Shown: one piece after another, positions 1 through 64,000 of the stretch | Layout of the letters: every line of letters begins with the position of its first letter | How positions within the stretch are numbered: the stretch's first letter is position 1 | DNA from: Telopea speciosissima | Lineage: Eukaryota; Streptophyta; Magnoliopsida; Proteales; Proteaceae | Length of the DNA: 64,000 bases | Assembly: GCF_018873765.1 (NCBI RefSeq) | Contig: NC_057918.1 | Coordinates: forward strand, 63,800,871 to 63,864,870 | Direction: 5' to 3' | Position numbers and translations under genes: made by a program | The notes under the pieces: model-generated | Databases searched by the model: none | What the model saw: only the letters and a program-made list of their open reading frames with translations | What the model was told of the DNA's origin: nothing

Positions 1-881
1 ATCCACACTGAATCGAAAAGGAGTTCAATTGGTCAGTTTCAATTTGGTCCAATTAGTTTCAATCACTTCAATCGGACCGGTCCAATTTTTGACACCCTTA
101 GTATAGGTGGGGATCCCAATTCCCAAATGTAAGATATATATGATAGGTATGCTAAGCCGTAAATACCTCAAACTTGAGAATCCTCAAGTATACATTAACC
201 TTTATTAAATTAATCCATCTTTTGAACTGTAGGGCAAATACTTCTTGCATGATCCACGTTGATGGAAAATTTCAAAGTGGTTTAGCTTCTTGGAGTGTAT
301 CTTTGGTCAAATGGGAAAGACCCATTTTGGTGTAGACATGGTTTCACATAACCTGTCAATTAAAAGATTCTCTCTTGACCGTGGGATAAAAAAAAATTTA
401 TTATAACAAAAATGAGATTCAGTGTTCAAGACTCCCGTGTTTAGCAGGGTCTGTGGAGGGTCAAATGTACGCAATCTTACCCCTATTTTTAAAGTGAATG
501 TTCAACAAGTGAACACTTGACCAACGTATCAAGCACGACCTTGTAGAATTATTCCAACGCTCCCAAAATCAAAATGTCAACAGATCTCTTTTTTTTTTTG
601 GTTGAAAATGTCAATAGATCATGACACATTTTAGGAAAATTATCTCCTCCAATTCCATGCTCGACCAAATTCTCCCGTGCCAGTAATAACGGGGGGTGGA
701 CCCCACCCAGGCAGGGGTAGGGTGGTCATTGCGCCCCCCTTTTTTACAAGCACTGGGAGAACTGGGCTGGACAGGGACCTAGATGGAACAAAGATCCCAC
801 ATTTAATAGGTCGATATAAAAAAATGAGGGTTGTTTTCCTTCACCAACAATAAAGAAATTATTCTTTCACCATGGATGGGT
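1..881. other. Intergenic, no gene seen
   Basis: AT-rich spacer with homopolymer runs. I see no coding region with recognisable protein similarity and no RNA gene. A GC-richer patch near 690-750 (runs of g followed by cccacc and cgcccccc) resembles the core of the TIR element that follows at 882 and may be another mobile-element scrap, but I cannot delimit it. Confidence 0.5.
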
Positions 882-1227
882 TCCGTTTGTTTCGGCATAA
901 AATTTTACCTGCTTGAAAATTTTCACTTCAAAAAAATTTAGATGTAAAATTTTTAAGGGACGATGTTCTCTGTGCCGCAGCGTAGGCTGCGCCCAGGCAC
1001 ATGGGGGTGGGCACAATGACCACCCTGCCCCCCTACACAGGCCGACCATGTGTTTGGGTGTAGCCTGCGCTGCGGCACAAAGAACATTCTCCCAATTTAA
1101 ATGTTGAAAAGTGTTTCAATGTTTGATTTTTGATGAAAACAACATTAAAAAAATTTTCAACATATAAAAAATTTACATTTACAAAGTAAAATTTACCACT
1201 TAAAAATTTTACGCCGAAACAAACGGA
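882..1227. mobile_element. Small TIR (MITE-like) DNA transposon
   Basis: The ends are inverted copies: TCCGTTTGTTTCGGC at the left, and its complement (gccgaaacaaacgga) at the right, with the similarity running about 25 bp inward into the taaaatttt tract. The element is flanked by the direct repeat TGGGT (877-881 and 1228-1232). Inside is a second inverted pair around the GC-rich motif tgccgcagcg (near 975) and cgctgcggca (near 1070). There is no transposase. A 5-bp flank does not fit the standard hAT (8), Mutator (9-11) or PIF (3) duplications cleanly, so I do not assign a superfamily. Confidence 0.7.
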
Positions 1228-1639
1228 TGGGTATTGAGGTGGTGGGATGGATGTCATAAATGAAAGACGTGTATTTTTTATTTGGGAAGCACTTTTCTGT
1301 ACGAGAGGAGTACACGGGAAGAAAAACTTTCTCCTAAAAAAGTATTCATCAGTTGGCAGAAACTTTTCAAAAAAAAAAATATTCTGTACTTTATAGACCT
1401 TCAGCCCAACTAGTCCTCTTTTGTCCTCTAGGTACGTCATACGCCCCTACATATACACACCAGGTCAAAAATATGAATGTCTACCCAAAATTATTTTTTT
1501 GTTAGATGGCAGATATTTGGCTTTTTGCCATCATCAAGCATGCATAGCTATTGCAAATAATATATCCATGCCCCCTGTCATTTGTGTTCTATATTTGGGC
1601 ATTTACAGATCGATTAAATATCATTTAAGGTTTTATCAA

Positions 1640-1681
<42 letters not shown>

Positions 1682-2543
1682 TTTAAGGACAATTTAACTC
1701 AAATCATTAACCCTGATCGATTAAACAACCGATTGGCTGACAAACTGCACCAATTATTAAAAGATCATGGTCCCAAGACATGAGAACAATAAGGTCTGCA
1801 TGATAACACTAATGTTTATGGACTATGTTTCTATTCTAGAAATAATTTTTGATATTTCTATTTTGGGGTCAAATTTTTAAATGAAATTATTGTTTTATTC
1901 ATCAAATTAATCATGTGCTCATTAAATACCAGCCCTCACCCTTATTTCTCCTTTTTTTGATTTTTTTCTCTGAAAACATAGAAATTCCAAATTAAAGATT
2001 TTTTTTTAATGCTTCTCAGCAACTTTTAATGCTAATGTTTCTCAACAATTGGTTAATTCTCTAAATCAAAAAAACAAACCAATGGTAACAAATGTATTTC
2101 TATTCTTTTTCTGTTCTCAAGAACAAAAAATAGAGAAACAAAAATGTTATCGTGCAAGGCCTTAGATAACAAACCGATTTTGCTCTAGGCTCATGTGATC
2201 AGGACCAATTAGACGACATACAAGCCCTAATAATGGCTTTTAAGTTTTAGACCACTGTGTCAAAACCCGACTTGATAATGACCCGGACACAACGGCCTGA
2301 GGATTTCGTTTGTGTAAGTCATAGTTGGAAAACTAGGTTTTTTTACTCGACTCGTCTTTCAAAAAAATCTAGTGACATGTCATACCCGATCAAGGCGAAT
2401 CACATTTTTTAATTTTTAATGCAATAAATATGTATATATTATTAAACAAATAAAAAAAATACAAAAAATATAAGGGAAAACCAGAAGAAAAAAATCAAGG
2501 AATCATATATCAACGCGTTTTGAGTTTGGGAAAAAGAACTCTG
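1228..2543. other. Intergenic, AT-rich, with a (TA)n microsatellite
   Basis: No supported gene. A pure TA dinucleotide run lies at 1649-1679 next to an A-tract. The longest open frames here are AT-driven chance ORFs without recognisable domains. Confidence 0.5.
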
Positions 2544-2680
2544 TCTGGGAGTGTGGCCTACACCAACACTCCCATGAGTCTATCTCTCTCCTTCCCATAT
2601 GAAAAGACACCACTACCCCCTTGTTTTGAGGAGGAGAGAGATAGACACATGGGAGTGCCGGCATAGGCCACACTCCCAGA
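2544..2680. repeat. Foldback (inverted-repeat) element
   Basis: The left arm starts tctgggagtgtggcctac at 2544 and reads into a tctatctctctcc tract. The right arm is its imperfect reverse complement and ends cactcccaga at 2680. The arms are roughly 50 bp with a loop of about 30-40 bp containing a C-rich tract, so the single strand would form a long hairpin. It could be a foldback MITE or a hairpin small-RNA precursor. No clear target duplication was found. Confidence 0.6.
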
Positions 2681-3138
2681 TAGAAAACTACTTCCCTTTG
2701 AAATTGTACCATTGAACAAGAGAAGGGAGTTGAGAAGTTAAGGGTTTCTTATTTTTTTAGAGTATAGATTTACTATTTTACTCAACTCAATTTTTAAGTG
2801 AACGTGTTTTATAATTTTTTTAAAAATGACTAAATTTGTCAAGTTTGTCATGACTTAGGTAAAAATATCAAGTCTTATTTAACTCGGACGATTTATGACC
2901 CAGACTCATCGTTTTTTACTCTAACATAATCTACACGACTCTTGACCAGATTTTTCAAAATTTTGATTCGACTTTGGCAACTCGCCTTACTCAATACCCG
3001 ATGTTTCAACTATGGTGTAAGAATATTCTTAACCTTTAATAAAATAAAATAAAATAAAAAGAAAGGAAAATATCTTCTAAATCAAATAATCACCATCCCA
3101 GTAGACTACCGGAGGAAAAGAGCTAATAGTTTATTGTA

Positions 3139-3480
3139 CCACGTGGCGCAAGTTAACGCCTACTGCTACACTTCCGTCTCTGTTTAGACACGTTATAGGA
3201 TTTTATTTCATTAAAAAAAAAAAAAGTTAAAGGGTTTAACCTTAGCCTAAACGGCTGACGCCGTCAACTTGACGGTCACAGTTTTATTGATACCTCCACG
3301 CACAGACACTCCCTACTTACGCAGTAGGTTTCCCGTCAAAATGGGCCCAAAAGATGCTTTTTACTTTACAGTGAATGGACAGGCAGGGTTTATGGCCGTT
3401 CAAAAAGTTTTTGATTTATTACCTTCCAGTCCTTCTTCGTGAGTCTCCAAAGTTCGAACTTCGAAGATTATATAAAAGGA
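3139..3480 (+). promoter_or_regulatory. Probable promoter of the PLAC8-family gene
   Basis: A TATA box (ttatataaaag, about 3469-3478) lies just upstream of a pyrimidine-rich leader. This places the start of transcription near 3500. About 330 bp upstream is a perfect G-box core, CCACGTGG (3139-3146), a site bound by plant bZIP and bHLH factors and commonly found in ABA- or light-responsive promoters. Two TTCGAA palindromes lie immediately upstream of the TATA box (about 3453-3466). Site identity is seen; responsiveness is inference. Confidence 0.6.
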
Positions 3481-3499
3481 AAGCAACTGCAACAATTTC

Positions 3500-4695
3500 T
3501 TCCAAGCCTCTGCTTTCCAAGCCGTGGAAGTATCTTTCTTCTTGAGTCAAGTTACTTTCTTCTTATTATTTATTTTTTTGTCGTCTTTCCTCATGGAATG
3601 GAGCACTTTTGAAATTGAAGCCGTGAAGTAGGCGAGGAAGACCTTGAGAATCAATACATTTCTGAAGTGATTACTTTAACATATTCAATCAAATCATGGT
3701 AGGCTCGGTGATGGAGTCTCTGTTTTCTCAAGGTTGCAGGTATTTTTCAACTACTTACTCTTCTATCTCTGGTTGTATTGTTTGAATTTCAAGTTTTTGG
3801 TTTCTGGGTCGATTATAAAACTTCATTTCTCTGTTTTGTAAACTAGTTTCCTTCTTGTTGTGATGGGTATTGAAAATAATTTTCACAGTTCTTCCAAGAT
3901 TTATGTCTCTAACTTGCGTATTTCAGTGGTTTTACGAACTTTTTGGTTAAAATTACTGTTGAGGCAGCAGGTATTGTATTTGTAGTTCTTGAATCTGAAA
4001 TCATGCTATATTCGACTTCTTAGATTATGTATTTATGTGGTTGTCCTAGGAACTGGTGGGTCTTTGTCAGAATATGAACTGAAACGATTTCAAGAGCGGC
4101 AATTTGAAAAATAATGTCATTTTGGTGGTCTTTTCATAATTGGTCGATTTGTATTGCTCGTGTGGTAGTCCTTTTCTCTGTCGGTTTGTATCAGAATTTA
4201 AACTGAAACAAGTATGAGACTTTTCTTATTTTCCTTTCCCTAATACCAATTTATCATATGTTTCTGGGACAATCTGAATTCCATGTACCCTTATGAGTTT
4301 TGATCACATTTGCAGTCTAAATTAGCTGAAGTTAACAGATTTTTCACCCACATTTGGGCTTATCAGAACTCAGAAACTCAAGGGTTTTTTTTTTTTTTTT
4401 TTTGCACTAATTTTTCTTTTCTCTTCTTTAAATTTTGATAACAATTTTTAGCTGTCTTGATTGAAAAATATTGACTTTCTGTACTACTATGGATTGGAAA
4501 GTGTGTTGGGAACTCTTGCAGTAAATGAAAATTTAGGGATTTTTACCATTTCCTGAACAAAATGATGAAATAGAGTTTGATTTATTTCTCAGGTTCTTGT
4601 TGTGATTGACATCCTAACCTAGACAACCTTTTGCAATTTGAAGCTAGGGTGTTCTATGATCAAGGACATCGAGAAGGCTCAACCTTGACCGGAGA
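3500..4695 (+). other. 5' leader of the PLAC8 gene with one intron
   Basis: Exon 1 of the leader runs from about 3500 to 3739. An intron of about 850 bp is predicted from the donor gcag|gtattt (gt at 3740-3741) to the acceptor tttctcag (ag at 4591-4592). It has a long T-tract near 4387-4403. The second leader exon (4593-4695) leads into the ATG at 4696. The intron contains a weak internal duplication: a segment ending tcagaatatgaactgaaac (near 4086) recurs as tcagaatttaaactgaaac (near 4209). The second of these segments is also found, almost identical, at 63530-63620. Confidence 0.6.
3593..4688 (+). promoter_or_regulatory. Three upstream ORFs in the PLAC8 leader
   Basis: If transcription starts near 3500 and the leader intron is removed, three AUG-initiated uORFs precede the main start. 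uORF1 is 3593-3631 (12 codons, MEWSTFEIEAVK). uORF2 begins at 3696, crosses the splice junction 3739/4593 and ends at 4605 (18 codons, starting MVGSVMESLF). uORF3 is 4656-4688 (10 codons, MIKDIEKAQP), ending 7 bases before the main ATG. None overlaps the main ORF. Such leaders usually lower translation of the main frame; whether these are conserved is unknown. Confidence 0.45.
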
Positions 4696-6423
4696 ATGGC
4701 TTCAACTGGTGATGAAAGAGGCATACAGGAAGGTGGAGAAGATTTAGGGTCTGGTGCTGTACCAAATAAAATCAAGTCTTCTGTTGCCCTTCTCGTTTCT
4801 ACCTCTCAAAGGGACTTGATAGACCATGAAGACTCTCAAAAAGGTGCTTTGGATTTCTTAACAGCGGTTCCTAGTAGAGTCGGATTCCTGAAATTTGCTT
4901 CAGCTACTCTAGCATCTCCATCAACCAGGTTCCTGCAACTTGCTGAGGAAAGAGAAGAAATTTCACGTTCAGTTCATTCTTCAACAGAACTTGGTTTCCG
5001 GGAACGTTTAAATTTGATCTTAGTTCGGAAAATTGATTGGGTTTCTCTGTGGAAAATCTTCAAAAAATGGATCAGAGACCCAATGAACATTGCCGTATTT
5101 GTTTGGATTATCTGTGTTGCTATTTCGGGTGCAATCCTGTTCCTTGTCTTAACAGGAATGTTGAACCATGTCCTACCAACGAAATCCCAAAGAGATGCCT
5201 GGTTTGAAGTCAGTAATCAAATCATCAATGCTCTCTTTACTCTTATGTGTCTTTACCTACACCCAAAGCGATTTCACCACCTTGTGCTTTTATTTAGATG
5301 GAAGCGAGACGACATATATAGACTCAGAGAGACTTACTGCAAGAATGGCACTTACAAACCCCATGAATGGACCCACATGATGGTTGTCTTGGTTCTACTC
5401 CATGTGAACTGTTTTGCTCAGTATGCCTTGTGTGGCCTTAACTTGGGATACAAAAGGTCAGAACGACCAGCCATTGGAGTTGGTCTCTGCCTCGCTGTGG
5501 CAATTGCAGCACCCGCATTTGCTGGTGTATACTGCATTATAAGCCCCCTTGGGAAGGAGTATGAGTCTGAAATGGATGAGGAAGCACAGGATCATATGGT
5601 CGCTGTTGACACTCACAGTTCAAATCACCTAAGTGTGAATTCTTTTGAGAAGAGATTCTCATTAGCATCTAGACATGAGCAGAGGATTGCAGAAAACAGT
5701 CCTGAGTGGAGAGGAGGTTTATTTGATTATTGGGATGATATTTCTGTTGCTTATCTCACATTCTTCTGTAGTTTCTGTGTTTTTGGGTGGAATATGGAGA
5801 GACTTGGGTTTGGGAACATTTATGTTCACATTGTGACTTTTCTTCTGTTTTGTACTGCTCCCTTTTGGATTTTTGGTCTTGCTGCCATTAATATTAACGA
5901 TGAGACTGTTAGGGAAGCATTGGGCATCACAGGGATTTTGCTTTGTGTATTTGGCTTGCTATATGGGGGCTTCTGGAGGATACAGATGAGGAAGAAATTC
6001 AATTTGCCTACTAATGACTTCTGCTGTCGTAACCCTACAGTGACTGATTTCGTAATGTGGCTTTTCTGTTATTCATGTGCTCTTGCTCAAGAAGTGCGGA
6101 CGGCGAATTTGTATGATATTTTGGAAGATAAATTTTACAGAAAACAAATGGATGAGAGTAGCGAGAGGGTACTGTCTCCTTTGCCCCGTGAAAATGGATC
6201 AGTTCACTTGCAATCAAGCCCAAGTCCTCGACTTTGGAATGCCCCCAGCACATCCGAGCTGAGGATGCTAAACTCTCCAAGCCCTAGTAGAGTTTTCATA
6301 GGATATTATGATCTAGAGAAGCAGCTGCCCATGGTGGAGGAAGATTCAGTTCCAACAGGCAAGGACAACACCATGACACCACCATGTCCATCAGTGATAC
6401 AAAGAGAAGATACACAGCCATGA
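4696..6423 (+). CDS. PLAC8-family membrane protein with DUF2985 domain
   Basis: An intact single-exon ORF of 575 codons. Residues 1-110 are polar and probably cytosolic. A DUF2985-like region (about 115-290) contains hydrophobic segments near 131-154, 175-188, 227-248 and 258-283. A PLAC8 region follows (about 339-470) with further membrane segments near 374-398 and 409-427. The family's cysteine block is visible: FCC at 442-444 and CALAQEVR at 461-468. The tail (480-575) is Ser/Pro-rich. Angiosperm proteins with this DUF2985-PLAC8 layout are usually 500-600 residues, so the gene looks full length. Other PLAC8 proteins act in organ size, cadmium resistance or calcium influx, but the role of this long subfamily is not something I can state. 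The ATG at 4696 is the first Met of the frame and follows the spliced leader with uORFs. Codon use is ordinary and there is no sign of decay. Confidence 0.93.
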   Translation: MASTGDERGIQEGGEDLGSGAVPNKIKSSVALLVSTSQRDLIDHEDSQKGALDFLTAVPSRVGFLKFASATLASPSTRFLQLAEEREEISRSVHSSTELGFRERLNLILVRKIDWVSLWKIFKKWIRDPMNIAVFVWIICVAISGAILFLVLTGMLNHVLPTKSQRDAWFEVSNQIINALFTLMCLYLHPKRFHHLVLLFRWKRDDIYRLRETYCKNGTYKPHEWTHMMVVLVLLHVNCFAQYALCGLNLGYKRSERPAIGVGLCLAVAIAAPAFAGVYCIISPLGKEYESEMDEEAQDHMVAVDTHSSNHLSVNSFEKRFSLASRHEQRIAENSPEWRGGLFDYWDDISVAYLTFFCSFCVFGWNMERLGFGNIYVHIVTFLLFCTAPFWIFGLAAININDETVREALGITGILLCVFGLLYGGFWRIQMRKKFNLPTNDFCCRNPTVTDFVMWLFCYSCALAQEVRTANLYDILEDKFYRKQMDESSERVLSPLPRENGSVHLQSSPSPRLWNAPSTSELRMLNSPSPSRVFIGYYDLEKQLPMVEEDSVPTGKDNTMTPPCPSVIQREDTQP

Positions 6424-7380
6424 CCCTTTCAAAATGGCACTGTAAACTGCAAAAAGAATGATGGTGTATGGAGATCTATCTAATGAAGGAAAATTTTTTA
6501 CTGAACACCTTTTTTCATACATGTTCTCTACTTCTTTCCCTTATTGGCTTTATTTTTTGTTCTCTATGTAACATCATTTTGTTTTTGTCAGAGATTGACC
6601 TTGGTTCCACTATAAGCTTCTTTAGGCTTTTTTATTAAACAATTCTTTACAGAAGTGCTTTTGTCTCAAAAGCTTTGTATAGTTACAATCAAAACTAGTT
6701 TTTTTTTTTCTGTTGATCAACTGTAGTTTCTTCTATATTTGGTCTGGAATGTCCCATATGTTTTAGGTGATCAACTTGTGCTTTTCAATCCCTGTGAATG
6801 ATTGTGATAGTAGAGAAAAGAAGAGGAACAAAATACATCCTTCTATGAGGACTGCATTTTTCAGCTACGGTTATCAATTCAATCCTTATTGGCAAGAATG
6901 ACACAAATTTTGTACACCAGTGGCCTTCGACAACAGCACTATAATAATCTTATCCTTGGAATTGTGCACATATCAATTGAACTTAGCCTTCAAACTGCTA
7001 CAGTTGTGATAAGTTGTTAGCAACTGCCAGTTTGTGGATTGTTGCTTTGTTGTACAACTTCTAATTATAGCCCAGTGACTGCCCAGAAGAATATAAGAAA
7101 ATCAGTATATACTAAAATATATTATTTAATTTTGTAAGAGAAGATTTGGTGTGGCTGTCTTTATTACATAAACATTCTTATAATTAGTTGCAGTACTAAA
7201 ATAGATTGTTTAATTTTGTAAGAGAAGATTTGATGTGCAATTGTGCATTATGATTGTCTGATTCGAAAGAAATAAATAAATGAAGCTTTATGGACTGATA
7301 AAACTTGGTTTAAACTGGGGAAGAACAGCCCCTGAGAACCATTCTGCGTTTGACCCGCAGGATCATAAACTAGGTTGAAC
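6424..7380. other. 3' UTR of the PLAC8 gene and intergenic spacer
   Basis: T-rich sequence that probably holds the 3' UTR and polyadenylation site of the upstream gene within the first 300 bases. No clear canonical AATAAA is placed well enough to call. The rest is AT-rich, with a short direct repeat (tttaattttgtaagagaagattt near 7125 and 7211). No gene seen. Confidence 0.45.
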
Positions 7381-7907
7381 TGTAGGAATTTTTTATTCCT
7401 AATTAGTTGTCCCATTAGACCGTTTCCATTAATGGACTCAAGAGATTTGATTTATTGCTTTATCACCACACCATACTTGGATTCATTGAGATATACTCAT
7501 TCTATTTCAGTAAGGTTGTAATTTGGACAAATCCTATTGATTGGATTGTAATATGGGAGAGATCCCATTGACTGCTTGGCCTACCTTAATGGGAGGTTGG
7601 CATTATATCAATTAAAGGAGACTAGGTCCCCCCCCCTTGTATACACGTACAATTCTCACCCATTTTGAGAAGTGCATTGAGAAAAATACTAAGGGGAGAA
7701 ACACTAGTCCTCCATTACCGATTCTTGTCATTTTTTGTTGGTATTTGTCGACTTGCAAACATGCGTGAAGGTGGCTGGATCAAGCACTGCTGGAGAACCA
7801 ATGTCGACAATGAACGGTATGTTATCAATCTCCCCTTTTATTAAGATGATTCATTTATGTATTGGTTAGATCATATATGTAGGATTATTATTGTTAAAAT
7901 TCCTACA
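7381..7907 (+). mobile_element. LTR of a copia-like element (no partner found)
   Basis: The segment begins TGTAGGAATTTT and ends AAAATTCCTACA, a perfect 12-bp terminal inverted repeat with TG..CA ends. Four bases after the end comes TGGCATCAGAG (7912-7922), one base different from the classic copia primer binding site TGGTATCAGAG (initiator tRNA-Met). It is therefore read as a + strand 5' LTR. No second copy is seen in the window and no gag-pol follows in + orientation, so the element is truncated. The minus-strand copia remnant at 8751-10429 is in the wrong orientation to belong to it. Confidence 0.7.
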
Positions 7908-8750
7908 ATAATGGCATCAGAGACTGTGTTTGCCGATATATATTCTTGAATCACAATTCTTTGTATTGATAATGGTTCAATACGTTTAAATTATTTGAAG
8001 ATTTTCTTATAATTAAGAATCCACTACTTGAACTACATTATTCAGTGTCTTCTTTATGATTTCTGCACCGATTGAGCCCCTTCACATAATGGTGAATATT
8101 TTCTGTTATAATAAAAGAGGGCAGCCAAGGCCACCATTATTGGCAGCTAAGGCTGCCAAGTATCGGACAGCAGGAAGTCCTCACAAGGGCATGCAACCTG
8201 TGGCAGCAAGACCACCATGGTGGTAGTGGCCGCCCAGTCCTCTGGTGGCTGGCAGTTTTTTTTTTTAATTAAAAAAAAAAAAAAAAGGTAAAGATTAAGC
8301 AATCAAGGCTGCTATTACCATGAATGTATAAGTTCTCTATTTTCTAGCTTCAAAATACCTTCTTGACCTATAATCTATTCTGAGAATGCATACCATACAA
8401 CCTCCTAAATTGAACAGACTCCAGAATTGTGGAAATGTTAACCTTTTCTTCCAAATTTCATTTTCTAGGGTTTTGGCGATTCTCTATCGATAGTCAGTCT
8501 AATAGTAGTGTGAAAATCTGATTACAGAATACTTTCATGTGTGATTTTGCATTGAATTAATCTAAGAATATATAAGGTTACAGAGATAGAATCCCATTCA
8601 TAATGGGATCAGATGTGAGAAGAGTTACACTTTGAGAAGGAAACAAGAGAGAAAAAAATAGGGTGTCGTGCACGACTTGGGTACCCGACCTCAAGGTAGA
8701 GCGTGAATACCATCAACGCTCAACTTGGAAATTAAAAACTGAAAGGTATC
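7908..8750. other. Remnant internal region and spacer
   Basis: It follows the primer site of the LTR at 7381-7907 and probably includes its leader. There is a GC-rich patch at 8118-8255 with repeated ggcagcc/ggctgcc motifs, then a T-tract/A-tract at about 8257-8287. The last 100 bases (8640-8750) lie just downstream of the copia RNase H end and may include its degraded polypurine tract and LTR edge. No intact gene. Confidence 0.4.
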
Positions 8751-10429
8751 TCAACCGAGAGGTTTGGTCAAAACATCTACAAGTTGCATGTGTGAGGGGA
8801 CATGAGAGGTAGAGATGCATCCGGATTGAATGCGTTCACAGACAACATGGCAATCAATCTCAATGTGCTTCGTGCACTCATGATAGATTGGATTAGCTGC
8901 AATATGAAAGGCAGCCTGACTATCGCAATAAAAGCGCATAGGAGATGGATGAGGCACGCCAAGGTCGAGAAGTAAAGTACATAACCAAACCAACTCACAG
9001 GTAGCAGCAGCCATGGAATGGTATTCGGCTTCAGCAGAGGAGCGGGAGACTATTGGTTGCTTCTTGGATTTCCAAGACAAGGGGTTGTTCCCTAAGAAAG
9101 TGACATAGCCACGCAGGCAGCCCAGTCAAAGTCACAAAATGCAGCAAGTTGTAGAGAACTTAATCCTGAAAGGAGAATGCCAATGCCTGAGGAAGACTTC
9201 AAATAACGGAGAATTCGAAGAGCAGCATCCATATGGGTTTGGCACAGTGTGTGCATGAACTGACTGAGATTGTTGACGGATAGGAAATGTCTGGTCGGGT
9301 AATAATCAAGTAGATAAGGCGACTAATGAGGCACTGAGAAGGAGAAGGATCAACCAAAACGTCACCTGTGTCTGCACATAACCGAATATTCTATTCCATA
9401 GGAAAACTGACTGGTTTGACGCCAAGGAGACTAGAATCAGATAAAATGTCCAATGTGTACTTCCGTTGATTGAGAAAGATACCAATTGAGTTGTGGGCAA
9501 CCTCAATGCCTAGAAAATACTTGAGGCGGCCAAGATCCTTGAGGCGAAAACGATCATGTAAAAAGGTTATGAGAGCCTGAATTGCCTGTGGATCAGACCC
9601 AACGACAATGAGATCATCGACATAAACCAAGACTGTTGTGTAGGTAGTGGTCGAAGCTTTAACGAACAAGGAATAATCCGCCTTAGATTGGTGGTAACCG
9701 ACATCAAGGAGGGACCGAGTCAAGGTCGAAAACCAATTTCGGGAAGCCTGTTGGAGACCGTACAAGGACTTCTGAAGTTTACAAAAACGAGTCTCCCCCT
9801 GCTTCGCATACTCGGGGGACGACACATGTAGACTTCTTCGTGAAGGTCACCATGAAGAAAAGCGTTATTGACATCCAATTGATGAAAATGCCAACCACGT
9901 ACAGTAGCAACAGCAAGGAGGCTACAAACAGTAACTAATTTGGCAACAGAAGCAAAAGTATCGGTATAATCAAGACCTTCCTGTTGGGTATAACCTTTGA
10001 CACCTAAGCGGGCCTTGTAACATTCAATACTGCCATCAGCATGGCACTTAATCTTGTAGATCCATTTACAGCCGATGGATTTCTTGCCTACAAGAAGAGA
10101 TTGAAGGGACCAAGTCTGATTCAATTCAAGGGCATGGATCTCAACCTCCATGGCTGTACGCCAGTGGGGGTGTTTGCATGCCTCAATATAGGAACAGGGT
10201 TCATGGTTAGTAGATAATGCAATAATAAAAGCAAAATGAGAAAGGGAGAAATTTGCATATGAAAGTGAGTGATGAAGGGGGTAGGGCATGGTACCTGGTG
10301 GAAGAAGCGTGATGAGGCAGGGAACCAATGCGGATGCTGTAGTGCAATCATAGTCGTTGAGACGGACAGGGGTGGTACAAGGACGAGTAGAACGTCGTGG
10401 AGAGAGTAGAAAGCTGATGAAACTAACAT
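8751..10429 (-). pseudogene. Ty1/copia reverse transcriptase-RNase H fragment
   Basis: Reading from 10429 down to 8751 on the minus strand gives the C-terminal half of a copia polyprotein in three frames. The RT start has CKHPHWRTAM and KGYTQQEGLDY, then the first catalytic block LDVNNAFLHGDLHEEVY. The second block is VYVDDLIVVGSD (YVDD). RT thumb follows (LKYFLGIEVA). RNase H has SAEAEYHSMA and DSQAAFHIAANP, and the copia C-terminus VDVLTKPLG is at the end. Frame breaks occur near 9750 and between 9390 and 9080. Gag, protease and integrase are absent, and no LTR pair is visible, so it is a dead fragment. It lies about 500 bp downstream of the histone H3 gene on the same strand. Confidence 0.88.
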
Positions 10430-10932
10430 CTTGTATCTATACCTTCAAGACTTTTGAATGAAAACCTCAAAAAATCAAAGATACGTTGAAATATTTGTTC
10501 TTGATTCATTTTCTATGGTTGGGTTTTGGCCGATTCCTGACTGATTCTGATTCGAACAATGAAGCCAGTTGTCTGATTATGGATTAAGGCAAAGAAATGT
10601 TAATTGCTTACAAATACATTAACATTTCCCATCTCCAAACTTGGAAGAAAACAAGTACCAGCAAATTAGATCCATCGAACAGTTAAACAATGCATAAAGA
10701 GTGTGAGAAACAATCTTCAAATATTTATTTCTCAAGGATTTGCTGCAAATCTAAGACTAAACATTTTGATTGTTAATAATTCGCACTTACAAATGCACCA
10801 CAATTCCCACATCCAAAACTTAGTAGGCAAGAAACCCAGAACCAACCTTTTCAACATCTAAGATCCAAAAATTTACATCACCTATGTAAGACCAAGAAGA
10901 AACAGACAATGAGAAGCAACAATTAACCACCA
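10430..10932 (-). other. 3' flank of histone H3, nothing else seen
   Basis: AT-rich sequence between the copia fragment and the H3 stop codon. It should contain the H3 3' UTR. No animal-type histone stem-loop is expected in plants and none was noticed. Confidence 0.4.
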
Positions 10933-11678
<746 letters not shown>

Positions 11679-12031
11679 AGGAGTATCTCCGTAGTATGAT
11701 GCGTATTCCTATCCAATGGTGTATGCGTAAGGTATGCAATAGTACATTTAATTCTTTATAAAAAAATAAAAAATAAAAAGTACATTTTTGTTCATTCTCA
11801 CAAAAAAAAATTTTAAATTCATCCTCTGAAGAAAAAGGATACAGATCTAAGACCAGATTTGGTATGATTTCTAATTCAATTTCAGATTGATTTCATGAAA
11901 TAATCAACAAATAGATTTTTGGTCAAGAAATTGAAATTGTTTTAATTGTATCAATATGAAATATTTCAGAATAAAATATCTATTTGATAGTTCAAATTTT
12001 TAGGATGGATTCTCTATATTTCTTTGGGAAG

Positions 12032-12075
12032 GGTGGTGGTGGTGGTGGCAGTGGCAGTGGCGGTGGTGGCAGCGG
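12032..12075. repeat. (GGT)n / (GTGGCA) microsatellite
   Basis: A GGT-trinucleotide run followed by ggcagt/ggcggt variants, in AT-rich spacer upstream of histone H3. No coding context. Confidence 0.75.
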
Positions 12076-12090
12076 TAACAATGGGTTGGT

Positions 12091-14033
12091 GGTGAAACCA
12101 TTAGGAGAAGAAGGGTGGTGTTTTATTTTTAGCATGAAAGTACTACTTTACTCATAAAAAAACCATGTGCTCATTAAAGAGCAAGAGTGAAATAAAAAAA
12201 GTTAGACTTACAACATTAAAATTTCCATTGATGAAATATATTGTGTTTCTCATTAAATTACTTGTACACCTCCTATACTATGGTCCAGTTGTTTGACACC
12301 CCCAAAGATTGAAACTATTACTTGAGGCCCCCTTGCATTTTAAGATTTCTTACAATTAGCCTCTGTTCGTTAATCAGTCAACGTTTAGCGCTGAAGTCAT
12401 GGGTTAGAAAAATCCTAAATGCCCAAACTATCCAAGGGTAGTGAGAATTGACCCTTCTTGGCCATAGTATTTTTTTTTTTTCCGATCAGACCCTTTAGCC
12501 ATAGTAGAAGGGAAGATGTCTTCCATTTCATTGTTGAACAAACCTCCACAGTCCACTCCATTTGTTGTTGCTGTGGCGATTTGTAAATGCCGGAGAAAAA
12601 TGAAGCAAACAACTTAGGAACATCCTTCCATGGCCATAAAAAAACCCAACCATTCTTACTTGCTTTCTGATTTTTTTTTTCCTCCGGAGAAAGAGGGGTC
12701 GGAGGAGCGCGATTGGAGAAACCAAAATGAAAACACTAACTGAATTTTTTTGCTTCAATGGTTAGAATAGATAAGTATAAAGAATTTTCAAATTTGTACA
12801 AAATCACGCTTTAAAAAAAAAATTCCTTGGGCAGCCTTGGCTGTCATTATCGTGAGCCCATAAAAGGGCTGCCTAGTGGTGGTGGTTGTAAGGACCACAA
12901 CAAAGTTTATGGCTGGATCTCTCTCTCACTCTCTGTTGGGACTTGTTTCACGATGATTGACACGTCATCAGGTAGGATGACATGGATTGACCATGTCAAA
13001 GTCGGTTGAAGGAATATCTCCAATAGGGTAACGTCCCCTATTCCCAAGGAGAAAGGGATAAGGGCCACTACCTCCATAATAGCGTGGGCTAAGGGGGGGT
13101 GATCAAGGAATGTCATAATGATGGGCCACGTGGTAAGCAGAAAAATAGGGCATGAAGGTCACTATGGGAGAAGGCAGCCGCCACTACCAAAAGACTGGAA
13201 GTTGCTATAAAGGCCCAAGGACTGTTGCGCAGAAGCACACAGACAATACAACATACAACTTTTGGCATTTATTCTTGTTTTAGTACTTGTTAGCTTTCCA
13301 TTTTCGTTTTTGTCTTTATTTGGGGAGTATAGTTACTGCCAGCGGATCAGCCATTGGGAGGAAGGATCATGGATTCATCCATCTCCAACGGTTTGGTATG
13401 ATCTGTCATTGATTTGTATATTTTCCATTGTTTAATTAGTTATTCAATTCTGTGTTTGTCTTTGTGCACCACATAGATTCTTATTATTCCTTTTTGTATG
13501 CTTTTGGTGAATCCCATTGAGGCCGTTACCTTCAAAGTCTAACCCAAAGGTCCTTAGAATTAACTCAGGCACGAGGAAACCCTACATTCCCTGGTTGAAA
13601 GTCAGATAGGCAACAGCCCCAGCCCATTTGAGCCTGCGTCAAAGGTTCTAGTACGCCCTGCACTCATTCTATCCCGCGCCATTTTGTGAGAATGTTGGAC
13701 ATCTTCACCACCAACACTCTCTTCTCCATCAGCCTGCACATAAAATTAAAAAAAATAAAACTGGCAGCCAAAGCTCACCATGATCGGCAGTCATGGCTGC
13801 TGTTTCAAGCACCATAGAAGGTGCCATGTATGATGTAGCCCACAAAGGCTGTGTAGCCATGACCACAAGTGGTCGCAAAGAACCTGCTCTATACGCGAGG
13901 GGGGTGTGTTCACAGCCAACTACGCAATAGGGGCAGCGGGGTCTCAAATTTAAGTTTTTTTTTACCTGAATTGGTCATGAAAGAAGGGGTTTATTAGGGT
14001 TTGAAATATTATTCAATCAAAAAGAGACAACAT
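12091..14033. other. Intergenic, possible old repeat remnants
   Basis: No supported gene. The stretch 12885-13715 has retrotransposon-like features, including a ctataaagg TATA motif near 13215 and a sequence around 13691 that starts tgttggac, but I found no matching ends, primer site or partner, so it stays unassigned. GC-rich ggcagcc/ggctgcc patches at 12829-12875 and 13762-13803 resemble the one at 8118-8160. The last part (13960-14033), read on the minus strand, appears to supply the original stop codon of the ankyrin gene that the 14034-50972 block interrupts. Confidence 0.4.
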
Positions 14034-14838
14034 GTTTACACCCTATTTTCGGTCTATTTCGGTTAATAGAGAAATAGACCGAAATCTACTTCAGTCAAGA
14101 CTATTAGTGACCAGAAAACAGTCAATGACTGAAAACAATTAGAAAACAGTTAGTGACCGAAAACGGTTAGAAACCGGTCAAGGACCGAAAACAGTTAGAA
14201 AATGGTCAGTGATCGAAAATGGTCAGTGACCGGCGAACGGTCAACAAGGTGCTTACAACCAACTCTCAAAGAAATGGGTAGTTATGAAACTACATGGTAA
14301 CTACAGAAAACCACCTAAACTACCAAAGATGCCTATAAAAAGGAAAATTCAAAACAAAAGATGGGATCCACAAATCAATCAAACAAATCTTTATCTTTTA
14401 TCTTTTCTTTTCATTTTTAGGAGTAGTGTAATGTAGATTTTTTTATCCTACAATATGTCTTTTGGCTTGCTTCAAAAGACATCTATTATCATCAAGTTGC
14501 AAGCTTCACAGTTTGTGATTGGGAGAGTTATGAAAACTTCAACAAATTCATTTTTATGTTGTTAGCAATTTAGTCGTAGAGTAGTGGTAATGTAATTACC
14601 AAGTTGTAAGTCTCATCAGTTTCAGATTTGGCAGAGTTGTAATGACTTCAACAAAGACGTTCTGTAAAATAAGCAATTTGATTCCTTCTACTTCTTCTTG
14701 GCATTGCAATCTTTGCATTTTTTAAAAGTCCTTGGATTACCAAAGCACTGGTAGAATCCATCGTCACTTGAAAACAAAAACCAGAATAGTTTCCACATCC
14801 AACAACGGTCTCCTAACCGAAAAAATTTGGGGGAAACA
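14034..14838 (+). mobile_element. Element A, 5' LTR
   Basis: Begins TGTTTACACC and ends GGGGGAAACA. It is clearly the same sequence as 50183-50972, with many substitutions. Within it (about 14100-14245) is a degenerate short-period repeat built on agtgaccgaaaacggttaga. It is followed by a primer site. Both LTRs are in the same + orientation, and the flanks match in four of five bases (CAACA at 14029-14033, CAACC at 50973-50977), consistent with one insertion with a mutated duplication. Confidence 0.85.
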
Positions 14839-14840
14839 AT

Positions 14841-14862
14841 TTGGCACGTCCAGTGGGACACC
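14841..14862 (+). other. Element A primer binding site
   Basis: TTGGCACGTCCAGTGGGAC lies two bases after the LTR end. It closely resembles the TTGGCACGCCCAGTGGGAC-like primer sites used by many plant Ty3/gypsy elements. This fixes the element on the + strand and shows that this LTR is a 5' LTR. Confidence 0.8.
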
Positions 14863-15149
14863 AGCCAGAATTGAATCTTATTGCCAAGAAGAAGAAATAT
14901 CGATGAAGGGAATCCAATCCTGAATCAGGCATAGAAATGGTGCTCAGCCAGGAGCAAATCCCATTGTAAATGAGCACCAAGAAGCCGTAACCCATCGCCA
15001 AGGGGCACGGTTCACATACTAGCCTTGCCGCTGGTGTTTTGGATGACCGACAGCCTATTTTTTCCAGCCAATAACCAAACCCTTGTTGGCCATCACCAAC
15101 CAAGGGCAATGCAGGTGCTTCAATTAGGGGCAAATCCTGTAAAACATAT
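14863..15149 (+). mobile_element. Element A, left internal part
   Basis: About 290 bp between the primer site and the insertion point of element B. No gag or pol similarity was recognised. With the right part (48470-50182) it makes a short internal region without recognisable coding capacity, suggesting a non-autonomous (LARD-like) element. Confidence 0.6.
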
Positions 15150-16442
15150 TGTAAGTACCTCGGTCCCCGTTGACGGGGTTTCCTCAGCCTTATTGGCGAC
15201 AGACTATCTGTCTGAGTTTATGAGGGTATCATTTTGATACATTATCATGGGATAAGGGCCATACTTCATAAAAATATTAAAATAAAATGAGGAGTTGCCA
15301 CCTAGGGTTAGGGCCTAGGACCCGATGGGTGTAGCCCTATCCGTTATGAACAGAAATGGGCTACAAAATTCCATATGGTCTGGTCAGATATTCGGGTAAT
15401 GGGTCAGGTTACAAGCATGGGAAGGTGTTAGGCACCTATCTTGCCTAGCAAAACCCGGTCTTTCTATTATAGATGCTAAAAGGGCGAATATTCTCTCTTT
15501 CTATGACAATGAGGCTACATAATGTATATTATACCTATATTTACAATATATATATTAAAACGGGAAAACACAAAAGACTACGTTGTAATGACAAAAATGC
15601 AATGATAATATCTTCATAGGGGTATACCTCAGATCTTGATGATCCCCTAGCTCAAGGGAAGACAGATGAATGGACCAACACCGGTTCTTCAAACAGGGTA
15701 ACAGCTCTTTAGATGTGTCTTTCGTTATCTGTAAATAGACAGAATAACGGCTATAAAAAGGAAGTTTTGTTACCTGTAAGCGGACAAAATAACGGCTATA
15801 AAAAGGGACTTTCGTTATCTGTATACAGACGGAATAACGACTTGATCGGGATGGGATCGCTCTTCGGATGTGTGGGTAATCAACGGATCTACCCACAACT
15901 CGAGTGGGTAATCGATGGATCTACCCACAATTCAAGTGGGTAATCGATGGATCTACCCACAACTCAGAACACCGCTAAAAAATTGCTCACAAAGGCCTGA
16001 AAGAGGGGAAGAATCGAGCTGGGAGGGTCTCCCTAAGCTTGGGATTGCTTCAAATGAGGGGAGGGGGACCCTCCTATTTATAGGGGGTGTCCCATTTTCA
16101 CGGCGCCGGGTAAGTTGTCCACAGCGCCATGGAGAACCTCCACGGCGCTATAGGGGACTTTTCCACGGCGCCGTGGATGACATCATCCCACTGATGTCAT
16201 AACACTCCGCAACGGCGTGGCTCCGTACACCACTGCTGTGGGAGGCCTCCACGGGGCCGTGGACAATGTGGTCCCCCTCTTCCTACTTTTTAAGCCTTAA
16301 ATGGGCTTTCTTGGGGTTTTGGATGTGTTTGGGCCCATGGGCCCTATCTTTTTGGTCTTAGGAAAGGGAAAGGGGTGTGATGTCCATTGTCTGTATCCCA
16401 TCGTCATCATCTCCAGGGGGGTGACAAAATTCAGTGTCTACA
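15150..16442 (-). mobile_element. Element B (Tat-type Ty3/gypsy), 3' LTR
   Basis: On the plus strand it runs TGTAAGTACC...GTGTCTACA (1293 bp) and pairs with 47153-48464. The flanking target duplication is CATAT (15145-15149 and 48465-48469). Read on the minus strand it has a promoter-like core: a cluster of palindromes such as TCCACGGCGCCGTGGA (16162-16177), then TATAAATA (plus 16075-16082) and a GGGTCCCC-rich tract. By eye the first 120 bases differ from the partner LTR at about 8% of positions, mostly transitions, so B is fairly old. The polypurine tract abuts its 3' side at 16443. Confidence 0.93.
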
Positions 16443-16460
16443 GTTTGCCCCTCTTTGGCT
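16443..16460 (-). other. Element B polypurine tract
   Basis: On the minus strand it reads CCAAAGAGGGGCAAAC directly against the LTR start. The same tract follows the 3' LTR of element C at 23478-23495. It is the expected plus-strand DNA priming site and confirms minus-strand orientation of the element. Confidence 0.8.
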
Positions 16461-16599
16461 GAGGCCTGTGCCAACAGCCGAAGGGTAAAGACAAAAGGCC
16501 AACTAACTTTGTCACCAAGAGCATGTACTGCTGACGCTTTGCTCAAAGGCGGCAGAGTTGCCAAAATAGGCGGTTAATCACGATGAAATCCTTCGATAA

Positions 16600-17625
16600 A
16601 CCTCAAAAGAAAACTCGGGAAAGCAAATCTTTATGTGAGGGTAATATGGTGTCACTCAACAGGCGGTTAATCGCGATGAAATCTTCCGATAAACCTCGAA
16701 AGAAAAAATTCGGGAATAACCAAATCTTCATGACAACATCGATCACTCGGTAACTCGAAGTAATTTCATTCCTCACTCTTTTATCGGGTGACCCATCCGG
16801 TCATACGTCTGAGGGTAACCATCTTCATTTGGTTTTTCTAAACTCTTTTATCGGGTGACCCACTCGGTAACAGTCTTCATTTGGTTTTTCCAAACTCTTT
16901 TATCGGGTGACCCATTCGGTAACAATCTTCATTTGGTTTTTCCAAATAGTCTTCATTTGGTTTTTTCAAATGGTCTTCCTTTGGTTTTTCCAAACTCTTT
17001 TATTGGGTGACCCACTTGGTAACGGTCTTCATTTGGTTTTTCCAAACTCTCTTCATTTGGTTATCTTCTATTAAGTGACTTTCCGGTCCTGAGAGTAACA
17101 GGCGACCCGAATGGTCATAAATCAAAGACTCTGATAGTCAGGAATCTCTTGTTAAATTTTGAGGAATTATTCGTTAAATCTTGACATGTGTAATGATGAG
17201 ATAGCATTGCGACCATGAGCGTAACGATGTGATGGCATCGCGACCATTTGCATAACGATGAGATGGCATTGCGACCATGAGTGTAACGATGAGAATCTTG
17301 TTTAGGGTTCCTTAGGGCAGCACAAGGTTTTTCCCTAGACTTTTAGGGCATATTGGGGTTTTTCCCTTTGACTTTCAGGGCATCTTGGGGTTTTTCCCCT
17401 AGACTTTTAGGGCATATTGGGGTTTTTCCCCTTGGCATTCAAGGTATCTTGGGGTTTTTCCCCTTGACTTTCTTGAAAACATTTTTTCTTTTCAGGGCCT
17501 TCTTTTGAAAACATTTTCCCCTTGGGGTATTTCTTGAAAACATTTTTCCCTTTTAGGGCCTATTTTGAAAATATTTTTCCTTTCAGGGCCTTTCGTGAAA
17601 ATATTTTTCCTTTAGGTTAGTTTTT
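16600..17625. repeat. Tandem repeat arrays in the 3' region of element B
   Basis: Several unrelated short arrays follow each other. At about 16779-17065 a unit of about 52 bp contains cttttatcgggtgaccca and cttcatttggtttttcc, in four to five copies. At about 17180-17300 a unit contains gatgagatggcatcgcgacc. At about 17325-17470 a unit contains gggcatattggggtttttcc. At about 17480-17615 copies of ttttgaaaacattttccc occur. Plant Tat/Ogre elements are known for hypervariable tandem repeats between integrase and the 3' LTR, which fits this position. Confidence 0.8.
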
Positions 17626-17639
17626 TTTTTTTTTTTTTC

Positions 17640-17740
17640 TCACGGCGCCGTGTGGGCTCCACAGTACCGTGGTAATCCTCCACGGTGCCGTGGAAGTTTC
17701 CATGGCGCCGTGGCTCCAGCCATCTTTGCCTATTTATAAG
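17640..17740 (+). promoter_or_regulatory. LTR-like promoter of the PMD gene in element B
   Basis: On the plus strand four imperfect copies of the CCACGGCGCCGTGG palindrome (17640-17722) are followed by TATTTATA (17731-17738), a ggggtcccccc tract, and the PMD ATG at 17821. The same order (palindromes, TATA, GGGTCCCC-rich tract) is found in the minus-strand promoter part of the LTRs. The internal gene therefore appears to have a promoter copied from, or ancestral to, the LTR promoter. Start site and activity are inferred. Confidence 0.6.
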
Positions 17741-17820
17741 TGGGGTCCCCCCCTTATATCTCTTATCCAGTTTTGTTTCCAAACTCTGCAGTTTTTTCTA
17801 TTTTATGACTTTTGAGTGAG

Positions 17821-20800
17821 ATGGCCTTTCGCAGGCGTCCTCGTCAGTCTTCACACGGTCCTCTCTTGGGCACGACCGATGCGGACGATCGGGTGGGCTG
17901 GTACCCATCCGGGGCGACACTGAAGGACACTTCTCGGCACATCTACTACGCCATTTGGGGACAGTCGCAGGAGGTAAGCATACTTACGTTATCTTTTTCG
18001 TTGATTAATGCCATCGTAGGATTTATTTATTAATTACTGTCATGATCGTCCTAAGGCACGTGATTCGAGGCAAGGGCCCAAATACCGTAATTTAGGCATT
18101 TCTAGGCACATAAACAGATGCGAAACCAACTTAGGCATTTTTAAGCCCATGAATGTAGGCAAAGTCGTATGATACCAAACCGGGCATCTTCTGGCACACA
18201 ACTCGAGGCGAAACTCTAAAACACCAACTTAGGTATTTTAGGCATGCAAACCAAGGTAAAGCTGTTAGATACCAAACCGGGTATCTTTTGGCATGTAAAT
18301 CGAGGCAAAACCCTACAACACCAACTTAGGCATTTTTAGGCACGCAAATCAAGGCAAAACTTTAAAACACCAATTTGGGTTTTTTTTAGGCATGCAAACC
18401 GAGGTAAAACTATTGTATACCAGATTGGGTATCTTTTAACATGTAAATCAAGGTGAAAACCTACAACACCTACTTAGGTTTTTTTAGGCACGCAAATCAA
18501 GACGAGGCTGTCAGATACCAAACCTGGTATCTTTGGGCACATAAATTGAGGCGAAACCCTACAACACCAATTTAGGCATTTTTTAGCATGCAAATCAAGA
18601 CAAAGCCGCCAGATATCAAACCGGATATCTTTTGGCACATACATCGAGGCAAAACTTTAAAACACCAACTTAGGTACTTTAAGCATGCAAATCGAGGTAA
18701 AGCTGTTGGATATCAAACCGGGTATCTTTTGGCACATAAATCGAGGTGAAACCCTACAACACCAATTTAGGCATTTTTAGGCACGCAAATCAAGACAAAA
18801 CTATCAAACACCAAATCATGTATCTTTTGGCACGTAAATCGAGGCAAAACTCTAAAACATCAGCTTAGGTATTTTAGGCACACAAACCGAGGTAAATCCA
18901 TCGGATACCAAATCGAGTATCTTTTGGCACATAAATCGAGGTAGAACCCTACAACACCAACCTAGGCATTTTAGGCACACAAATCAAGACAAAGCCGTCA
19001 GATATCAAATGGGTATCTTTTGGCCTGCAAATCAAGGCAAAACTCTAAAACACCAACTTAGGTATTTAGGCACGCAAACCAAGGTAAAGTCGATGGATAC
19101 CAAATCGAATATCTTTTGGCACATAAATCGAGGTGAAACCCTACAACACCAACTTAGGTATTTTTAGGCATGCAAATTAAGACAAAGACATTGGATACCA
19201 AATTGGGTATCTTTTGGCACATAAATCAAGGCGAAACTCTAAAACACCAACTTATGTATTTTTAGGCATGCAAACTGAGGTAAAGCCATCGGATATCAAC
19301 CAGGTATCTTTTGGCACGTAAATTGAGGCAAAACCCTACAACATCAACTTAGGTATTTTTAGACACGTAAATCAAGATGAAGCCATTAGATACCAAATCG
19401 GGTATCTTTTGGCACACAAATCGAGGCAAAACCCTACAACATCAACTTAGGTATTTTTAGGCATGTAAATCAAGATGAAGCCGTCAGATACCAAACTGGA
19501 TATCTTTCAGCATGAAAATCAAGGCAAGGCCATTAGATATCAAATCGGCTATCTTTTGGCATGTAGATCGAGGCGAAACCATAAAACACCGACTTAGGCA
19601 TTTTTAGGAATGCAAATCGAGGCAAGACTGTCAGATGCCAACCCGATCATCTTTCGGCATAAAAATGGAGGTAAGGCCATTAGATACCAAATCGGCTATC
19701 TTTTGGCATGTAGATCGAGGCAAAATCTAAAACACAGACTTAAGAATTTCTAAGCATGTAAATCGAGGCAAAGGCATTAGACGCCAAATCGGTCATCTTT
19801 TGGCACGGGAATAGTGGCAAGGCCCTAAAATACTGACCTAGGCATTTTTAGGCATGCAAATCGAGATAAAGCTGTCAGATTCCAAATCGGTTATCTTTCA
19901 CGAATCAAGGCGGAGCCCTAAAATACCGACCTAGGCATAAATTGAGACAATTCTCTAGATTTTTTGGCTTAGTCATGTTTAGACTTATATATTCATGTGT
20001 TTATTTTTCTCTTTTTTTGTTTTTTTTTTTAATTTATTGGAATCTAATCAAAATTTTCTTTCTTATGTCTTTGCAGGGTAAGACCATTCCGATGCCAAAG
20101 AAGTATTGTGGCACGGAGAGAGTGAGGGAGTGGTACGGGAGGCTCTACCTGGAGGTACTATCCCCAGTGAGACGGTCTGGACTGGGGCACATCGCTGCCT
20201 GCCTCGTCTTTGAGTTAGATAGCCTAACTGTTCGGGCTCTAGTGGAGAGGTGGTGGCCGAGCACCCACACCTTCCATCTCCCACTAGGAGAGGTGACTAT
20301 CACACCTCTCGATTTCTACATGATCACGGGGCTTCCCTTTGGAGGGGCACCAGTGGCATTGGCCCCAGAGGACCAGGTGGATCACCTCGACTACTGGAGG
20401 CGCATGACTGGGATCTAGGTCACCCAGAGGGGCCTTCCTGCTGCTACTATGAGGCAGGTATGGGAGGAGAAGGGGGTGACAGATCAGTCACCTTCGGAGG
20501 AGCACGATCAGATGGCCCGGTGCTTCCTCCTCTATCTGCTGGCCGAGGTTGTGTTCGGTGATATGATCGGGACAATGACCGTCGACCTTACTTTCTGTCG
20601 GTTCTTCAAGGATTTTGACCTCGCGGCAGGGTACGACTGGGGAGGTTCAACTTATGCTCACCTCCTCTACATGGTGGACTTCCTAGTCCTGGGTTCCCAA
20701 AACCTCATCGGATGCTCCTACGTCTTCTGGGTAAGTCTTTCTCTCTCTCTCTCTCTTCTCTCTTTTTTTATTAACAACTTTATTATTATCCAAACTTATT

Positions 20801-22087
20801 GACTTCTTTTGTTTTTCTGCAGACATGGAGCTACGAGGTCCTAGGCTTTCGGACTCCTCTCTTTAAGGGAGGTGAGGACCAGGGTATTACTTTCCCTAGG
20901 GCCAGGCGATGGTCCAAGGGAACTCTCTTAAAGAGCGACTGCCATAAGGATCTTCCTTCTATTCAGGGCCTCTTGAACGAGCTACGGCTCGAGGATGTGA
21001 GTTCAAGACTACTCTCGTTTATTTTAACTCTGATTTTGCACATATACATTTTTTGTTTGGTAGGTCTCCCTTCGACCCTACCTTCTAGAATATCTCCTTG
21101 AGCCGATCCTATTTGCTCGGGCTTTCGCTTTTTGTTCTCGACAGATCCTCTTTGAGGGTCCATGGGGATTCTCCTTCTACCTAGGGGAGTAGGTGTCCCT
21201 ATAGTAGTCCAAGGAGAGACTCATCCCTTGTCTTCCTCTAGCTCACATGCACACTCCTTCTCTCTTGGAGTCGGAGGAGATTCAAAGCTTGAGGGTCGGT
21301 GAGCCGGGGGCGCAGTTGGCCACTGCCAGGGACTACCCAGTATTTATTTTCCAGGAGATTGTTTGCATCCCTCTCACTTCAGAGGGTCCTCGAGTATGAT
21401 TTCTTTACTCTTTGTCAATCAACCAAGAAACTTATTAAATCATGCTAACTGATTTGGGTTCTTTTACAGTACCCTGTCTGCCCCCTCTTCGCTGGGAGTT
21501 TTGGACAGTCCTCGCGTGCCTCTCTGATGGTAGGGGCAAATCCTGAGGTGGAGACTTCGGGCGGAGTCCCTCCTGTGTGGTTGGCGGGTATGGATGACCA
21601 CATCCCCTACTACCGTCCATGGTTTGTCAAACCCGCTGATCTGAGTATGTCGGACATCAAGTTGAGACCTCCCAGGTCATCGGACCGCGACCTCGGCATC
21701 CCTATCCCATATGATGGGGTAAGGAGATTTCCTTTATTTATTATTTTTTTTAATTCTTGCAAAGCGAAAACCCTCACTTCTCATATCTCTCCCTTTCTGT
21801 TCTTTTAGGTGACCACGGATTGGTACGCCGACATGCGGCGCATGATGGCCAGCGTGGACGAGGTCATTATTTCCAGAGGGGACATGATACGCCACTGGGT
21901 GAGTTTCTTCCCTTATATTTATGGACCTCTTTTTTGTGTTTTATTTTTTGGCTTATTATATTTTTCCTTCCTTTTTCAGAGAAATCAGGCTACGTTCCAC
22001 CAGGCCAAGTCGGAGAGGCATCGACTCGACTCTGAGAGATCTCAGACTGAGCTACCTCATGCCCGAGCCAAGATCGAGGCTTTTTGA
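17821..22087 (+). pseudogene. Plant mobile domain (PMD) gene inside element B, antisense to gag-pol
   Basis: Seven exons can be drawn with GT-AG borders: 17821-17973, 20077-20730, 20823-20996, about 21065-21393, about 21471-21719, 21809-21898 and about 21981-22087. Exon 2 encodes the PMD core: KKYCGTERVREWYG, then SGLGHIAACLVFELD, ERWWPSTHTFHLPLGEVTI and LDFYMITGLPFGG. The last exon is charged and coiled-coil-like (ERHRLDSERSQTELPHARAK). The homologous exons in element C keep the same order and phases. Decay is clear: a TAG at 20416-20418 replaces a Glu codon seen in C, and there are stops in exon 4. PMD proteins such as MAIN and MAIL1 act in silencing and cell-division control; PMD copies in transposons are known, but their function is not. 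Orientation is opposite to gag-pol, and transcription would converge on it. Confidence 0.75.
18050..19960. repeat. ~98-bp minisatellite filling intron 1 of the element B PMD gene
   Basis: About 18 degenerate copies of a unit of about 98 bp. Each has two related halves: one with ggcacgcaaatcgaggcaaaac and accaacttaggtattttta, the other with agataccaaatcgggtatctttt. Spacing between successive gtatcttttggca motifs is 94-103 bp. The array occupies nearly all of intron 1 (17974-20076). A homologous array with the same period fills intron 1 of the PMD gene in element C. Confidence 0.9.
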
Positions 22088-22258
22088 CTTGATAGAGATA
22101 GCGCCGAGGGTACTGGGGTGAGCCTCTTGGTGGAGGATTACCTCTCTGGATGATGTATTATTTCTTTTTTGGTTCTGTGTATATATACTTTTTTTTTTGA
22201 GGAACAAACTTATTGTGGTCATTTGTATGACTTTGGATTCACTCACCTTTGTATATCA
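22088..22258 (+). other. 3' flank of the element B PMD gene, up to the element C insertion
   Basis: AT-rich segment after the PMD stop codon. It ends at the target duplication CAATG (22259-22263), where element C is inserted. The element B sequence resumes at 40727. Confidence 0.6.
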
Positions 22259-22263
22259 CAATG

Positions 22264-23477
22264 TGTAAGTACCATGGTCCTCAACGTTGGACAAGGGTTC
22301 CTCAGCCTTAGGCGGGGGTGTGGGCATAATGACGCCAGGTGATACTGTCGATGTTTAAGAATGATAGTAGGGGGTTGGGATCACGCATAATATGCTAAAA
22401 TAATGTGAAGTCGCCACCTAGGGTTAGGGCTAGGACCCATTAGGTGTAGCCCTCTTCATTGTGAATAGAATCGGGCTACGTGACTCCATATGGTCTTGAC
22501 GAAAGGTCCGGGTAAGGGGTTAGGTTACGAGTGTGGGAAGGTGTTAGGCACCCACCTCGCCCGGCTGAAACCGGTCTCTCTATGATAGATGCTACATAAT
22601 GACGAATATTCTCTCTCTTTTATTGCTGGGATAGGGGGTATTATGAACTGAATTATAATCTAATGAACTACATCATATATGTAAGATATATATACTAAAA
22701 CGATGGAATGTGAAAAGACTACATTGAAATGATAGAAATGTGGTAATTATACCTGTGCAGATATATTCCCTTGGCTCAGGGGAGACGGATGAATGGACCG
22801 ACACCGATTCTTTTTGGGATAGTGTAACAACTCTTTCAAATGATCTGGTGGGGAGCAAACAGACAGAATAACGTCTGTAATCAAGAGGTTTTGGGTTATT
22901 AGCCGTACACTGACGGGATAACAACGCCTAGGGGCAAAAATGCTCTATACTCGAAGGGATAATCAAAGAATCTATCCACGTCGAAGAAGGCTTCACTCAC
23001 TCACACTCTCATAAGAGAAATAGGGGACAGAAGGGTGAAAATGGAGAAAAGGAGGGTGGAAATCACTTGGGGAGGGTCTCTCTACCCAAGAATCCTTAGG
23101 AAATGAGGGAGGGGACCCTCCTATTTATAGGGAGGGCCCCCCTCTCTCTCCTGGCCAGATAAGTCCTCCACGGCGCCGTGGAGGTGTCCACGACACAGTG
23201 GGTGACGTTAGCAAGCTGATGTCACACCCTCTTATGGCACCGTGGAAATCAGGTACACATCTCCACGGTGCCGTGGGAAGGATCCCCACTGCGCCGTGGG
23301 AGCGCAGTGCCTTTTTCCCTTTGTTTTTGGGCCTAAAATGGGCCTTTTTAGGTTAAAAATGTTTTGGGGTTCATGGGGCAGGTGTTTCGGGGTCTGGAAA
23401 GAGGGAAGGTGCATCGTCCATTGTCCGTGTCCCGTTGTCATCATCGCTAGAGGGGGTGACAAAAATCGATGTCTGCA
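22264..23477 (-). mobile_element. Element C (Tat-type Ty3/gypsy), 3' LTR
   Basis: Plus-strand TGTAAGTACC...GTCTGCA (1214 bp), paired with 39491-40721. It is flanked by a perfect target duplication CAATG (22259-22263 and 40722-40726). It shares a block around gtcgccacctagggttaggg and the palindromic promoter module with the LTR of element B, so B and C are subfamilies of one family. It contains a perfect 20-nt palindrome CCTCCACGGCGCCGTGGAGG (23165-23184) and, on the minus strand, TATAAATAGGAGGGTCCCC. By eye its first 380 bases differ from the partner at about 6%, less than the B pair. Confidence 0.95.
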
Positions 23478-23495
23478 GTTTGCCCCTCTTTGGCC
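23478..23495 (-). other. Element C polypurine tract
   Basis: The minus strand reads GCCAAAGAGGGGCAAAC immediately before the 3' LTR, identical in type to the tract of element B. Confidence 0.8.
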
Positions 23496-23689
23496 GTGGC
23501 CTGCGCCAACGGTCAAAGGGTAAAGTCAAAAGACCAACTAATTTTTGTCACCAAGAGCATGTACTGCTGACGCTTTGCTTAAAGGCGGCAGAGTTGCCAA
23601 AGATAGACGGTTAATCGCGATGAAACCCTTCAAAAATCCTCAAAAGAAAATCTCGAAAAAACCCAATTTTTATTATGTGAACGTCGCTC

Positions 23690-24210
23690 AATCAAATTTT
23701 GAGGGTGATGAGGCACCTCTCGACCGAATATTTAGGTTCAGAGGTGTCACCGGGGATGAAGTTTTGAAGAAATTCACTGGGGACTAAAATTCTGAGGGCG
23801 ATAAGGCACCACTCGATCGGAGATCATGTTTTGAGGGTGATAAAACACCACTCGATCGGAGATTAGGTTTTGAGGGTGATAAAGCACCACTTGACCGAGA
23901 ATCAGGTTTTGACAACTCCTCTTGGGATATAGCTTTGGAGGGTGATAAGGCACCACTTGACCGAGAATCAGGTTTTGAGGACTCCACTGGGGATGTATAG
24001 TTTTTAAGGGTGATAAAGCACCACTTGACCGAGAATCAGGTTTTGAAGACTCCACTAGGGATGTATAGTTTGGAGGGGTGATAAGGCACCACTTGATCGG
24101 AGATCAGGTTTTGAGGGTGATAAATCACCACTCGACCGGAGATTAGGTTTTGAGGGTGATAAAGCACCACTCGATCGGAGACAGAGTTTTGATAACTCCA
24201 CTGGGGATCA
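23690..24210. repeat. Tandem repeats in the 3' region of element C
   Basis: A unit of about 40-50 bp built on tgagggtgataaagcaccac and tcgatcggagatcaggttt, in about ten degenerate copies. It occupies the place taken by the 52-bp and other arrays in element B, but the units are different in sequence, in line with the rapid turnover of this zone in Tat elements. Minus-strand ORFs over it are repeat artefacts. Confidence 0.85.
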
Positions 24211-24545
24211 GATATAGACATTTTCCTCTTAGGATATAGGTGAACAATGGTCTCGTGGTGAAAATCAGGTCAAACGTACCTTCATTGGGATTCATTAGAT
24301 ACATATAGAACTATTGACTTGTATGTGAGTGCAAGGGGAATTCTCGTAAAGAAACCCTACTGAGGATGCGGACTGCAAATAGGTGCGGAAATGATCCAAA
24401 CTGATGGGTATGTATAAATGATAGAAGAGCAAATGGAAAAGTAATCCAAAAATGGCCCATTGGTGAATCTGATATGTACAGAATTGTTATTATTTTATTT
24501 TATTTTATTTTATTTATTTATTTATTTTTATTATTATTTTTTTAG

Positions 24546-24738
24546 TCCACGGCGCCGTGTGAGGGTCTACACGACACTGTGTATGGGTGGCACAGTGCTG
24601 GCATGGCCCCGTATGCACGACACCCTGCCAGATTCCATGGCTCCGTGGGGAATCTCCCATGGCACCGTGGGCCGATAGCCTACGGAGCCATGGAGATCTC
24701 CATGGCACCTTGGGCCCGATGTGCTTTTTCTATAAATA
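24546..24738 (+). promoter_or_regulatory. LTR-like promoter of the PMD gene in element C
   Basis: Six or seven imperfect palindromes of the ccacggcgccgtgg type (24546-24715) are followed by TATAAATA (24731-24738), then aagggccctccccctcatttc and the PMD start near 24835. The minus-strand LTR promoter reads palindromes, TATAAATA, then gagggtccccctccctcatttc. The matching TATA context and downstream tract make common origin likely. This is stronger than for element B, because the catttc motif after the C-rich tract is also shared. Confidence 0.65.
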
Positions 24739-24834
24739 AAGGGCCCTCCCCCTCATTTCTTCATTACCATTTTTGCTGCAAAGCTCTGCCATTTTTGCTT
24801 TTTGACTTCCTTTTTATTCACTCACCTTCTCACC

Positions 24835-27800
24835 ATGTCTTTCCCCGACGCGCACGCCAGTCCCAGAGGGAGCTGTTACTCGGTACCGCCGAACGAGATG
24901 CACGGGCCTCTTGGTACCCTTCAGGAGTTACCCTGGCCGATACTGCTCGCCATGGTTGCCGCTCCATATGGGGTTAGGTCAGCTATCTCACTTATGCTTC
25001 AATTCTTGTAATTTTTTTTTTTCCGTACGAAAGAACTTTTAGACCTTGACCTAGGGCCATCCATTAGGCCCTTCCCTAAGTGTTTCTTGACGTGCAAATC
25101 GAGGCTATGTCTCTAGATACCACCTAGGCACCCAATGACACGTGAACCAATGCGAGGCCCTCGGACACTATCCTAAGTATCTTTTGGCACACAAATTGAA
25201 GATGCACTTAAATACCACCTTAGGCACCTAGTGACACGCAAATCAAGGTGAGGCCATTATACATTACCCTGAGTATCTTTTGGCACACAAATTGAGGCTG
25301 TATCTCTAGATACCACCTTAGGCACCTAGTGACACGTAAATCAAGATGAGACCATTCGATACTACCCTAACTATCTTTTAGCACATAAATCGAGGCAATG
25401 CTGCTAGATACCACCTTAGGTACCCAGTGACACGTAAATCAAGATAAAATCACTAGACACTATCCTAAGTGTCTATCGACACACAAATCGAGGCAATGCC
25501 CCTAGATACCACCTTAGGCACCTAGTGACACGTAAACCCAGACGAAACCACTTGACACTACCCTAAGTGTCTGTTGGTATGCAAATCGAGGCGATGCCCC
25601 TAGATACCACCTTAGGTATTTAGTGACACTCAAATCAAGATGAAACCACTAGACACTACCCTAAGTGTCTATCCGAACACAAATCGAGGCGATGTCCCTA
25701 GATACCACCTTAGGCACCTAGTGACACGTAAACCCAGATGAAACCACTTGACACTACCCTAAGTGTCTATTGGTACATAAATCGAGGTGATGCCCCTAGA
25801 TACCACCTTATGTATTTAGTGACATGCAAATCAAGGCGAGGCCATTAGACATTACCCTGAGTGTCTTTTGGCATGCAAATCGAGGCTATGTCTCTAGATA
25901 CCACCTTAGGCACCCAGTGACACGCAAAGGAGTTTTCTTTTCTTAGTCTCTTTTCTTCCCTTCTTTTTTTTTTTTTAGCTCATTTAATTATTGCCCTGAC
26001 TAACAATTCCTCTTATTATTGTTTTTGCAGGGCAAGTCCCTCCCTTTGTCCAAGAAGTATTGTGGGCTGGAGGCCGTTTCAGAGTGTATCCTACTCTCTG
26101 CTCAGTAGTCCGATCCTGGGTGGTGTGGGCCGGTCTAGGACACATCTTCGCTTCTTCCGCCCAACAGCTGAACAATCCTACAGTGAGGGTGTTGATAGAG
26201 AGGTGGTGGCCGAGCACCCACACATTTCACCTTCCCTTTGGTGATATGACTATCACCCCTCTCGACTTCTATATGATCACCGGGCTTCCCTTTGGAGGGG
26301 TGCCCGTGACCCTGACCCCGGACGAACGGGTGGTGGCTTCAGTGGAGCCGTAGGAGAGCTTGGACTTTTATAGGCGGATGCTGGGGATCGAGGTCATTAG
26401 TCGAGAGATCCCTGTAGCGCACTTGAGGGATGTCTAGAGTGAGAGGGTCATGACTGACGAGTCTCCCTCTCCTCTCCTTGATCAGTAGGCTAGATGCTTC
26501 CTCCTCTATCTTCTAGCGGAGGTCGTATTTAGCGACATGATCAGGATGGTGATGGCTGACGCTGCGTACGTCCGATTCTTCCAAGACTTTGATCTAGCCA
26601 CGGGCTATAATTGGGGTGGTTCGGCGTACGCCCATTTCCTCTACATGATGGACTATTTGGTTGTGGGGTCGCCGAACCTCATCGGATGCTACTATGTCCT
26701 TTGGGTAAGCTTTCTTTCCTTTGTTGACTCCTTCTCTTATTGTTTTTTTTTTATTACTTCTAACTGATCTATTTATTACAGACATGGAGCTATGAGGTTC
26801 TCCGATTCCGGGTCCCCACTCTTAAAGCTGGGGATGATCCCGGAACCACTTTTCCTAGGGCTACGCGGTGGTGTAAGTCCCACCTGCTCAGGAGTGGTCG
26901 CCACAAGGACTTCGAGTCCATACGTACCCTCCTGAATGAGCTACGGCTCGAGATGGTATGAATTTTATCTTTATGCTTTTTTATCATGATTTTCTCATTG
27001 TTATTATCTTTCTAACCCTTTTTTTTCTTGACAGACTGCTCCCCGCACTTTTTTGAGGGAGATTATTCTAGAGTCGGACCTGTTCAACAGGACCTCAGCA
27101 CTCTCCGGCTAGCGGATACTCTTTGAGGGCCCGTGGGGGTTCTCCTTCTACATGGGAGAACGAGTATCCCTACAGTGGTCTAACACGTGGCTGATCCTGT
27201 GTCCTCCTCATGCTAGAGTCCACGAGCTGGCCTTGATGGATCGAGAGGAGATCGAGCATTAGAGGGCGGGCGAACCCTGGATAGGGCTAGTGTTAGTCGA
27301 GACAGACAACACCACCTTCCTTTATTGGGAGATAGTCTGCGTCCCGCTTACCCGAGAGGGGCCTCAGGTAAGATCTCCCCTATCTTTCATTTTTTGTTTA
27401 CTCATTAGATTGTTAAGCTAACTCTTGTCTTGCTTTGCTTCTTTTCATGACAGTACCCAGGCCGCCCCGTGGTTCTAGGGGTCTATGGTGGTGGGAGTTC
27501 ATCCCGTGCCTCTCGAGCAGTGGAGGCGGAGTCAGTCGTTGGGCCTTCTGGAGAGGTCCCGACCTTACGGATTGCTGGTCCAGATGACCATATCCCGGGG
27601 TATCGTTCGTGGTTTATCCGCCACCACGAGCCTGGGATGGTCGAGGTCATCTTGCCACCTCCTCAAGCCGCAGATGCTGACCTAGGCCTCCCTCTTCCTT
27701 ATGATGGGCTAAGTACATCCAACTTTCTCGATTCTTATCCATTATTCTTCAAATTCTTGACATCTCGAATGAATACTGTGTCCAGGTGGACGCGAGTCGA

Positions 27801-28142
27801 TATGTTGACATGAGACATCTGATGGCGAGAATGGATGAGATGATTATCTCTTGCATGGATGCGGCCCATCGGACGGTAATGCTTCGCCCCTCTTTTTTTT
27901 TCTTTTCTTTTCCACTTCTTCTCTCTCTTTTTTTTTTTATTTATATCTGTTTGTCTTTGGATTTTGTTCTTCAGAGGGTTGAGCTTGACCATCATCGGAG
28001 GGAGGTCGAACGGTTGAGGCTTACAAACGATCAGCTACAGGTCAACCTCGCCCGAGTTGAGGTCGAGAGAGATGGTCTGAGGATGTCTCAAAGCGGGGAG
28101 GGGGGAGGTTTGGATGTTGATGATTACTCCCCCAAGGAGTGA
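24835..28142 (+). pseudogene. Plant mobile domain (PMD) gene inside element C, antisense to gag-pol
   Basis: Exons by comparison with element B: 24835-24977, 26031-26704, 26782-26956, about 27035-27368, about 27454-27709, 27786-27876 and 27975-28142. The PMD core is in exon 2 (ERWWPSTHTFHLPFGDMTI, LDFYMITGLPFGG), and WGGSAYAHFLYMMDYLVVG follows. The last exon encodes a charged, coiled-coil-like tail ending GGGLDVDDYSPKE. Decay: a one-base shift just after the ATG (the frame continuing as RRARQSQRELLLG is open from 24851), a further shift early in exon 2, and TAG stops near 26350 and 26434. Splice sites are kept better than the frame. The gene ends 396 bp from the stop of the DUF7745-like ORF on the other strand, tail to tail. 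Confidence 0.75.
25030..25930. repeat. ~98-bp minisatellite in intron 1 of the element C PMD gene
   Basis: About nine copies of a unit of about 98 bp with the halves gcacacaaatcgaggcgatgc...ctagataccaccttaggcacc and agtgacacgtaaatcaagatgaaaccac...actaccctaagtgtct. Successive aaatcgagg motifs are spaced 97-101 bp apart. Sequence and period match the array in element B, but the copies within C resemble each other more than they resemble B, as expected of concerted evolution. Confidence 0.88.
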
Positions 28143-28537
28143 CCCCTCCCTTTTTTTTTTTGGAAATATTTGTTGCGCTGTAACTTTGTCACAACCATGT
28201 ATGATTATATTTTTTTGTTCTTTTTTTTCTTTTACAATTATTTGTACATACACACACCCTTCATTATTTTTATTATTATTTTTTTTTCTTTTTTCTTTTT
28301 TTTTTGTTTGTTTATTCCTTGTATAGGTGCTACTATGATTGGTCATGTACACTTTCTTCTTTTCTTCACACAAACGAATTGTTTACTCATCGTTACATGA
28401 ATTTATTGAATACTTCTTTCTTTGAAATGCATACATGACTCAAATCCCTTCCTTAGAAGCACAAATTCCATCAACCAATGGTTCCATTACATGAGAAAGG
28501 ACAAAAAACAAACAAAGATACGAACATTGGACTGATA

Positions 28538-29566
28538 TCACTTGTTTACAACATTTTTCCACATTTCGGATAACAGAATCACCACTTCTTGTATCAATAT
28601 CTCTAGGGTTCTAAAATTCTTCAACTTGGGTTGTTCTTGCTTTAGAGATACTAAGGAATGGATATAAAAATTGGTGTGAGTCAGACCCATGAATCTCACA
28701 TAATTGCACCCTAGTGTTTCTGATTCTTCTTCCTCGGCCTTCATCCAGGGACAATTCCATTGAATTTCTTGAACATCTCTTTCCTCCAAATACTTCTTCC
28801 AGTCTTGGATCTTGTGGAACTCCGGTTTTTCCCTTTTAATTTGGTAATACAGGGGTCGGAGGTGAGGACACGGAATTGGTGCTACCAACTTCAATTTTTC
28901 CATCAACCACATTTGGAACACTGTCGGAGATCCATGAAAGAAGTCGGTTCCGTATTTCTGAGATTGACTCATGGTATCAAACCCTTTGAATGTTTCTGCT
29001 AAAACAGTGGGAATGATGTCGCATCCTTCTTCAATCTGCTTAACTACTTCCATAATCACGGGAGACATGCCTTTTCCTGGAGATGCTAACAGGTACTTCC
29101 CAATCATGCAGAATAAGTATGCCTGCTTTATGCATCTGGTCTGACTTTCTTCTATAGGCCTGTTGTTGTTGAAGATCTTCACAACTTTCAACGCATCCAC
29201 CTTGTCATAATTGAGCACTTACTTCACCTCCTTTCTATTCATGGCAAAGAAATCTTCCAGATCTCTGAAAAGTTGTTCTTTCTTCATGGTTGGGAGGAAC
29301 AATCTTCTTCAAGGGGGTGCCATCATGCAAGCTTGGAATTCTTCGATGGTTGGAGCTAACCAGACTTTTTCGAAGCGAAATGCATATAATTGGGGATTCC
29401 AGCACTTTGATACTTCTCTCAGTAAGTCATGATGGAGCTTAAAACAACCGATTTTCCCTAAGATTGTTAGATGGAGATCCTCTAGAAGCGTGATCTCATC
29501 CACATTCATCCGGAGAGTCCACTGGCGCAACTGTTCGTCCAACCCTTCTTTCTTTGGTCCCCTCAT
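28538..29566 (-). pseudogene. DUF7745/PMD-like ORF downstream of integrase in element C
   Basis: One minus-strand frame of about 342 codons broken by two in-frame stops (TGA at 29309-29311 and a TAA just before 29218). Recognisable blocks: LRMNVDEITLLEDLHL, then WNPQLYAFRF and APTIEEFQACM, then KQAYLFCMIGKYLLASPGKG, IIPTVLAETFKGFD, SPTVFQMWLMEKL and RPLYYQ. From memory this pattern (WNP..F.F...PT.EE., then a leucine-rich helix, then IP..LAET...D and Q.W..E.L) is that of the plant DUF7745 family, which is related to PMD. It lies in the same strand and order as gag-pol, about 380 bp after the integrase end. A shortened homologue occupies the same place in element B. Role unknown. Confidence 0.6.
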
Positions 29567-29950
29567 ACTACCTGTATCAAGGATTGGGTTAGCATTTTAT
29601 GACATAGAATGCATGAATCCTTTGTTAATAACCAGCTCTAGATGACTCTATACCTAAGCTAAGCCAATGAATAAAAGGCCAAATGGCGAGATTTACCCAT
29701 ACATGCAGGGGATGCCGGTTGGCAGAGTTTATGGAAGGAAACCAACACAATGTTCTTTCTTTCTTTTTTTTGTGTTTTTTTTTTTGAGACCGCATTCAAA
29801 TATATCAAGTTGCCTATGTATCCCTTGAGAGGAATCAGGTCGAACGTAGTTCAGGTTACTTCGAGTGACTCAGACGAAATACTTCTTTAATTGGTCCATG
29901 TTAACTAATCCCCAAAGATCTTCTCCATCAAGGTTAGAGAGTTGGACTGC

Positions 29951-30964
29951 CTAGCCTGGCAATATGGCCTTGACTTTGTAAGGTCCGCTCCAGTTGGGCC
30001 AAAACTTTCCCCTTGGATCATGAACAGGAGCTTGCTGCTCTCTCAGAACCAAATCTCCTTCTTCAATGTTTCGAGTGCGCACACCCTTATTGAATGCCCT
30101 AGCCATTCTTTGTTGGTATTTTTTGAGATTGTCCATGGCTTTCATCCTTTTCTCATCCAGGAGATTGAGCTCTTCATATCTGGTCCTTACCCATTCTCCT
30201 TCTGGCAACTAGCTTTGGAGTAAAACTCAGAGGGAAGGGACTTGAATTTCTATGGGTAGCACAGCCTCCATCCCATACACCAAAGAGTATGGGGTTGCCC
30301 CAGTAGATGTTTGGATGGAAGTCCGATATGCCCATAAGGCTAATGGGAGCTTCTCTACCCAGTCATTGTGTGTATCTGCCATCTTTTGCAGTATGACCTT
30401 CATATTTTTGTTGGCTGCTTCTACTGCTCCATTAGTTTGTGGACGATAAGTAGTAGATTTATGCCTCTTAATGCCAAACCTGTCATAGAGTTCCTCCACT
30501 TTTCCCCTGAAGTGCAAGCCTGGATCCGAGATCAATTGCTGGGGTACACCGTATCTGCAAATGATGTTCTCCTTTATGAATTTTGCCACCTTAGCTGAAG
30601 TCAAGACTGAATAGGATTGAGTTTCAACCCATTTTGTGAAGTAGTCGATGGCGACTAACATAAATTGGTGGCCATTTGAAGCTTTTGGAGTTATTTTGAC
30701 AACTACATCAATTCCCCAAGTAGAAAATGGCCAAGGGGCATTCAACGAGTGTAGCTATGTTGGAGGAATATGGATAATATTCACAAATATGTGACATTTA
30801 TGGCATCGCCTTACGAAGGTAGCACACTCAGCTTCCATAGTGGCCCAATAATATCCCATCCTGAGAATTTTCTTGGCTAACATCTTTACATTCATGTGTG
30901 GTCCACATATCCCTTGATGGATTTCTTCCATAATGATTTGAGCATGATCCTTATCTACACACAT
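29951..30964 (-). pseudogene. Element C integrase
   Basis: A single minus-strand frame with a few stops. The N-terminal zinc-binding part is at 30755-30964 (HQGICGPH, then RRCHKCH). The catalytic core at 30227-30745 has the DDE triad: D in WGIDVVVK, D in LISDPGLHF, E in TNGAVEAANKN. The C-terminal GPY/F-type module is at 29951-30208 (GDLVLREQ, NWSGPYKVKAI). The order zinc finger-core-GPY and its position after RNase H are typical of Ty3/gypsy. Stops between the three parts (near 30750 and 30215) show it is no longer functional. Confidence 0.88.
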
Positions 30965-31191
30965 AATAACTGGATGCCATCATAAGACCTCTTGTACAGC
31001 AGGGTCCCCTGGAGGATGAATTGAGTAGCATATTTCTGCAAATGCCTCTTTTCTCTTTCTAAAAAATGTTCAGGGTACCTCCTTTCCCTGATGTAATCCA
31101 CCACCGGGGTGTACTAAGGCCTCCCATCTTTGGTGAGTGCATTGACTGGCTCTCCGTATGCTGGGCTGGTCCTTCTTTCTATCAGAAAAGG

Positions 31192-31782
31192 TCAGATCCT
31201 GTTTTGAGTATCACATTCCACCATGGATGCCAAAGTAGCCAAAGCATCAGCGAACCGATTGTTATCCCTAGGTAGATACTCAAAAGAGACTTCCTTGAAG
31301 CATTGAGTCAGTTGCTCCAAATAAACTTGATATAGCTTCAACTTCTCATCCTTAGTCTTCCATTTTCCTTGTGTTTGACAGATCACAATGGAGGAGTCTT
31401 CGTAAACCCTGATCCTTTCTGCTCCTATAGATAAGGCCATTTCCAACCCAATGACACAGGCTTCATACTCTACTATGTTATTGGTGCAATTGAATTCCAA
31501 TCGGAAGGCCATTGGCAAGTAGAAGTCTTCTGGGGTTATCAGTAATACCCCAGCACCAAACCCCTTTTGATTCGTGGCTCCATCAAAATACAATTGCCAA
31601 CCTTCATTTGGTTCCGTTTCTAAGGATTGCAACTCTTCATCTGGGAAAAGGTCTTCTGTTGCTCGAGAGTCATCTTCTGAGGGGACTGCTGTCAAATGGT
31701 CAGAGATCGCTCGCCCTTTTATAGATTTTTGATTGACATAAGTTATGTCAAATTCTGATAATAGCAGCAACCATCTTTCCAT
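31192..31782 (-). pseudogene. Element C second (archaeal-type) RNase H
   Basis: An open stretch of 196 codons with a second RNase H after the usual RT-RNase H. It has LYFDGATNQKGFGAGVLL (first Asp), NNIVEYEACVIGLEMA (Glu), VYEDSSIVICQ (second Asp) and LPRDNNRFADALATLAS (last Asp). This extra RNase H upstream of integrase is the hallmark of the Tat lineage (including Ogre) of plant Ty3/gypsy elements and is the main reason for the lineage call. Frame shifts separate it from RT (near 31790) and from integrase. Confidence 0.88.
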
Positions 31783-31795
31783 CTCCCTATTAATG

Positions 31796-33231
31796 CTAGT
31801 TTCTCATTTGCGAGATCAATTTGACTAGATGTGATACCATGTAATGCCTTAGGCGCTTAGTTACCCAAACCAGGGATGTGCATGTCTTCTCCACGGGAGC
31901 ATATCGAGTTTCATACTCTAGCAATTTCCTGCTTACGTAGTAAATTGCGTGCTCTTCTCCATCCATCTTGTTGACTTGGGCCATCATTGATCCGATCGTT
32001 GTCTCTCCTACTGACAAATATAGGAGCAAAGGCTCATCGAGCACTGGAGGGACAAGTATAGGGGGAGAAAGCAGATATTCTTTGATTTTCATAAAGGCCT
32101 CTTGGCACTTCTCATTCCACTCTTTCGGCTCTTTCTTCCTGAGAAGTTTGAAGATGGGTTCACAAGTGGATGTCAACCGAGATATGAATCTGCTGATGTA
32201 CTGGATGCGGCCTAAGAATCCTTGCACTTCCTTCTCGGTCTGGGGTGGTGGCATTTCTGTGATGGCCTTTATCTTGTCAGGGTCCACTTCTATCCCCCTT
32301 TCGCTAACAAGGAAACCCAACAATTTTCAGGCCCTTGCCCCAAATACACACTTCTGAGGGTTTAGCCTTAACTTGTATTCTTTGATTCTTTCAAAGAACT
32401 TTTTGAGGGCTACAAAACGGCCCTGTCGGTTAACAGATTTGACTATCATATCATCGACATACACCTCTACTTCTTTGGGTATCATGTCGTGCAATATAGC
32501 AATGGCCGCTCTTTGATATGTTGCCCCAGCATTTTTTAACCCAAAAGGCATCACTTTGTAACAAAATGTTCCCCATGGTGTGGTGCAGGCAGTCTTCTCC
32601 CTATCCTTCAAGCACATACTGATTTGGTTATATCTTGAGAAACCATCCATGAAGAATAGACTAAAATGTCAATGTGTGGTAACGAAAAATCATCCTTAGG
32701 GCTGACCCTGTTTAGGTCTCAAAAATCCACACACATTCTGACCTTCCCATCTTTCTTAGGGACTGGGACAATATTGGATAACCATTGAGGGTACTGGGTT
32801 ACTTGGAGAAACCCTGCATTCTACTGCTTGATGACTTCTTCTCTAATCTTCTCACTCCATTCTGGTCGCATCCTCCTTAATTTCTGCTTGACTGGGTGAG
32901 CATCCGGATATGTTGGTAATTCGTGTTGCACAATCTTTGGATCGATGCCAGGCATATCGTTGTAGGACCAGGCAAAGACTTCCTCAAATTCCTTGAGGAG
33001 AGAGATCATTTGAGATGTTTCGTCATTATTGAGAGAAGAACCAATTTTGATCATTCGAGGGTATTGGTCAGTCCCTACATTTATGGGATTGGTGTCCTCT
33101 CGGACGGGTCGGGCTCTTCTTTGCTCCAATTGTTCTAACAGGTTATGATGTTCTAAGACATGATCATCATCAGAAGAATAGGAAGAAGAAGAAGAAGAAG
33201 AAGCATACTCAGAATCAACAATTTCATTCAT
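31796..33231 (-). pseudogene. Element C reverse transcriptase-RNase H
   Basis: The N-terminal part (32821-33231) has the Tat-typical FAWSYNDMPGIDPKIVQH. It is preceded by a Ser/Asp-rich linker and ends KIREEVIKQ before a TAG. RT continues with PVPKKDGKVRMCVDF and a short deletion near 32660 that removes the DNTVGHTLLS-like block and shifts the frame. Next come YNQISM, WGTFCYKVMPFGLKNAGATYQR and the catalytic YVDDMIVKS (32327-32650). The thumb/connection and first RNase H follow (31796-32323: GFLGRIQYISRFISRLT, IYYVSRKLLEYETRY). At least three frame breaks make it inactive. Confidence 0.88.
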
Positions 33232-33372
33232 GAAAAGGGGAACAGTACAGACAGACCCAACAGACTGAACATTTCCACTTTCCTTAAGGGACTCGGATAC
33301 AGACTCAGGGATAGACTTAGACAGGACTATGCTAGAGCTGGTTATAACTTCAGAATCATTAACATGGAAACC

Positions 33373-34850
33373 TTACATCATTCTTGCCCAATTTGCTATG
33401 GATCCTTGGAGAGGTTGTATGAGAAGATGTGGCGCAGGTCCTTCTTCTTCTTCCTCGATTATTATGGCTACTTCAAATAACTCACTGATCCCTTGATCTC
33501 CTGTAGCTTCCTTCTTGCTTGCTTGATCGAGCTCCATGGCTACCCAATCTACTTCACTTCCGAAGAATATTTCAAGCCCCGGTAGACGTTTGCCCTGCTT
33601 TTGATCGAACCATGGTTCCTGATTTCCATAGTAAGGAAAGTCTTCTTCCTCTTTCACAAAGTACCCATTCAGAGTCTTGAAGTACGGCGTACCATTTACT
33701 GTAGTGTTCTCCCGTCCTGTGCTTTCTTCTTTGGGTCCCTTGGATTAAACCCTAAACCGTGACGGTTGGTATTGGCTTGTATCTCTGGGAATGTTGGTAT
33801 TCCTTGTTGGTTCTTTCCCAACCCCAGTCCTGGGAAGTACTTCATCTTCTTCATGATCCTTACAGTGGCCTTGCTCCATGTCATCGGGAATTTTCCTAGA
33901 CCCAAATCCTCCTCAATTGTAGAGGTAGTACGAATGTGGCCAATTTCAAAACCTCCCAGCTGCACATCCTATGAGAGTGACCCATCTACTGCTATGTTGG
34001 CCAAAATATCCACCATTTCTGGATCCCCAAAGACAGTAATCACCTTTTGGTCATGTATGAATTTCAGCTTTTGGTGGAGACTTGATGCTAGGGCTCCTGT
34101 GGAATGCAGTCATGGCCTCCTGAGCAACATGTTGAAGGATGCTTGAATGTCGATGACTTGGAAGTCTATGGTAAAATAGGCTGGCCCAATCTTAACATTG
34201 GTGGTAAGAATCCTTATCACCTCCCTCCTGAAATTGTCGTATGCTCTGATAGTTTGACTGGATGACTTCATCTTGTCCAGAGATAAACCCATGCATCTCA
34301 CGGCTTTGAGAGGCATCACATTGAGGGCAGACCCATTGTCTATCAGAACCTGGGGAACCTGATTCTTATTACATTTCACAATAATGTAGAGTGCCCGGTT
34401 ATGATTCTTTCCTCCCGGGGGTAAGTCCTCTTCTGAGAAAAAGAGTGACTGAATGGCATAAGTGGCCCTCACTATGTGAGATAATTCTTCAGGTCCCATT
34501 TCTATAGGTACTTGGACCTTGGTGAGAGCTTTCAAAACAGCTTCTCGGTGGGTTGGTGATGCCATTAATAAACCCCAGATTGAGATGTTGGCTTGGGCCT
34601 TCTTCAATTGGTCCAATACTCGATTTTCAGGCTCAACAACCGCCGTTGATTGGCTAGACTGATATTTTTCCACTGTCAAATCCTTATTCTTGAAGTTTCG
34701 GCCACTCTTGGTTTCCGTAACTTTGGACTCCCTTCCTTTGATGACCAACTGGACTAGACAAAAGTTGCCATCCTCTTCGTCACTATCAGTGATGACAATG
34801 GGACCCTTGGGATGAGTTCGGATTTCAGCTCTCTCATCGGATAAGGCCAC
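33373..34850 (-). pseudogene. Element C aspartic protease, G-patch-like segment and linker
   Basis: From 34850 down: an acidic lead-in, then the retropepsin motif VLIDNGSALNVMP (34.4 kb) and the C-terminal block FNMLLRRP (about 34115), equivalent to the usual YNMLLGRPW. In the same frame at 33696-33965 comes a glycine-patterned segment (MKKMKYFPGLGLGKNQQGI, then RHGLGFNPR) that looks like a G-patch RNA-binding motif. After a frame shift the linker 33373-33657 (EDFPYYGNQEPW, EVDWVAMELDQASK) leads to RT. The catalytic residue context DNGS (for D[TS]G[AS]) may be decay. Confidence 0.75.
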
Positions 34851-34870
34851 AATAGACTTCTGGGCTTGGT

Positions 34871-36454
34871 CTAGGATTTTCGATAGGGTTTCTTGCTTCT
34901 TAGCAACTTGTTGGACTGTGTGAGTATCAACTGACTAACGGCGTGAAAAGCTTTCAAAGCCGCTTGGTACATCTTTCTTGCTTCCGCCAATGACTTGTAG
35001 AAGTTGTGATCCTTCCTTTCCTCTTGAGAACCTGAACTTTCAGAACTTTCTTCAAAACTTGAAATAACTGGGTGGATGTTCCCCGTTGGGTCATTAACTA
35101 CTCCTTCTCCATTGACATGACACATATGGAAATCGACATGCTCTCTTACCCACGCACGGTATTTTTTGTTGCCTTGATATGGGGACGGAGGAGGAGTCCC
35201 ACACAGGTCTTGTGCCAAAGCCAAAGTTAGCTTTACAGAGTTCTCCAAGTGATGGATTGCTGAAGGGAGTGACCACTGCTCTTTGATGGGCTCCAGCTGT
35301 TGAAGCTCTTCTTGGTACTTATCATCTAATATCACCATTCTCATAAGCATTCCCTGGATCTTGTCTACATCCTGCTGGATCCTGTTTACCTGGAATGACA
35401 AAGCCCATGGTGCGGGTCCACAGATGTTCTCATACTTTTCCAAACGCGCCCTTGGTTGCCAAGGTTCCTCATTTTTTGTTTCTTCTTCCCCTTCGGGCTC
35501 TTCATCATCGGATTCTTCTGATGCAGATTCTTGCTCACTTTCATCTTCTGCAGATGATTGTCCTTCTTCTAACTTCTCTTCCCTTTCATCATCGATGTCC
35601 ATAGGAAAGATGCCTCTGGTGGGGTCATTCTAAAATTCTCTAAGACTGATATCATTGATCCATGCCTCCCATGTTTCACTTCTTCAGGGTGGATCCGAAT
35701 AGGAGAATGAGTCTGAATACAGGGCCAGATCTTCAGGAGGGGTTTCGAACAAATCCCGAGCCAGGGTATTGGCTAACCAAGTCATGTTTTACAACTCATG
35801 GAGGGTCCTAGCAAGTATATCACTCTCATTTGGCATCTCCAACTTCTCACATCGTGCTGCGAAATTACTACACACGAGGTCTGGGAATAGAGAAGTGACC
35901 TGGTAAAAGATCTCTTGAGTATTGGTGGAAACATCCAATATATCTGCCAATTGGTAGAATATGTTCATACTCCATCACTCAAAATCTTCTCTAGAAACGG
36001 TCCAATCACTTCTAGGGACTTCTGGTGAGGATATCTCCTCATCATCCCTGCTTTCGTCCTCATCTGACGATATGGGTTGGATAAGATTGGTTGGGTCACT
36101 GTTATCATCGCTCCAGAGGTTATTCACCCAATCCATTGCAGCCACTCCTTCATCATCCATCATCGGACTCTGCTCGGCATACTCTATCCATTCCTTGTGG
36201 ATCTCTTGGTCATCCACCTCATCTGAGCTATTGTCGGTATCTCCCCCTATATGGATAAGAGAGACTTATTTTGACAGAGCTTGACCAATAGCCAGTGCGG
36301 AGACTACTTTGAGGAGTTGGGGTGTGACTCTGGTGATTTCATTTCCTTCTTCTTCTTCAGGGACTAGGTGGCATACTTCGGATGGCGAGAAACCATATTT
36401 GCACAATGGCGTCATTGACTTGAGACCTTCTAGTCCAAATTCCAAGAAATCCAA
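34871..36454 (-). pseudogene. Element C long acidic region between gag and protease
   Basis: It continues the gag frame, with stops at about 36218 and 35605-35970. It has stretches rich in Glu, Asp and Ser (34871-35602 starts MDIDDEREEKLEEGQ), a likely coiled-coil part (DVDKIQGMLMRMV) and repeated DPTNLIQPI-type motifs also found in the gag tail (36.6-36.9 kb). No domain recognised. Element B lacks this whole region by deletion. Such an extended gag-pro linker makes the element unusually long. Confidence 0.6.
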
Positions 36455-36457
36455 TTT

Positions 36458-38287
36458 TTAGAGCCGGTTGATGGATGATATGCCTCTGCAACGATCACAT
36501 GGCTGTCCGCCTATTCGGATATTCCCGTCATAGTTAGTTCTGACACAATATATGCAGACCTGCATCTTCCTTGCCCATACTTGTCGTGACTGCTCATTTT
36601 TCCCTAAATACCATGGGATGGGCTGGATCAATGTAGTAGGATCTTGGAACAGTGCTCCTCCCTGCAACATGCTCACCGACCCTGTAGATGACTCCGGAGA
36701 ATAAGACCCCTTCACTAGTGGTTGTAGGACTTTCTGTGCAGGCATCAGGTACTCCACCCAAGTGGCACCTTCTAACTTTGGATCATAGAAAGGGGAGTTG
36801 GGCTGATCCACTTCTTGAGACATCTCTTGTTGAGTTGGTAGTTCTTTTTCCTCTTTGAGTCTCTTGGTCAACATTGCTATATAGATATGCGCCTTCATGA
36901 ATTTCCTCTTCTTTCCGATTGGATGAATCAAGTTGGTAGGATCTGCATGCTTGACATCTTCTTGAAGCATATTTACCCCATGATTAGGCAAAGGATTTGT
37001 TGTGACATTGAGCTGCTGTTTCTTCTGGAGTTCAATCTTACCCTCATCAATCAAATCCTGGATCGCATGTTTGAGGTGTATGCATCTGTCAGTATGATGG
37101 CCTTGTTGATCATGATAATGGCAGTACTGATTGGGCTTATACCATGTTGGTGGATTGCTCAAATCCACTGGCCTAGGGGGAACTGAGTTGATCATTCCCT
37201 GCTTCTTGAGCTTGGTGAATAACAACGAGGGTGTCATCCCTTCGAAGTTAAAAGTCCTCCTGGGTGCTTCAGGCTCAGTTTGGATCACAAGAGGGGTGGA
37301 TCATGTGGCTACCACATGGACTTTTTCTGCTTGGTTGCTCGTCCCTGCCATATTTCCTCCTTTGGCTTTTGGATTCTTCCTTGCCGAATAGTTTGCTGAG
37401 GCCTCACGGGTCATACTCTGATTCTGCCTTTCTTTGAAGATCTTGTCTTCAATCCTCTTCCCAATTGTCATAAGAGCATCAAATGTCTTGATATACTGGT
37501 AGTATATCTTCTCACGATACTCCCCATACAGGTTTTCTAACAATATCTTGACTTGCTCCTCTTCAGTAGGGCGGTTCCACATCTTCGCGGCCTTTTCTCT
37601 GAACCTCATGATGTAGTTTTAAAACTCTTCACTTGGTTCTTGCCTCAAGGTCTCCAACTCTCTTTGAGTAATAACCATCTCTGTATTGTACGAATACTGC
37701 TTTGTGAACGCTTTAACCACAAATGCCCATGATTGGGTTTGAGTGTGGTCAAGCTGTGTTAACCACCTTAGAGCAGATCCGACCAATGAGTACAAGAACG
37801 CTTACCCCATTTGGTTTTCAGAAAGTCCCCATGATCTAGCAATGGTGGTAAAGATCTTGAGATGGGCTCTAGGATCTCTTGATCCATCAAATTTGTCTAA
37901 CTTCCACTTGAAGTCTTCAGGAATTCTTCCTTTAGGGAAGAACAACAGGTCCTCTTCGTCTTTCTCCTTGACTTTGCCTTTGACAACCACTTCTAGTTCG
38001 GCCACCTTTTTTATCATCTTCTTCTCCCTTTCAGTTTCGGGAGGATCCATAGGGCGGCTATCATCCCCTTCTTCTACCAGTATGGTGATTGGAGTTTTGG
38101 GGGTCGCGGAGTTGGTTTTTCTGACTTCCTGCTCTATTGGCCCAAATACGGATCCGCCCTTAGACAGTTCGTTGACTAACTACACCAATTGTGTAATGAG
38201 TTGCCACATTTTGGCCATGTCTGCTTGCAGCCTATCCACTCAATTTTTGACGTGACTTTCAGACAAATAGTCCTCCATAGGGTCCAT
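36458..38287 (-). pseudogene. Element C gag
   Basis: The start ATG at 38287 matches the gag start of element B (MDPM). One frame runs from 38287 to 34871 (about 1140 codons) with several stops. The conserved gag part (IPEDFKWKLDKFDGSRDPRAH, then FREKAAKMWNRPTEEEQV) lies at 37301-38050. It is followed by a single CHHC knuckle, CHYHDQQGHHTDRC (in 36458-37288), with His replacing the second Cys of the usual CCHC. Coat protein of the virus-like particle; now inactive. Confidence 0.85.
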
Positions 38288-39471
38288 GTTACTCACAAGT
38301 GATATCTCAGCCGATGAACTAAAGGAATGAGAAGAGGATGGAGAGCTTGAGAAGAATGGTGGGCTGGCCCGAGTCAGTCTTCCATCGCATCGGATCCAGG
38401 CAGGCGAGAACAAAATTGTGCTTCTACGAAAGAGAGAAGAAAACCTAGTTTAGATCCTAAGAAGGCTTATTCCTACAAATTTTTTTTTATTTTTTTTCTT
38501 TTATATATGTATATATTTTTTTTTATTTTATCCTTTTGGGTTTTTATGATTTTTTTTTGTATTTTATAACATTTGTTCCATATTATTTTATTATGTTATT
38601 TGGATCAAGTAATTGGAGTGGTCATCAGAGTTTCAGCGGACTCCTTCTGAGACCAGACTTCGAATGCCGTCATTGCCAAAGCATTTCTTTTGTTTGGAAA
38701 CATAAAAAAAAAAAAACAAAAGAAAGAAAGACCCTAGTTATCAGGTTACTGATGATTATGCCTGAAATCAACATGAGACGCCCTTATTTCGAGGGACACG
38801 TAAGGTTCCATCATATGGAAGCAAGCTTCCATTGTTCTTCGAGGGACCATCACGGGACTATGGAATTCCTTACTTCAAGTGGTGTCTCGATATTGAAGCC
38901 AAATTAATCATCCGGTAACCCTAGACTCGGTCTTTCTTACAGCTACCAAGGGTTAGTTTGTGGCGTGCCCTAATCATATATGGTCTATTTTCCTATATGA
39001 TGCATGCAATGTGTGGGTTTTAATAGGACAGAACAAGGCCACCCTTGACAGAATCGATATACCTATTGCTCGTGGTCGCGAATTATAGGTACGTAGTTTT
39101 TTTAAGATACCTGGAGATCTCAGAGCAATCAAGCTAGTGCTTTTTTTGGGTGGCTAAAGCACCCCACAGCACACTAACGACTACCCTCGCTGGTGATTCT
39201 AAACTCATACAGTAAATATCAAGGGCTGTATGACGTGCCTCACCTCCCCGGGGGCAAAGGCACGACAGGGAGTACCCTCACCGTTTGATTTCACTTCGAG
39301 CACTATGCATGATGCAGTTAGTACACACAGGGGTTAGCCAGACAAACATATTATGGTATTTATTATTATTTTCTTTTATTTTTACACAAGAATTTGGAGA
39401 GAACATTTTGTCATTTCTTGGTAGCATCCATTTAGAAAGTTTGACCTCGAGTGGATGTTAGTCCACTCCCA
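38288..39471 (-). mobile_element. Element C leader between primer site and gag
   Basis: About 1.2 kb of non-coding leader with T-rich stretches (38480-38560). Sequence blocks such as ttcgagggacacgtaaggttc and the tcatatatggtctatt block recur in the leader of element B (46.3-46.6 kb). No ORF recognised. Confidence 0.7.
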
Positions 39472-39489
39472 TCCCCAGTGAAGTCGCCA
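39472..39489 (-). other. Element C primer binding site
   Basis: On the minus strand, one base after the 5' LTR, it reads TGGCGACTTCACTGGGGA. Element B has TGGTGACTCTGCTGGGGA in the same place, so both probably derive from one site of the form TGGCGACTCTGCTGGGGA. Ogre/Tat-type elements have been reported to use a tRNA-Arg primer; I have not checked the complement. Confidence 0.75.
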
Positions 39490-39490
39490 T

Positions 39491-40721
39491 TGTAAGTACC
39501 GTAGTCCTCAACGTTGGACGAGGGTTCCTCAGCCTTAGGTGGGGGTGCGGGCATAATGATGCCGGGTGATATTGCCGATGTTTAAGAATGATAGTAGGGG
39601 GTTGGGATCACGCATAATATGCTAAAATAATGTGAAGTCGCCACCTAGGGTTAGGGCCTAGGACCCATTAGGTGTAGCCCTCTTCATTGTGAACAGAATC
39701 AGGCTACTTGACTCCATATGGTCTTGACCAAAGGTCCGAGTAAAGGGTCAGGTTACGAGTGTGGGAAGGTGTTAGGCACCCACCTCGCCAGGCCAAAATC
39801 GGTCTCTCTATGATAAATGCTACATAGCGACGAATATTCTCTCTCTTTTATTGCGGGGATTGGGGGTATTATGAACTACATTTATGAACTAAATTATAAT
39901 CTAATGAACTACATCATATATGTAAGAAATATATACTAAAATGATGGAATGTGAAAAGACTACATTGAAATGATAGAAATGTGGTAATTATACCTGTGCA
40001 GATATATTCCCTTGGCTCAGGGGAGACGGATGAATGGACCGACCCCGATTCTTTTTGCGGTAGAGTAAAGACTCTTTCAAATGATCTGGTGGGGAGCAAA
40101 CAGACAGAATAACGTCTGTAATCAAGGGGTTTTGGGTTATTAGCCGTACACTGACAGGATAACAACGCCTAGGGGTAAAAATGCTCTATGCTCGAAGGGA
40201 TAATCAAAGGATCTATCCACGTCGAAGAAGGCTTCACTCACTCACACTCTCATAAGAGAAAGAGGGGAAAGAAGGGTGAAAATGGAGAAAAGGAGGGTGG
40301 AAATCACTTGGGGAGGGTCTCTCTACCCAAGAATCCTTAGCAAATGAGGGAGGGGACCCTCCTATTTGTAGGGAGGGCCCCCCTCTCTCTCCTGGCTGGA
40401 TAAGTCCTCTACGGCGCCGTGGGTGATGTCAGTAAGCTGATGTCACACCCCCTCATGGCACTATGGAAATCAGGTACACGTCTCCACGATGCCATGGGAA
40501 GGATTCCCACGGCACCGTAGGAAGGATTCCCATGGCACCGTAGGAGCGCAGTGCCTTTTTCCCTTTATTTTTGGGCTTGAAATGGGCCTTTTTAGGTTAA
40601 AAATGTTTCAGGGTTCATGGGCCAGGTGTTTCGGGGTCTGGAAAGAGGGAAGGTACGTCGTCCATCATCCGTGTCCCGTCGTCATCATCACCAGAGGGGG
40701 TGACAAAAATCGGTGTCTACA
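39491..40721 (-). mobile_element. Element C, 5' LTR
   Basis: 1231 bp, TGTAAGTACC...GGTGTCTACA, partner of 22264-23477 and followed by the CAATG duplication (40722-40726). It includes the minus-strand promoter core (palindromes near 40412-40425 and 40490-40550, TATA-like ctacaaatagg near 40366). The TATA in this copy (plus cctatttgtag) is mutated compared with the 3' LTR (cctatttatag). Confidence 0.95.
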
Positions 40722-40829
40722 CAATGACTTCTCTTTCCTCTAGAGGCACAAAGTTTTATTGATAATTGGTTCGAGTACGTGAATACTGAAAAGGTAATTC
40801 AAACATCAAGCTGACATCACTTGTTTGCA

Positions 40830-41450
40830 ACATGTATCTGATAGCAGAATCACCATTTCCTAAGTCAAAGCCTCTGGAGGTTTAAACTGTTCTGGTTTTA
40901 GAGGCTCCAAAGAGGGGAACCTAAACTAGTGTGAGTCAAACCCATGAATCTCACGCAGTTGCATCCTGGAGTCTCTGAGGACAGCCCCACTGTGTTTCTC
41001 GAATATTCTTCTTATCCAAGTATTCTTTTCAATCTTGGATCTCGTGAAATTCCTGTGTTTCCCTTCTTGCTTGGCAGCGCATAGGCCGGGGTTGATTCCC
41101 CCAGTTTTGACCCCGTCTGGGAATTTGTTTTATCTCTCTCTTGTCCATGATGAAGGAATCTTCCAAAGTTTTGAAAAGTTGCTCCTTCTGCATGACCAGG
41201 AGGAATGACTTTCCTTGAGGAGATACAAGCCTAAAATTCTTCAAGAGGTGGGGCTGTCCTGACCTTCCCAAAATGGAAGACATGCAACCGAGGATTCCAT
41301 CATTTAGATGCTTCTCGAAGTGAATCACGATGAAGCCTAAAACATCTGATTCTCCAAAGTGTCAACAAATTGAGATCGTCTAGCAACGTAGGACCATTCA
41401 CATGCATACGGAGGGTTCGTAACTGTTCCCTTTCCTTCTTCGGCCCTCGC
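40830..41450 (-). pseudogene. DUF7745/PMD-like remnant in element B
   Basis: Minus-strand homologue of 28538-29566: VQKEQL-type block MQKEQLFKTLEDSFIMDKRE, the upstream WNP..-type part, then directly EFHEIQD. Compared with element C, about 450 bp are missing between the KRE block and EFHEIQD, deleting the LAET and Q.WL.E blocks. Several stops. It shows that this ORF was already present in the ancestor of B and C. Confidence 0.6.
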
Positions 41451-41759
41451 ATAATCCCTGCATCAAGGATCTTATTAGCACCTTGGACATTAATACGTCT
41501 TTAGGTAATAGCTAGCCCCTAACAACCCTAGGTACACTATAAGTCAAAAGGATAGATTTTGAAGGCCAAATGGCGGGATTTACCCCATTTGTAGGGGACG
41601 CCGGTTGGCGGGATTATGGAATGGACTAACAAAGTGCCCCCCCTTTTTTTGTTCTTTTTATTATCTTTCTTTTTTTAGACCACACTCGAACACGTCGAGT
41701 TGCCTACGTATCCCTTGAGAGGAATTAGGTCAAACATAGTTCAAGTTAATTAGAGAATT

Positions 41760-42830
41760 TAAATCAAACCCAAAATCTTCCCTCTCAAGGTCAGTGTGTT
41801 TTGCCTGGCAATATTGCACTCGCTCTATGAGGACCACTTCGACTGGGTCAAAATTTTCTCCTTGGATCATGTATCGAGGCCCTTCACTTCCTTAGATCCA
41901 AACCTCCTTCTTTGATATTTCGAGAGTGTACCCCCTTGTTGGACGCTCTAGCCATTCTTTGCTGGTATGACTTTAATTTCCTTTTCGTTCAAGAGATTGA
42001 ATTCTAGACCTCGTCCATTCCTCTGCCGATAGCTAATACTCGAAAGGAAGGGGCCTGAATTTCCACAGGTAAAATGGCCTCTACTCCATATGCTTGAGGA
42101 TACGGAGTTGCCCCAGCTAAGGTCCGATTTGATGTTTAGTAGACCCATAAGGCTAGTAGGAGCTTCTTGGCCCAATCATTATGTGCATCTGCCATCCTCT
42201 GCAATATGACTTTCACATTCTTGTTAGTTGCTTCCACTGCTCCATTGGTTTAAGGCCTGTGGATAGTGGACTTATTCCTTTTTATGCCAAATTTAGCACA
42301 AAACTCTTCCACCTTTCCTTGGAAATGCAAGCCTTGATCTGAAATCCATTGTTGGGGTGCACCACACTTGCAGATGATGTTTTCTTTTATGAACTTTGCT
42401 ACCTCAGCTACGGTTAAGACCACATAAGATTGAGCCTCCATCCTCTTGGTGAAATAGTCGATGGGCGAGCTCATACCCATAGATAGCCTTTGGATTTATC
42501 TTTCCTATCACGTCAATTCCCTAAGTAATAAAGATGGTCATGGGGCATTCAACGGAAGCAACCCTATAGGAGGAATGTGTACAAATATCTGACATTAGGG
42601 GCATCTCTTGACCACAGTGGCACAGTCAACTTCCATTGTTATCCAATAATACCCCATCCTAAGGATCTTCTTGACGAGCATTTTTGCGTTCACATATGGT
42701 CCACAGACTCCTTAGTGAATTTCTTCCATAGTGGTCTGAGCCCGTTCCTTACTTGCGCATAGCAGTTGAATGCCATCATAAGACCTTTTATACTGTAGGC
42801 TTTCTTGGAGAAAGAATCGAGTAGAGTGCT
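41760..42830 (-). pseudogene. Element B integrase remnant
   Basis: Degraded minus-strand integrase. The core is partly readable at 42250-42480 (IDYFTKRMEAQSYVVLT, then IICKCGAPQQWISDQGLHF, keeping the second catalytic Asp), with zinc-finger traces at 42560-42760 and C-terminal traces at 41760-42175. Many stops and frameshifts. Confidence 0.75.
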
Positions 42831-43019
42831 TTCGCAGATGCTTCTTTTTTTTTCTTCCGTGAAGTATTCAGGATATTTCCTATAAGCTCATACCAGGGGC
42901 CTCCCATTCTTAACTGGCTCTCTGTATGCTAGACCAGTTCCCTCTATTTTTCTTTTTTTCTTTTTTTTTTGGAATTCTCATTCATCATTTTTGCTCTTTT
43001 TTTTTTTGGAATTCTCATT

Positions 43020-43771
43020 TTTTTTCTCAGAGTCTTGAAAATGGGTTTGCCCGTCGGAATTAAGTGAGTTACGAATCTGCTGATGAATTGGATGCAGCCT
43101 AAGAACCTTCATACTTCTTTCTCCGTCCTTGATGGTGGCACTTCCGTGATGGCCTTTATTTTGTCAGTGATCTGCCTACAAAATGGCCTTGTCAATTTGT
43201 TAATTTGACCATTGACATATGCTTCCACTTTTTGGTGCATCATGTCGCGCAATATGGTCGTAGCTGCTCCTTGATATGTTGCCCTAACATATTTTTATCC
43301 AAAAGGCATCACCTTGTAGCAAAACGTTCCCCATGGTATGATGAAGGCCGTCTTTTCTCGATCCTTTGGACACAGGCTGATTTGATTGTAGCCAGATAAA
43401 CCATCCACAAATGACAGTAAGGTATGGCCTACAGTGTTGTCGACCAGTATGTCGATACGGGGCAATAGAAAATCATCCTTGGGGCTGACCTTATTTAAGT
43501 CACACATTCTGACCTTCCCATCCTTCTTAGGAACTAATACGATATTGGACAACTCCTGAGGGTATTGAGTCATTTGGAGGAAGCCTGCATTCCATTTCTT
43601 GATGACTTCTTCCCTACTCCTTTCCGGTCGTATCCGTCTTGGCTTCTGCTTAACAGGGCAAGTGTCTGGGTATATAGGTGGCCTATGCTGCACAATTCCT
43701 GGATCGATTCCAAGCATGTCCTTATAAGACCAGGCGAAGACTTTCTCGAATTCCTTGGGGAGAGAGGTCAT
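43020..43771 (-). pseudogene. Element B reverse transcriptase remnant
   Basis: Open from 43771 to 43295: FAWSYKDMLGIDPGIVQH, PVKQKPRRIRPE, VPKKDGKVRM, DILVDNTVGHTLLSFVDG, WGTFCYKVMPFG. The catalytic box is then degraded to YVNG (YVDD expected) near 43220, and thumb traces follow to about 43030. Everything from the thumb through both RNase H domains is missing up to about 42830. The RT block deleted in element C (DNTVGHTLLS) is present here. Confidence 0.85.
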
Positions 43772-44216
43772 TCGGGATACTTATTTTGATTATTCGAGGG
43801 CATTGGTCAGTTCCCAGATTTATAAGATGAGTGTCCTCTCAGACGGGTTAAGCTTTTCTTTGCTCTAGTTATTCTAACAAGTTGTTATGTTAAAAGACAT
43901 TATCGTCCTTAGAAGAATAAGAAGAAGAAGGAGACAAGTAATACTGAAATCAACAATTTTATTCATAATAAGAAGGGGAGTACAAACGGACTCAACAGAC
44001 TGGAAGTTTCTAACCTTTTTTGGGAAAGAAAATACAAACTCAAAAACAGACTCAGACAGGACTACATGAGAGTTGGTTGTTGTGGAAATTTTCCATCATT
44101 CTTGCTCCGTTTGCTATGGATCCTTGCAGAGATCATACGAGACACTGAGGTGCTGGCCCTCCTTCTTCCTTACTGATTGTTGCCATTTCAAATGGTCCCT
44201 CAATTCCATGATCCTC

Positions 44217-45779
44217 TCAGATTCTAGCCTTGCTTGCTTGATCTGGTTCCACGGCTATCCAATCTACTTCATCTTTGAAGAATGTCTCAACTTCTGGTTG
44301 AAGCCATGGCTCATTGTTTTCACAATAAGGAAAGTTCTCTCCTTCCTTCATGATCCTCGAGGATGACCCATTCGCCCTATAAACACATGCATCTATTAAT
44401 CTCTTCTTTCTTGCGGTTGGCTTGGTCAAAAGGGTGGGATCCCCTTGTTTGGAATCCTCCTGTAGCGCATTCTCTCCGTGAGTTGGCCAAGGATTTGTAG
44501 TCATAATTGGTTGTTGCTCAGCTTGAAGTTTGACCTTGCCATCATAGATTAAGTCTTGAATCACGTGTTTGAGGATTAGGCACCTGTCCGTGTGATGTCC
44601 CTTCTGGTCATGATAGTGACAATAAAGATTGGACTTGTACCATGTAGGTGGATTGTTCAGATCCACATGCTTAGGGGGAACCGAGTCAATCATTCCTTCC
44701 TTTTTGAGCTTGGTGAACAATAGTGTTGGCGTCATTCCTCTGAAGTTGAAGGCTCTTTTGGGAGGTTTTGGCTCTACCTGGATTACAAACGGTGAGATCC
44801 ATGCAGTCATCACCTGCACTTCTGTCGTCTGGCGGCTTGTTCCTGCTGCATTTGCTCCTTTTGCTTTTGAGCTTTTTCTTCTAGAATAAGCTCCCGTAGC
44901 CTCTCGGTTTACACCCGACGCTTGTTTCTCCTTGCAGATCTTATCTTCCATCTTCTCCTCAGTGGTCATGACTGCATCGAAGGTCTTGATATGTTGGAAG
45001 TATATCTCTTTATGATACTTACCATACAAACTTTCAAGCAAGATCTCTACTTGTTCCTTTTTTGTGGAACAATTCCACATCTTTAAAGCCTTCTCCCTGA
45101 ATCTTGCGATGAAATTCAAAAATTCTTCTTGGTGCAAGGTCTCTAGCTCCTTTTTAGTGATGTCCATCTCAGTATTATATGAATACTGCTTTGTAAAGAC
45201 CTTTTCCACAGATGCCCATGATCGGGTCTGGGTATGATCCAGTTGAGTCAACCATTTTGACGCGGATGCCGTTAAAGAATATAGAAAGGCCTGTCCCCAC
45301 TGATTTTCCATAAGTGATCCACAAGATCTAGCAATGGTGGTGAAGATCATGAGGTGAGCTCTAGGGTCGCCTGATCCGTCGAGCTTCTCCAACTTCCACT
45401 TGAAATCTTCAGGGATTTTCCCTTCGAGGAACAACACCAATTCTTCTTCACCTTTTTCTTTACTCTTGTCTTTAACTGCCACCTTAAGCTCTTCAACCTT
45501 TTCTCTTGGTTTCTTTTCCACCTCAGTTTCAGGGCAATCCGAAAATCGACTGTCATCTCCTCCTTCTACCAGTATGGTGCTCAGAGTTTTGGGGGTCGCA
45601 GAGGTAGTTCTTCTTACTTCTTGTTTCGTGGACCCAGATGCGGATCCTCCTTTGGAAATTTCATGGACTGACTGCGTCAATTGTGCCATGAGTTGTCGTA
45701 CTTCTGCCATATCTATTTGTAATCTCTCTATTTGGTGCTCTATGTGACTTTCAAATAGGTGATCGTCCATTGGATCCAT
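44217..45779 (-). CDS. Element B gag, fused by deletion to the pre-RT linker
   Basis: An uninterrupted ORF of 520 codons from ATG 45779. Residues about 1-90 hold a helical region (QIERLQIDMAEVRQLMAQL). The central gag part follows at about 115-270 (IPEDFKWKLEKLDGSGDPRAH, then FLNFIARFREKALKMWNC). The knuckle CHYHDQKGHHTDRC is at about 395-410. At about 465 the sequence jumps to MKEGENFPYCENNEPW and EVDWIAVEPDQASK, which in element C lies 3 kb further on, just before RT. The deletion removed the acidic region and the protease yet kept the frame. Whether the protein is expressed is unknown; the gag portion looks complete. Confidence 0.8.
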   Translation of the reverse strand: MDPMDDHLFESHIEHQIERLQIDMAEVRQLMAQLTQSVHEISKGGSASGSTKQEVRRTTSATPKTLSTILVEGGDDSRFSDCPETEVEKKPREKVEELKVAVKDKSKEKGEEELVLFLEGKIPEDFKWKLEKLDGSGDPRAHLMIFTTIARSCGSLMENQWGQAFLYSLTASASKWLTQLDHTQTRSWASVEKVFTKQYSYNTEMDITKKELETLHQEEFLNFIARFREKALKMWNCSTKKEQVEILLESLYGKYHKEIYFQHIKTFDAVMTTEEKMEDKICKEKQASGVNREATGAYSRRKSSKAKGANAAGTSRQTTEVQVMTAWISPFVIQVEPKPPKRAFNFRGMTPTLLFTKLKKEGMIDSVPPKHVDLNNPPTWYKSNLYCHYHDQKGHHTDRCLILKHVIQDLIYDGKVKLQAEQQPIMTTNPWPTHGENALQEDSKQGDPTLLTKPTARKKRLIDACVYRANGSSSRIMKEGENFPYCENNEPWLQPEVETFFKDEVDWIAVEPDQASKARI

Positions 45780-47132
45780 GTTGCTCTCAAATGATATCTC
45801 AGCCGATAAACTAGACGAATGGGAAGAGGACGGGAAACTTGAAAAGGATGATGGACTGGCTTGGATCAGCCTTCCATCTTGTCTGGCCCAGATTGGTGAG
45901 AACGGCTTTTTTTTTTTTTTGTTGAGAAATGAAATCGTGCCTCTACGAAAAAGAGAAATCCTAGTTTAGATACTAAGAGTGAGTTTTAGTTTGATAAAAA
46001 TTTCCAAAATCAAATAATCGAGGACAAGTTATTTATTTATTTATTTATTTATATTTTATTTTATTCTTTTTTTTGTATTTCAATTTTATCATTTTTTTGT
46101 ATTTTATTTTTATCATTTGTTTGTATTTTATTTTTATCATTTTTTTTTGTATTTTATTTGGTTCAAGTAATCGAAGTTGTCATCGGAGCTTCCGATATTG
46201 TAGAAGTTCTTTCAGACCATACTTCAAATGCCATCGTCGTCTAAACATTTCTTAAAAGGAAAAATAAACAAACAAAGAAGAAAGCCTAGTTTTAGGTTCC
46301 TGATGATTATATCTTGAATCAATACGAGGTGCCTCATTTTCGAGGGACATGTATGAATCCATTAGACGGGAGTGGACCTCCATCTTTCTCTGAGGGACTA
46401 TCGTGGGACTATGGAATTCCCTACTCCGGGCGGCGTCTCGTATTGAAGCTAGATTAATCATCAAGTGACCTTTAACTCGGTCCTTCTTATAGCCAACAAG
46501 GGTTAGTTTGTGTCGTATCCTAATCATATATGGTCTATTTTCCTACATGATGCATGCAATGGGTAGGCTAATAGGGCAGAAAAAGGTCACCATTGACAGA
46601 ACCGATATACCTATCGCTCGTGGTTGTGAATTGCGGGTACTTGGTTCTTTTAATATACCTGGAGAGTAGGTCACACAATCTCAGAGTAACCGTGCTAGTG
46701 CCTTTTTTGAGTGGCTCAAGCACTCCACAATGCATTAGTGATTACCCTCGCTGGTGATTCTAAACTCGTACAGTAAATATCAAAGGCTGTGGCTTCACCG
46801 CGAATTACCCATGACTACTCATGGGGTCCAACGATTAACCACGAGGTAAATGTGTTCCCATGCCGTGTGTGTGTGCATGAAAGTGGTATAGGAAGCGGCT
46901 ATCATCCGATCTCAGAGTACTTAGTATGACGTACCTCACCTCCCTGGGGGTAAAGGTACAACAGGGAGTACTCTCGTCGTATGATTTCACTTCGAGTACT
47001 ATGCATGATGTAGTTAGTACACAGAAAAGTTAGCCACACAGGTTTTCACACAAAATTGGAGAGAATATTCTTGCATTTATTGGTAGCATCTGTTTTAGAA
47101 AGCTTGACCTCAAGTGGATGTTTATCCACTAT
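45780..47132 (-). mobile_element. Element B leader between primer site and gag
   Basis: Non-coding leader, T-rich near 46030-46160 (tattt and gtattttatttttatcat repeats). It shares blocks with the leader of element C. A segment around 46790-46920 is absent from C. Confidence 0.65.
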
Positions 47133-47151
47133 ATCCCCAGCAGAGTCACCA
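47133..47151 (-). other. Element B primer binding site
   Basis: Minus strand TGGTGACTCTGCTGGGGA one base after the 5' LTR; equivalent to 39472-39489 in element C. Confidence 0.75.
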
Positions 47152-47152
47152 T

Positions 47153-48464
47153 TGTAAGTACCTTGGTCCCTGCTGACGGGGTTTCCTCAACCTTATTGGC
47201 GATAGACTATTTGTCTGAGTTTATGGGGGTATCATTTTGATACATTATCATGGGGGTAAGGGTCATACTTCATAAAAATATTAAAATAAAATGAGGAGTC
47301 ACCACCTAGGGTTAGGGCCTAGGACCCAATGGGTGTAGCCCTATCCGTTATGAACGAAAACGGACTACACGATTCCATATGGTTTGGTCAGAGATTTAGG
47401 TAAGGGGTCAGGTTACAAGCATGGGAAGGTGTTAGGCACCCATCTTGCCCGACAAAAACCGATCTTTCTGTTATAGATGCTAAAAGGAAGAATATTCTCT
47501 CTTTCTATGACAATAAGGCTACAGAATGTATATTATACCTATATTTACAATACATACATTAAAATGGAAAAAAACAAAAAACTACATTGTAACGACAAAA
47601 ATGCAATGATTATACCTTCATAGGGGTATACCTCAGATCTTGACGATCTCCTGGCTCAAGGGAAGATGGACGAATGGACCAACACCGGTTCTTCGAACAG
47701 GGTAATGGCTCTCTGGATGTGTCTTTCGTTATCTGTAAACGGGCAGAATAACGGCTATAAAAAGGAAGTTTCATTACTTGTAAGCGGACAAAATAACGAC
47801 TATAAAATGGGACTTTCGTTATCCGTATACAGACGGAATAACGACTTGATCGGGATCGGATCGCTCTTCGGATGTGTGGGTAATCGACGGACCTACCAAC
47901 AACTCAAGTGGGTAATCGATGGATCTACCCGCAACTCAAGTGGGTAATCGATGGATCTACCCACAACTCAGAACGCTACTCAAAAATCGCTCACAAAGGC
48001 CTGAAAGAGGGGAAGAATCGAGCTGGGAGGGTCTCCCTAAGCTTAGGATTGCTTCAAATGAGGGGAGGGGGACCCTCCTATTTATAAGGGGTGTCCCATT
48101 TTCACAGCGTCGGGTAAAATGTCCACGGCACCGCGGAGAACCTCCACGGTGCCGTTGGGGACTTTTCCACGACGCCATGGATGACGTCATCCCACTGATG
48201 TCATAACTCTCCGCGGCGGTATGGTTCCGTACACCACTGCCGTGGGAGGCCTCCACGGGGCCGTGGGGCATTGTCTACGGCGCCGTGGACAATATGGTCC
48301 CCTTCTTCCTACTTTTTAAGCCTTAAATGGGCTTTCTTGGAGTTTTGGATGTGTTTGGGCCCATGGACCGTCTTTTTTGTCTTAGAAAATGGAAAGGGGT
48401 GTGATGTCCATTATCCATGTCCCATCATCATCATTGCCAGGGGTGACAAAATTCAGTGTCTACA
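47153..48464 (-). mobile_element. Element B, 5' LTR
   Basis: 1312 bp, TGTAAGTACC...GTGTCTACA, partner of 15150-16442 and followed by the CATAT duplication (48465-48469). It contains the palindrome cluster (48120-48290) and a minus-strand TATAAATA at plus 48078-48086. Confidence 0.93.
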
Positions 48465-48469
48465 CATAT

Positions 48470-49047
48470 ATAGAAGCACGGAAAAAACTGAACGCAACAG
48501 TAGTGGATTCACAGATCTTCAAGGAAGAGCCGTTTTGGATGCTGTTATAGATGAACTTCAAAACCGAAAGTTAAAGTTCGTTTGAAATTGCAGTTGTCGT
48601 GGGATTGGAGAGGTAGCGGATTTTAAAGTTCGTTGTGGATATCTCCACAACGATGCACATGGGATCTTCTCCAATTGCCGTTCTTCATTCGTCTTAGAAT
48701 GGGCAATGGTTGTCTTTTGGGTATTTTGTAAAAAACAAAAGCAAATACAATGGGACAAGTACCATGAGATGTGGAAGGGGGTTATTGTCATGGAAAGGAT
48801 GGAGAAAGCCCACCACAAAGCATTGGCATGTTGTACTACACATTGTTTTGAGGAACACATCAAAGGAAGACATTATTGGTCCCACTATGAGAAAGGAGAA
48901 CGTGATTGGACCAGGATGACAAGATTAGCTCCATGTGATTGGAATTTAGAGGCTACAGTATAGTGGTCTCTTTATTCAAAAGAAGCAGATCTTTTTACTC
49001 AGTTTAAGGCTTTAGGCTCATGAAGGATCAACTCCAATTTTGTGGGT
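48470..49047 (+). mobile_element. Element A, internal region, left of the MITE
   Basis: The continuation of element A after the B insertion. An open stretch at 48706-48963 (starting MVVFWVFCKKQKQ) has no similarity I recognise and ends in a TAG; I do not call it a gene. No gag, protease or RT signature. Confidence 0.5.
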
Positions 49048-49055
49048 GCCCCTGC

Positions 49056-49788
49056 TAGGGGTGTCAATGGGTCGGGTTGGGCCGGGCCTGCCTAAACCCT
49101 GACCCGACCCTAGAGGCCTTAACCCTGACCCTGACCCTGACCCGACCCTGTCAGGGTCAAGAAACTCTCAACCCTGACCCGACCCTGCCAGGGTCGGGCC
49201 GGGTCGGGTTGGTCTTGATTTATGGCACCGTCCACGTGTCTCATTAGACCATGTTTTTGTAACATAGGATCTCAACCTATGGGACAACTAATAAATATGT
49301 TGAAAAAAATGGCGTGTGTATAAACTCTCTCTACAGCTTGTAATGTGTCCCCTCAATAGGCCCGGAAGCTTATAGGGGCTACAACTAAATAACAATCATG
49401 TCAGTGACTCTTTTTATGGTCCTGATCAAAATAGTAGATGATCTACTCTTTTTATGGGTTCCCACTTCATGATGATGACAAAGCTAGTAGTTATCTCTGT
49501 ACAATTCTCTTCTGTTTTTTTTTTTGTCAAGAAAATACTTATATTAAGTATATAATATATATATATATATATATGTAATATTATATACCTATAATTAATA
49601 CAGGGTCGGGTCGGGCCGGGCCGGGCTAGGCCGAGGATCTAAACCCTGACCCGACCCGACCCTGCCAGGGTCAGACTATAACTAAACCCAAACCCGCCCT
49701 CAGGGTCAAAAAATCAGGGTCGGGCCCGGGCCGGGCTCAGGGCGGGTTCGGGCGGGTTCGGGCCAGCCGGGCTTTATTGACACCCCTA
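49056..49788. mobile_element. hAT-type MITE in element A
   Basis: Terminal inverted repeats TAGGGGTGTCAAT (left) and ATTGACACCCCTA (right) with a perfect 8-bp target duplication GCCCCTGC (49048-49055 and 49789-49796). An 8-bp duplication and this TIR are typical of hAT-derived MITEs. The subterminal regions are strongly GC-rich and built from repeats of accctgacccg and gggtcgggtcgg that are inverted relative to each other, so the whole can fold back. The centre is AT-rich with a (TA)n run near 49556-49574. No transposase. Confidence 0.93.
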
Positions 49789-49796
49789 GCCCCTGC

Positions 49797-50182
49797 CAAG
49801 TGTTTCTTTTCTGTTGCTTGCTTTTTCCATCCCAAGTACAAGTCAAATCCCTCAAGTACCTATAAGAAGCATGGGAAACTAGCTGCAATTCAATATGGGA
49901 TTCGAGTTATTCCGTTTTCTTTTCAATCTAAACAATGTCCAGGTCGGTGACCTATTGGTCAAAGTTCAAGCGTTTATTGAAGCAAGTAGTGAGCGAGTTT
50001 GATGGCATACTAGGACTTTGACAAAAGAGCATCCACAGTCCCATTTTGAATTCACGTGACCCCATTCAGAGGAATTGTGAGGGGCAAAGGGTTGGCCGTT
50101 TCTTGTATGGCTTAAAGTGTCACAAATTAACCATGCTGAACTCTAGACCTGTGATCCTGTTCAACAAGTTTGTGAGGGGCAT
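49797..50182 (+). mobile_element. Element A, internal region, right end with polypurine tract
   Basis: Non-coding. It ends TTTGTGAGGGGCAT (50169-50182) directly before the LTR start, a good polypurine tract for a + strand element and further proof that 50183-50972 is a 3' LTR and not a solo LTR. Confidence 0.75.
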
Positions 50183-50972
50183 TGTTTACACCCTATTTTC
50201 GGTCTATTTCGATCAATAGAAAAATAAATCGAAAAACGGTCAGTGACTGAAAACAATCAGAAAATGATTAGTGACCAAAAACTGTCACAAAAAAGGTCAA
50301 GGATCGAAAACGGTCAAAAAACAGTAAATGACTGACGAACTGTTAGTGATCAGTGAACGGTCAGTAGAGTGGTTACAACCAAATCTCAAAGAAGTGGATA
50401 GTTGTGAAATTACCTCTCAAAGAAGTGGGTAGTTATAAAACTACTTGGTAACTACAGAAACCACCTGAATTGCCAAGGATGCCTATAAAAAGAAAAATTC
50501 AAAACAAAGGAAGGGATCCACTAATCTTTATCTTTTATCTTTTCTTTTCTTTTTTAGGAGTAGTGTAATGTAGATTTTTTATCCTGCAATATGTATTTTG
50601 GCTTGTTTCAAAAGACATCTATTATCATTAAGTTGCAAGCTTCACAGTTCGTGACTGAGAGAGTTATGAAGACTTCAACAAATTCCTTTCTATATAATTA
50701 GCAATTTGGTCGTAGAGTATTGGTAGTGTAAATACCAAGTTATTAGCCTCATCAGTTTCGAATTTGGCAGAGTTGTAATGACTTCAACAAAGACGTTCTG
50801 TAAAGTAAGTAATTTGATTCCTTCTACTTCTTCTTGGCATTGCTCTTTGCATTTTTAAAAAGTCCTTGGATTACCAAAGCATTGGTAGAATCCATCGTCG
50901 CTTGAAAGCAAAAATTAGAATAGTTTCCACATCCAACAATGGTCTCCTGACAGAAGAAATTTGGGGGAAACA
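50183..50972 (+). mobile_element. Element A, 3' LTR
   Basis: TGTTTACACC...GGGGGAAACA, partner of 14034-14838. Its last 149 bases, read on the minus strand, continue the ankyrin gene frame and supply a foreign tail and stop codon (stop at 50824-50826). Confidence 0.85.
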
Positions 50973-51497
50973 CAACCACACTGCCAATTAAGAAGCAACC
51001 AATGAAGGGAACAGTGAGGCAGAGGAGAATAGTAAGAATACCGATCCACAAGGAATGGGTTCTTAGCAACATCGCAAACAGACCACACAGGAATGTTGCT
51101 GTCATGGTGATAATGGCAACAAGAATTAGTAACCCAGATAAGGCAATGGTCTTCCGTTGAGAAGCGCCTTCATAATTTTTTATGAGAGAAGTGCCTTCAA
51201 AATCGAAATAACTAAGAATCTCAGTAGTGAAGTAGAGAAATAGAGTGAGCACGGAGCATGAACAAGAACGCAGAGAAGCTACAAAAACATGAAGTAAAGA
51301 CCAACCAAGTGTGTCTTGAAGGTAGGCAAGGGAAGCATCTTGTTTTATCAAAAGCTTAACAATATTCAAACCATTCTTCATGACTACTGCATAGTGAAGA
51401 GGAGTCCTCCCATAAATGTCCCCCACTCTAACCACTTCCGGCTTTACCTGTAGCAGCTTTTAATTTCGGCCATACAACCAACAAGTTCTCTTCCTGA
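50824..51497 (-). pseudogene. Ankyrin-repeat membrane protein (ACD6/ITN1-like), last exon with LTR-derived tail
   Basis: The exon probably begins after an acceptor ttgtttcag at about 51498. An open frame from 51435 contains one ankyrin repeat (DIYGRTPLHYAVVMKNG, then VKLLIKQDASLAYLQD). It continues to a degenerate PGG-type region (NYEGASQRKTIALSG) and three or four membrane segments (LLILVAIITMTATFLCGLFA, LWIGILTILLCLTVPFIGC, then LIGSVVV). From 50972 on the frame is LTR sequence (FPPNFFCQE... ending KNAKSNAKKK). If element A is removed at its target duplication, the original frame would read GSVVV, then Ser-Phe and a stop. A TAA lies in frame near 51465, so the gene may already be a pseudogene. 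ACD6-like proteins act in plant defence at membranes; this copy is probably inactive. Confidence 0.75.
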
Positions 51498-51760
51498 AAC
51501 AACAGATAAATTAATTATAATTAATTAGTGGGAGTAATTAGAACTCGACACCTTCTTTTAATTGCCCTTAACTTATTCTCAAATGTTCTTATTTAAGATA
51601 TGGGTATAAAAGGGTTTTAAAAAATAGGTTGAAAATGAAATATAATTATGTCATTATAAAATGGTGTCATTTTTAATATATATTTTTCAAATACACATGT
51701 CAAATGACACTATTTCCCTCATGCAAAAAATTGTGTATCATACCAACATGGTAAAAAAAT

Positions 51761-51795
<35 letters not shown>

Positions 51796-52458
51796 TAACA
51801 AGCATAAATACCATGAATTATCAATTGAGATTTAATTTTTATCTTATCCATGGTCTCAGAAAGTAGTCGAAACAAGCATTTGACAATGATAGCTAGCCCA
51901 TAGATCATTAATTGATATATGGGATTCAACAGGGGTGGGGCGGTCATTTCTTCCTTCTTGTGTCTGACAAGAAACACCCCCTTACGAATCATTAAATAGG
52001 GAGAATTTATGGAAGAGAGAGATAGTGTAGGATCCTCATTTATGTGAGAGGGCATGCCAAGGACTGTGCACATGGACGGCGTGTAATATATATATAGGGC
52101 ATGAGATCGTTGTCTGATCGTGTAGTCCCTGCACCAGCAACACCAATGAGAGTGCACACAAGGAATCAACATGAATGGGTTTTTTTATACGACATGAGGC
52201 GGGACAGTAATTTTGCACGCTCTTGTGCTTGAGCACAGGAACCTCGTGACCATGAGCGTTTTTTTTCCCATCTATATAATGCCTACCAATCTTTTTTTTT
52301 TTTTTTTTTGGGGGGGGGGGGGGGCGGTAAACATGATGCCTACCTCTGTCTTTGCACCATGGTACATGCATGTAAAGTTGTCCAACCTTTTGGGCCATCA
52401 CATGCTGGTGATTGCGAAGAATTGAGAACATGGAATACTACATCATCAAAAACTTAGA
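51498..52458. other. Probable intron or spacer of the ankyrin pseudogene
   Basis: AT-rich. It holds a (TA)n run at 51762-51792 and a T19/G-rich homopolymer junction at 52290-52324. No coding similarity. Confidence 0.45.
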
Positions 52459-52585
52459 TCACAGCTCTAGATAAAGAAGTGACTCACAGGCCTTATTGAC
52501 AAGACAACATAGATGGGGATCCTTTTCTATCAGCAACTTGGCAACATCACGGTGATAGTACCGCAATGTTAAGACATTGATTGAA
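52459..52585 (-). pseudogene. Ankyrin-repeat exon fragment, cut by a copia LTR
   Basis: The minus strand encodes YYHRDVAKLLIEKDPHLCC and LVNKACESLLYLEL before a stop, a pattern typical of the N-terminal ankyrin repeats of ACD6-like proteins (compare HHRDVVKLLIEKDPEL). Upstream it is interrupted exactly by the copia LTR ending at 52586. It is on the same strand and in the right order to be an upstream exon of the gene whose last exon is at 50973-51497. Any more upstream exons would lie beyond 64000 or are lost. Confidence 0.65.
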
Positions 52586-52838
52586 TGTAATTTGGATATG
52601 TTTTTATTCAAGATCAATGGGGTATAATTACAGTGTAAGGAGATACAAGGAAATGGAGCAATTATCTCCATGAAATCTATACAAATGAAATCATAATCAA
52701 AACATAATAAAATTGAATCCTAAGTTTCTATAATAGGTCCTATTTTGGCTGTAGAAGATTGATACAGATATACAAGGCAAGATCTGGGGAGATATGTGAA
52801 TGAGTCAATGCCAACCAATTGCTCATTCAGTGGAGACA
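52586..52838 (-). mobile_element. 3' LTR of the second Ty1/copia element
   Basis: On the plus strand TGTAATTTGG...GTGGAGACA, 253 bp, placed directly after the copia polypurine tract (minus strand CTTGAGGGGGAGTATTAAC, plus 52839-52857). No matching 5' LTR lies in the window; the 5' part of the element, including gag, is missing. Confidence 0.75.
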
Positions 52839-52859
52839 GTTAATACTCCCCCTCAAGGT

Positions 52860-54640
52860 GGAGCATGAAGGTCTTGAATGCCCAGCTTGGACTTGAGATG
52901 TTGAAATTGAGCCCGACCAAGTGACTTAGTGAATAAATCGGCTAATTGATCAGCCGAAGCAATTTTGTTAGGACAAATCAGGCCTTGGTTTAGTTTCTCA
53001 CGAACGACATGACAATCTATCTCGATGTGCTTTGTTCACTCATGATATACTGGATTAGCTCCAATGTGAAGGGAGGCTTGATTATCGCAATAAAGAGTGA
53101 TACCCTTCGGTGAAGTCAAACTCAGATCTCGTAAAAGAAAAGATAGCCAAGTGATCTCACAAGGAGCGACTGCCATGGCATGGTATTCGGCCTCAGCATA
53201 AGAGCGGGAAACCATGGTTTGCTTCTTTGTTTTCCAAGAGACTGGACTAGAGCCCAAAAAAAATACAATAGCCTATGGTGGATCATCTAGTCATTGGACA
53301 ACTTGCCCAATCAAAACCATAGAAAGCAGTCAAATGAAGCTCGTTGTTGGCTTGTATAAGTATACCTTGACCAGGAATTCCTTTGAGATACCGTATGAGA
53401 TGGTGGGCAGCCTCAAAGTGAGGTTGGCGTGGCTGGTGCATAAACTGACTTAGAATATTGATAGTATGCACAATGTCAGGCCTTGTAACAGTGAGATATA
53501 TCAAGCAACCAATCAATGGATGGCATGGAGCCGGATCAAAGAGAATAAGTCTTGTGGAATCAGAGAGCTTCAGGTTCTATTCCATTGGAAAATCTGATGG
53601 TTTGGCACCAGTGATCCCACTGCCATTGAGAATGTCAAGTGTATACTTCCGTTGGCAGAGATAGAGTCCCTTTTTGAAACGGGCGACTTCTATACCAAGG
53701 AAGTATTTTAGGGGTCCAATATCCTTGGTATGGAACTGTTCACAGATACAAGTCTTGTTATCCTTTAGTAAAGTGTCTTCAGAACTAGTAATGATGATGT
53801 CATCAACGTACACAAGTTCGAAGACGGAGGATGATTGCTGATGAAGAACAAAGAGCGAGTGATCAGCCTGTGATTGGGTAAAACCGAAACCAAGTAGGGT
53901 GGTGGATAATTTAGAGAACTATTTGCGTGATGCCTGTTTGAGATCATAGAGGGACTGTTGAAGTTTGCAAACAACATTCTCCCACTTACGACGATATCCA
54001 GGGGATGGTAAGATGTATACATCATCCAAAAGATCCCCATGTAAAAAGGCATTGTTTATGTCCAATTGGTGAAGAGACCAGCCATTTGCCACGACAACAA
54101 TAAGTAGAACACGGATAGTGACAAGCTTAGCCACAGGGGCAAAGGTGTCATGATAATTGACCCCCTCAATTTGCGTGTAGCCTTTGGTAACAAGATAGGC
54201 TATATAGCGTTCCATAGAACCATCCGCTTGCCATTATATTTTGAAAACCCATTTGGAGTCAATTGCTTTTTTGTTGGCAGGTAACGGAACCAGAGTCCAA
54301 GTCTTGCTGTTTGTGAGAGCAGTAATCTCAGTTTGCATTGCATCAAGCCATTTAGAATGTTTCATACCCTCGATGAAACTGGAGGGCTCAGTAGTGGTGG
54401 TCAGAGCAGTGAGAAAAGCCATGTGATGTGGTAAAAAAACGATGATAACTTGAGGAATTAGTAAGGGGATAAGAAATAACTTGACCAACAGGTGAAGACG
54501 CATTTGATTGGGAAATAGACACGTAGTAGTCTTGGAGATAAGAAGGAGGTTTAGTGATGCGGGAGGGACGTGTGGAGGGAGGAAGAGCGGGTGGTGGAGG
54601 TGGTGTAGGACAAGAGTTGGCATCAATAGTATCATGGAGA
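52860..54640 (-). pseudogene. Second copia element: reverse transcriptase and RNase H
   Basis: RT start with AMQTEITALTNSKTWTLVPL (54.3 kb), KGYTQIEGVNYHDTFAPVAK and LDINNAFLHGDLLDDVY (first catalytic block), LQQSLYDLKQASRK, then MYVDDIIITSSED (YVDD) and LKYFLGIEVA. Connection: YLTVTRPDIVHTINILSQFM. RNase H: SYAEAEYHAMA, DNQASLHIGANPVYHE, and a decayed LTKPLG-type end near 52930. Frame breaks near 54225, 53920, 53550 and 53270. Confidence 0.88.
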
Positions 54641-54775
54641 GCGGGTGAGGGTGTTGGTGGTATTGGATTGGAGGGGTAATGTCATCATGATCGGGTGAGG
54701 GAATGGGAAAAACGTAGGAGGGGGATGTGGAAGGGGTCTTATATAGTTGATATGGAAAAATGTGCTCATGGAAAA

Positions 54776-55126
54776 TTATGTCACAAGAGACGTAAGTAAC
54801 TTGGGAAGTAAGATCATAAATTTTGTAACCTTTTTGGCTATGGGGGTATCCAATGAAGATGCAGGAAGGGCACGTTGATCAAACTTGTGCTTGGCAGTGG
54901 TGTTGCGACCAAAGCCAAAACAGCCAAAAACTTTGAGATGAGAAAGGGAGGGGTACTTGTGAAATAAAATTTCATGGGGAGTTTCCCCTTTGAGGACAGA
55001 GGTGGGTAAACGGTTTATTAAGTAACAGGCAGTGAGAATGAAATCACCCCAAAAAGGTAATGGAAGATTAGCCTGAAAACGAAGAGCTCGGGCAATATTA
55101 AGGAGGTGGCGATGTTTGTGCTCCAC
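54776..55126 (-). pseudogene. Second copia element: integrase C-terminal part
   Basis: KNGVVEHKHRHLLNIARALRF, LPLPFWGDFILTACYLINRLP and HLKVFGCFGFG are copia integrase motifs. The match continues, after removal of the LINE, from TPQQNG at about 62650: the LINE has landed inside the conserved TPQQNGVVE motif. Confidence 0.85.
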
Positions 55127-55137
55127 AACGCCATTTT

Positions 55138-55511
55138 TTTTCTTTTGATGAGAAGAAAAATAAGTTATATTAAACAGCAAAGTTACAGTCGTTACGAGCC
55201 ATATTTTTTACATAGGTTATGCCTAGCTTATATCCATCCATCGTGAAATTGACATTTTTTGTACAACTATAGATATAAAAAAAGTCTTTAAACCAAAACC
55301 ACGGACATTTGGTAGGAGATGGAAGAGTATCAGTAATCAGTTTATGATCCACCCACACCTCTTTAATCTTCAACCCAATGTGAGCCGCACGATCACATCC
55401 ATTACAGATCGCGAAAATGACTGCTGCTAATTCATCTTGATTAGGGAGAATACCTATATCACAAAACCTGAGCCAACCGCCCATCAAAAAACCATAAGCC
55501 CATCCCGTTAC
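55138..55511 (-). mobile_element. LINE fragment, 3' part (RNase H-like domain and A-tail)
   Basis: The minus-strand reading 55541-55170 has an RNase H-like (RVT_3) pattern: ELAAVIFAICNGCDRAAHIGL, VWVDHKLITDTLPS, then a final block ending KNMARNDCNF. It ends in an A-rich tail (minus strand aaaagaaaaaaaa) that abuts AAATGGCGTT. The other half of the fragment is at 61882-62633. The 11-bp flanks are aacgccatttt (55127-55137) and aatgccatttt (62634-62644), one mismatch, a good L1-type target duplication. Confidence 0.8.
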
Positions 55512-55516
55512 CTTGC

Positions 55517-57203
55517 TGTTTGAGTTAAAATAATACCACAAGCGTACGGGTCAATCGTAGCTACGGGTCGAACACGAGGAGATATACGCCACTCTATTTA
55601 ATTAACTTAAAAGTAATGCAAAGTGAACCAAATTAAAGTGTTAAATTAAACTAATTAAACTAATGAAAATTAATGCATCCTAACTCATAAGCATCTAACA
55701 AAATTTAGGGATTAAATTGGCGTCCTAACACATGAGCATCTAACCTATCAAACTAAAGCGAATTGAAAGGAATAACAAAAGCGCAGCCACACTTCATAAT
55801 CACATAAAAAGAAATAAGGGAATAAAAGTGCATCCACATACCACAACCATATAAAAAAAATAAAAGAAATAGAGGGAGAAGAAGAAGAAGATAGAGAGAG
55901 ATAGAGGAAAGGGAGAATGAGATTAAGGGTTTAGAGAATGAGATACCTTGATGTGCTTGAATACTTGAATAAACTCACCATGGCTTCCTCTTCTAAATCT
56001 CCATGTCTTGTCATCAACATAGGAACTTAGACTAGAAAGCTTTAAACTAAAACTATTACAACCATTAAACTAGACTTATGAAATCAAAACTAAAAACTTA
56101 AGCCAAAAATAGGAAAAGAAGAGAAAATTTCACTAAGTGAATGAAATAAAAATTACACTAAAAAACTGAATTAAAATTGAACTAGAAACTAACTAAAAAC
56201 TGAACTAAAACTAACTCCTTACAACCCAGAGGGCAAGGGGTATTTATAAGGGGAAGAGAGGAGAAGAGAGAACAGGGAAGTGTAGAAGAAATATTCCCTA
56301 AGAAAAGAGAATATTCTCTTCTCCTTCCTCTTTTACAATGCATTGAATCCTAAAAAAAAAGAAAAAAATAGAAAGAAGAAGAAGAGAAGATTGTTTACAT
56401 AGACCTTCTATTTCTAGAAAAGTAAACTTCCAATTCTAACAAGTGCTTCCTTTTCTTTGTAGATATCTTCTCCAAGCAATAAAATCAAAGCATCTTTGAT
56501 TTTTCAACTTTCCATAGGTGAGAGAATATCTTTCAAAATAAATCTATCCCAAGTAGAATTCCAGAAGTGCCCTTGAGAAGTTGGAGGAGAGAGAGAGTAA
56601 GGGTGATGACTAGGATTCCTTCAAGAATAAATAAAATACCCATTCTGTCTTTCAGAAAACGTGGAGCATGGGGTGCTTATATAGGCCTCACCATTGTGTT
56701 CCTTGCGAAAAATCACCCAAAATAGACCCAAATTTCGTCCAATTTGGAGTTCGGGAGCCCAAGATATCTCAAGTTGAAGTTGGACTGTCTAGAGCCCTCC
56801 AAATGGAATCTTTCGGGTACAAGAAATATAACTTCTGGTTATTGCGTTAAGATCCCTGGCATCTGAACTTTTGCTTCATTTTGTCCCTGTCCAATTGTCA
56901 ATAATTACAAATAAACCCCTACAGACCATTTTCGCACTTCGTTATGGAAACGGCCGTAACTTCTTCGTTTCAACTCGGAATCAAGTGCCGTTTGAACCAT
57001 TACGAAGCTGACTCGATGGGCTACGTATCCAAGCCATTAACACCTCTAAACAGCTTAAAAACATTTTCTTAGCATCATCTCCTCCATTTTCACAAGAATT
57101 CACATAAAACCTGAAAAGCACAAGAAAGCACCGAGTAACTCTGTCCAATGTGGTAAAATATATGTTTTATGCCCTAAGATTTCACACATAAATGTGCTCA
57201 TCA
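55517..57203 (-). mobile_element. Athila-type element D, 3' LTR
   Basis: 1687 bp from TGTTTGAGTTAA to GTGCTCATCA. Flanking target duplication CTTGC (55512-55516 and 61877-61881). On the minus strand it is preceded by the purine tract AAGTGTGAGGGAATC (plus 57204-57218). Over about 1630 bp shared with 60245-61876 I count roughly 20 substitutions, about 1.2%, so D is the youngest LTR element whose two LTRs can be compared here. Confidence 0.92.
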
Positions 57204-58268
57204 GATTCCCTCACACTTGAACGTTACTTGGCCTCAAATAAACAAAAGAAAAACTAACCTAGAATGCAAAAATCCTAACTCACTTTCGTAGGAATCACGG
57301 TTGCACTTAGCATGTGCAACAAGCCTTTAAACCCCTAGGTTACCCCTAGTGGATGAGTTTTGTCTCATGGGTGTTTGCAGTGAATATACATCCAAAATTC
57401 AATTGTAAATGAATGCTGCAAATTTTAATCATGGCATAAGTAGGACAGTGCACATAATCCCAAAAAGTGTTCAACTAAAGATCAAGGAGCCAAAGGTTCC
57501 CCCATACTTGAATTTTATCACCCCACATCAATTCAAGTAACAAGCATGCATCAAGTTCAAGGGATCTCCTCGTATTTTCTGAACACTACTCACCTTCAAG
57601 TAAACCCCCCATAGCATCGATGGAACCAAAGACTTAGGCATTGAGTATTGTTGACCATACTCTTTTTTTTTTCAGGCATGAAGGCAAAAGTTTTTGTCTT
57701 TCTCAACCACAAACTCTATTTCTACTCCACTACTGTTCTCTGAATGACATGGTGGAGCATACACCAGACACCCAAATACTTGGTAGCTTCGGTTTTTGCA
57801 TATATCCATAAGACATTGAGACATTGATGCAAGAGTTTTTTTTTGAGTTTCCTTCCAAGAAATTTCGATCAAGTCACCCTGCTTCATGAGGCACAGTGCC
57901 CTGTCTAGTCCCAAGGAATTCCACTTTCTTTTCTATTCCTTATTTTTTTTCTTTTTCTTTTTTTCATTCACTTCCACTTTCATGCCTTGCCTTGCCACAA
58001 ACAAATTGGTCTCAACTACTAGCCAAAAGATCAAAGGTTCCATTCCTAGCCATCAAATGAAATAACGCTCATATTTTTCAATTCAATCCCTCTCACCGGA
58101 TACAAACCAATTACCGTCCTTGAAAAGGAATTTTTTATTATTTCGCATGCTAGGACACCTAATTCCCTCTTTCTCTCGCTTTGCAATCAAAGAGACATAT
58201 GCACAAAACCAAACTATTGTCACAGTCAAAATTCACCAATTAAGCCCAACATCCCCCCCACACTTAAT
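57204..58268 (-). mobile_element. Element D, non-coding 3' region
   Basis: Lies between the gag-derived ORF and the 3' LTR. It contains the Athila-typical sequence cattgaggacactgcatgaa and a following G-rich tract (minus strand, plus about 58250-58290). No integrase, RT or protease is present. Confidence 0.65.
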
Positions 58269-59513
58269 TCATGCAGTGTCCTCAATGCATGTATAAAAGA
58301 AAAAAATAAGGACAAGGGAGGAGATGAAGGGGCTTACCAGATATAATAAAAAAAGAGGGTCATGAAGAATGATGAGCTCTATAAAAAGTGCTAGGAGCAG
58401 CAACAAAAATCTCAATCCATGGCCAGTAAATGGAGAAATAACTTCAGACCCAGAAAACACTCGACCATGAATTTTAGTAAAACGAGAAATAATATAAAAG
58501 TTAAGTACAACTGAGAAATATCCAATAGAAAAAACTATCCTCATGGGACAGTGGAAAATGAAGGCACTAAAACTCAGGCCATAAATCCTTCCCTTCTCTT
58601 CCATTTGCAATGTAGAATACCTATCATTCTTTGAAAAATCAACCAAGAACGGATCACAATAAGCATAAAAAGGATTATGAATAACCTCATCTAAATAATC
58701 ATAAAAAATTGGAGGTTTACTCAAATCAATCCTAGCAATATAACTATCGGCTATTTGCATAACTTGGTTTGCCAAATAAGGATCATGGAAATATGCTTGA
58801 AAGGCATTATGGCTAACATTGTCCTCCTCAATAAAATCGTCAAACCTAGGAGGTTTGGACAAATCAACATGTGAGACAATGAAATCCTTAAAATGACAAT
58901 TATCTAAGTTTTCCAAAGAGAGAGGAGGAGATCGAATTTTCTGGCTTTCTATGTTATCATGAAAATCTGATTCTAAATCAATAAATTCACTAGGCTCACT
59001 AAAATCAGAAATTTCAGGCAAAAGGTGGACTTCCCCAGGTAACTCATCAAACCTCGCTTCACTAATATCTTTAGGAGACTCAATCTCAACAAATAAATTG
59101 TCATGAAAAGCATCTTGTTGGGAGTGACTCTCATTAACCTCAAATTGGGGTGGTGGACTTTCAATATCATTAAACTGGGGATGGGGCGGTTCATTCTGAA
59201 CAGGAATCTGGTAGCATAGACTAGGTTCAGGCTGACTAGGTAATGTACCCGTTTCCTCCTCTTGCACCATGGTTATCAGTTGAGAGAGTTGCTTCTCCAT
59301 GGCATTTTGGCCTGTTGTGAGAAGGTCTATGTATTTCTCAAGCTCATTAAGTCTGGCCTCCTCACCCATGTTTTGAAACTCAAGGGGTTGGTGATATGGT
59401 TCAAGGAGAGGTGGCACATTGAGATTTAATGGAGGGTTGGGCATTGGAGGACCAAACTGACCATGATATTGGAAATTGGGTGGTCCAGCTTGGTTATTCC
59501 ATTGATCCCACAA
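58269..59513 (-). CDS. Element D gag C-terminal region fused to a hydrophobic tail
   Basis: An intact 414-codon ORF. The upstream frame (below) supplies TYNQGWSDHPDFL-type sequence, then this frame starts MWDQWNNQAGPPNFQ, the pattern that follows the gag domain in Athila elements (YNPGWRNHPNFSW...). Residues 45-85 (LNELEKYIDLLTTGQNAMEK) are helical. Residues 130-290 contain repeated DLSKPPRFDD/DLSKPPIFYD motifs. The last 110 residues are hydrophobic, with three or more possible membrane spans (for example FLLLLLALFIELIIL, LLYLVSPFISSLVLIFFFY), ending TCIEDTA. There is no retrotrans-gag core, protease or polymerase. It might be a relic or the only protein of a non-autonomous element. Confidence 0.6.
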   Translation of the reverse strand: MWDQWNNQAGPPNFQYHGQFGPPMPNPPLNLNVPPLLEPYHQPLEFQNMGEEARLNELEKYIDLLTTGQNAMEKQLSQLITMVQEEETGTLPSQPEPSLCYQIPVQNEPPHPQFNDIESPPPQFEVNESHSQQDAFHDNLFVEIESPKDISEARFDELPGEVHLLPEISDFSEPSEFIDLESDFHDNIESQKIRSPPLSLENLDNCHFKDFIVSHVDLSKPPRFDDFIEEDNVSHNAFQAYFHDPYLANQVMQIADSYIARIDLSKPPIFYDYLDEVIHNPFYAYCDPFLVDFSKNDRYSTLQMEEKGRIYGLSFSAFIFHCPMRIVFSIGYFSVVLNFYIISRFTKIHGRVFSGSEVISPFTGHGLRFLLLLLALFIELIILHDPLFLLYLVSPFISSLVLIFFFYTCIEDTA

Positions 59514-59842
59514 AAAATCGGGATGATCACTCCACCCCTGATTGTAAGTCCAAAAGAATTGTATTGAAATTGAAGACTCACATTCTCATCACCATAGCTA
59601 CCCCCATAAAGATTAGGGCATCCTTCCATAACATGGATTGTCTGGGGAAGTGACCAATCAAAATTTCCCGAAAGCCCATAGTTGGGTTGGGGAGCAAAAT
59701 TGTACTGGGGTGGTGCAAAATTGTTCTCTCTCTCACTACTTTTGGCTTCCCTAATCTGTTTAAATATTTCCTCCAAAATCATGGTTGCCTTAGCATCGGT
59801 CCATCTTTCCCCCAAAGTCTTATTTGGAAGTGTATCTTCCAT
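59514..59842 (-). pseudogene. Element D upstream gag-derived segment
   Basis: The minus-strand frame 59842-59426 starts MEDTLPNKTLGERWTDAKAT and has NFAPPQYNFAPQPNYG and FDWSLPQTIHVMEG. Near 59545 the frame slips into the frame of the 58269-59513 ORF. A single frameshift thus separates two parts of one ancestral gag-like protein. Confidence 0.6.
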
Positions 59843-60244
59843 TATTCTAAATTAATCACCTATCCCAAATTGAGGTCTCCCATAAAAAAAAGTTTAAAGA
59901 AAAATAAAAGACTAGAAAAAAAAAATACTAAAAACAAGAGGGAGCCCAAGGTAGATAGTGCATCTATCCCTCAGAAATCGAAACAATGGTTCCAAAGCTA
60001 TAAGGTTGCCATATAGGTTGACAGCAAGGGAACCCGTATAGTCTTCACGAGCCACCTACGGGCGACTCCAAATGGATTCTGATGTAGGGTGGAGGACTAC
60101 TATACGTTTATGTCTCCAACGCTCTCACTATGTCGCTTTCCTGTTATCAAGAGTGGTCACCTCCAAAGATAAGTCACATGCCAATCCAAACCACCCAACG
60201 AATCAAGGGGCACCAAGATTGGCTGGGTTTGGGCATATGAAGGA

Positions 60245-61876
60245 CACGAGGAGATATACACCACTCTATTTAATTAACTTAAAAGTAATGCAAAGTGAAC
60301 CAAATTAAAGTGTTAAATTAAACTAATTAAACTAATGAAAATTAATGCATCCTAACTCATAAGCATCTAACAAAATTAAGGGATTAAATTGGCGTCCTAA
60401 CACATGAGCATCTAACCTATCAAACTAAAGCGAATTGAAAGGAATAACAAAAACGCAGCCACACTTCATAATCACATAAAAAGAAATAAGGGAATAAAAG
60501 TGCATCCACATACCACAACCATATAAAAAAATAAAAGAAATAGAGGGAGAAGAAGAAGAAGATAGAGAGAGATAGAGGAAAGGGAGAATGAGATTAAGGG
60601 TTTAGAGAATGAGATACCTTGATGTGCTTGAATACTTGAATAAACTCACCATGGCTTCCTCTTCTAAATCTCCATGTCTTGTCATCAACATAGGAACTTA
60701 GACTAGGAAGCTTTAAACTAAAACTATTACAACCATTAAACTAGACTTATGAAATCAAAACTAAAAACTTAAGCCAAAAATAGGAAAAGAAGAGAAAATT
60801 TCACTAAGTGAATGAAATAAAAATTACACTAAAAAACTGAATTAAAATTGAACTAGAAACTAACTAAAAACTGAACTAAAACTAACTCCTTACAACCCAG
60901 AGGGCAAGGGGTATTTATAAGGGGAAGAGAGGAGAAGAGAGAACAGGGAAGTGTAGGAGAAATATTCCCTAAGAAAAGAGAATATTCTCTTCTCCTTCCT
61001 CTTTTACAATGCATTGAATCCTAAAAAAAAAGAAAAAAATAGAAAGAAGAAGAAGAGAAGATTGTTTACATAGACCTTCTATTTCTAGAAAAGTAAACTT
61101 CCAATTCTAACAAGTGCTTCTTTTTCTTTGTAGATATCTTCTCCAAACAATAAAATCAAAGCATCTTTGATTTTTCAACTTTCCATAGGTGAGAGAATAT
61201 CTTTCAAAATAAATCTATCCCAAGTAGAATTCCAGAAGTGCCCTTGAGAAGTTGGAGGAGAGAGAGAGAGTAAGGGTGATGACTAGGATTCCTTCAAGAA
61301 TAAATAAAATACCCATTCTGTCCTTTAGAAAACGTGGAGCATGGGGTGCTTATATAGGCCTCACCATTGTGTTCCTTGCGAAAAATCACCCAAAATAGAC
61401 CCAAATTTCGTCCAATTTGGAGTTCGGGAGCCCAAGATATCTCAAGTTGAAGTTGGACTGTCTAGAGCCCTCCAAATGGAATCTTTCGGGTACAAGAAAT
61501 ATAACTTTTGGTTATTGCGCTAAGACCCCTGGCATCTGAACTTTTGCTTCATTTTGTCCCTGTCCGACTGTCAATAATTACAAATAAACCCCTATAGACC
61601 ATTTTCGCACTTCGTTATGGAAACGGCCGTAACTTCTTCGTTTCAACTCGGAATCAAGTGCCGTTTGAACCGTTGCGAAGCTGACTCGATGGGCTACGCA
61701 TCCAAGCCATTAACACCTCTAAACAGCTTAAAAACATTTTCTTAGCATCATCTCCTCCATTTTCACAAGAATTCACCTAAAACCTGAAAAGCACAAGAAA
61801 GCACCGAGTAACTCTGTCCAATGTGGTAAAATATATGTTTTATGCCCTAAGATTTCACACATAAATGTGCTCATCA
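60245..61876 (-). mobile_element. Element D, 5' LTR (one end missing)
   Basis: Matches 55574-57203 from acacgaggagatata onward but lacks the first ~55 bases of the partner (the LTR's downstream end in element orientation). In their place is unrelated sequence (60001-60244) without a visible primer binding site. An internal deletion or rearrangement has therefore removed the LTR end and primer site, so this copy could not be reverse-transcribed again. Confidence 0.85.
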
Positions 61877-61881
61877 CTTGC

Positions 61882-62633
61882 GTTCTAGATTGGAGCATCC
61901 TGCACAAATTAAAATGGGTGAGTTACTTATGGGTAGTGTAAGAGAAGAATTAACAATGTATTTATTTATATTGTTCATAACCCAATTAGGATTAGGTTTT
62001 TCTAAGGCCACCACAGCTTTGTTCTTAACTGCCCAAATGAATTAACAACTTATGGAAAAGACACTATAAAACCATCGGAGCATTTGTTTATCTTTCTTGA
62101 GAGAAATGAAGACTTGGGTGCAGAATGATTTCAGATCCGGTACATCGATGTGGTCCGTTCTTAATCCAAGAGGACCTCCAGCCCAGATATGCTTTACCCA
62201 TTGACCGGAAAGAAAGAGATGCTTTGCAAATTCCTCCCCATTCTCACATAGAGCACAACTATTGTCAATCTGGATCCATCTGGAGAGAATATCCTTAGTG
62301 GGTAACCCTGCATTGATCAAACGCCAAATGAACAATTTAAATTTTGGTTGAATTGGACATTTCCATAAGAACTTCCACCAAGCAGAATCAACAGAAGAGA
62401 TAGTCGTAGTCTCAGAGATGAGTGACTGGGCAACTATTTTGGTAGTAAGAACACCATTTGGTGCCTTAATACAGTACCAGTTTTCAGATGATGAGGACGT
62501 ATTTATAGAGATGACAGTAGCAGTGCTCTGGACATTGAGCACCGCATTAAGTCGAGAGACATTCCAGGTGTCATTGGAGATGAAGGAGCTTACCAAAGCA
62601 GATCTATCTCCTGATGGAATGGGTGATGGTTGT
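61882..62633 (-). mobile_element. LINE fragment, 5' part (RT C-terminal zinc domain)
   Basis: Minus-strand coding 62662-62042 includes the zf-RVT pattern of plant L1 elements: WWKFLWKCPIQPKFKLFIWR, INAGLPTKDILSRW, CALCENGEEFAKHLFLSGQW and VKHIWAG. The fragment is 5' truncated, as is common for LINEs, and is cut by element D at CTTGC. Total LINE length without D is about 1.1 kb. Confidence 0.8.
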
Positions 62634-62644
62634 AATGCCATTTT

Positions 62645-63490
62645 GTTGTGGAGTGTATACATAACTGGATTGTTGAAGAACGCCCAAGATTTGAAAAAAA
62701 ATTAAAGTATCTTTGTTAAAAATTCTCGGCCATTGTCGGACCGAATTTGGCGGATGGAGATTTGAAATTGAGTTTTGACTAGTGTAAAAAAAATTCCAAA
62801 TAATGGAATTGACCTCTATTTTGTGGTTCATTAAGTATACCTATGTTGAACAGGAATAGTCATCAACAATATTTAGAAAATAGCAAGCGCCGGAGGGTGA
62901 AGGTGTGTGATAAGGCCCCCAAATGTCGGCCTGAATTAATTCAAAACAACATTTAGTAGAAATGTTACTAGAAGGGAATGGTAACCGAGTCTATTTTGCA
63001 AGTGGAAAAATAGTGCAAACATCCTTACTTTTAAAAGAAATATTAGGGTCTAAATGGTTCGATTTATTAAGAAGGGTAGGGGAGCACTGCGGAGGCCAAA
63101 GGAGGGGAAGACTCCAAGTAGTAGAGACCACCATGTCTTTTATCCGTCGCAAAAAACTGTCTTCGTCTGTTGGTCCTGAAAAAGAAAAGAATTAGAGAGA
63201 AAAACAATTAGACAATTGGTTTGGGCAGTGAGTTTACTCACAGATAAGAGATTAAATTTAGAAGAGAGAACATGTAGTACATTATGAAGAGAAAGATGTG
63301 GAAATAGAGGGACATTAACAACACGGGTTACAGGGGCAGCGAATCCATTAGGTAACCGTATAGAAATGGTGGTGGATGGGTTAGAAGTGGAAAATAAAGT
63401 GGGGTCAGCGACCATGTGATCTGTTGCACCGGTGTCAATAATCCAATAAAAGGAATGAGGAAATGCAAGGAGAGTTGTACCTGCTAGATT
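62645..63490 (-). pseudogene. Second copia element: protease, GAG-pre-integrase and integrase core
   Basis: From 63465 down: FYWIIDTGATDHMV (aspartic protease DTGA), LHNVLHVLSSKFNLLSVSKL (GAG-pre-integrase), FELIQADIWGPYHTPSPSG (first integrase Asp) and IRQIRSDNGREF (second Asp, about 62735). It ends at TPQQNG where the LINE is inserted. Stops and frameshifts abound. Gag upstream of the protease is missing; homology stops at about 63490. Confidence 0.85.
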
Positions 63491-63529
63491 AATCCATAAT
63501 TAATTGTTTTCCTAATTGCAAGGAGAGCT
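63491..63529. other. Filler DNA at a rearrangement junction
   Basis: Short AT-rich stretch between the broken copia element and the intron-derived piece. It ends with tgcaaggagag (63517-63527), a repeat of the same 11 bases found 51 bp earlier inside the copia sequence (63466-63476). This looks like copied filler from double-strand-break repair. Confidence 0.55.
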
Positions 63530-63620
63530 ATTTTGGTGGTCTTTTCATAATTGGTCGATTTGTATTGCTCGTGTGGTAGTCCTTTTCTCTGTCGGTTTAT
63601 ATCAGAATTTAAACTGAAAC
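63530..63620 (+). repeat. 91-bp copy of part of the PLAC8 leader intron
   Basis: Identical to 4119-4209 except for one base (g at 4188, a at 63599). It begins attttggtggtcttttcat and ends tttaaactgaaac. The original lies inside the 5' leader intron of the PLAC8 gene, about 59 kb away, in the same orientation. Confidence 0.93.
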
Positions 63621-63940
63621 TATTGGAGATAATTTACCCATCCGTTACAGATCAGTAGATAACTCTCCCAGATCAGCAGATAACTCACCCATCAGATGAC
63701 GTGGATATATTTGCGTAGTATACTACTTCACCAATCCACTGAAGTGGTGGAATCTTGTACGATTAAATCACTTACCCACCTCACCGTTTGCTTCTTTGAT
63801 CTATCTCCCAGCCACAATTCTTGGCTTGTAATGTTAATCACGTATCTACATGAGACTATATATACCCCATCTCTTGGGATATGAAAATAGGGAATAAAAT
63901 TCTTCATTCCAGCCATTATTAATCCGTTCTCTGTCCTACA
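63621..63940 (+). mobile_element. 5' LTR of a third copia element, running out of the window
   Basis: About 320 bp ending CCTACA. It contains a TATA motif (ctatatata near 63847) and aataaaatt near 63893. The first bases read TATTGGAG where TGTTGGAG is expected. It is followed by actttatca and TGGTATCAGAGC (63950-63961), the classic copia primer site for initiator tRNA-Met. The internal region continues beyond 64000. Confidence 0.75.
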
Positions 63941-63949
63941 ACTTTATCA

Positions 63950-63961
63950 TGGTATCAGAGC
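63950..63961 (+). other. Copia primer binding site
   Basis: TGGTATCAGAGC, complementary to the 3' end of initiator tRNA-Met as in many plant Ty1/copia elements. Confidence 0.9.
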
Positions 63962-64000
63962 GAACCTAGTTATTTGCTTCATACTACCTCGTTCGTCATG

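Follow-up and report, generated by a model that had tools for sequence, protein, structure and literature searches.

Introns usually count as a sign that a gene never passed through RNA. In the genome of Telopea speciosissima, two nested LTR retrotransposons, here called B and C, each carry a seven-exon gene for a plant mobile domain (PMD) protein on the strand opposite to gag-pol, and the question raised by this locus is how a gene of this kind comes to keep its introns within such an element, and what it might do there. The window, that is the whole stretch of DNA analysed, comprises 64,000 nucleotides of contig NC_057918.1 (assembly GCF_018873765.1, positions 63,800,871 to 63,864,870); its features are collected in Table 1.

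Two nested elements and their antisense gene

Both elements are delimited by 5-bp TSDs and TG..CA LTR ends, with a purine-rich tract adjoining the 3' LTR at the LTR ends examined in B and C and, in C, a primer-binding site (39472-39489) which we take to be of the tRNA-Arg type. LTRs, TSDs, primer-binding site and polypurine tract together are those of the Ogre/Tat clade of Ty3/gypsy. The divergence between paired LTRs (K2P) is 0.097 for B and 0.066 for C, the latter having inserted 110 bp past the stop codon of the PMD gene of B. Pfam matches on the minus strand comprise protease, reverse transcriptase, RVT_3 RNase H and rve pieces in C and gag in B, the pol of B being located by DNA similarity to C. 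Since RVT_3 sits between reverse transcriptase and rve, C fits the order Gag-PR-RT-RH-INT with a second RNase H, which is the arrangement given for Ogre/Retand elements, where that domain follows RH and precedes INT (PMC6317226); the reading of RVT_3 as this aRH rests on Pfam family and position. Also on the minus strand of C is a sense extra ORF, considered as a possible second PMD, for which DUF7745 gives an E of 0.019, while hhalign gives an E of 0.003 but a probability of 10% with the host PMD profile and an E of 0.65 with the retroelement PMD profile.

In both elements the interval from integrase to 3' LTR holds the PMD gene itself, which is read from the plus strand. Its exon borders were checked by translation, the exon 1 ends (17973 and 24977) being placed one base beyond that output in agreement with the first-pass annotation. 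PF10536 is matched by exon 2 of B (a 113-aa piece; E 6.7e-14, 52.2 bits, above the curated cut-off of 34.9) and, more weakly, by exon 2 of C (a 72-aa piece; E 0.0046). Several of the same junctions recur in P0001, a gene model at NCBI for a copy resembling B; the model is a prediction and a chimera. A PDB sequence search with a host PMD protein (P0005) gave no match. Both copies in the window are decayed, that of B having five premature stops (one in exon 2, three in exon 4 and one in exon 7). The first-pass annotation had described minus-strand gag-pol with a seven-exon plus-strand PMD gene in B and C, a layout which TSDs, Pfam matches and translation confirm; it had also called known the influence of PMD proteins such as MAIN and MAIL1 on transposon silencing and the existence of PMD copies in transposons, rightly in both cases, and for Ogre/Tat elements such copies are indeed in print.

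Table 1. Coordinates of features of elements B and C, numbered from the first letter of the window
Feature	Position	Strand	Remarks
Element B, Ogre/Tat-type LTR retrotransposon	15150-48464	minus	LTR pair and TSD CATAT; C nested inside
B 3' LTR	15150-16442	minus	palindromes 16119-16262, upstream of LTR TATA 16083-16074
B antisense-gene promoter	17640-17739	plus	four palindromes and TATA-like CTATTTATAA
B PMD exon 1	17821-17973	plus	ATG at 17821
B intron 1	17974-20076	plus	filled by 49/98-bp tandem array (18125-19938)
B PMD exon 2	20077-20730	plus	one in-frame TGA
B PMD exon 3	20823-20996	plus	
B PMD exon 4	21064-21393	plus	three stops
B PMD exon 5	21470-21718	plus	
B PMD exon 6	21809-21898	plus	
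B PMD exon 7	21980-22153	plus	ends in stop codon; one premature TGA
Element C, same superfamily as B, 18.5 kb	22264-40721	minus	LTR pair and TSD CAATG
C 3' LTR	22264-23477	minus	palindromes 23168-23299, upstream of LTR TATA 23130-23121
C antisense-gene promoter	24635-24739	plus	four palindromes (fifth at 24547) and CTATAAATAA
C PMD exon 1	24835-24977	plus	1-nt deletion just after ATG; last codon is a stop
C intron 1	24978-26030	plus	with 98-bp tandem array (25061-25928)
C PMD exon 2	26031-26704	plus	1-nt deletion
C PMD exon 3	26782-26955	plus	
C PMD exon 4	27035-27367	plus	two stops
C PMD exon 5	27454-27708	plus	donor GT lost (reads CT)
C PMD exon 6	27786-27875	plus	
C PMD exon 7	27975-28142	plus	ends in stop codon
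C sense extra ORF, between integrase and PMD gene	28541-29596	minus	two open pieces; weak DUF7745 match; conserved family-wide
C integrase region	29954-30979	minus	rve match in piece 30230-30754
C RVT_3 (RNase H-like) domain, between RT and integrase	31195-31803	minus	Pfam match
C reverse transcriptase piece	32330-32668	minus	Pfam match
C primer-binding site, adjoins C 5' LTR	39472-39489	minus	position counted by hand
C 5' LTR	39491-40721	minus	palindromes 40409-40543, upstream of CTACAAATAG 40371-40362
B 5' LTR	47153-48464	minus	palindromes 48123-48288, upstream of TTATAAATAG 48087-48078

Introns at host positions

The retroelement PMD profile aligns with that of the host MAIN-like proteins with a probability of 99.8 (E 1.4e-27), at ca 25% identity between host and retroelement gene over the aligned region. 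On this alignment, retroelement introns 2 and 3, both in phase 0, fall at exactly the positions of two host introns of the same phase, which follow residues 256 and 357. The Pfam coordinates concur for intron 2 (between model positions 180 and 181), and intron 1 falls within one codon of a host intron. One further host intron, in phase 2, is absent from the retroelement gene, and retroelement introns 4-6 have no counterpart in the host gene. The exon-intron structure is partly shared with the host MAIN/MAIL (PMD-C) genes. By tree and by location the retroelement gene falls outside that family: a branch (81/93; 86% of bootstrap trees) separates the ten hostC rows from every retroelement row in a tree that has no outgroup, and the retroelement copies lie within LTR elements.

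The direction of descent could be the reverse of host to element, with an antisense retroelement gene, introns and all, giving rise to the MAIN-like genes of the host. We give this a substantial, if less than even, chance; Ikeda et al. 2017 (PMC5418596), as far as that text was available, keep both directions open with a leaning to domestication, and the unrooted state of our tree accords with this, whereas the extra host intron and the three introns particular to the retroelement stand on the other side, no point here being decisive.

The most likely reading is that the introns have been carried through many rounds of retrotransposition, as antisense orientation permits. The first-pass annotation had proposed just such a survival, and the proposal is strengthened both by the host-shared positions and by the loss of none of 155 short introns in 31 aligned copies, a count in which losses are possibly under-represented because the copies were found with intron-containing DNA queries. 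Introns are not a requirement of the arrangement, because four copies (L059-L062) of another antisense PMD lineage in the same genome were read and lack introns. This lineage differs from the B/C type and groups in the tree with intronless host genes. Such single-frame copies had been expected to sit sense to pol, whereas L059-L062 are antisense to the neighbouring integrase; as members of a different lineage they do not bear on the idea that loss of introns goes with sense orientation.

A palindrome array common to two promoters

Ahead of the PMD gene is a TATA promoter of its own, as predicted from sequence, preceded by three to five CCACGGNNCCGTGG palindromes; TATAAA is found in 11 of 13 promoter copies and the ATG in all 13. 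The window holds 25 such sites against 0.65 expected, every one of them in the four LTRs or the two promoters, and a scan of the whole window found none outside these. The 13 promoters contain 49 sites (0.1 expected) and 13 LTRs of 11 elements contain 59, no promoter or LTR in these sets being devoid of the palindrome and one LTR having a single site. Spacings of 19-23 bp make up 33 of 36 intervals in the promoters and 27 of 46 in the LTRs. In 11 of the 13 LTRs a TATA-like match follows downstream of the palindromes; in L065 and L067 the search pattern found none. The 'DOWN' motif of the host, CATGCAGTTT, which has been linked to MAIN/MAIL1 (PMC9899485), is not enriched in the window (2 occurrences against 5.1 expected, allowing at most one mismatch).

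It is less likely than not that these palindromes are a by-product of duplication, by which short GC-rich repeats arose through slippage or through exchange between LTR and promoter, rather than operators. They are certainly repeated units, and the B promoter has weak local similarity to the B LTR around them (blastn E 2e-8), but they occur in 13/13 promoters and 13/13 LTRs, usually at a spacing of two helical turns, the window has none elsewhere, and a TATA-like match stands downstream of them in most LTRs, all of which argues against a by-product. A wholesale origin of the antisense promoter from an LTR was also considered and rejected, as only short similarities around the palindromes are found.

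Occurrence across the family and coding selection

Used as queries, exons 2-7 of C and exons 2-7 of B each give 42 DNA matches at 40 loci, own copy included, of which 33 (C) and 28 (B) are near full length with introns included. Of 20 downstream pieces, 19 have an integrase that runs antisense to PMD and one (L042, of L013) is without a match; the sense extra ORF runs opposite to PMD at 29 of 30 loci, the locus of C among these. The family as a whole has a coding region antisense between pol and 3' LTR, which is one mark of an antisense accessory ORF (aORF-3R); of a second mark, an antisense transcript driven by a promoter of its own, the predicted promoter sequence is seen.

For exons 2-7, dN/dS is 0.23 between two groups (18 and 12 copies) of relatives of C, with a range of 0.19-0.31 for single exons and values of 0.34 and 0.31 within the groups; by comparison, the integrase control gives 0.10 and the sense extra ORF 0.25. 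Divergence at codon positions 1, 2 and 3 is 0.21, 0.15 and 0.34, and nonsynonymous divergence is far lower than intron divergence. Over 31 copies, exons 2-7 have 4.4 stops per copy in the annotated frame against 15.7-30.1 in the other five, splice dinucleotides at each of nine sites listed in register are retained by 25-31 of these copies, and T content is 51% in introns and 25% in exons. Indels are far sparser in exons than in introns, although the exons do no better in the share that are multiples of three (11/43 against 46/227 in introns). Most copies are decayed, and exons 2-7 are free of stops and frameshifts in only one of 31. In both groups of relatives of C, selection on exons 2-7 is purifying. 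The earlier suggestion of selection before decay is thus upheld by dN/dS values far from 1, and the relatives in both subfamilies keep the plus-strand exons.

These data bear on two further alternatives. One is that the antisense transcript matters and not the protein, with convergent transcription giving dsRNA and siRNAs that tune the element, the PMD frame being a by-product. There is precedent of a kind, in that antisense RNAs have been proposed as sources of dsRNA (review, PMC7264820) and in tea PMD genes give rise to phasiRNAs (PMC10673657). Selection at the level of the codon, few stops in one frame only, retained splice sites and the gap between nonsynonymous and intron divergence nevertheless make it improbable. 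The other treats the PMD gene as a passenger, a piece of a host gene captured a single time during a burst of copying and without a role in the element. It draws on the decay of most copies and of both in the window, and is very improbable indeed given purifying selection, a similar promoter design in B, and the presence of PMD in two subfamilies, those of B and C, so deeply diverged that synonymous sites between them are saturated.

Comparison with known systems

PMD-encoding Ogre/Tat elements of Ty3/gypsy are described by Steinbauerova 2011 (as cited), PMC5418596 and PMC6317226; like B and C, these are Tat-clade elements with an extra PF10536 gene. In Neumann 2019 (PMC6317226) this extra gene is given for 57% of Ogre elements. 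The ORFs scored there were single ones of 250 codons or more and the longest exon here has 225, so the intron-split form could be missed. Intron structure, introns shared with the host and palindromes shared with LTRs were not found in the available parts of PMC5418596 and PMC6317226, nor did the open-access literature searched, as far as its text was available, report introns in antisense retroelement PMD genes.

An antisense gene between pol and 3' LTR, as here, is known from the aORF-3R elements (Grande gene23, RIRE2 and Retand TRP28), of which Grande gene23 has its own promoter, as predicted for the PMD gene, and Retand has tandem repeats in the same interval as here (PMC7264820, PMC11963269). 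The main text of PMC11963269, on Retand, has no word beginning 'intron', and the 2020 review (PMC7264820) urges a search for antisense and spliced transcripts. The aORF-3R proteins are TRP28/gene23, whereas the protein here is PMD.

The HBZ gene of HTLV-1 has two exons and a 3' LTR promoter. It is a spliced antisense gene of a retroelement (PMC2099442), as proposed from sequence for the PMD gene, but of an animal retrovirus and with an unrelated protein. For Penelope elements with intron-containing genes, intron retention has been discussed as compatible with an antisense template (PMC3846280); there the retroelement is of another type and host genes are mobilised in trans, in contrast to the resident gene here.

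A proposed explanation

The family probably carries a complete antisense gene of Pol II type, in which a TATA promoter of its own precedes seven exons and the six introns between them are protected by their orientation. Its product would be a PMD protein, and its promoter has palindromes in common with that of the LTR. The introns would function as introns solely in the antisense transcript. The sense genomic RNA would show the splicing machinery their reverse complement, so that they would escape removal and be copied whole in every round. Antisense placement may in this way have let the element retain a layout that it partly shares with MAIN-like genes of the host, the protein meanwhile being kept functional by selection.

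As to the palindromes, their even spacing is most readily read as the means by which a single DNA-binding factor could control expression of both genomic RNA and PMD, and the PMD protein may tune that promoter control, or else the silencing of the element. More tentatively, and with rather less than even likelihood, the PMD protein could itself act, unaided or together with a host partner, at the CCACGGNNCCGTGG arrays of the LTR U3 and of its own promoter. This would be a two-promoter feedback circuit, its gene held over deep time by being antisense.

Meaning for the family and its host

That Ogre elements can encode PMD and that Tat elements can have antisense ORFs was already known; the new points are the intron positions shared with the host and the palindrome array common to antisense promoter and LTRs. 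A multi-exon gene apparently copied through RNA for very long, with introns at host positions, breaks the rule from which we began, in a manner that can be tested with sequences, and surveys that score long single ORFs could overlook such intron-split genes. The intron positions also bear on the origin of the MAIN/MAIL silencing proteins as a character independent of the protein tree, and the common palindromes offer a concrete cis-element for asking what role retroelement PMD proteins have. If the proposal is true, the antisense gene would make the element a natural reservoir of intron-containing genes of host type.

An intron-bearing antisense gene in two nested elements

The window lies on contig C3 of the 823 Mb Telopea speciosissima genome, and self-comparison reveals nested LTR elements within it, among them B and C, two Ogre/Tat-type retrotransposons with gag-pol on the minus strand. 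C is inserted 110 bp past the stop codon of the plant mobile domain (PMD, PF10536) gene of B. The two LTRs of B differ by a K2P distance of 0.097, those of C by 0.066. Minus-strand pieces of the C protease, RT, RVT_3 and integrase and of the B gag were found, the pol of B being located by similarity to C. A further direct-repeat pair outside B, 80% identical, possibly marks the ends of an older element hosting B; separate 1.6 kb direct repeats are 98.7% identical, exceeding the LTR likeness of B and C.

As the first-pass annotation had described, B and C share a layout of seven plus-strand PMD exons with GT-AG borders, the one exception being the exon 5 donor of C, which has been lost and reads CT. 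A piece of B exon 2 matches PF10536 with 52.2 bits against a cut-off of 34.9, and in unbroken copies the lengths of exons 2-7 are divisible by three, such that the introns between them are of phase 0. The gene of B has five premature stops; that of C has, besides the lost donor, two 1-nt deletions, a stop ending exon 1 and two stops in exon 4. Intron 1 of both is occupied by a hypervariable 49/98-bp tandem array, ca 65% alike between the two. One of the two best arrays found immediately 5' of exon 2 has a period of ~98, or a multiple or half-multiple of this, in 26 of the 30 loci L009-L038, C's own included. In a predicted NCBI model, P0001 (LOC122655199), the exon junctions 3|4, 4|5 and 6|7 of a B-like copy agree with those deduced here; in the same model a copia RVT_2 piece is joined to exons of the B-like antisense gene.

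Coordinates of features in the window and of loci elsewhere in the genome
Feature	Position	Strand	Remarks
Element B	15150-48464	minus	target-site duplication CATAT
Element C	22264-40721	minus	target-site duplication CAATG
Intron 1 tandem array of B	18125-19938		
Intron 1 tandem array of C	25061-25928		
Sense extra ORF of C	28541-29596	minus	between integrase and antisense PMD gene
Direct-repeat pair outside B	14033-14838 / 50183-50972		
1.6 kb direct repeats	55572-57203 / 60244-61876		
Open frame of 575 aa	4696-6423	plus	probable host gene with DUF2985 and PLAC8 domains
Copia RVT_2 ORF	9723-10328	minus	near nest of elements
Ankyrin-repeat ORF	50827-51435	minus	near nest of elements
zf-RVT (reverse-transcriptase-associated) ORF	62045-62662	minus	near nest of elements
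L006, MAIN-like gene copy	contig C1:55135885-55139481		
L028, retroelement PMD copy	contig C24:224121-224930		
L059, intronless antisense PMD copy	contig C10:9032200		10 kb
L060, intronless antisense PMD copy	contig C1:50232400		10 kb
L061, intronless antisense PMD copy	contig C5:40266600		10 kb
L062, intronless antisense PMD copy	contig C3:42926600		10 kb

PMD is reported in 57% of Ogre elements, Tat elements being known to carry extra ORFs (PMC6317226), and PMD clades restricted to gypsy elements are in print (PMC5418596), as are antisense accessory ORFs of Grande with their own promoter and tandem repeats in the antisense-ORF interval (PMC7264820, PMC11963269). Among the open-access papers searched, no reports of introns in antisense PMD genes were found. 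The 2019 survey applied an ORF rule of 250 codons (PMC6317226) and could therefore miss the intron-split PMD gene described here, the longest exon of which has 225 codons.

Conservation and selection across the family

Exons 2-7 of C and of B, each used as a DNA query, gave at least 42 matches at no fewer than 40 loci, own copy included, with near-full query coverage, introns included, in 33 of 42 cases for C and 28 of 42 for B; the two match lists, compared by eye, have no place in common. The expectation that relatives keep the plus-strand exons is upheld by an alignment of 31 copies (C, B and 29 loci from the C search), in which none of 155 short introns has been lost, although retrieval with an intron-containing query favours intron-bearing copies. 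At nine sites, those tabulated in register, 25-31 of these 31 copies keep the splice dinucleotides (two donor columns, shifted by one base in the tabulation, are excluded), and T content is 51% in introns and 25% in exons. Of 20 downstream pieces, 19 have the integrase on the strand opposite to the PMD gene, and the piece from L013 has no integrase match; the conserved sense extra ORF, which matches DUF7745 weakly and a PMD-like profile very weakly, is likewise opposite in 29 of the 30 loci L009-L038 and is missing in L013. In L028, PF10536 positions 8-239 are matched in a single stop-free frame though intron 2 is present, and this intron seems to be readable through in frame.

Selection on the PMD exons, also suggested in the first-pass annotation, is borne out among the relatives of C, where dN/dS, rather than lying near 1, is 0.23 between the C-like group (18 copies) and a second group (12 copies), with all exons at 0.19-0.31, and 0.34 and 0.31 within the two groups, respectively (pairwise Nei-Gojobori, codons with stops or gaps having been removed beforehand). 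The introns of these groups have diverged by 0.51. The control integrase gives 0.10 (12 by 8 copies) and the sense extra ORF 0.25 (17 by 12 copies); between B and C, dN is 0.37 and synonymous sites are saturated. Stops number 4.4 per copy in the annotated frame versus 15.7-30.1 in the five other frames, and divergence at codon positions 1, 2 and 3 is 0.212, 0.146 and 0.343. Indels in 29 copies relative to one reference copy amount to 43 in 1691 exon positions and 227 in 398 intron positions. Indel length is a multiple of three in only 11 of the 43 cases in exons, as against 46 of the 227 in introns, so that most exon indels reflect decay. Exons 2-7 are without stops and frameshifts in 1 of the 31 copies.

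Introns shared with a host gene

The MAIN-like PMD gene L004 (contig C10) is a host gene: its protein P0005 carries the name 'serine/threonine-protein phosphatase 7 long form homolog', and the Macadamia relative P0004 shows 96% identity to the query. It has phase-0 introns after residues 41, 256 and 357, and an additional phase-2 intron between the latter two. A profile of 15 of the 31 retroelement copies, rows rich in stops or gaps being omitted, aligns to a profile of L004 and homologs (120 aligned, gap-rich rows removed) with a probability of 99.8 and an E of 1.4e-27. Introns 2 and 3 of the retroelement gene coincide exactly with those after residues 256 and 357, and by hand arithmetic two such coincidences of position and phase over ~349 aligned residues have odds on the order of 1 in 100,000. 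On the Pfam model the host exon starts at 181 and the second residue of the retroelement exon falls at 182, in agreement with the coincidence at residue 256. With exon 1 attached, intron 1 lies within one codon of the host intron, in identical phase. In the profile alignment, the phase-2 intron of L004 has no equivalent in the retroelement gene, and introns 4-6 of the latter have no host counterpart. L006, another MAIN-like copy, looks partly decayed and retains, past the PMD core, a phase-0 intron in the corresponding position.

The genome also contains PMD copies readable in a single frame. In L059-L062 the PMD is one long ORF without introns, antisense to the integrase beyond its 3' end; at the edge of L060 a second, partial integrase match lies behind the gene and shares the strand of the PMD. 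Their hosts are other Tat-type elements, the integrase core being 40-44% identical where long. In an unrooted, long-branched tree of 26 proteins, where two rows represent the intronless host type, these four join L002 and L003, host genes with a single ORF (support 100/99); six intron-bearing retroelement rows group with three from Camellia, one from Kingdonia and 10 MAIN-like host rows (100/99).

Palindromes common to LTRs and antisense promoters

Thirteen promoters (B, C and 11 loci, the rest being too near a locus edge or without exon 1 in range) were compared. The ATG is conserved in all 13 and TATAAA lies ~100 bp upstream of it in 11. Further upstream, when up to two mismatches are allowed, the palindrome CCACGGNNCCGTGG occurs 3-5 times, giving 49 sites in all against 0.1 expected from base shuffles. 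The window has 25 sites against 0.65 expected, every one of them within the four LTRs of B and C or the antisense promoters of these two elements. An LTR is present in nine of ten further LTR-side pieces, all nine with CCACGGNNCCGTGG sites (1 to 7); in the tenth, L071, neither LTR nor site was found. The total is 59 sites over 13 LTRs from 11 elements, upstream of a same-strand TATA-like match in 11 of the 13, the LTRs of L065 and L067 giving no match to that pattern. Neighbouring sites are 19-23 bp apart, about two helical turns, in 33 of the 36 intervals within promoters and in 27 of the 46 within LTRs. Among the nine loci that represent the other PMD lineage and host genes, none has more than a single site, which then differs at two positions. 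The host MAIN/MAIL1-linked motif CATGCAGTTT is not enriched in the window.

A probable route of intron retention and a possible feedback

In the most likely mechanism, the sense genomic RNA carries the introns as their reverse complement, which the spliceosome does not recognise; reverse transcription therefore copies them unchanged. For Penelope elements, intron retention via an antisense template has been discussed (PMC3846280). Splicing of the antisense transcript, initiated at its own TATA promoter, would then yield a PMD mRNA. That the LTRs and the antisense promoters have the palindromes in common points to control of both by one factor. Given that host MAIN and MAIL1 are reported to influence genes bearing a promoter motif (PMC7156037, PMC9899485), it is a reasonable guess that the LTR is subject to PMD-linked feedback.
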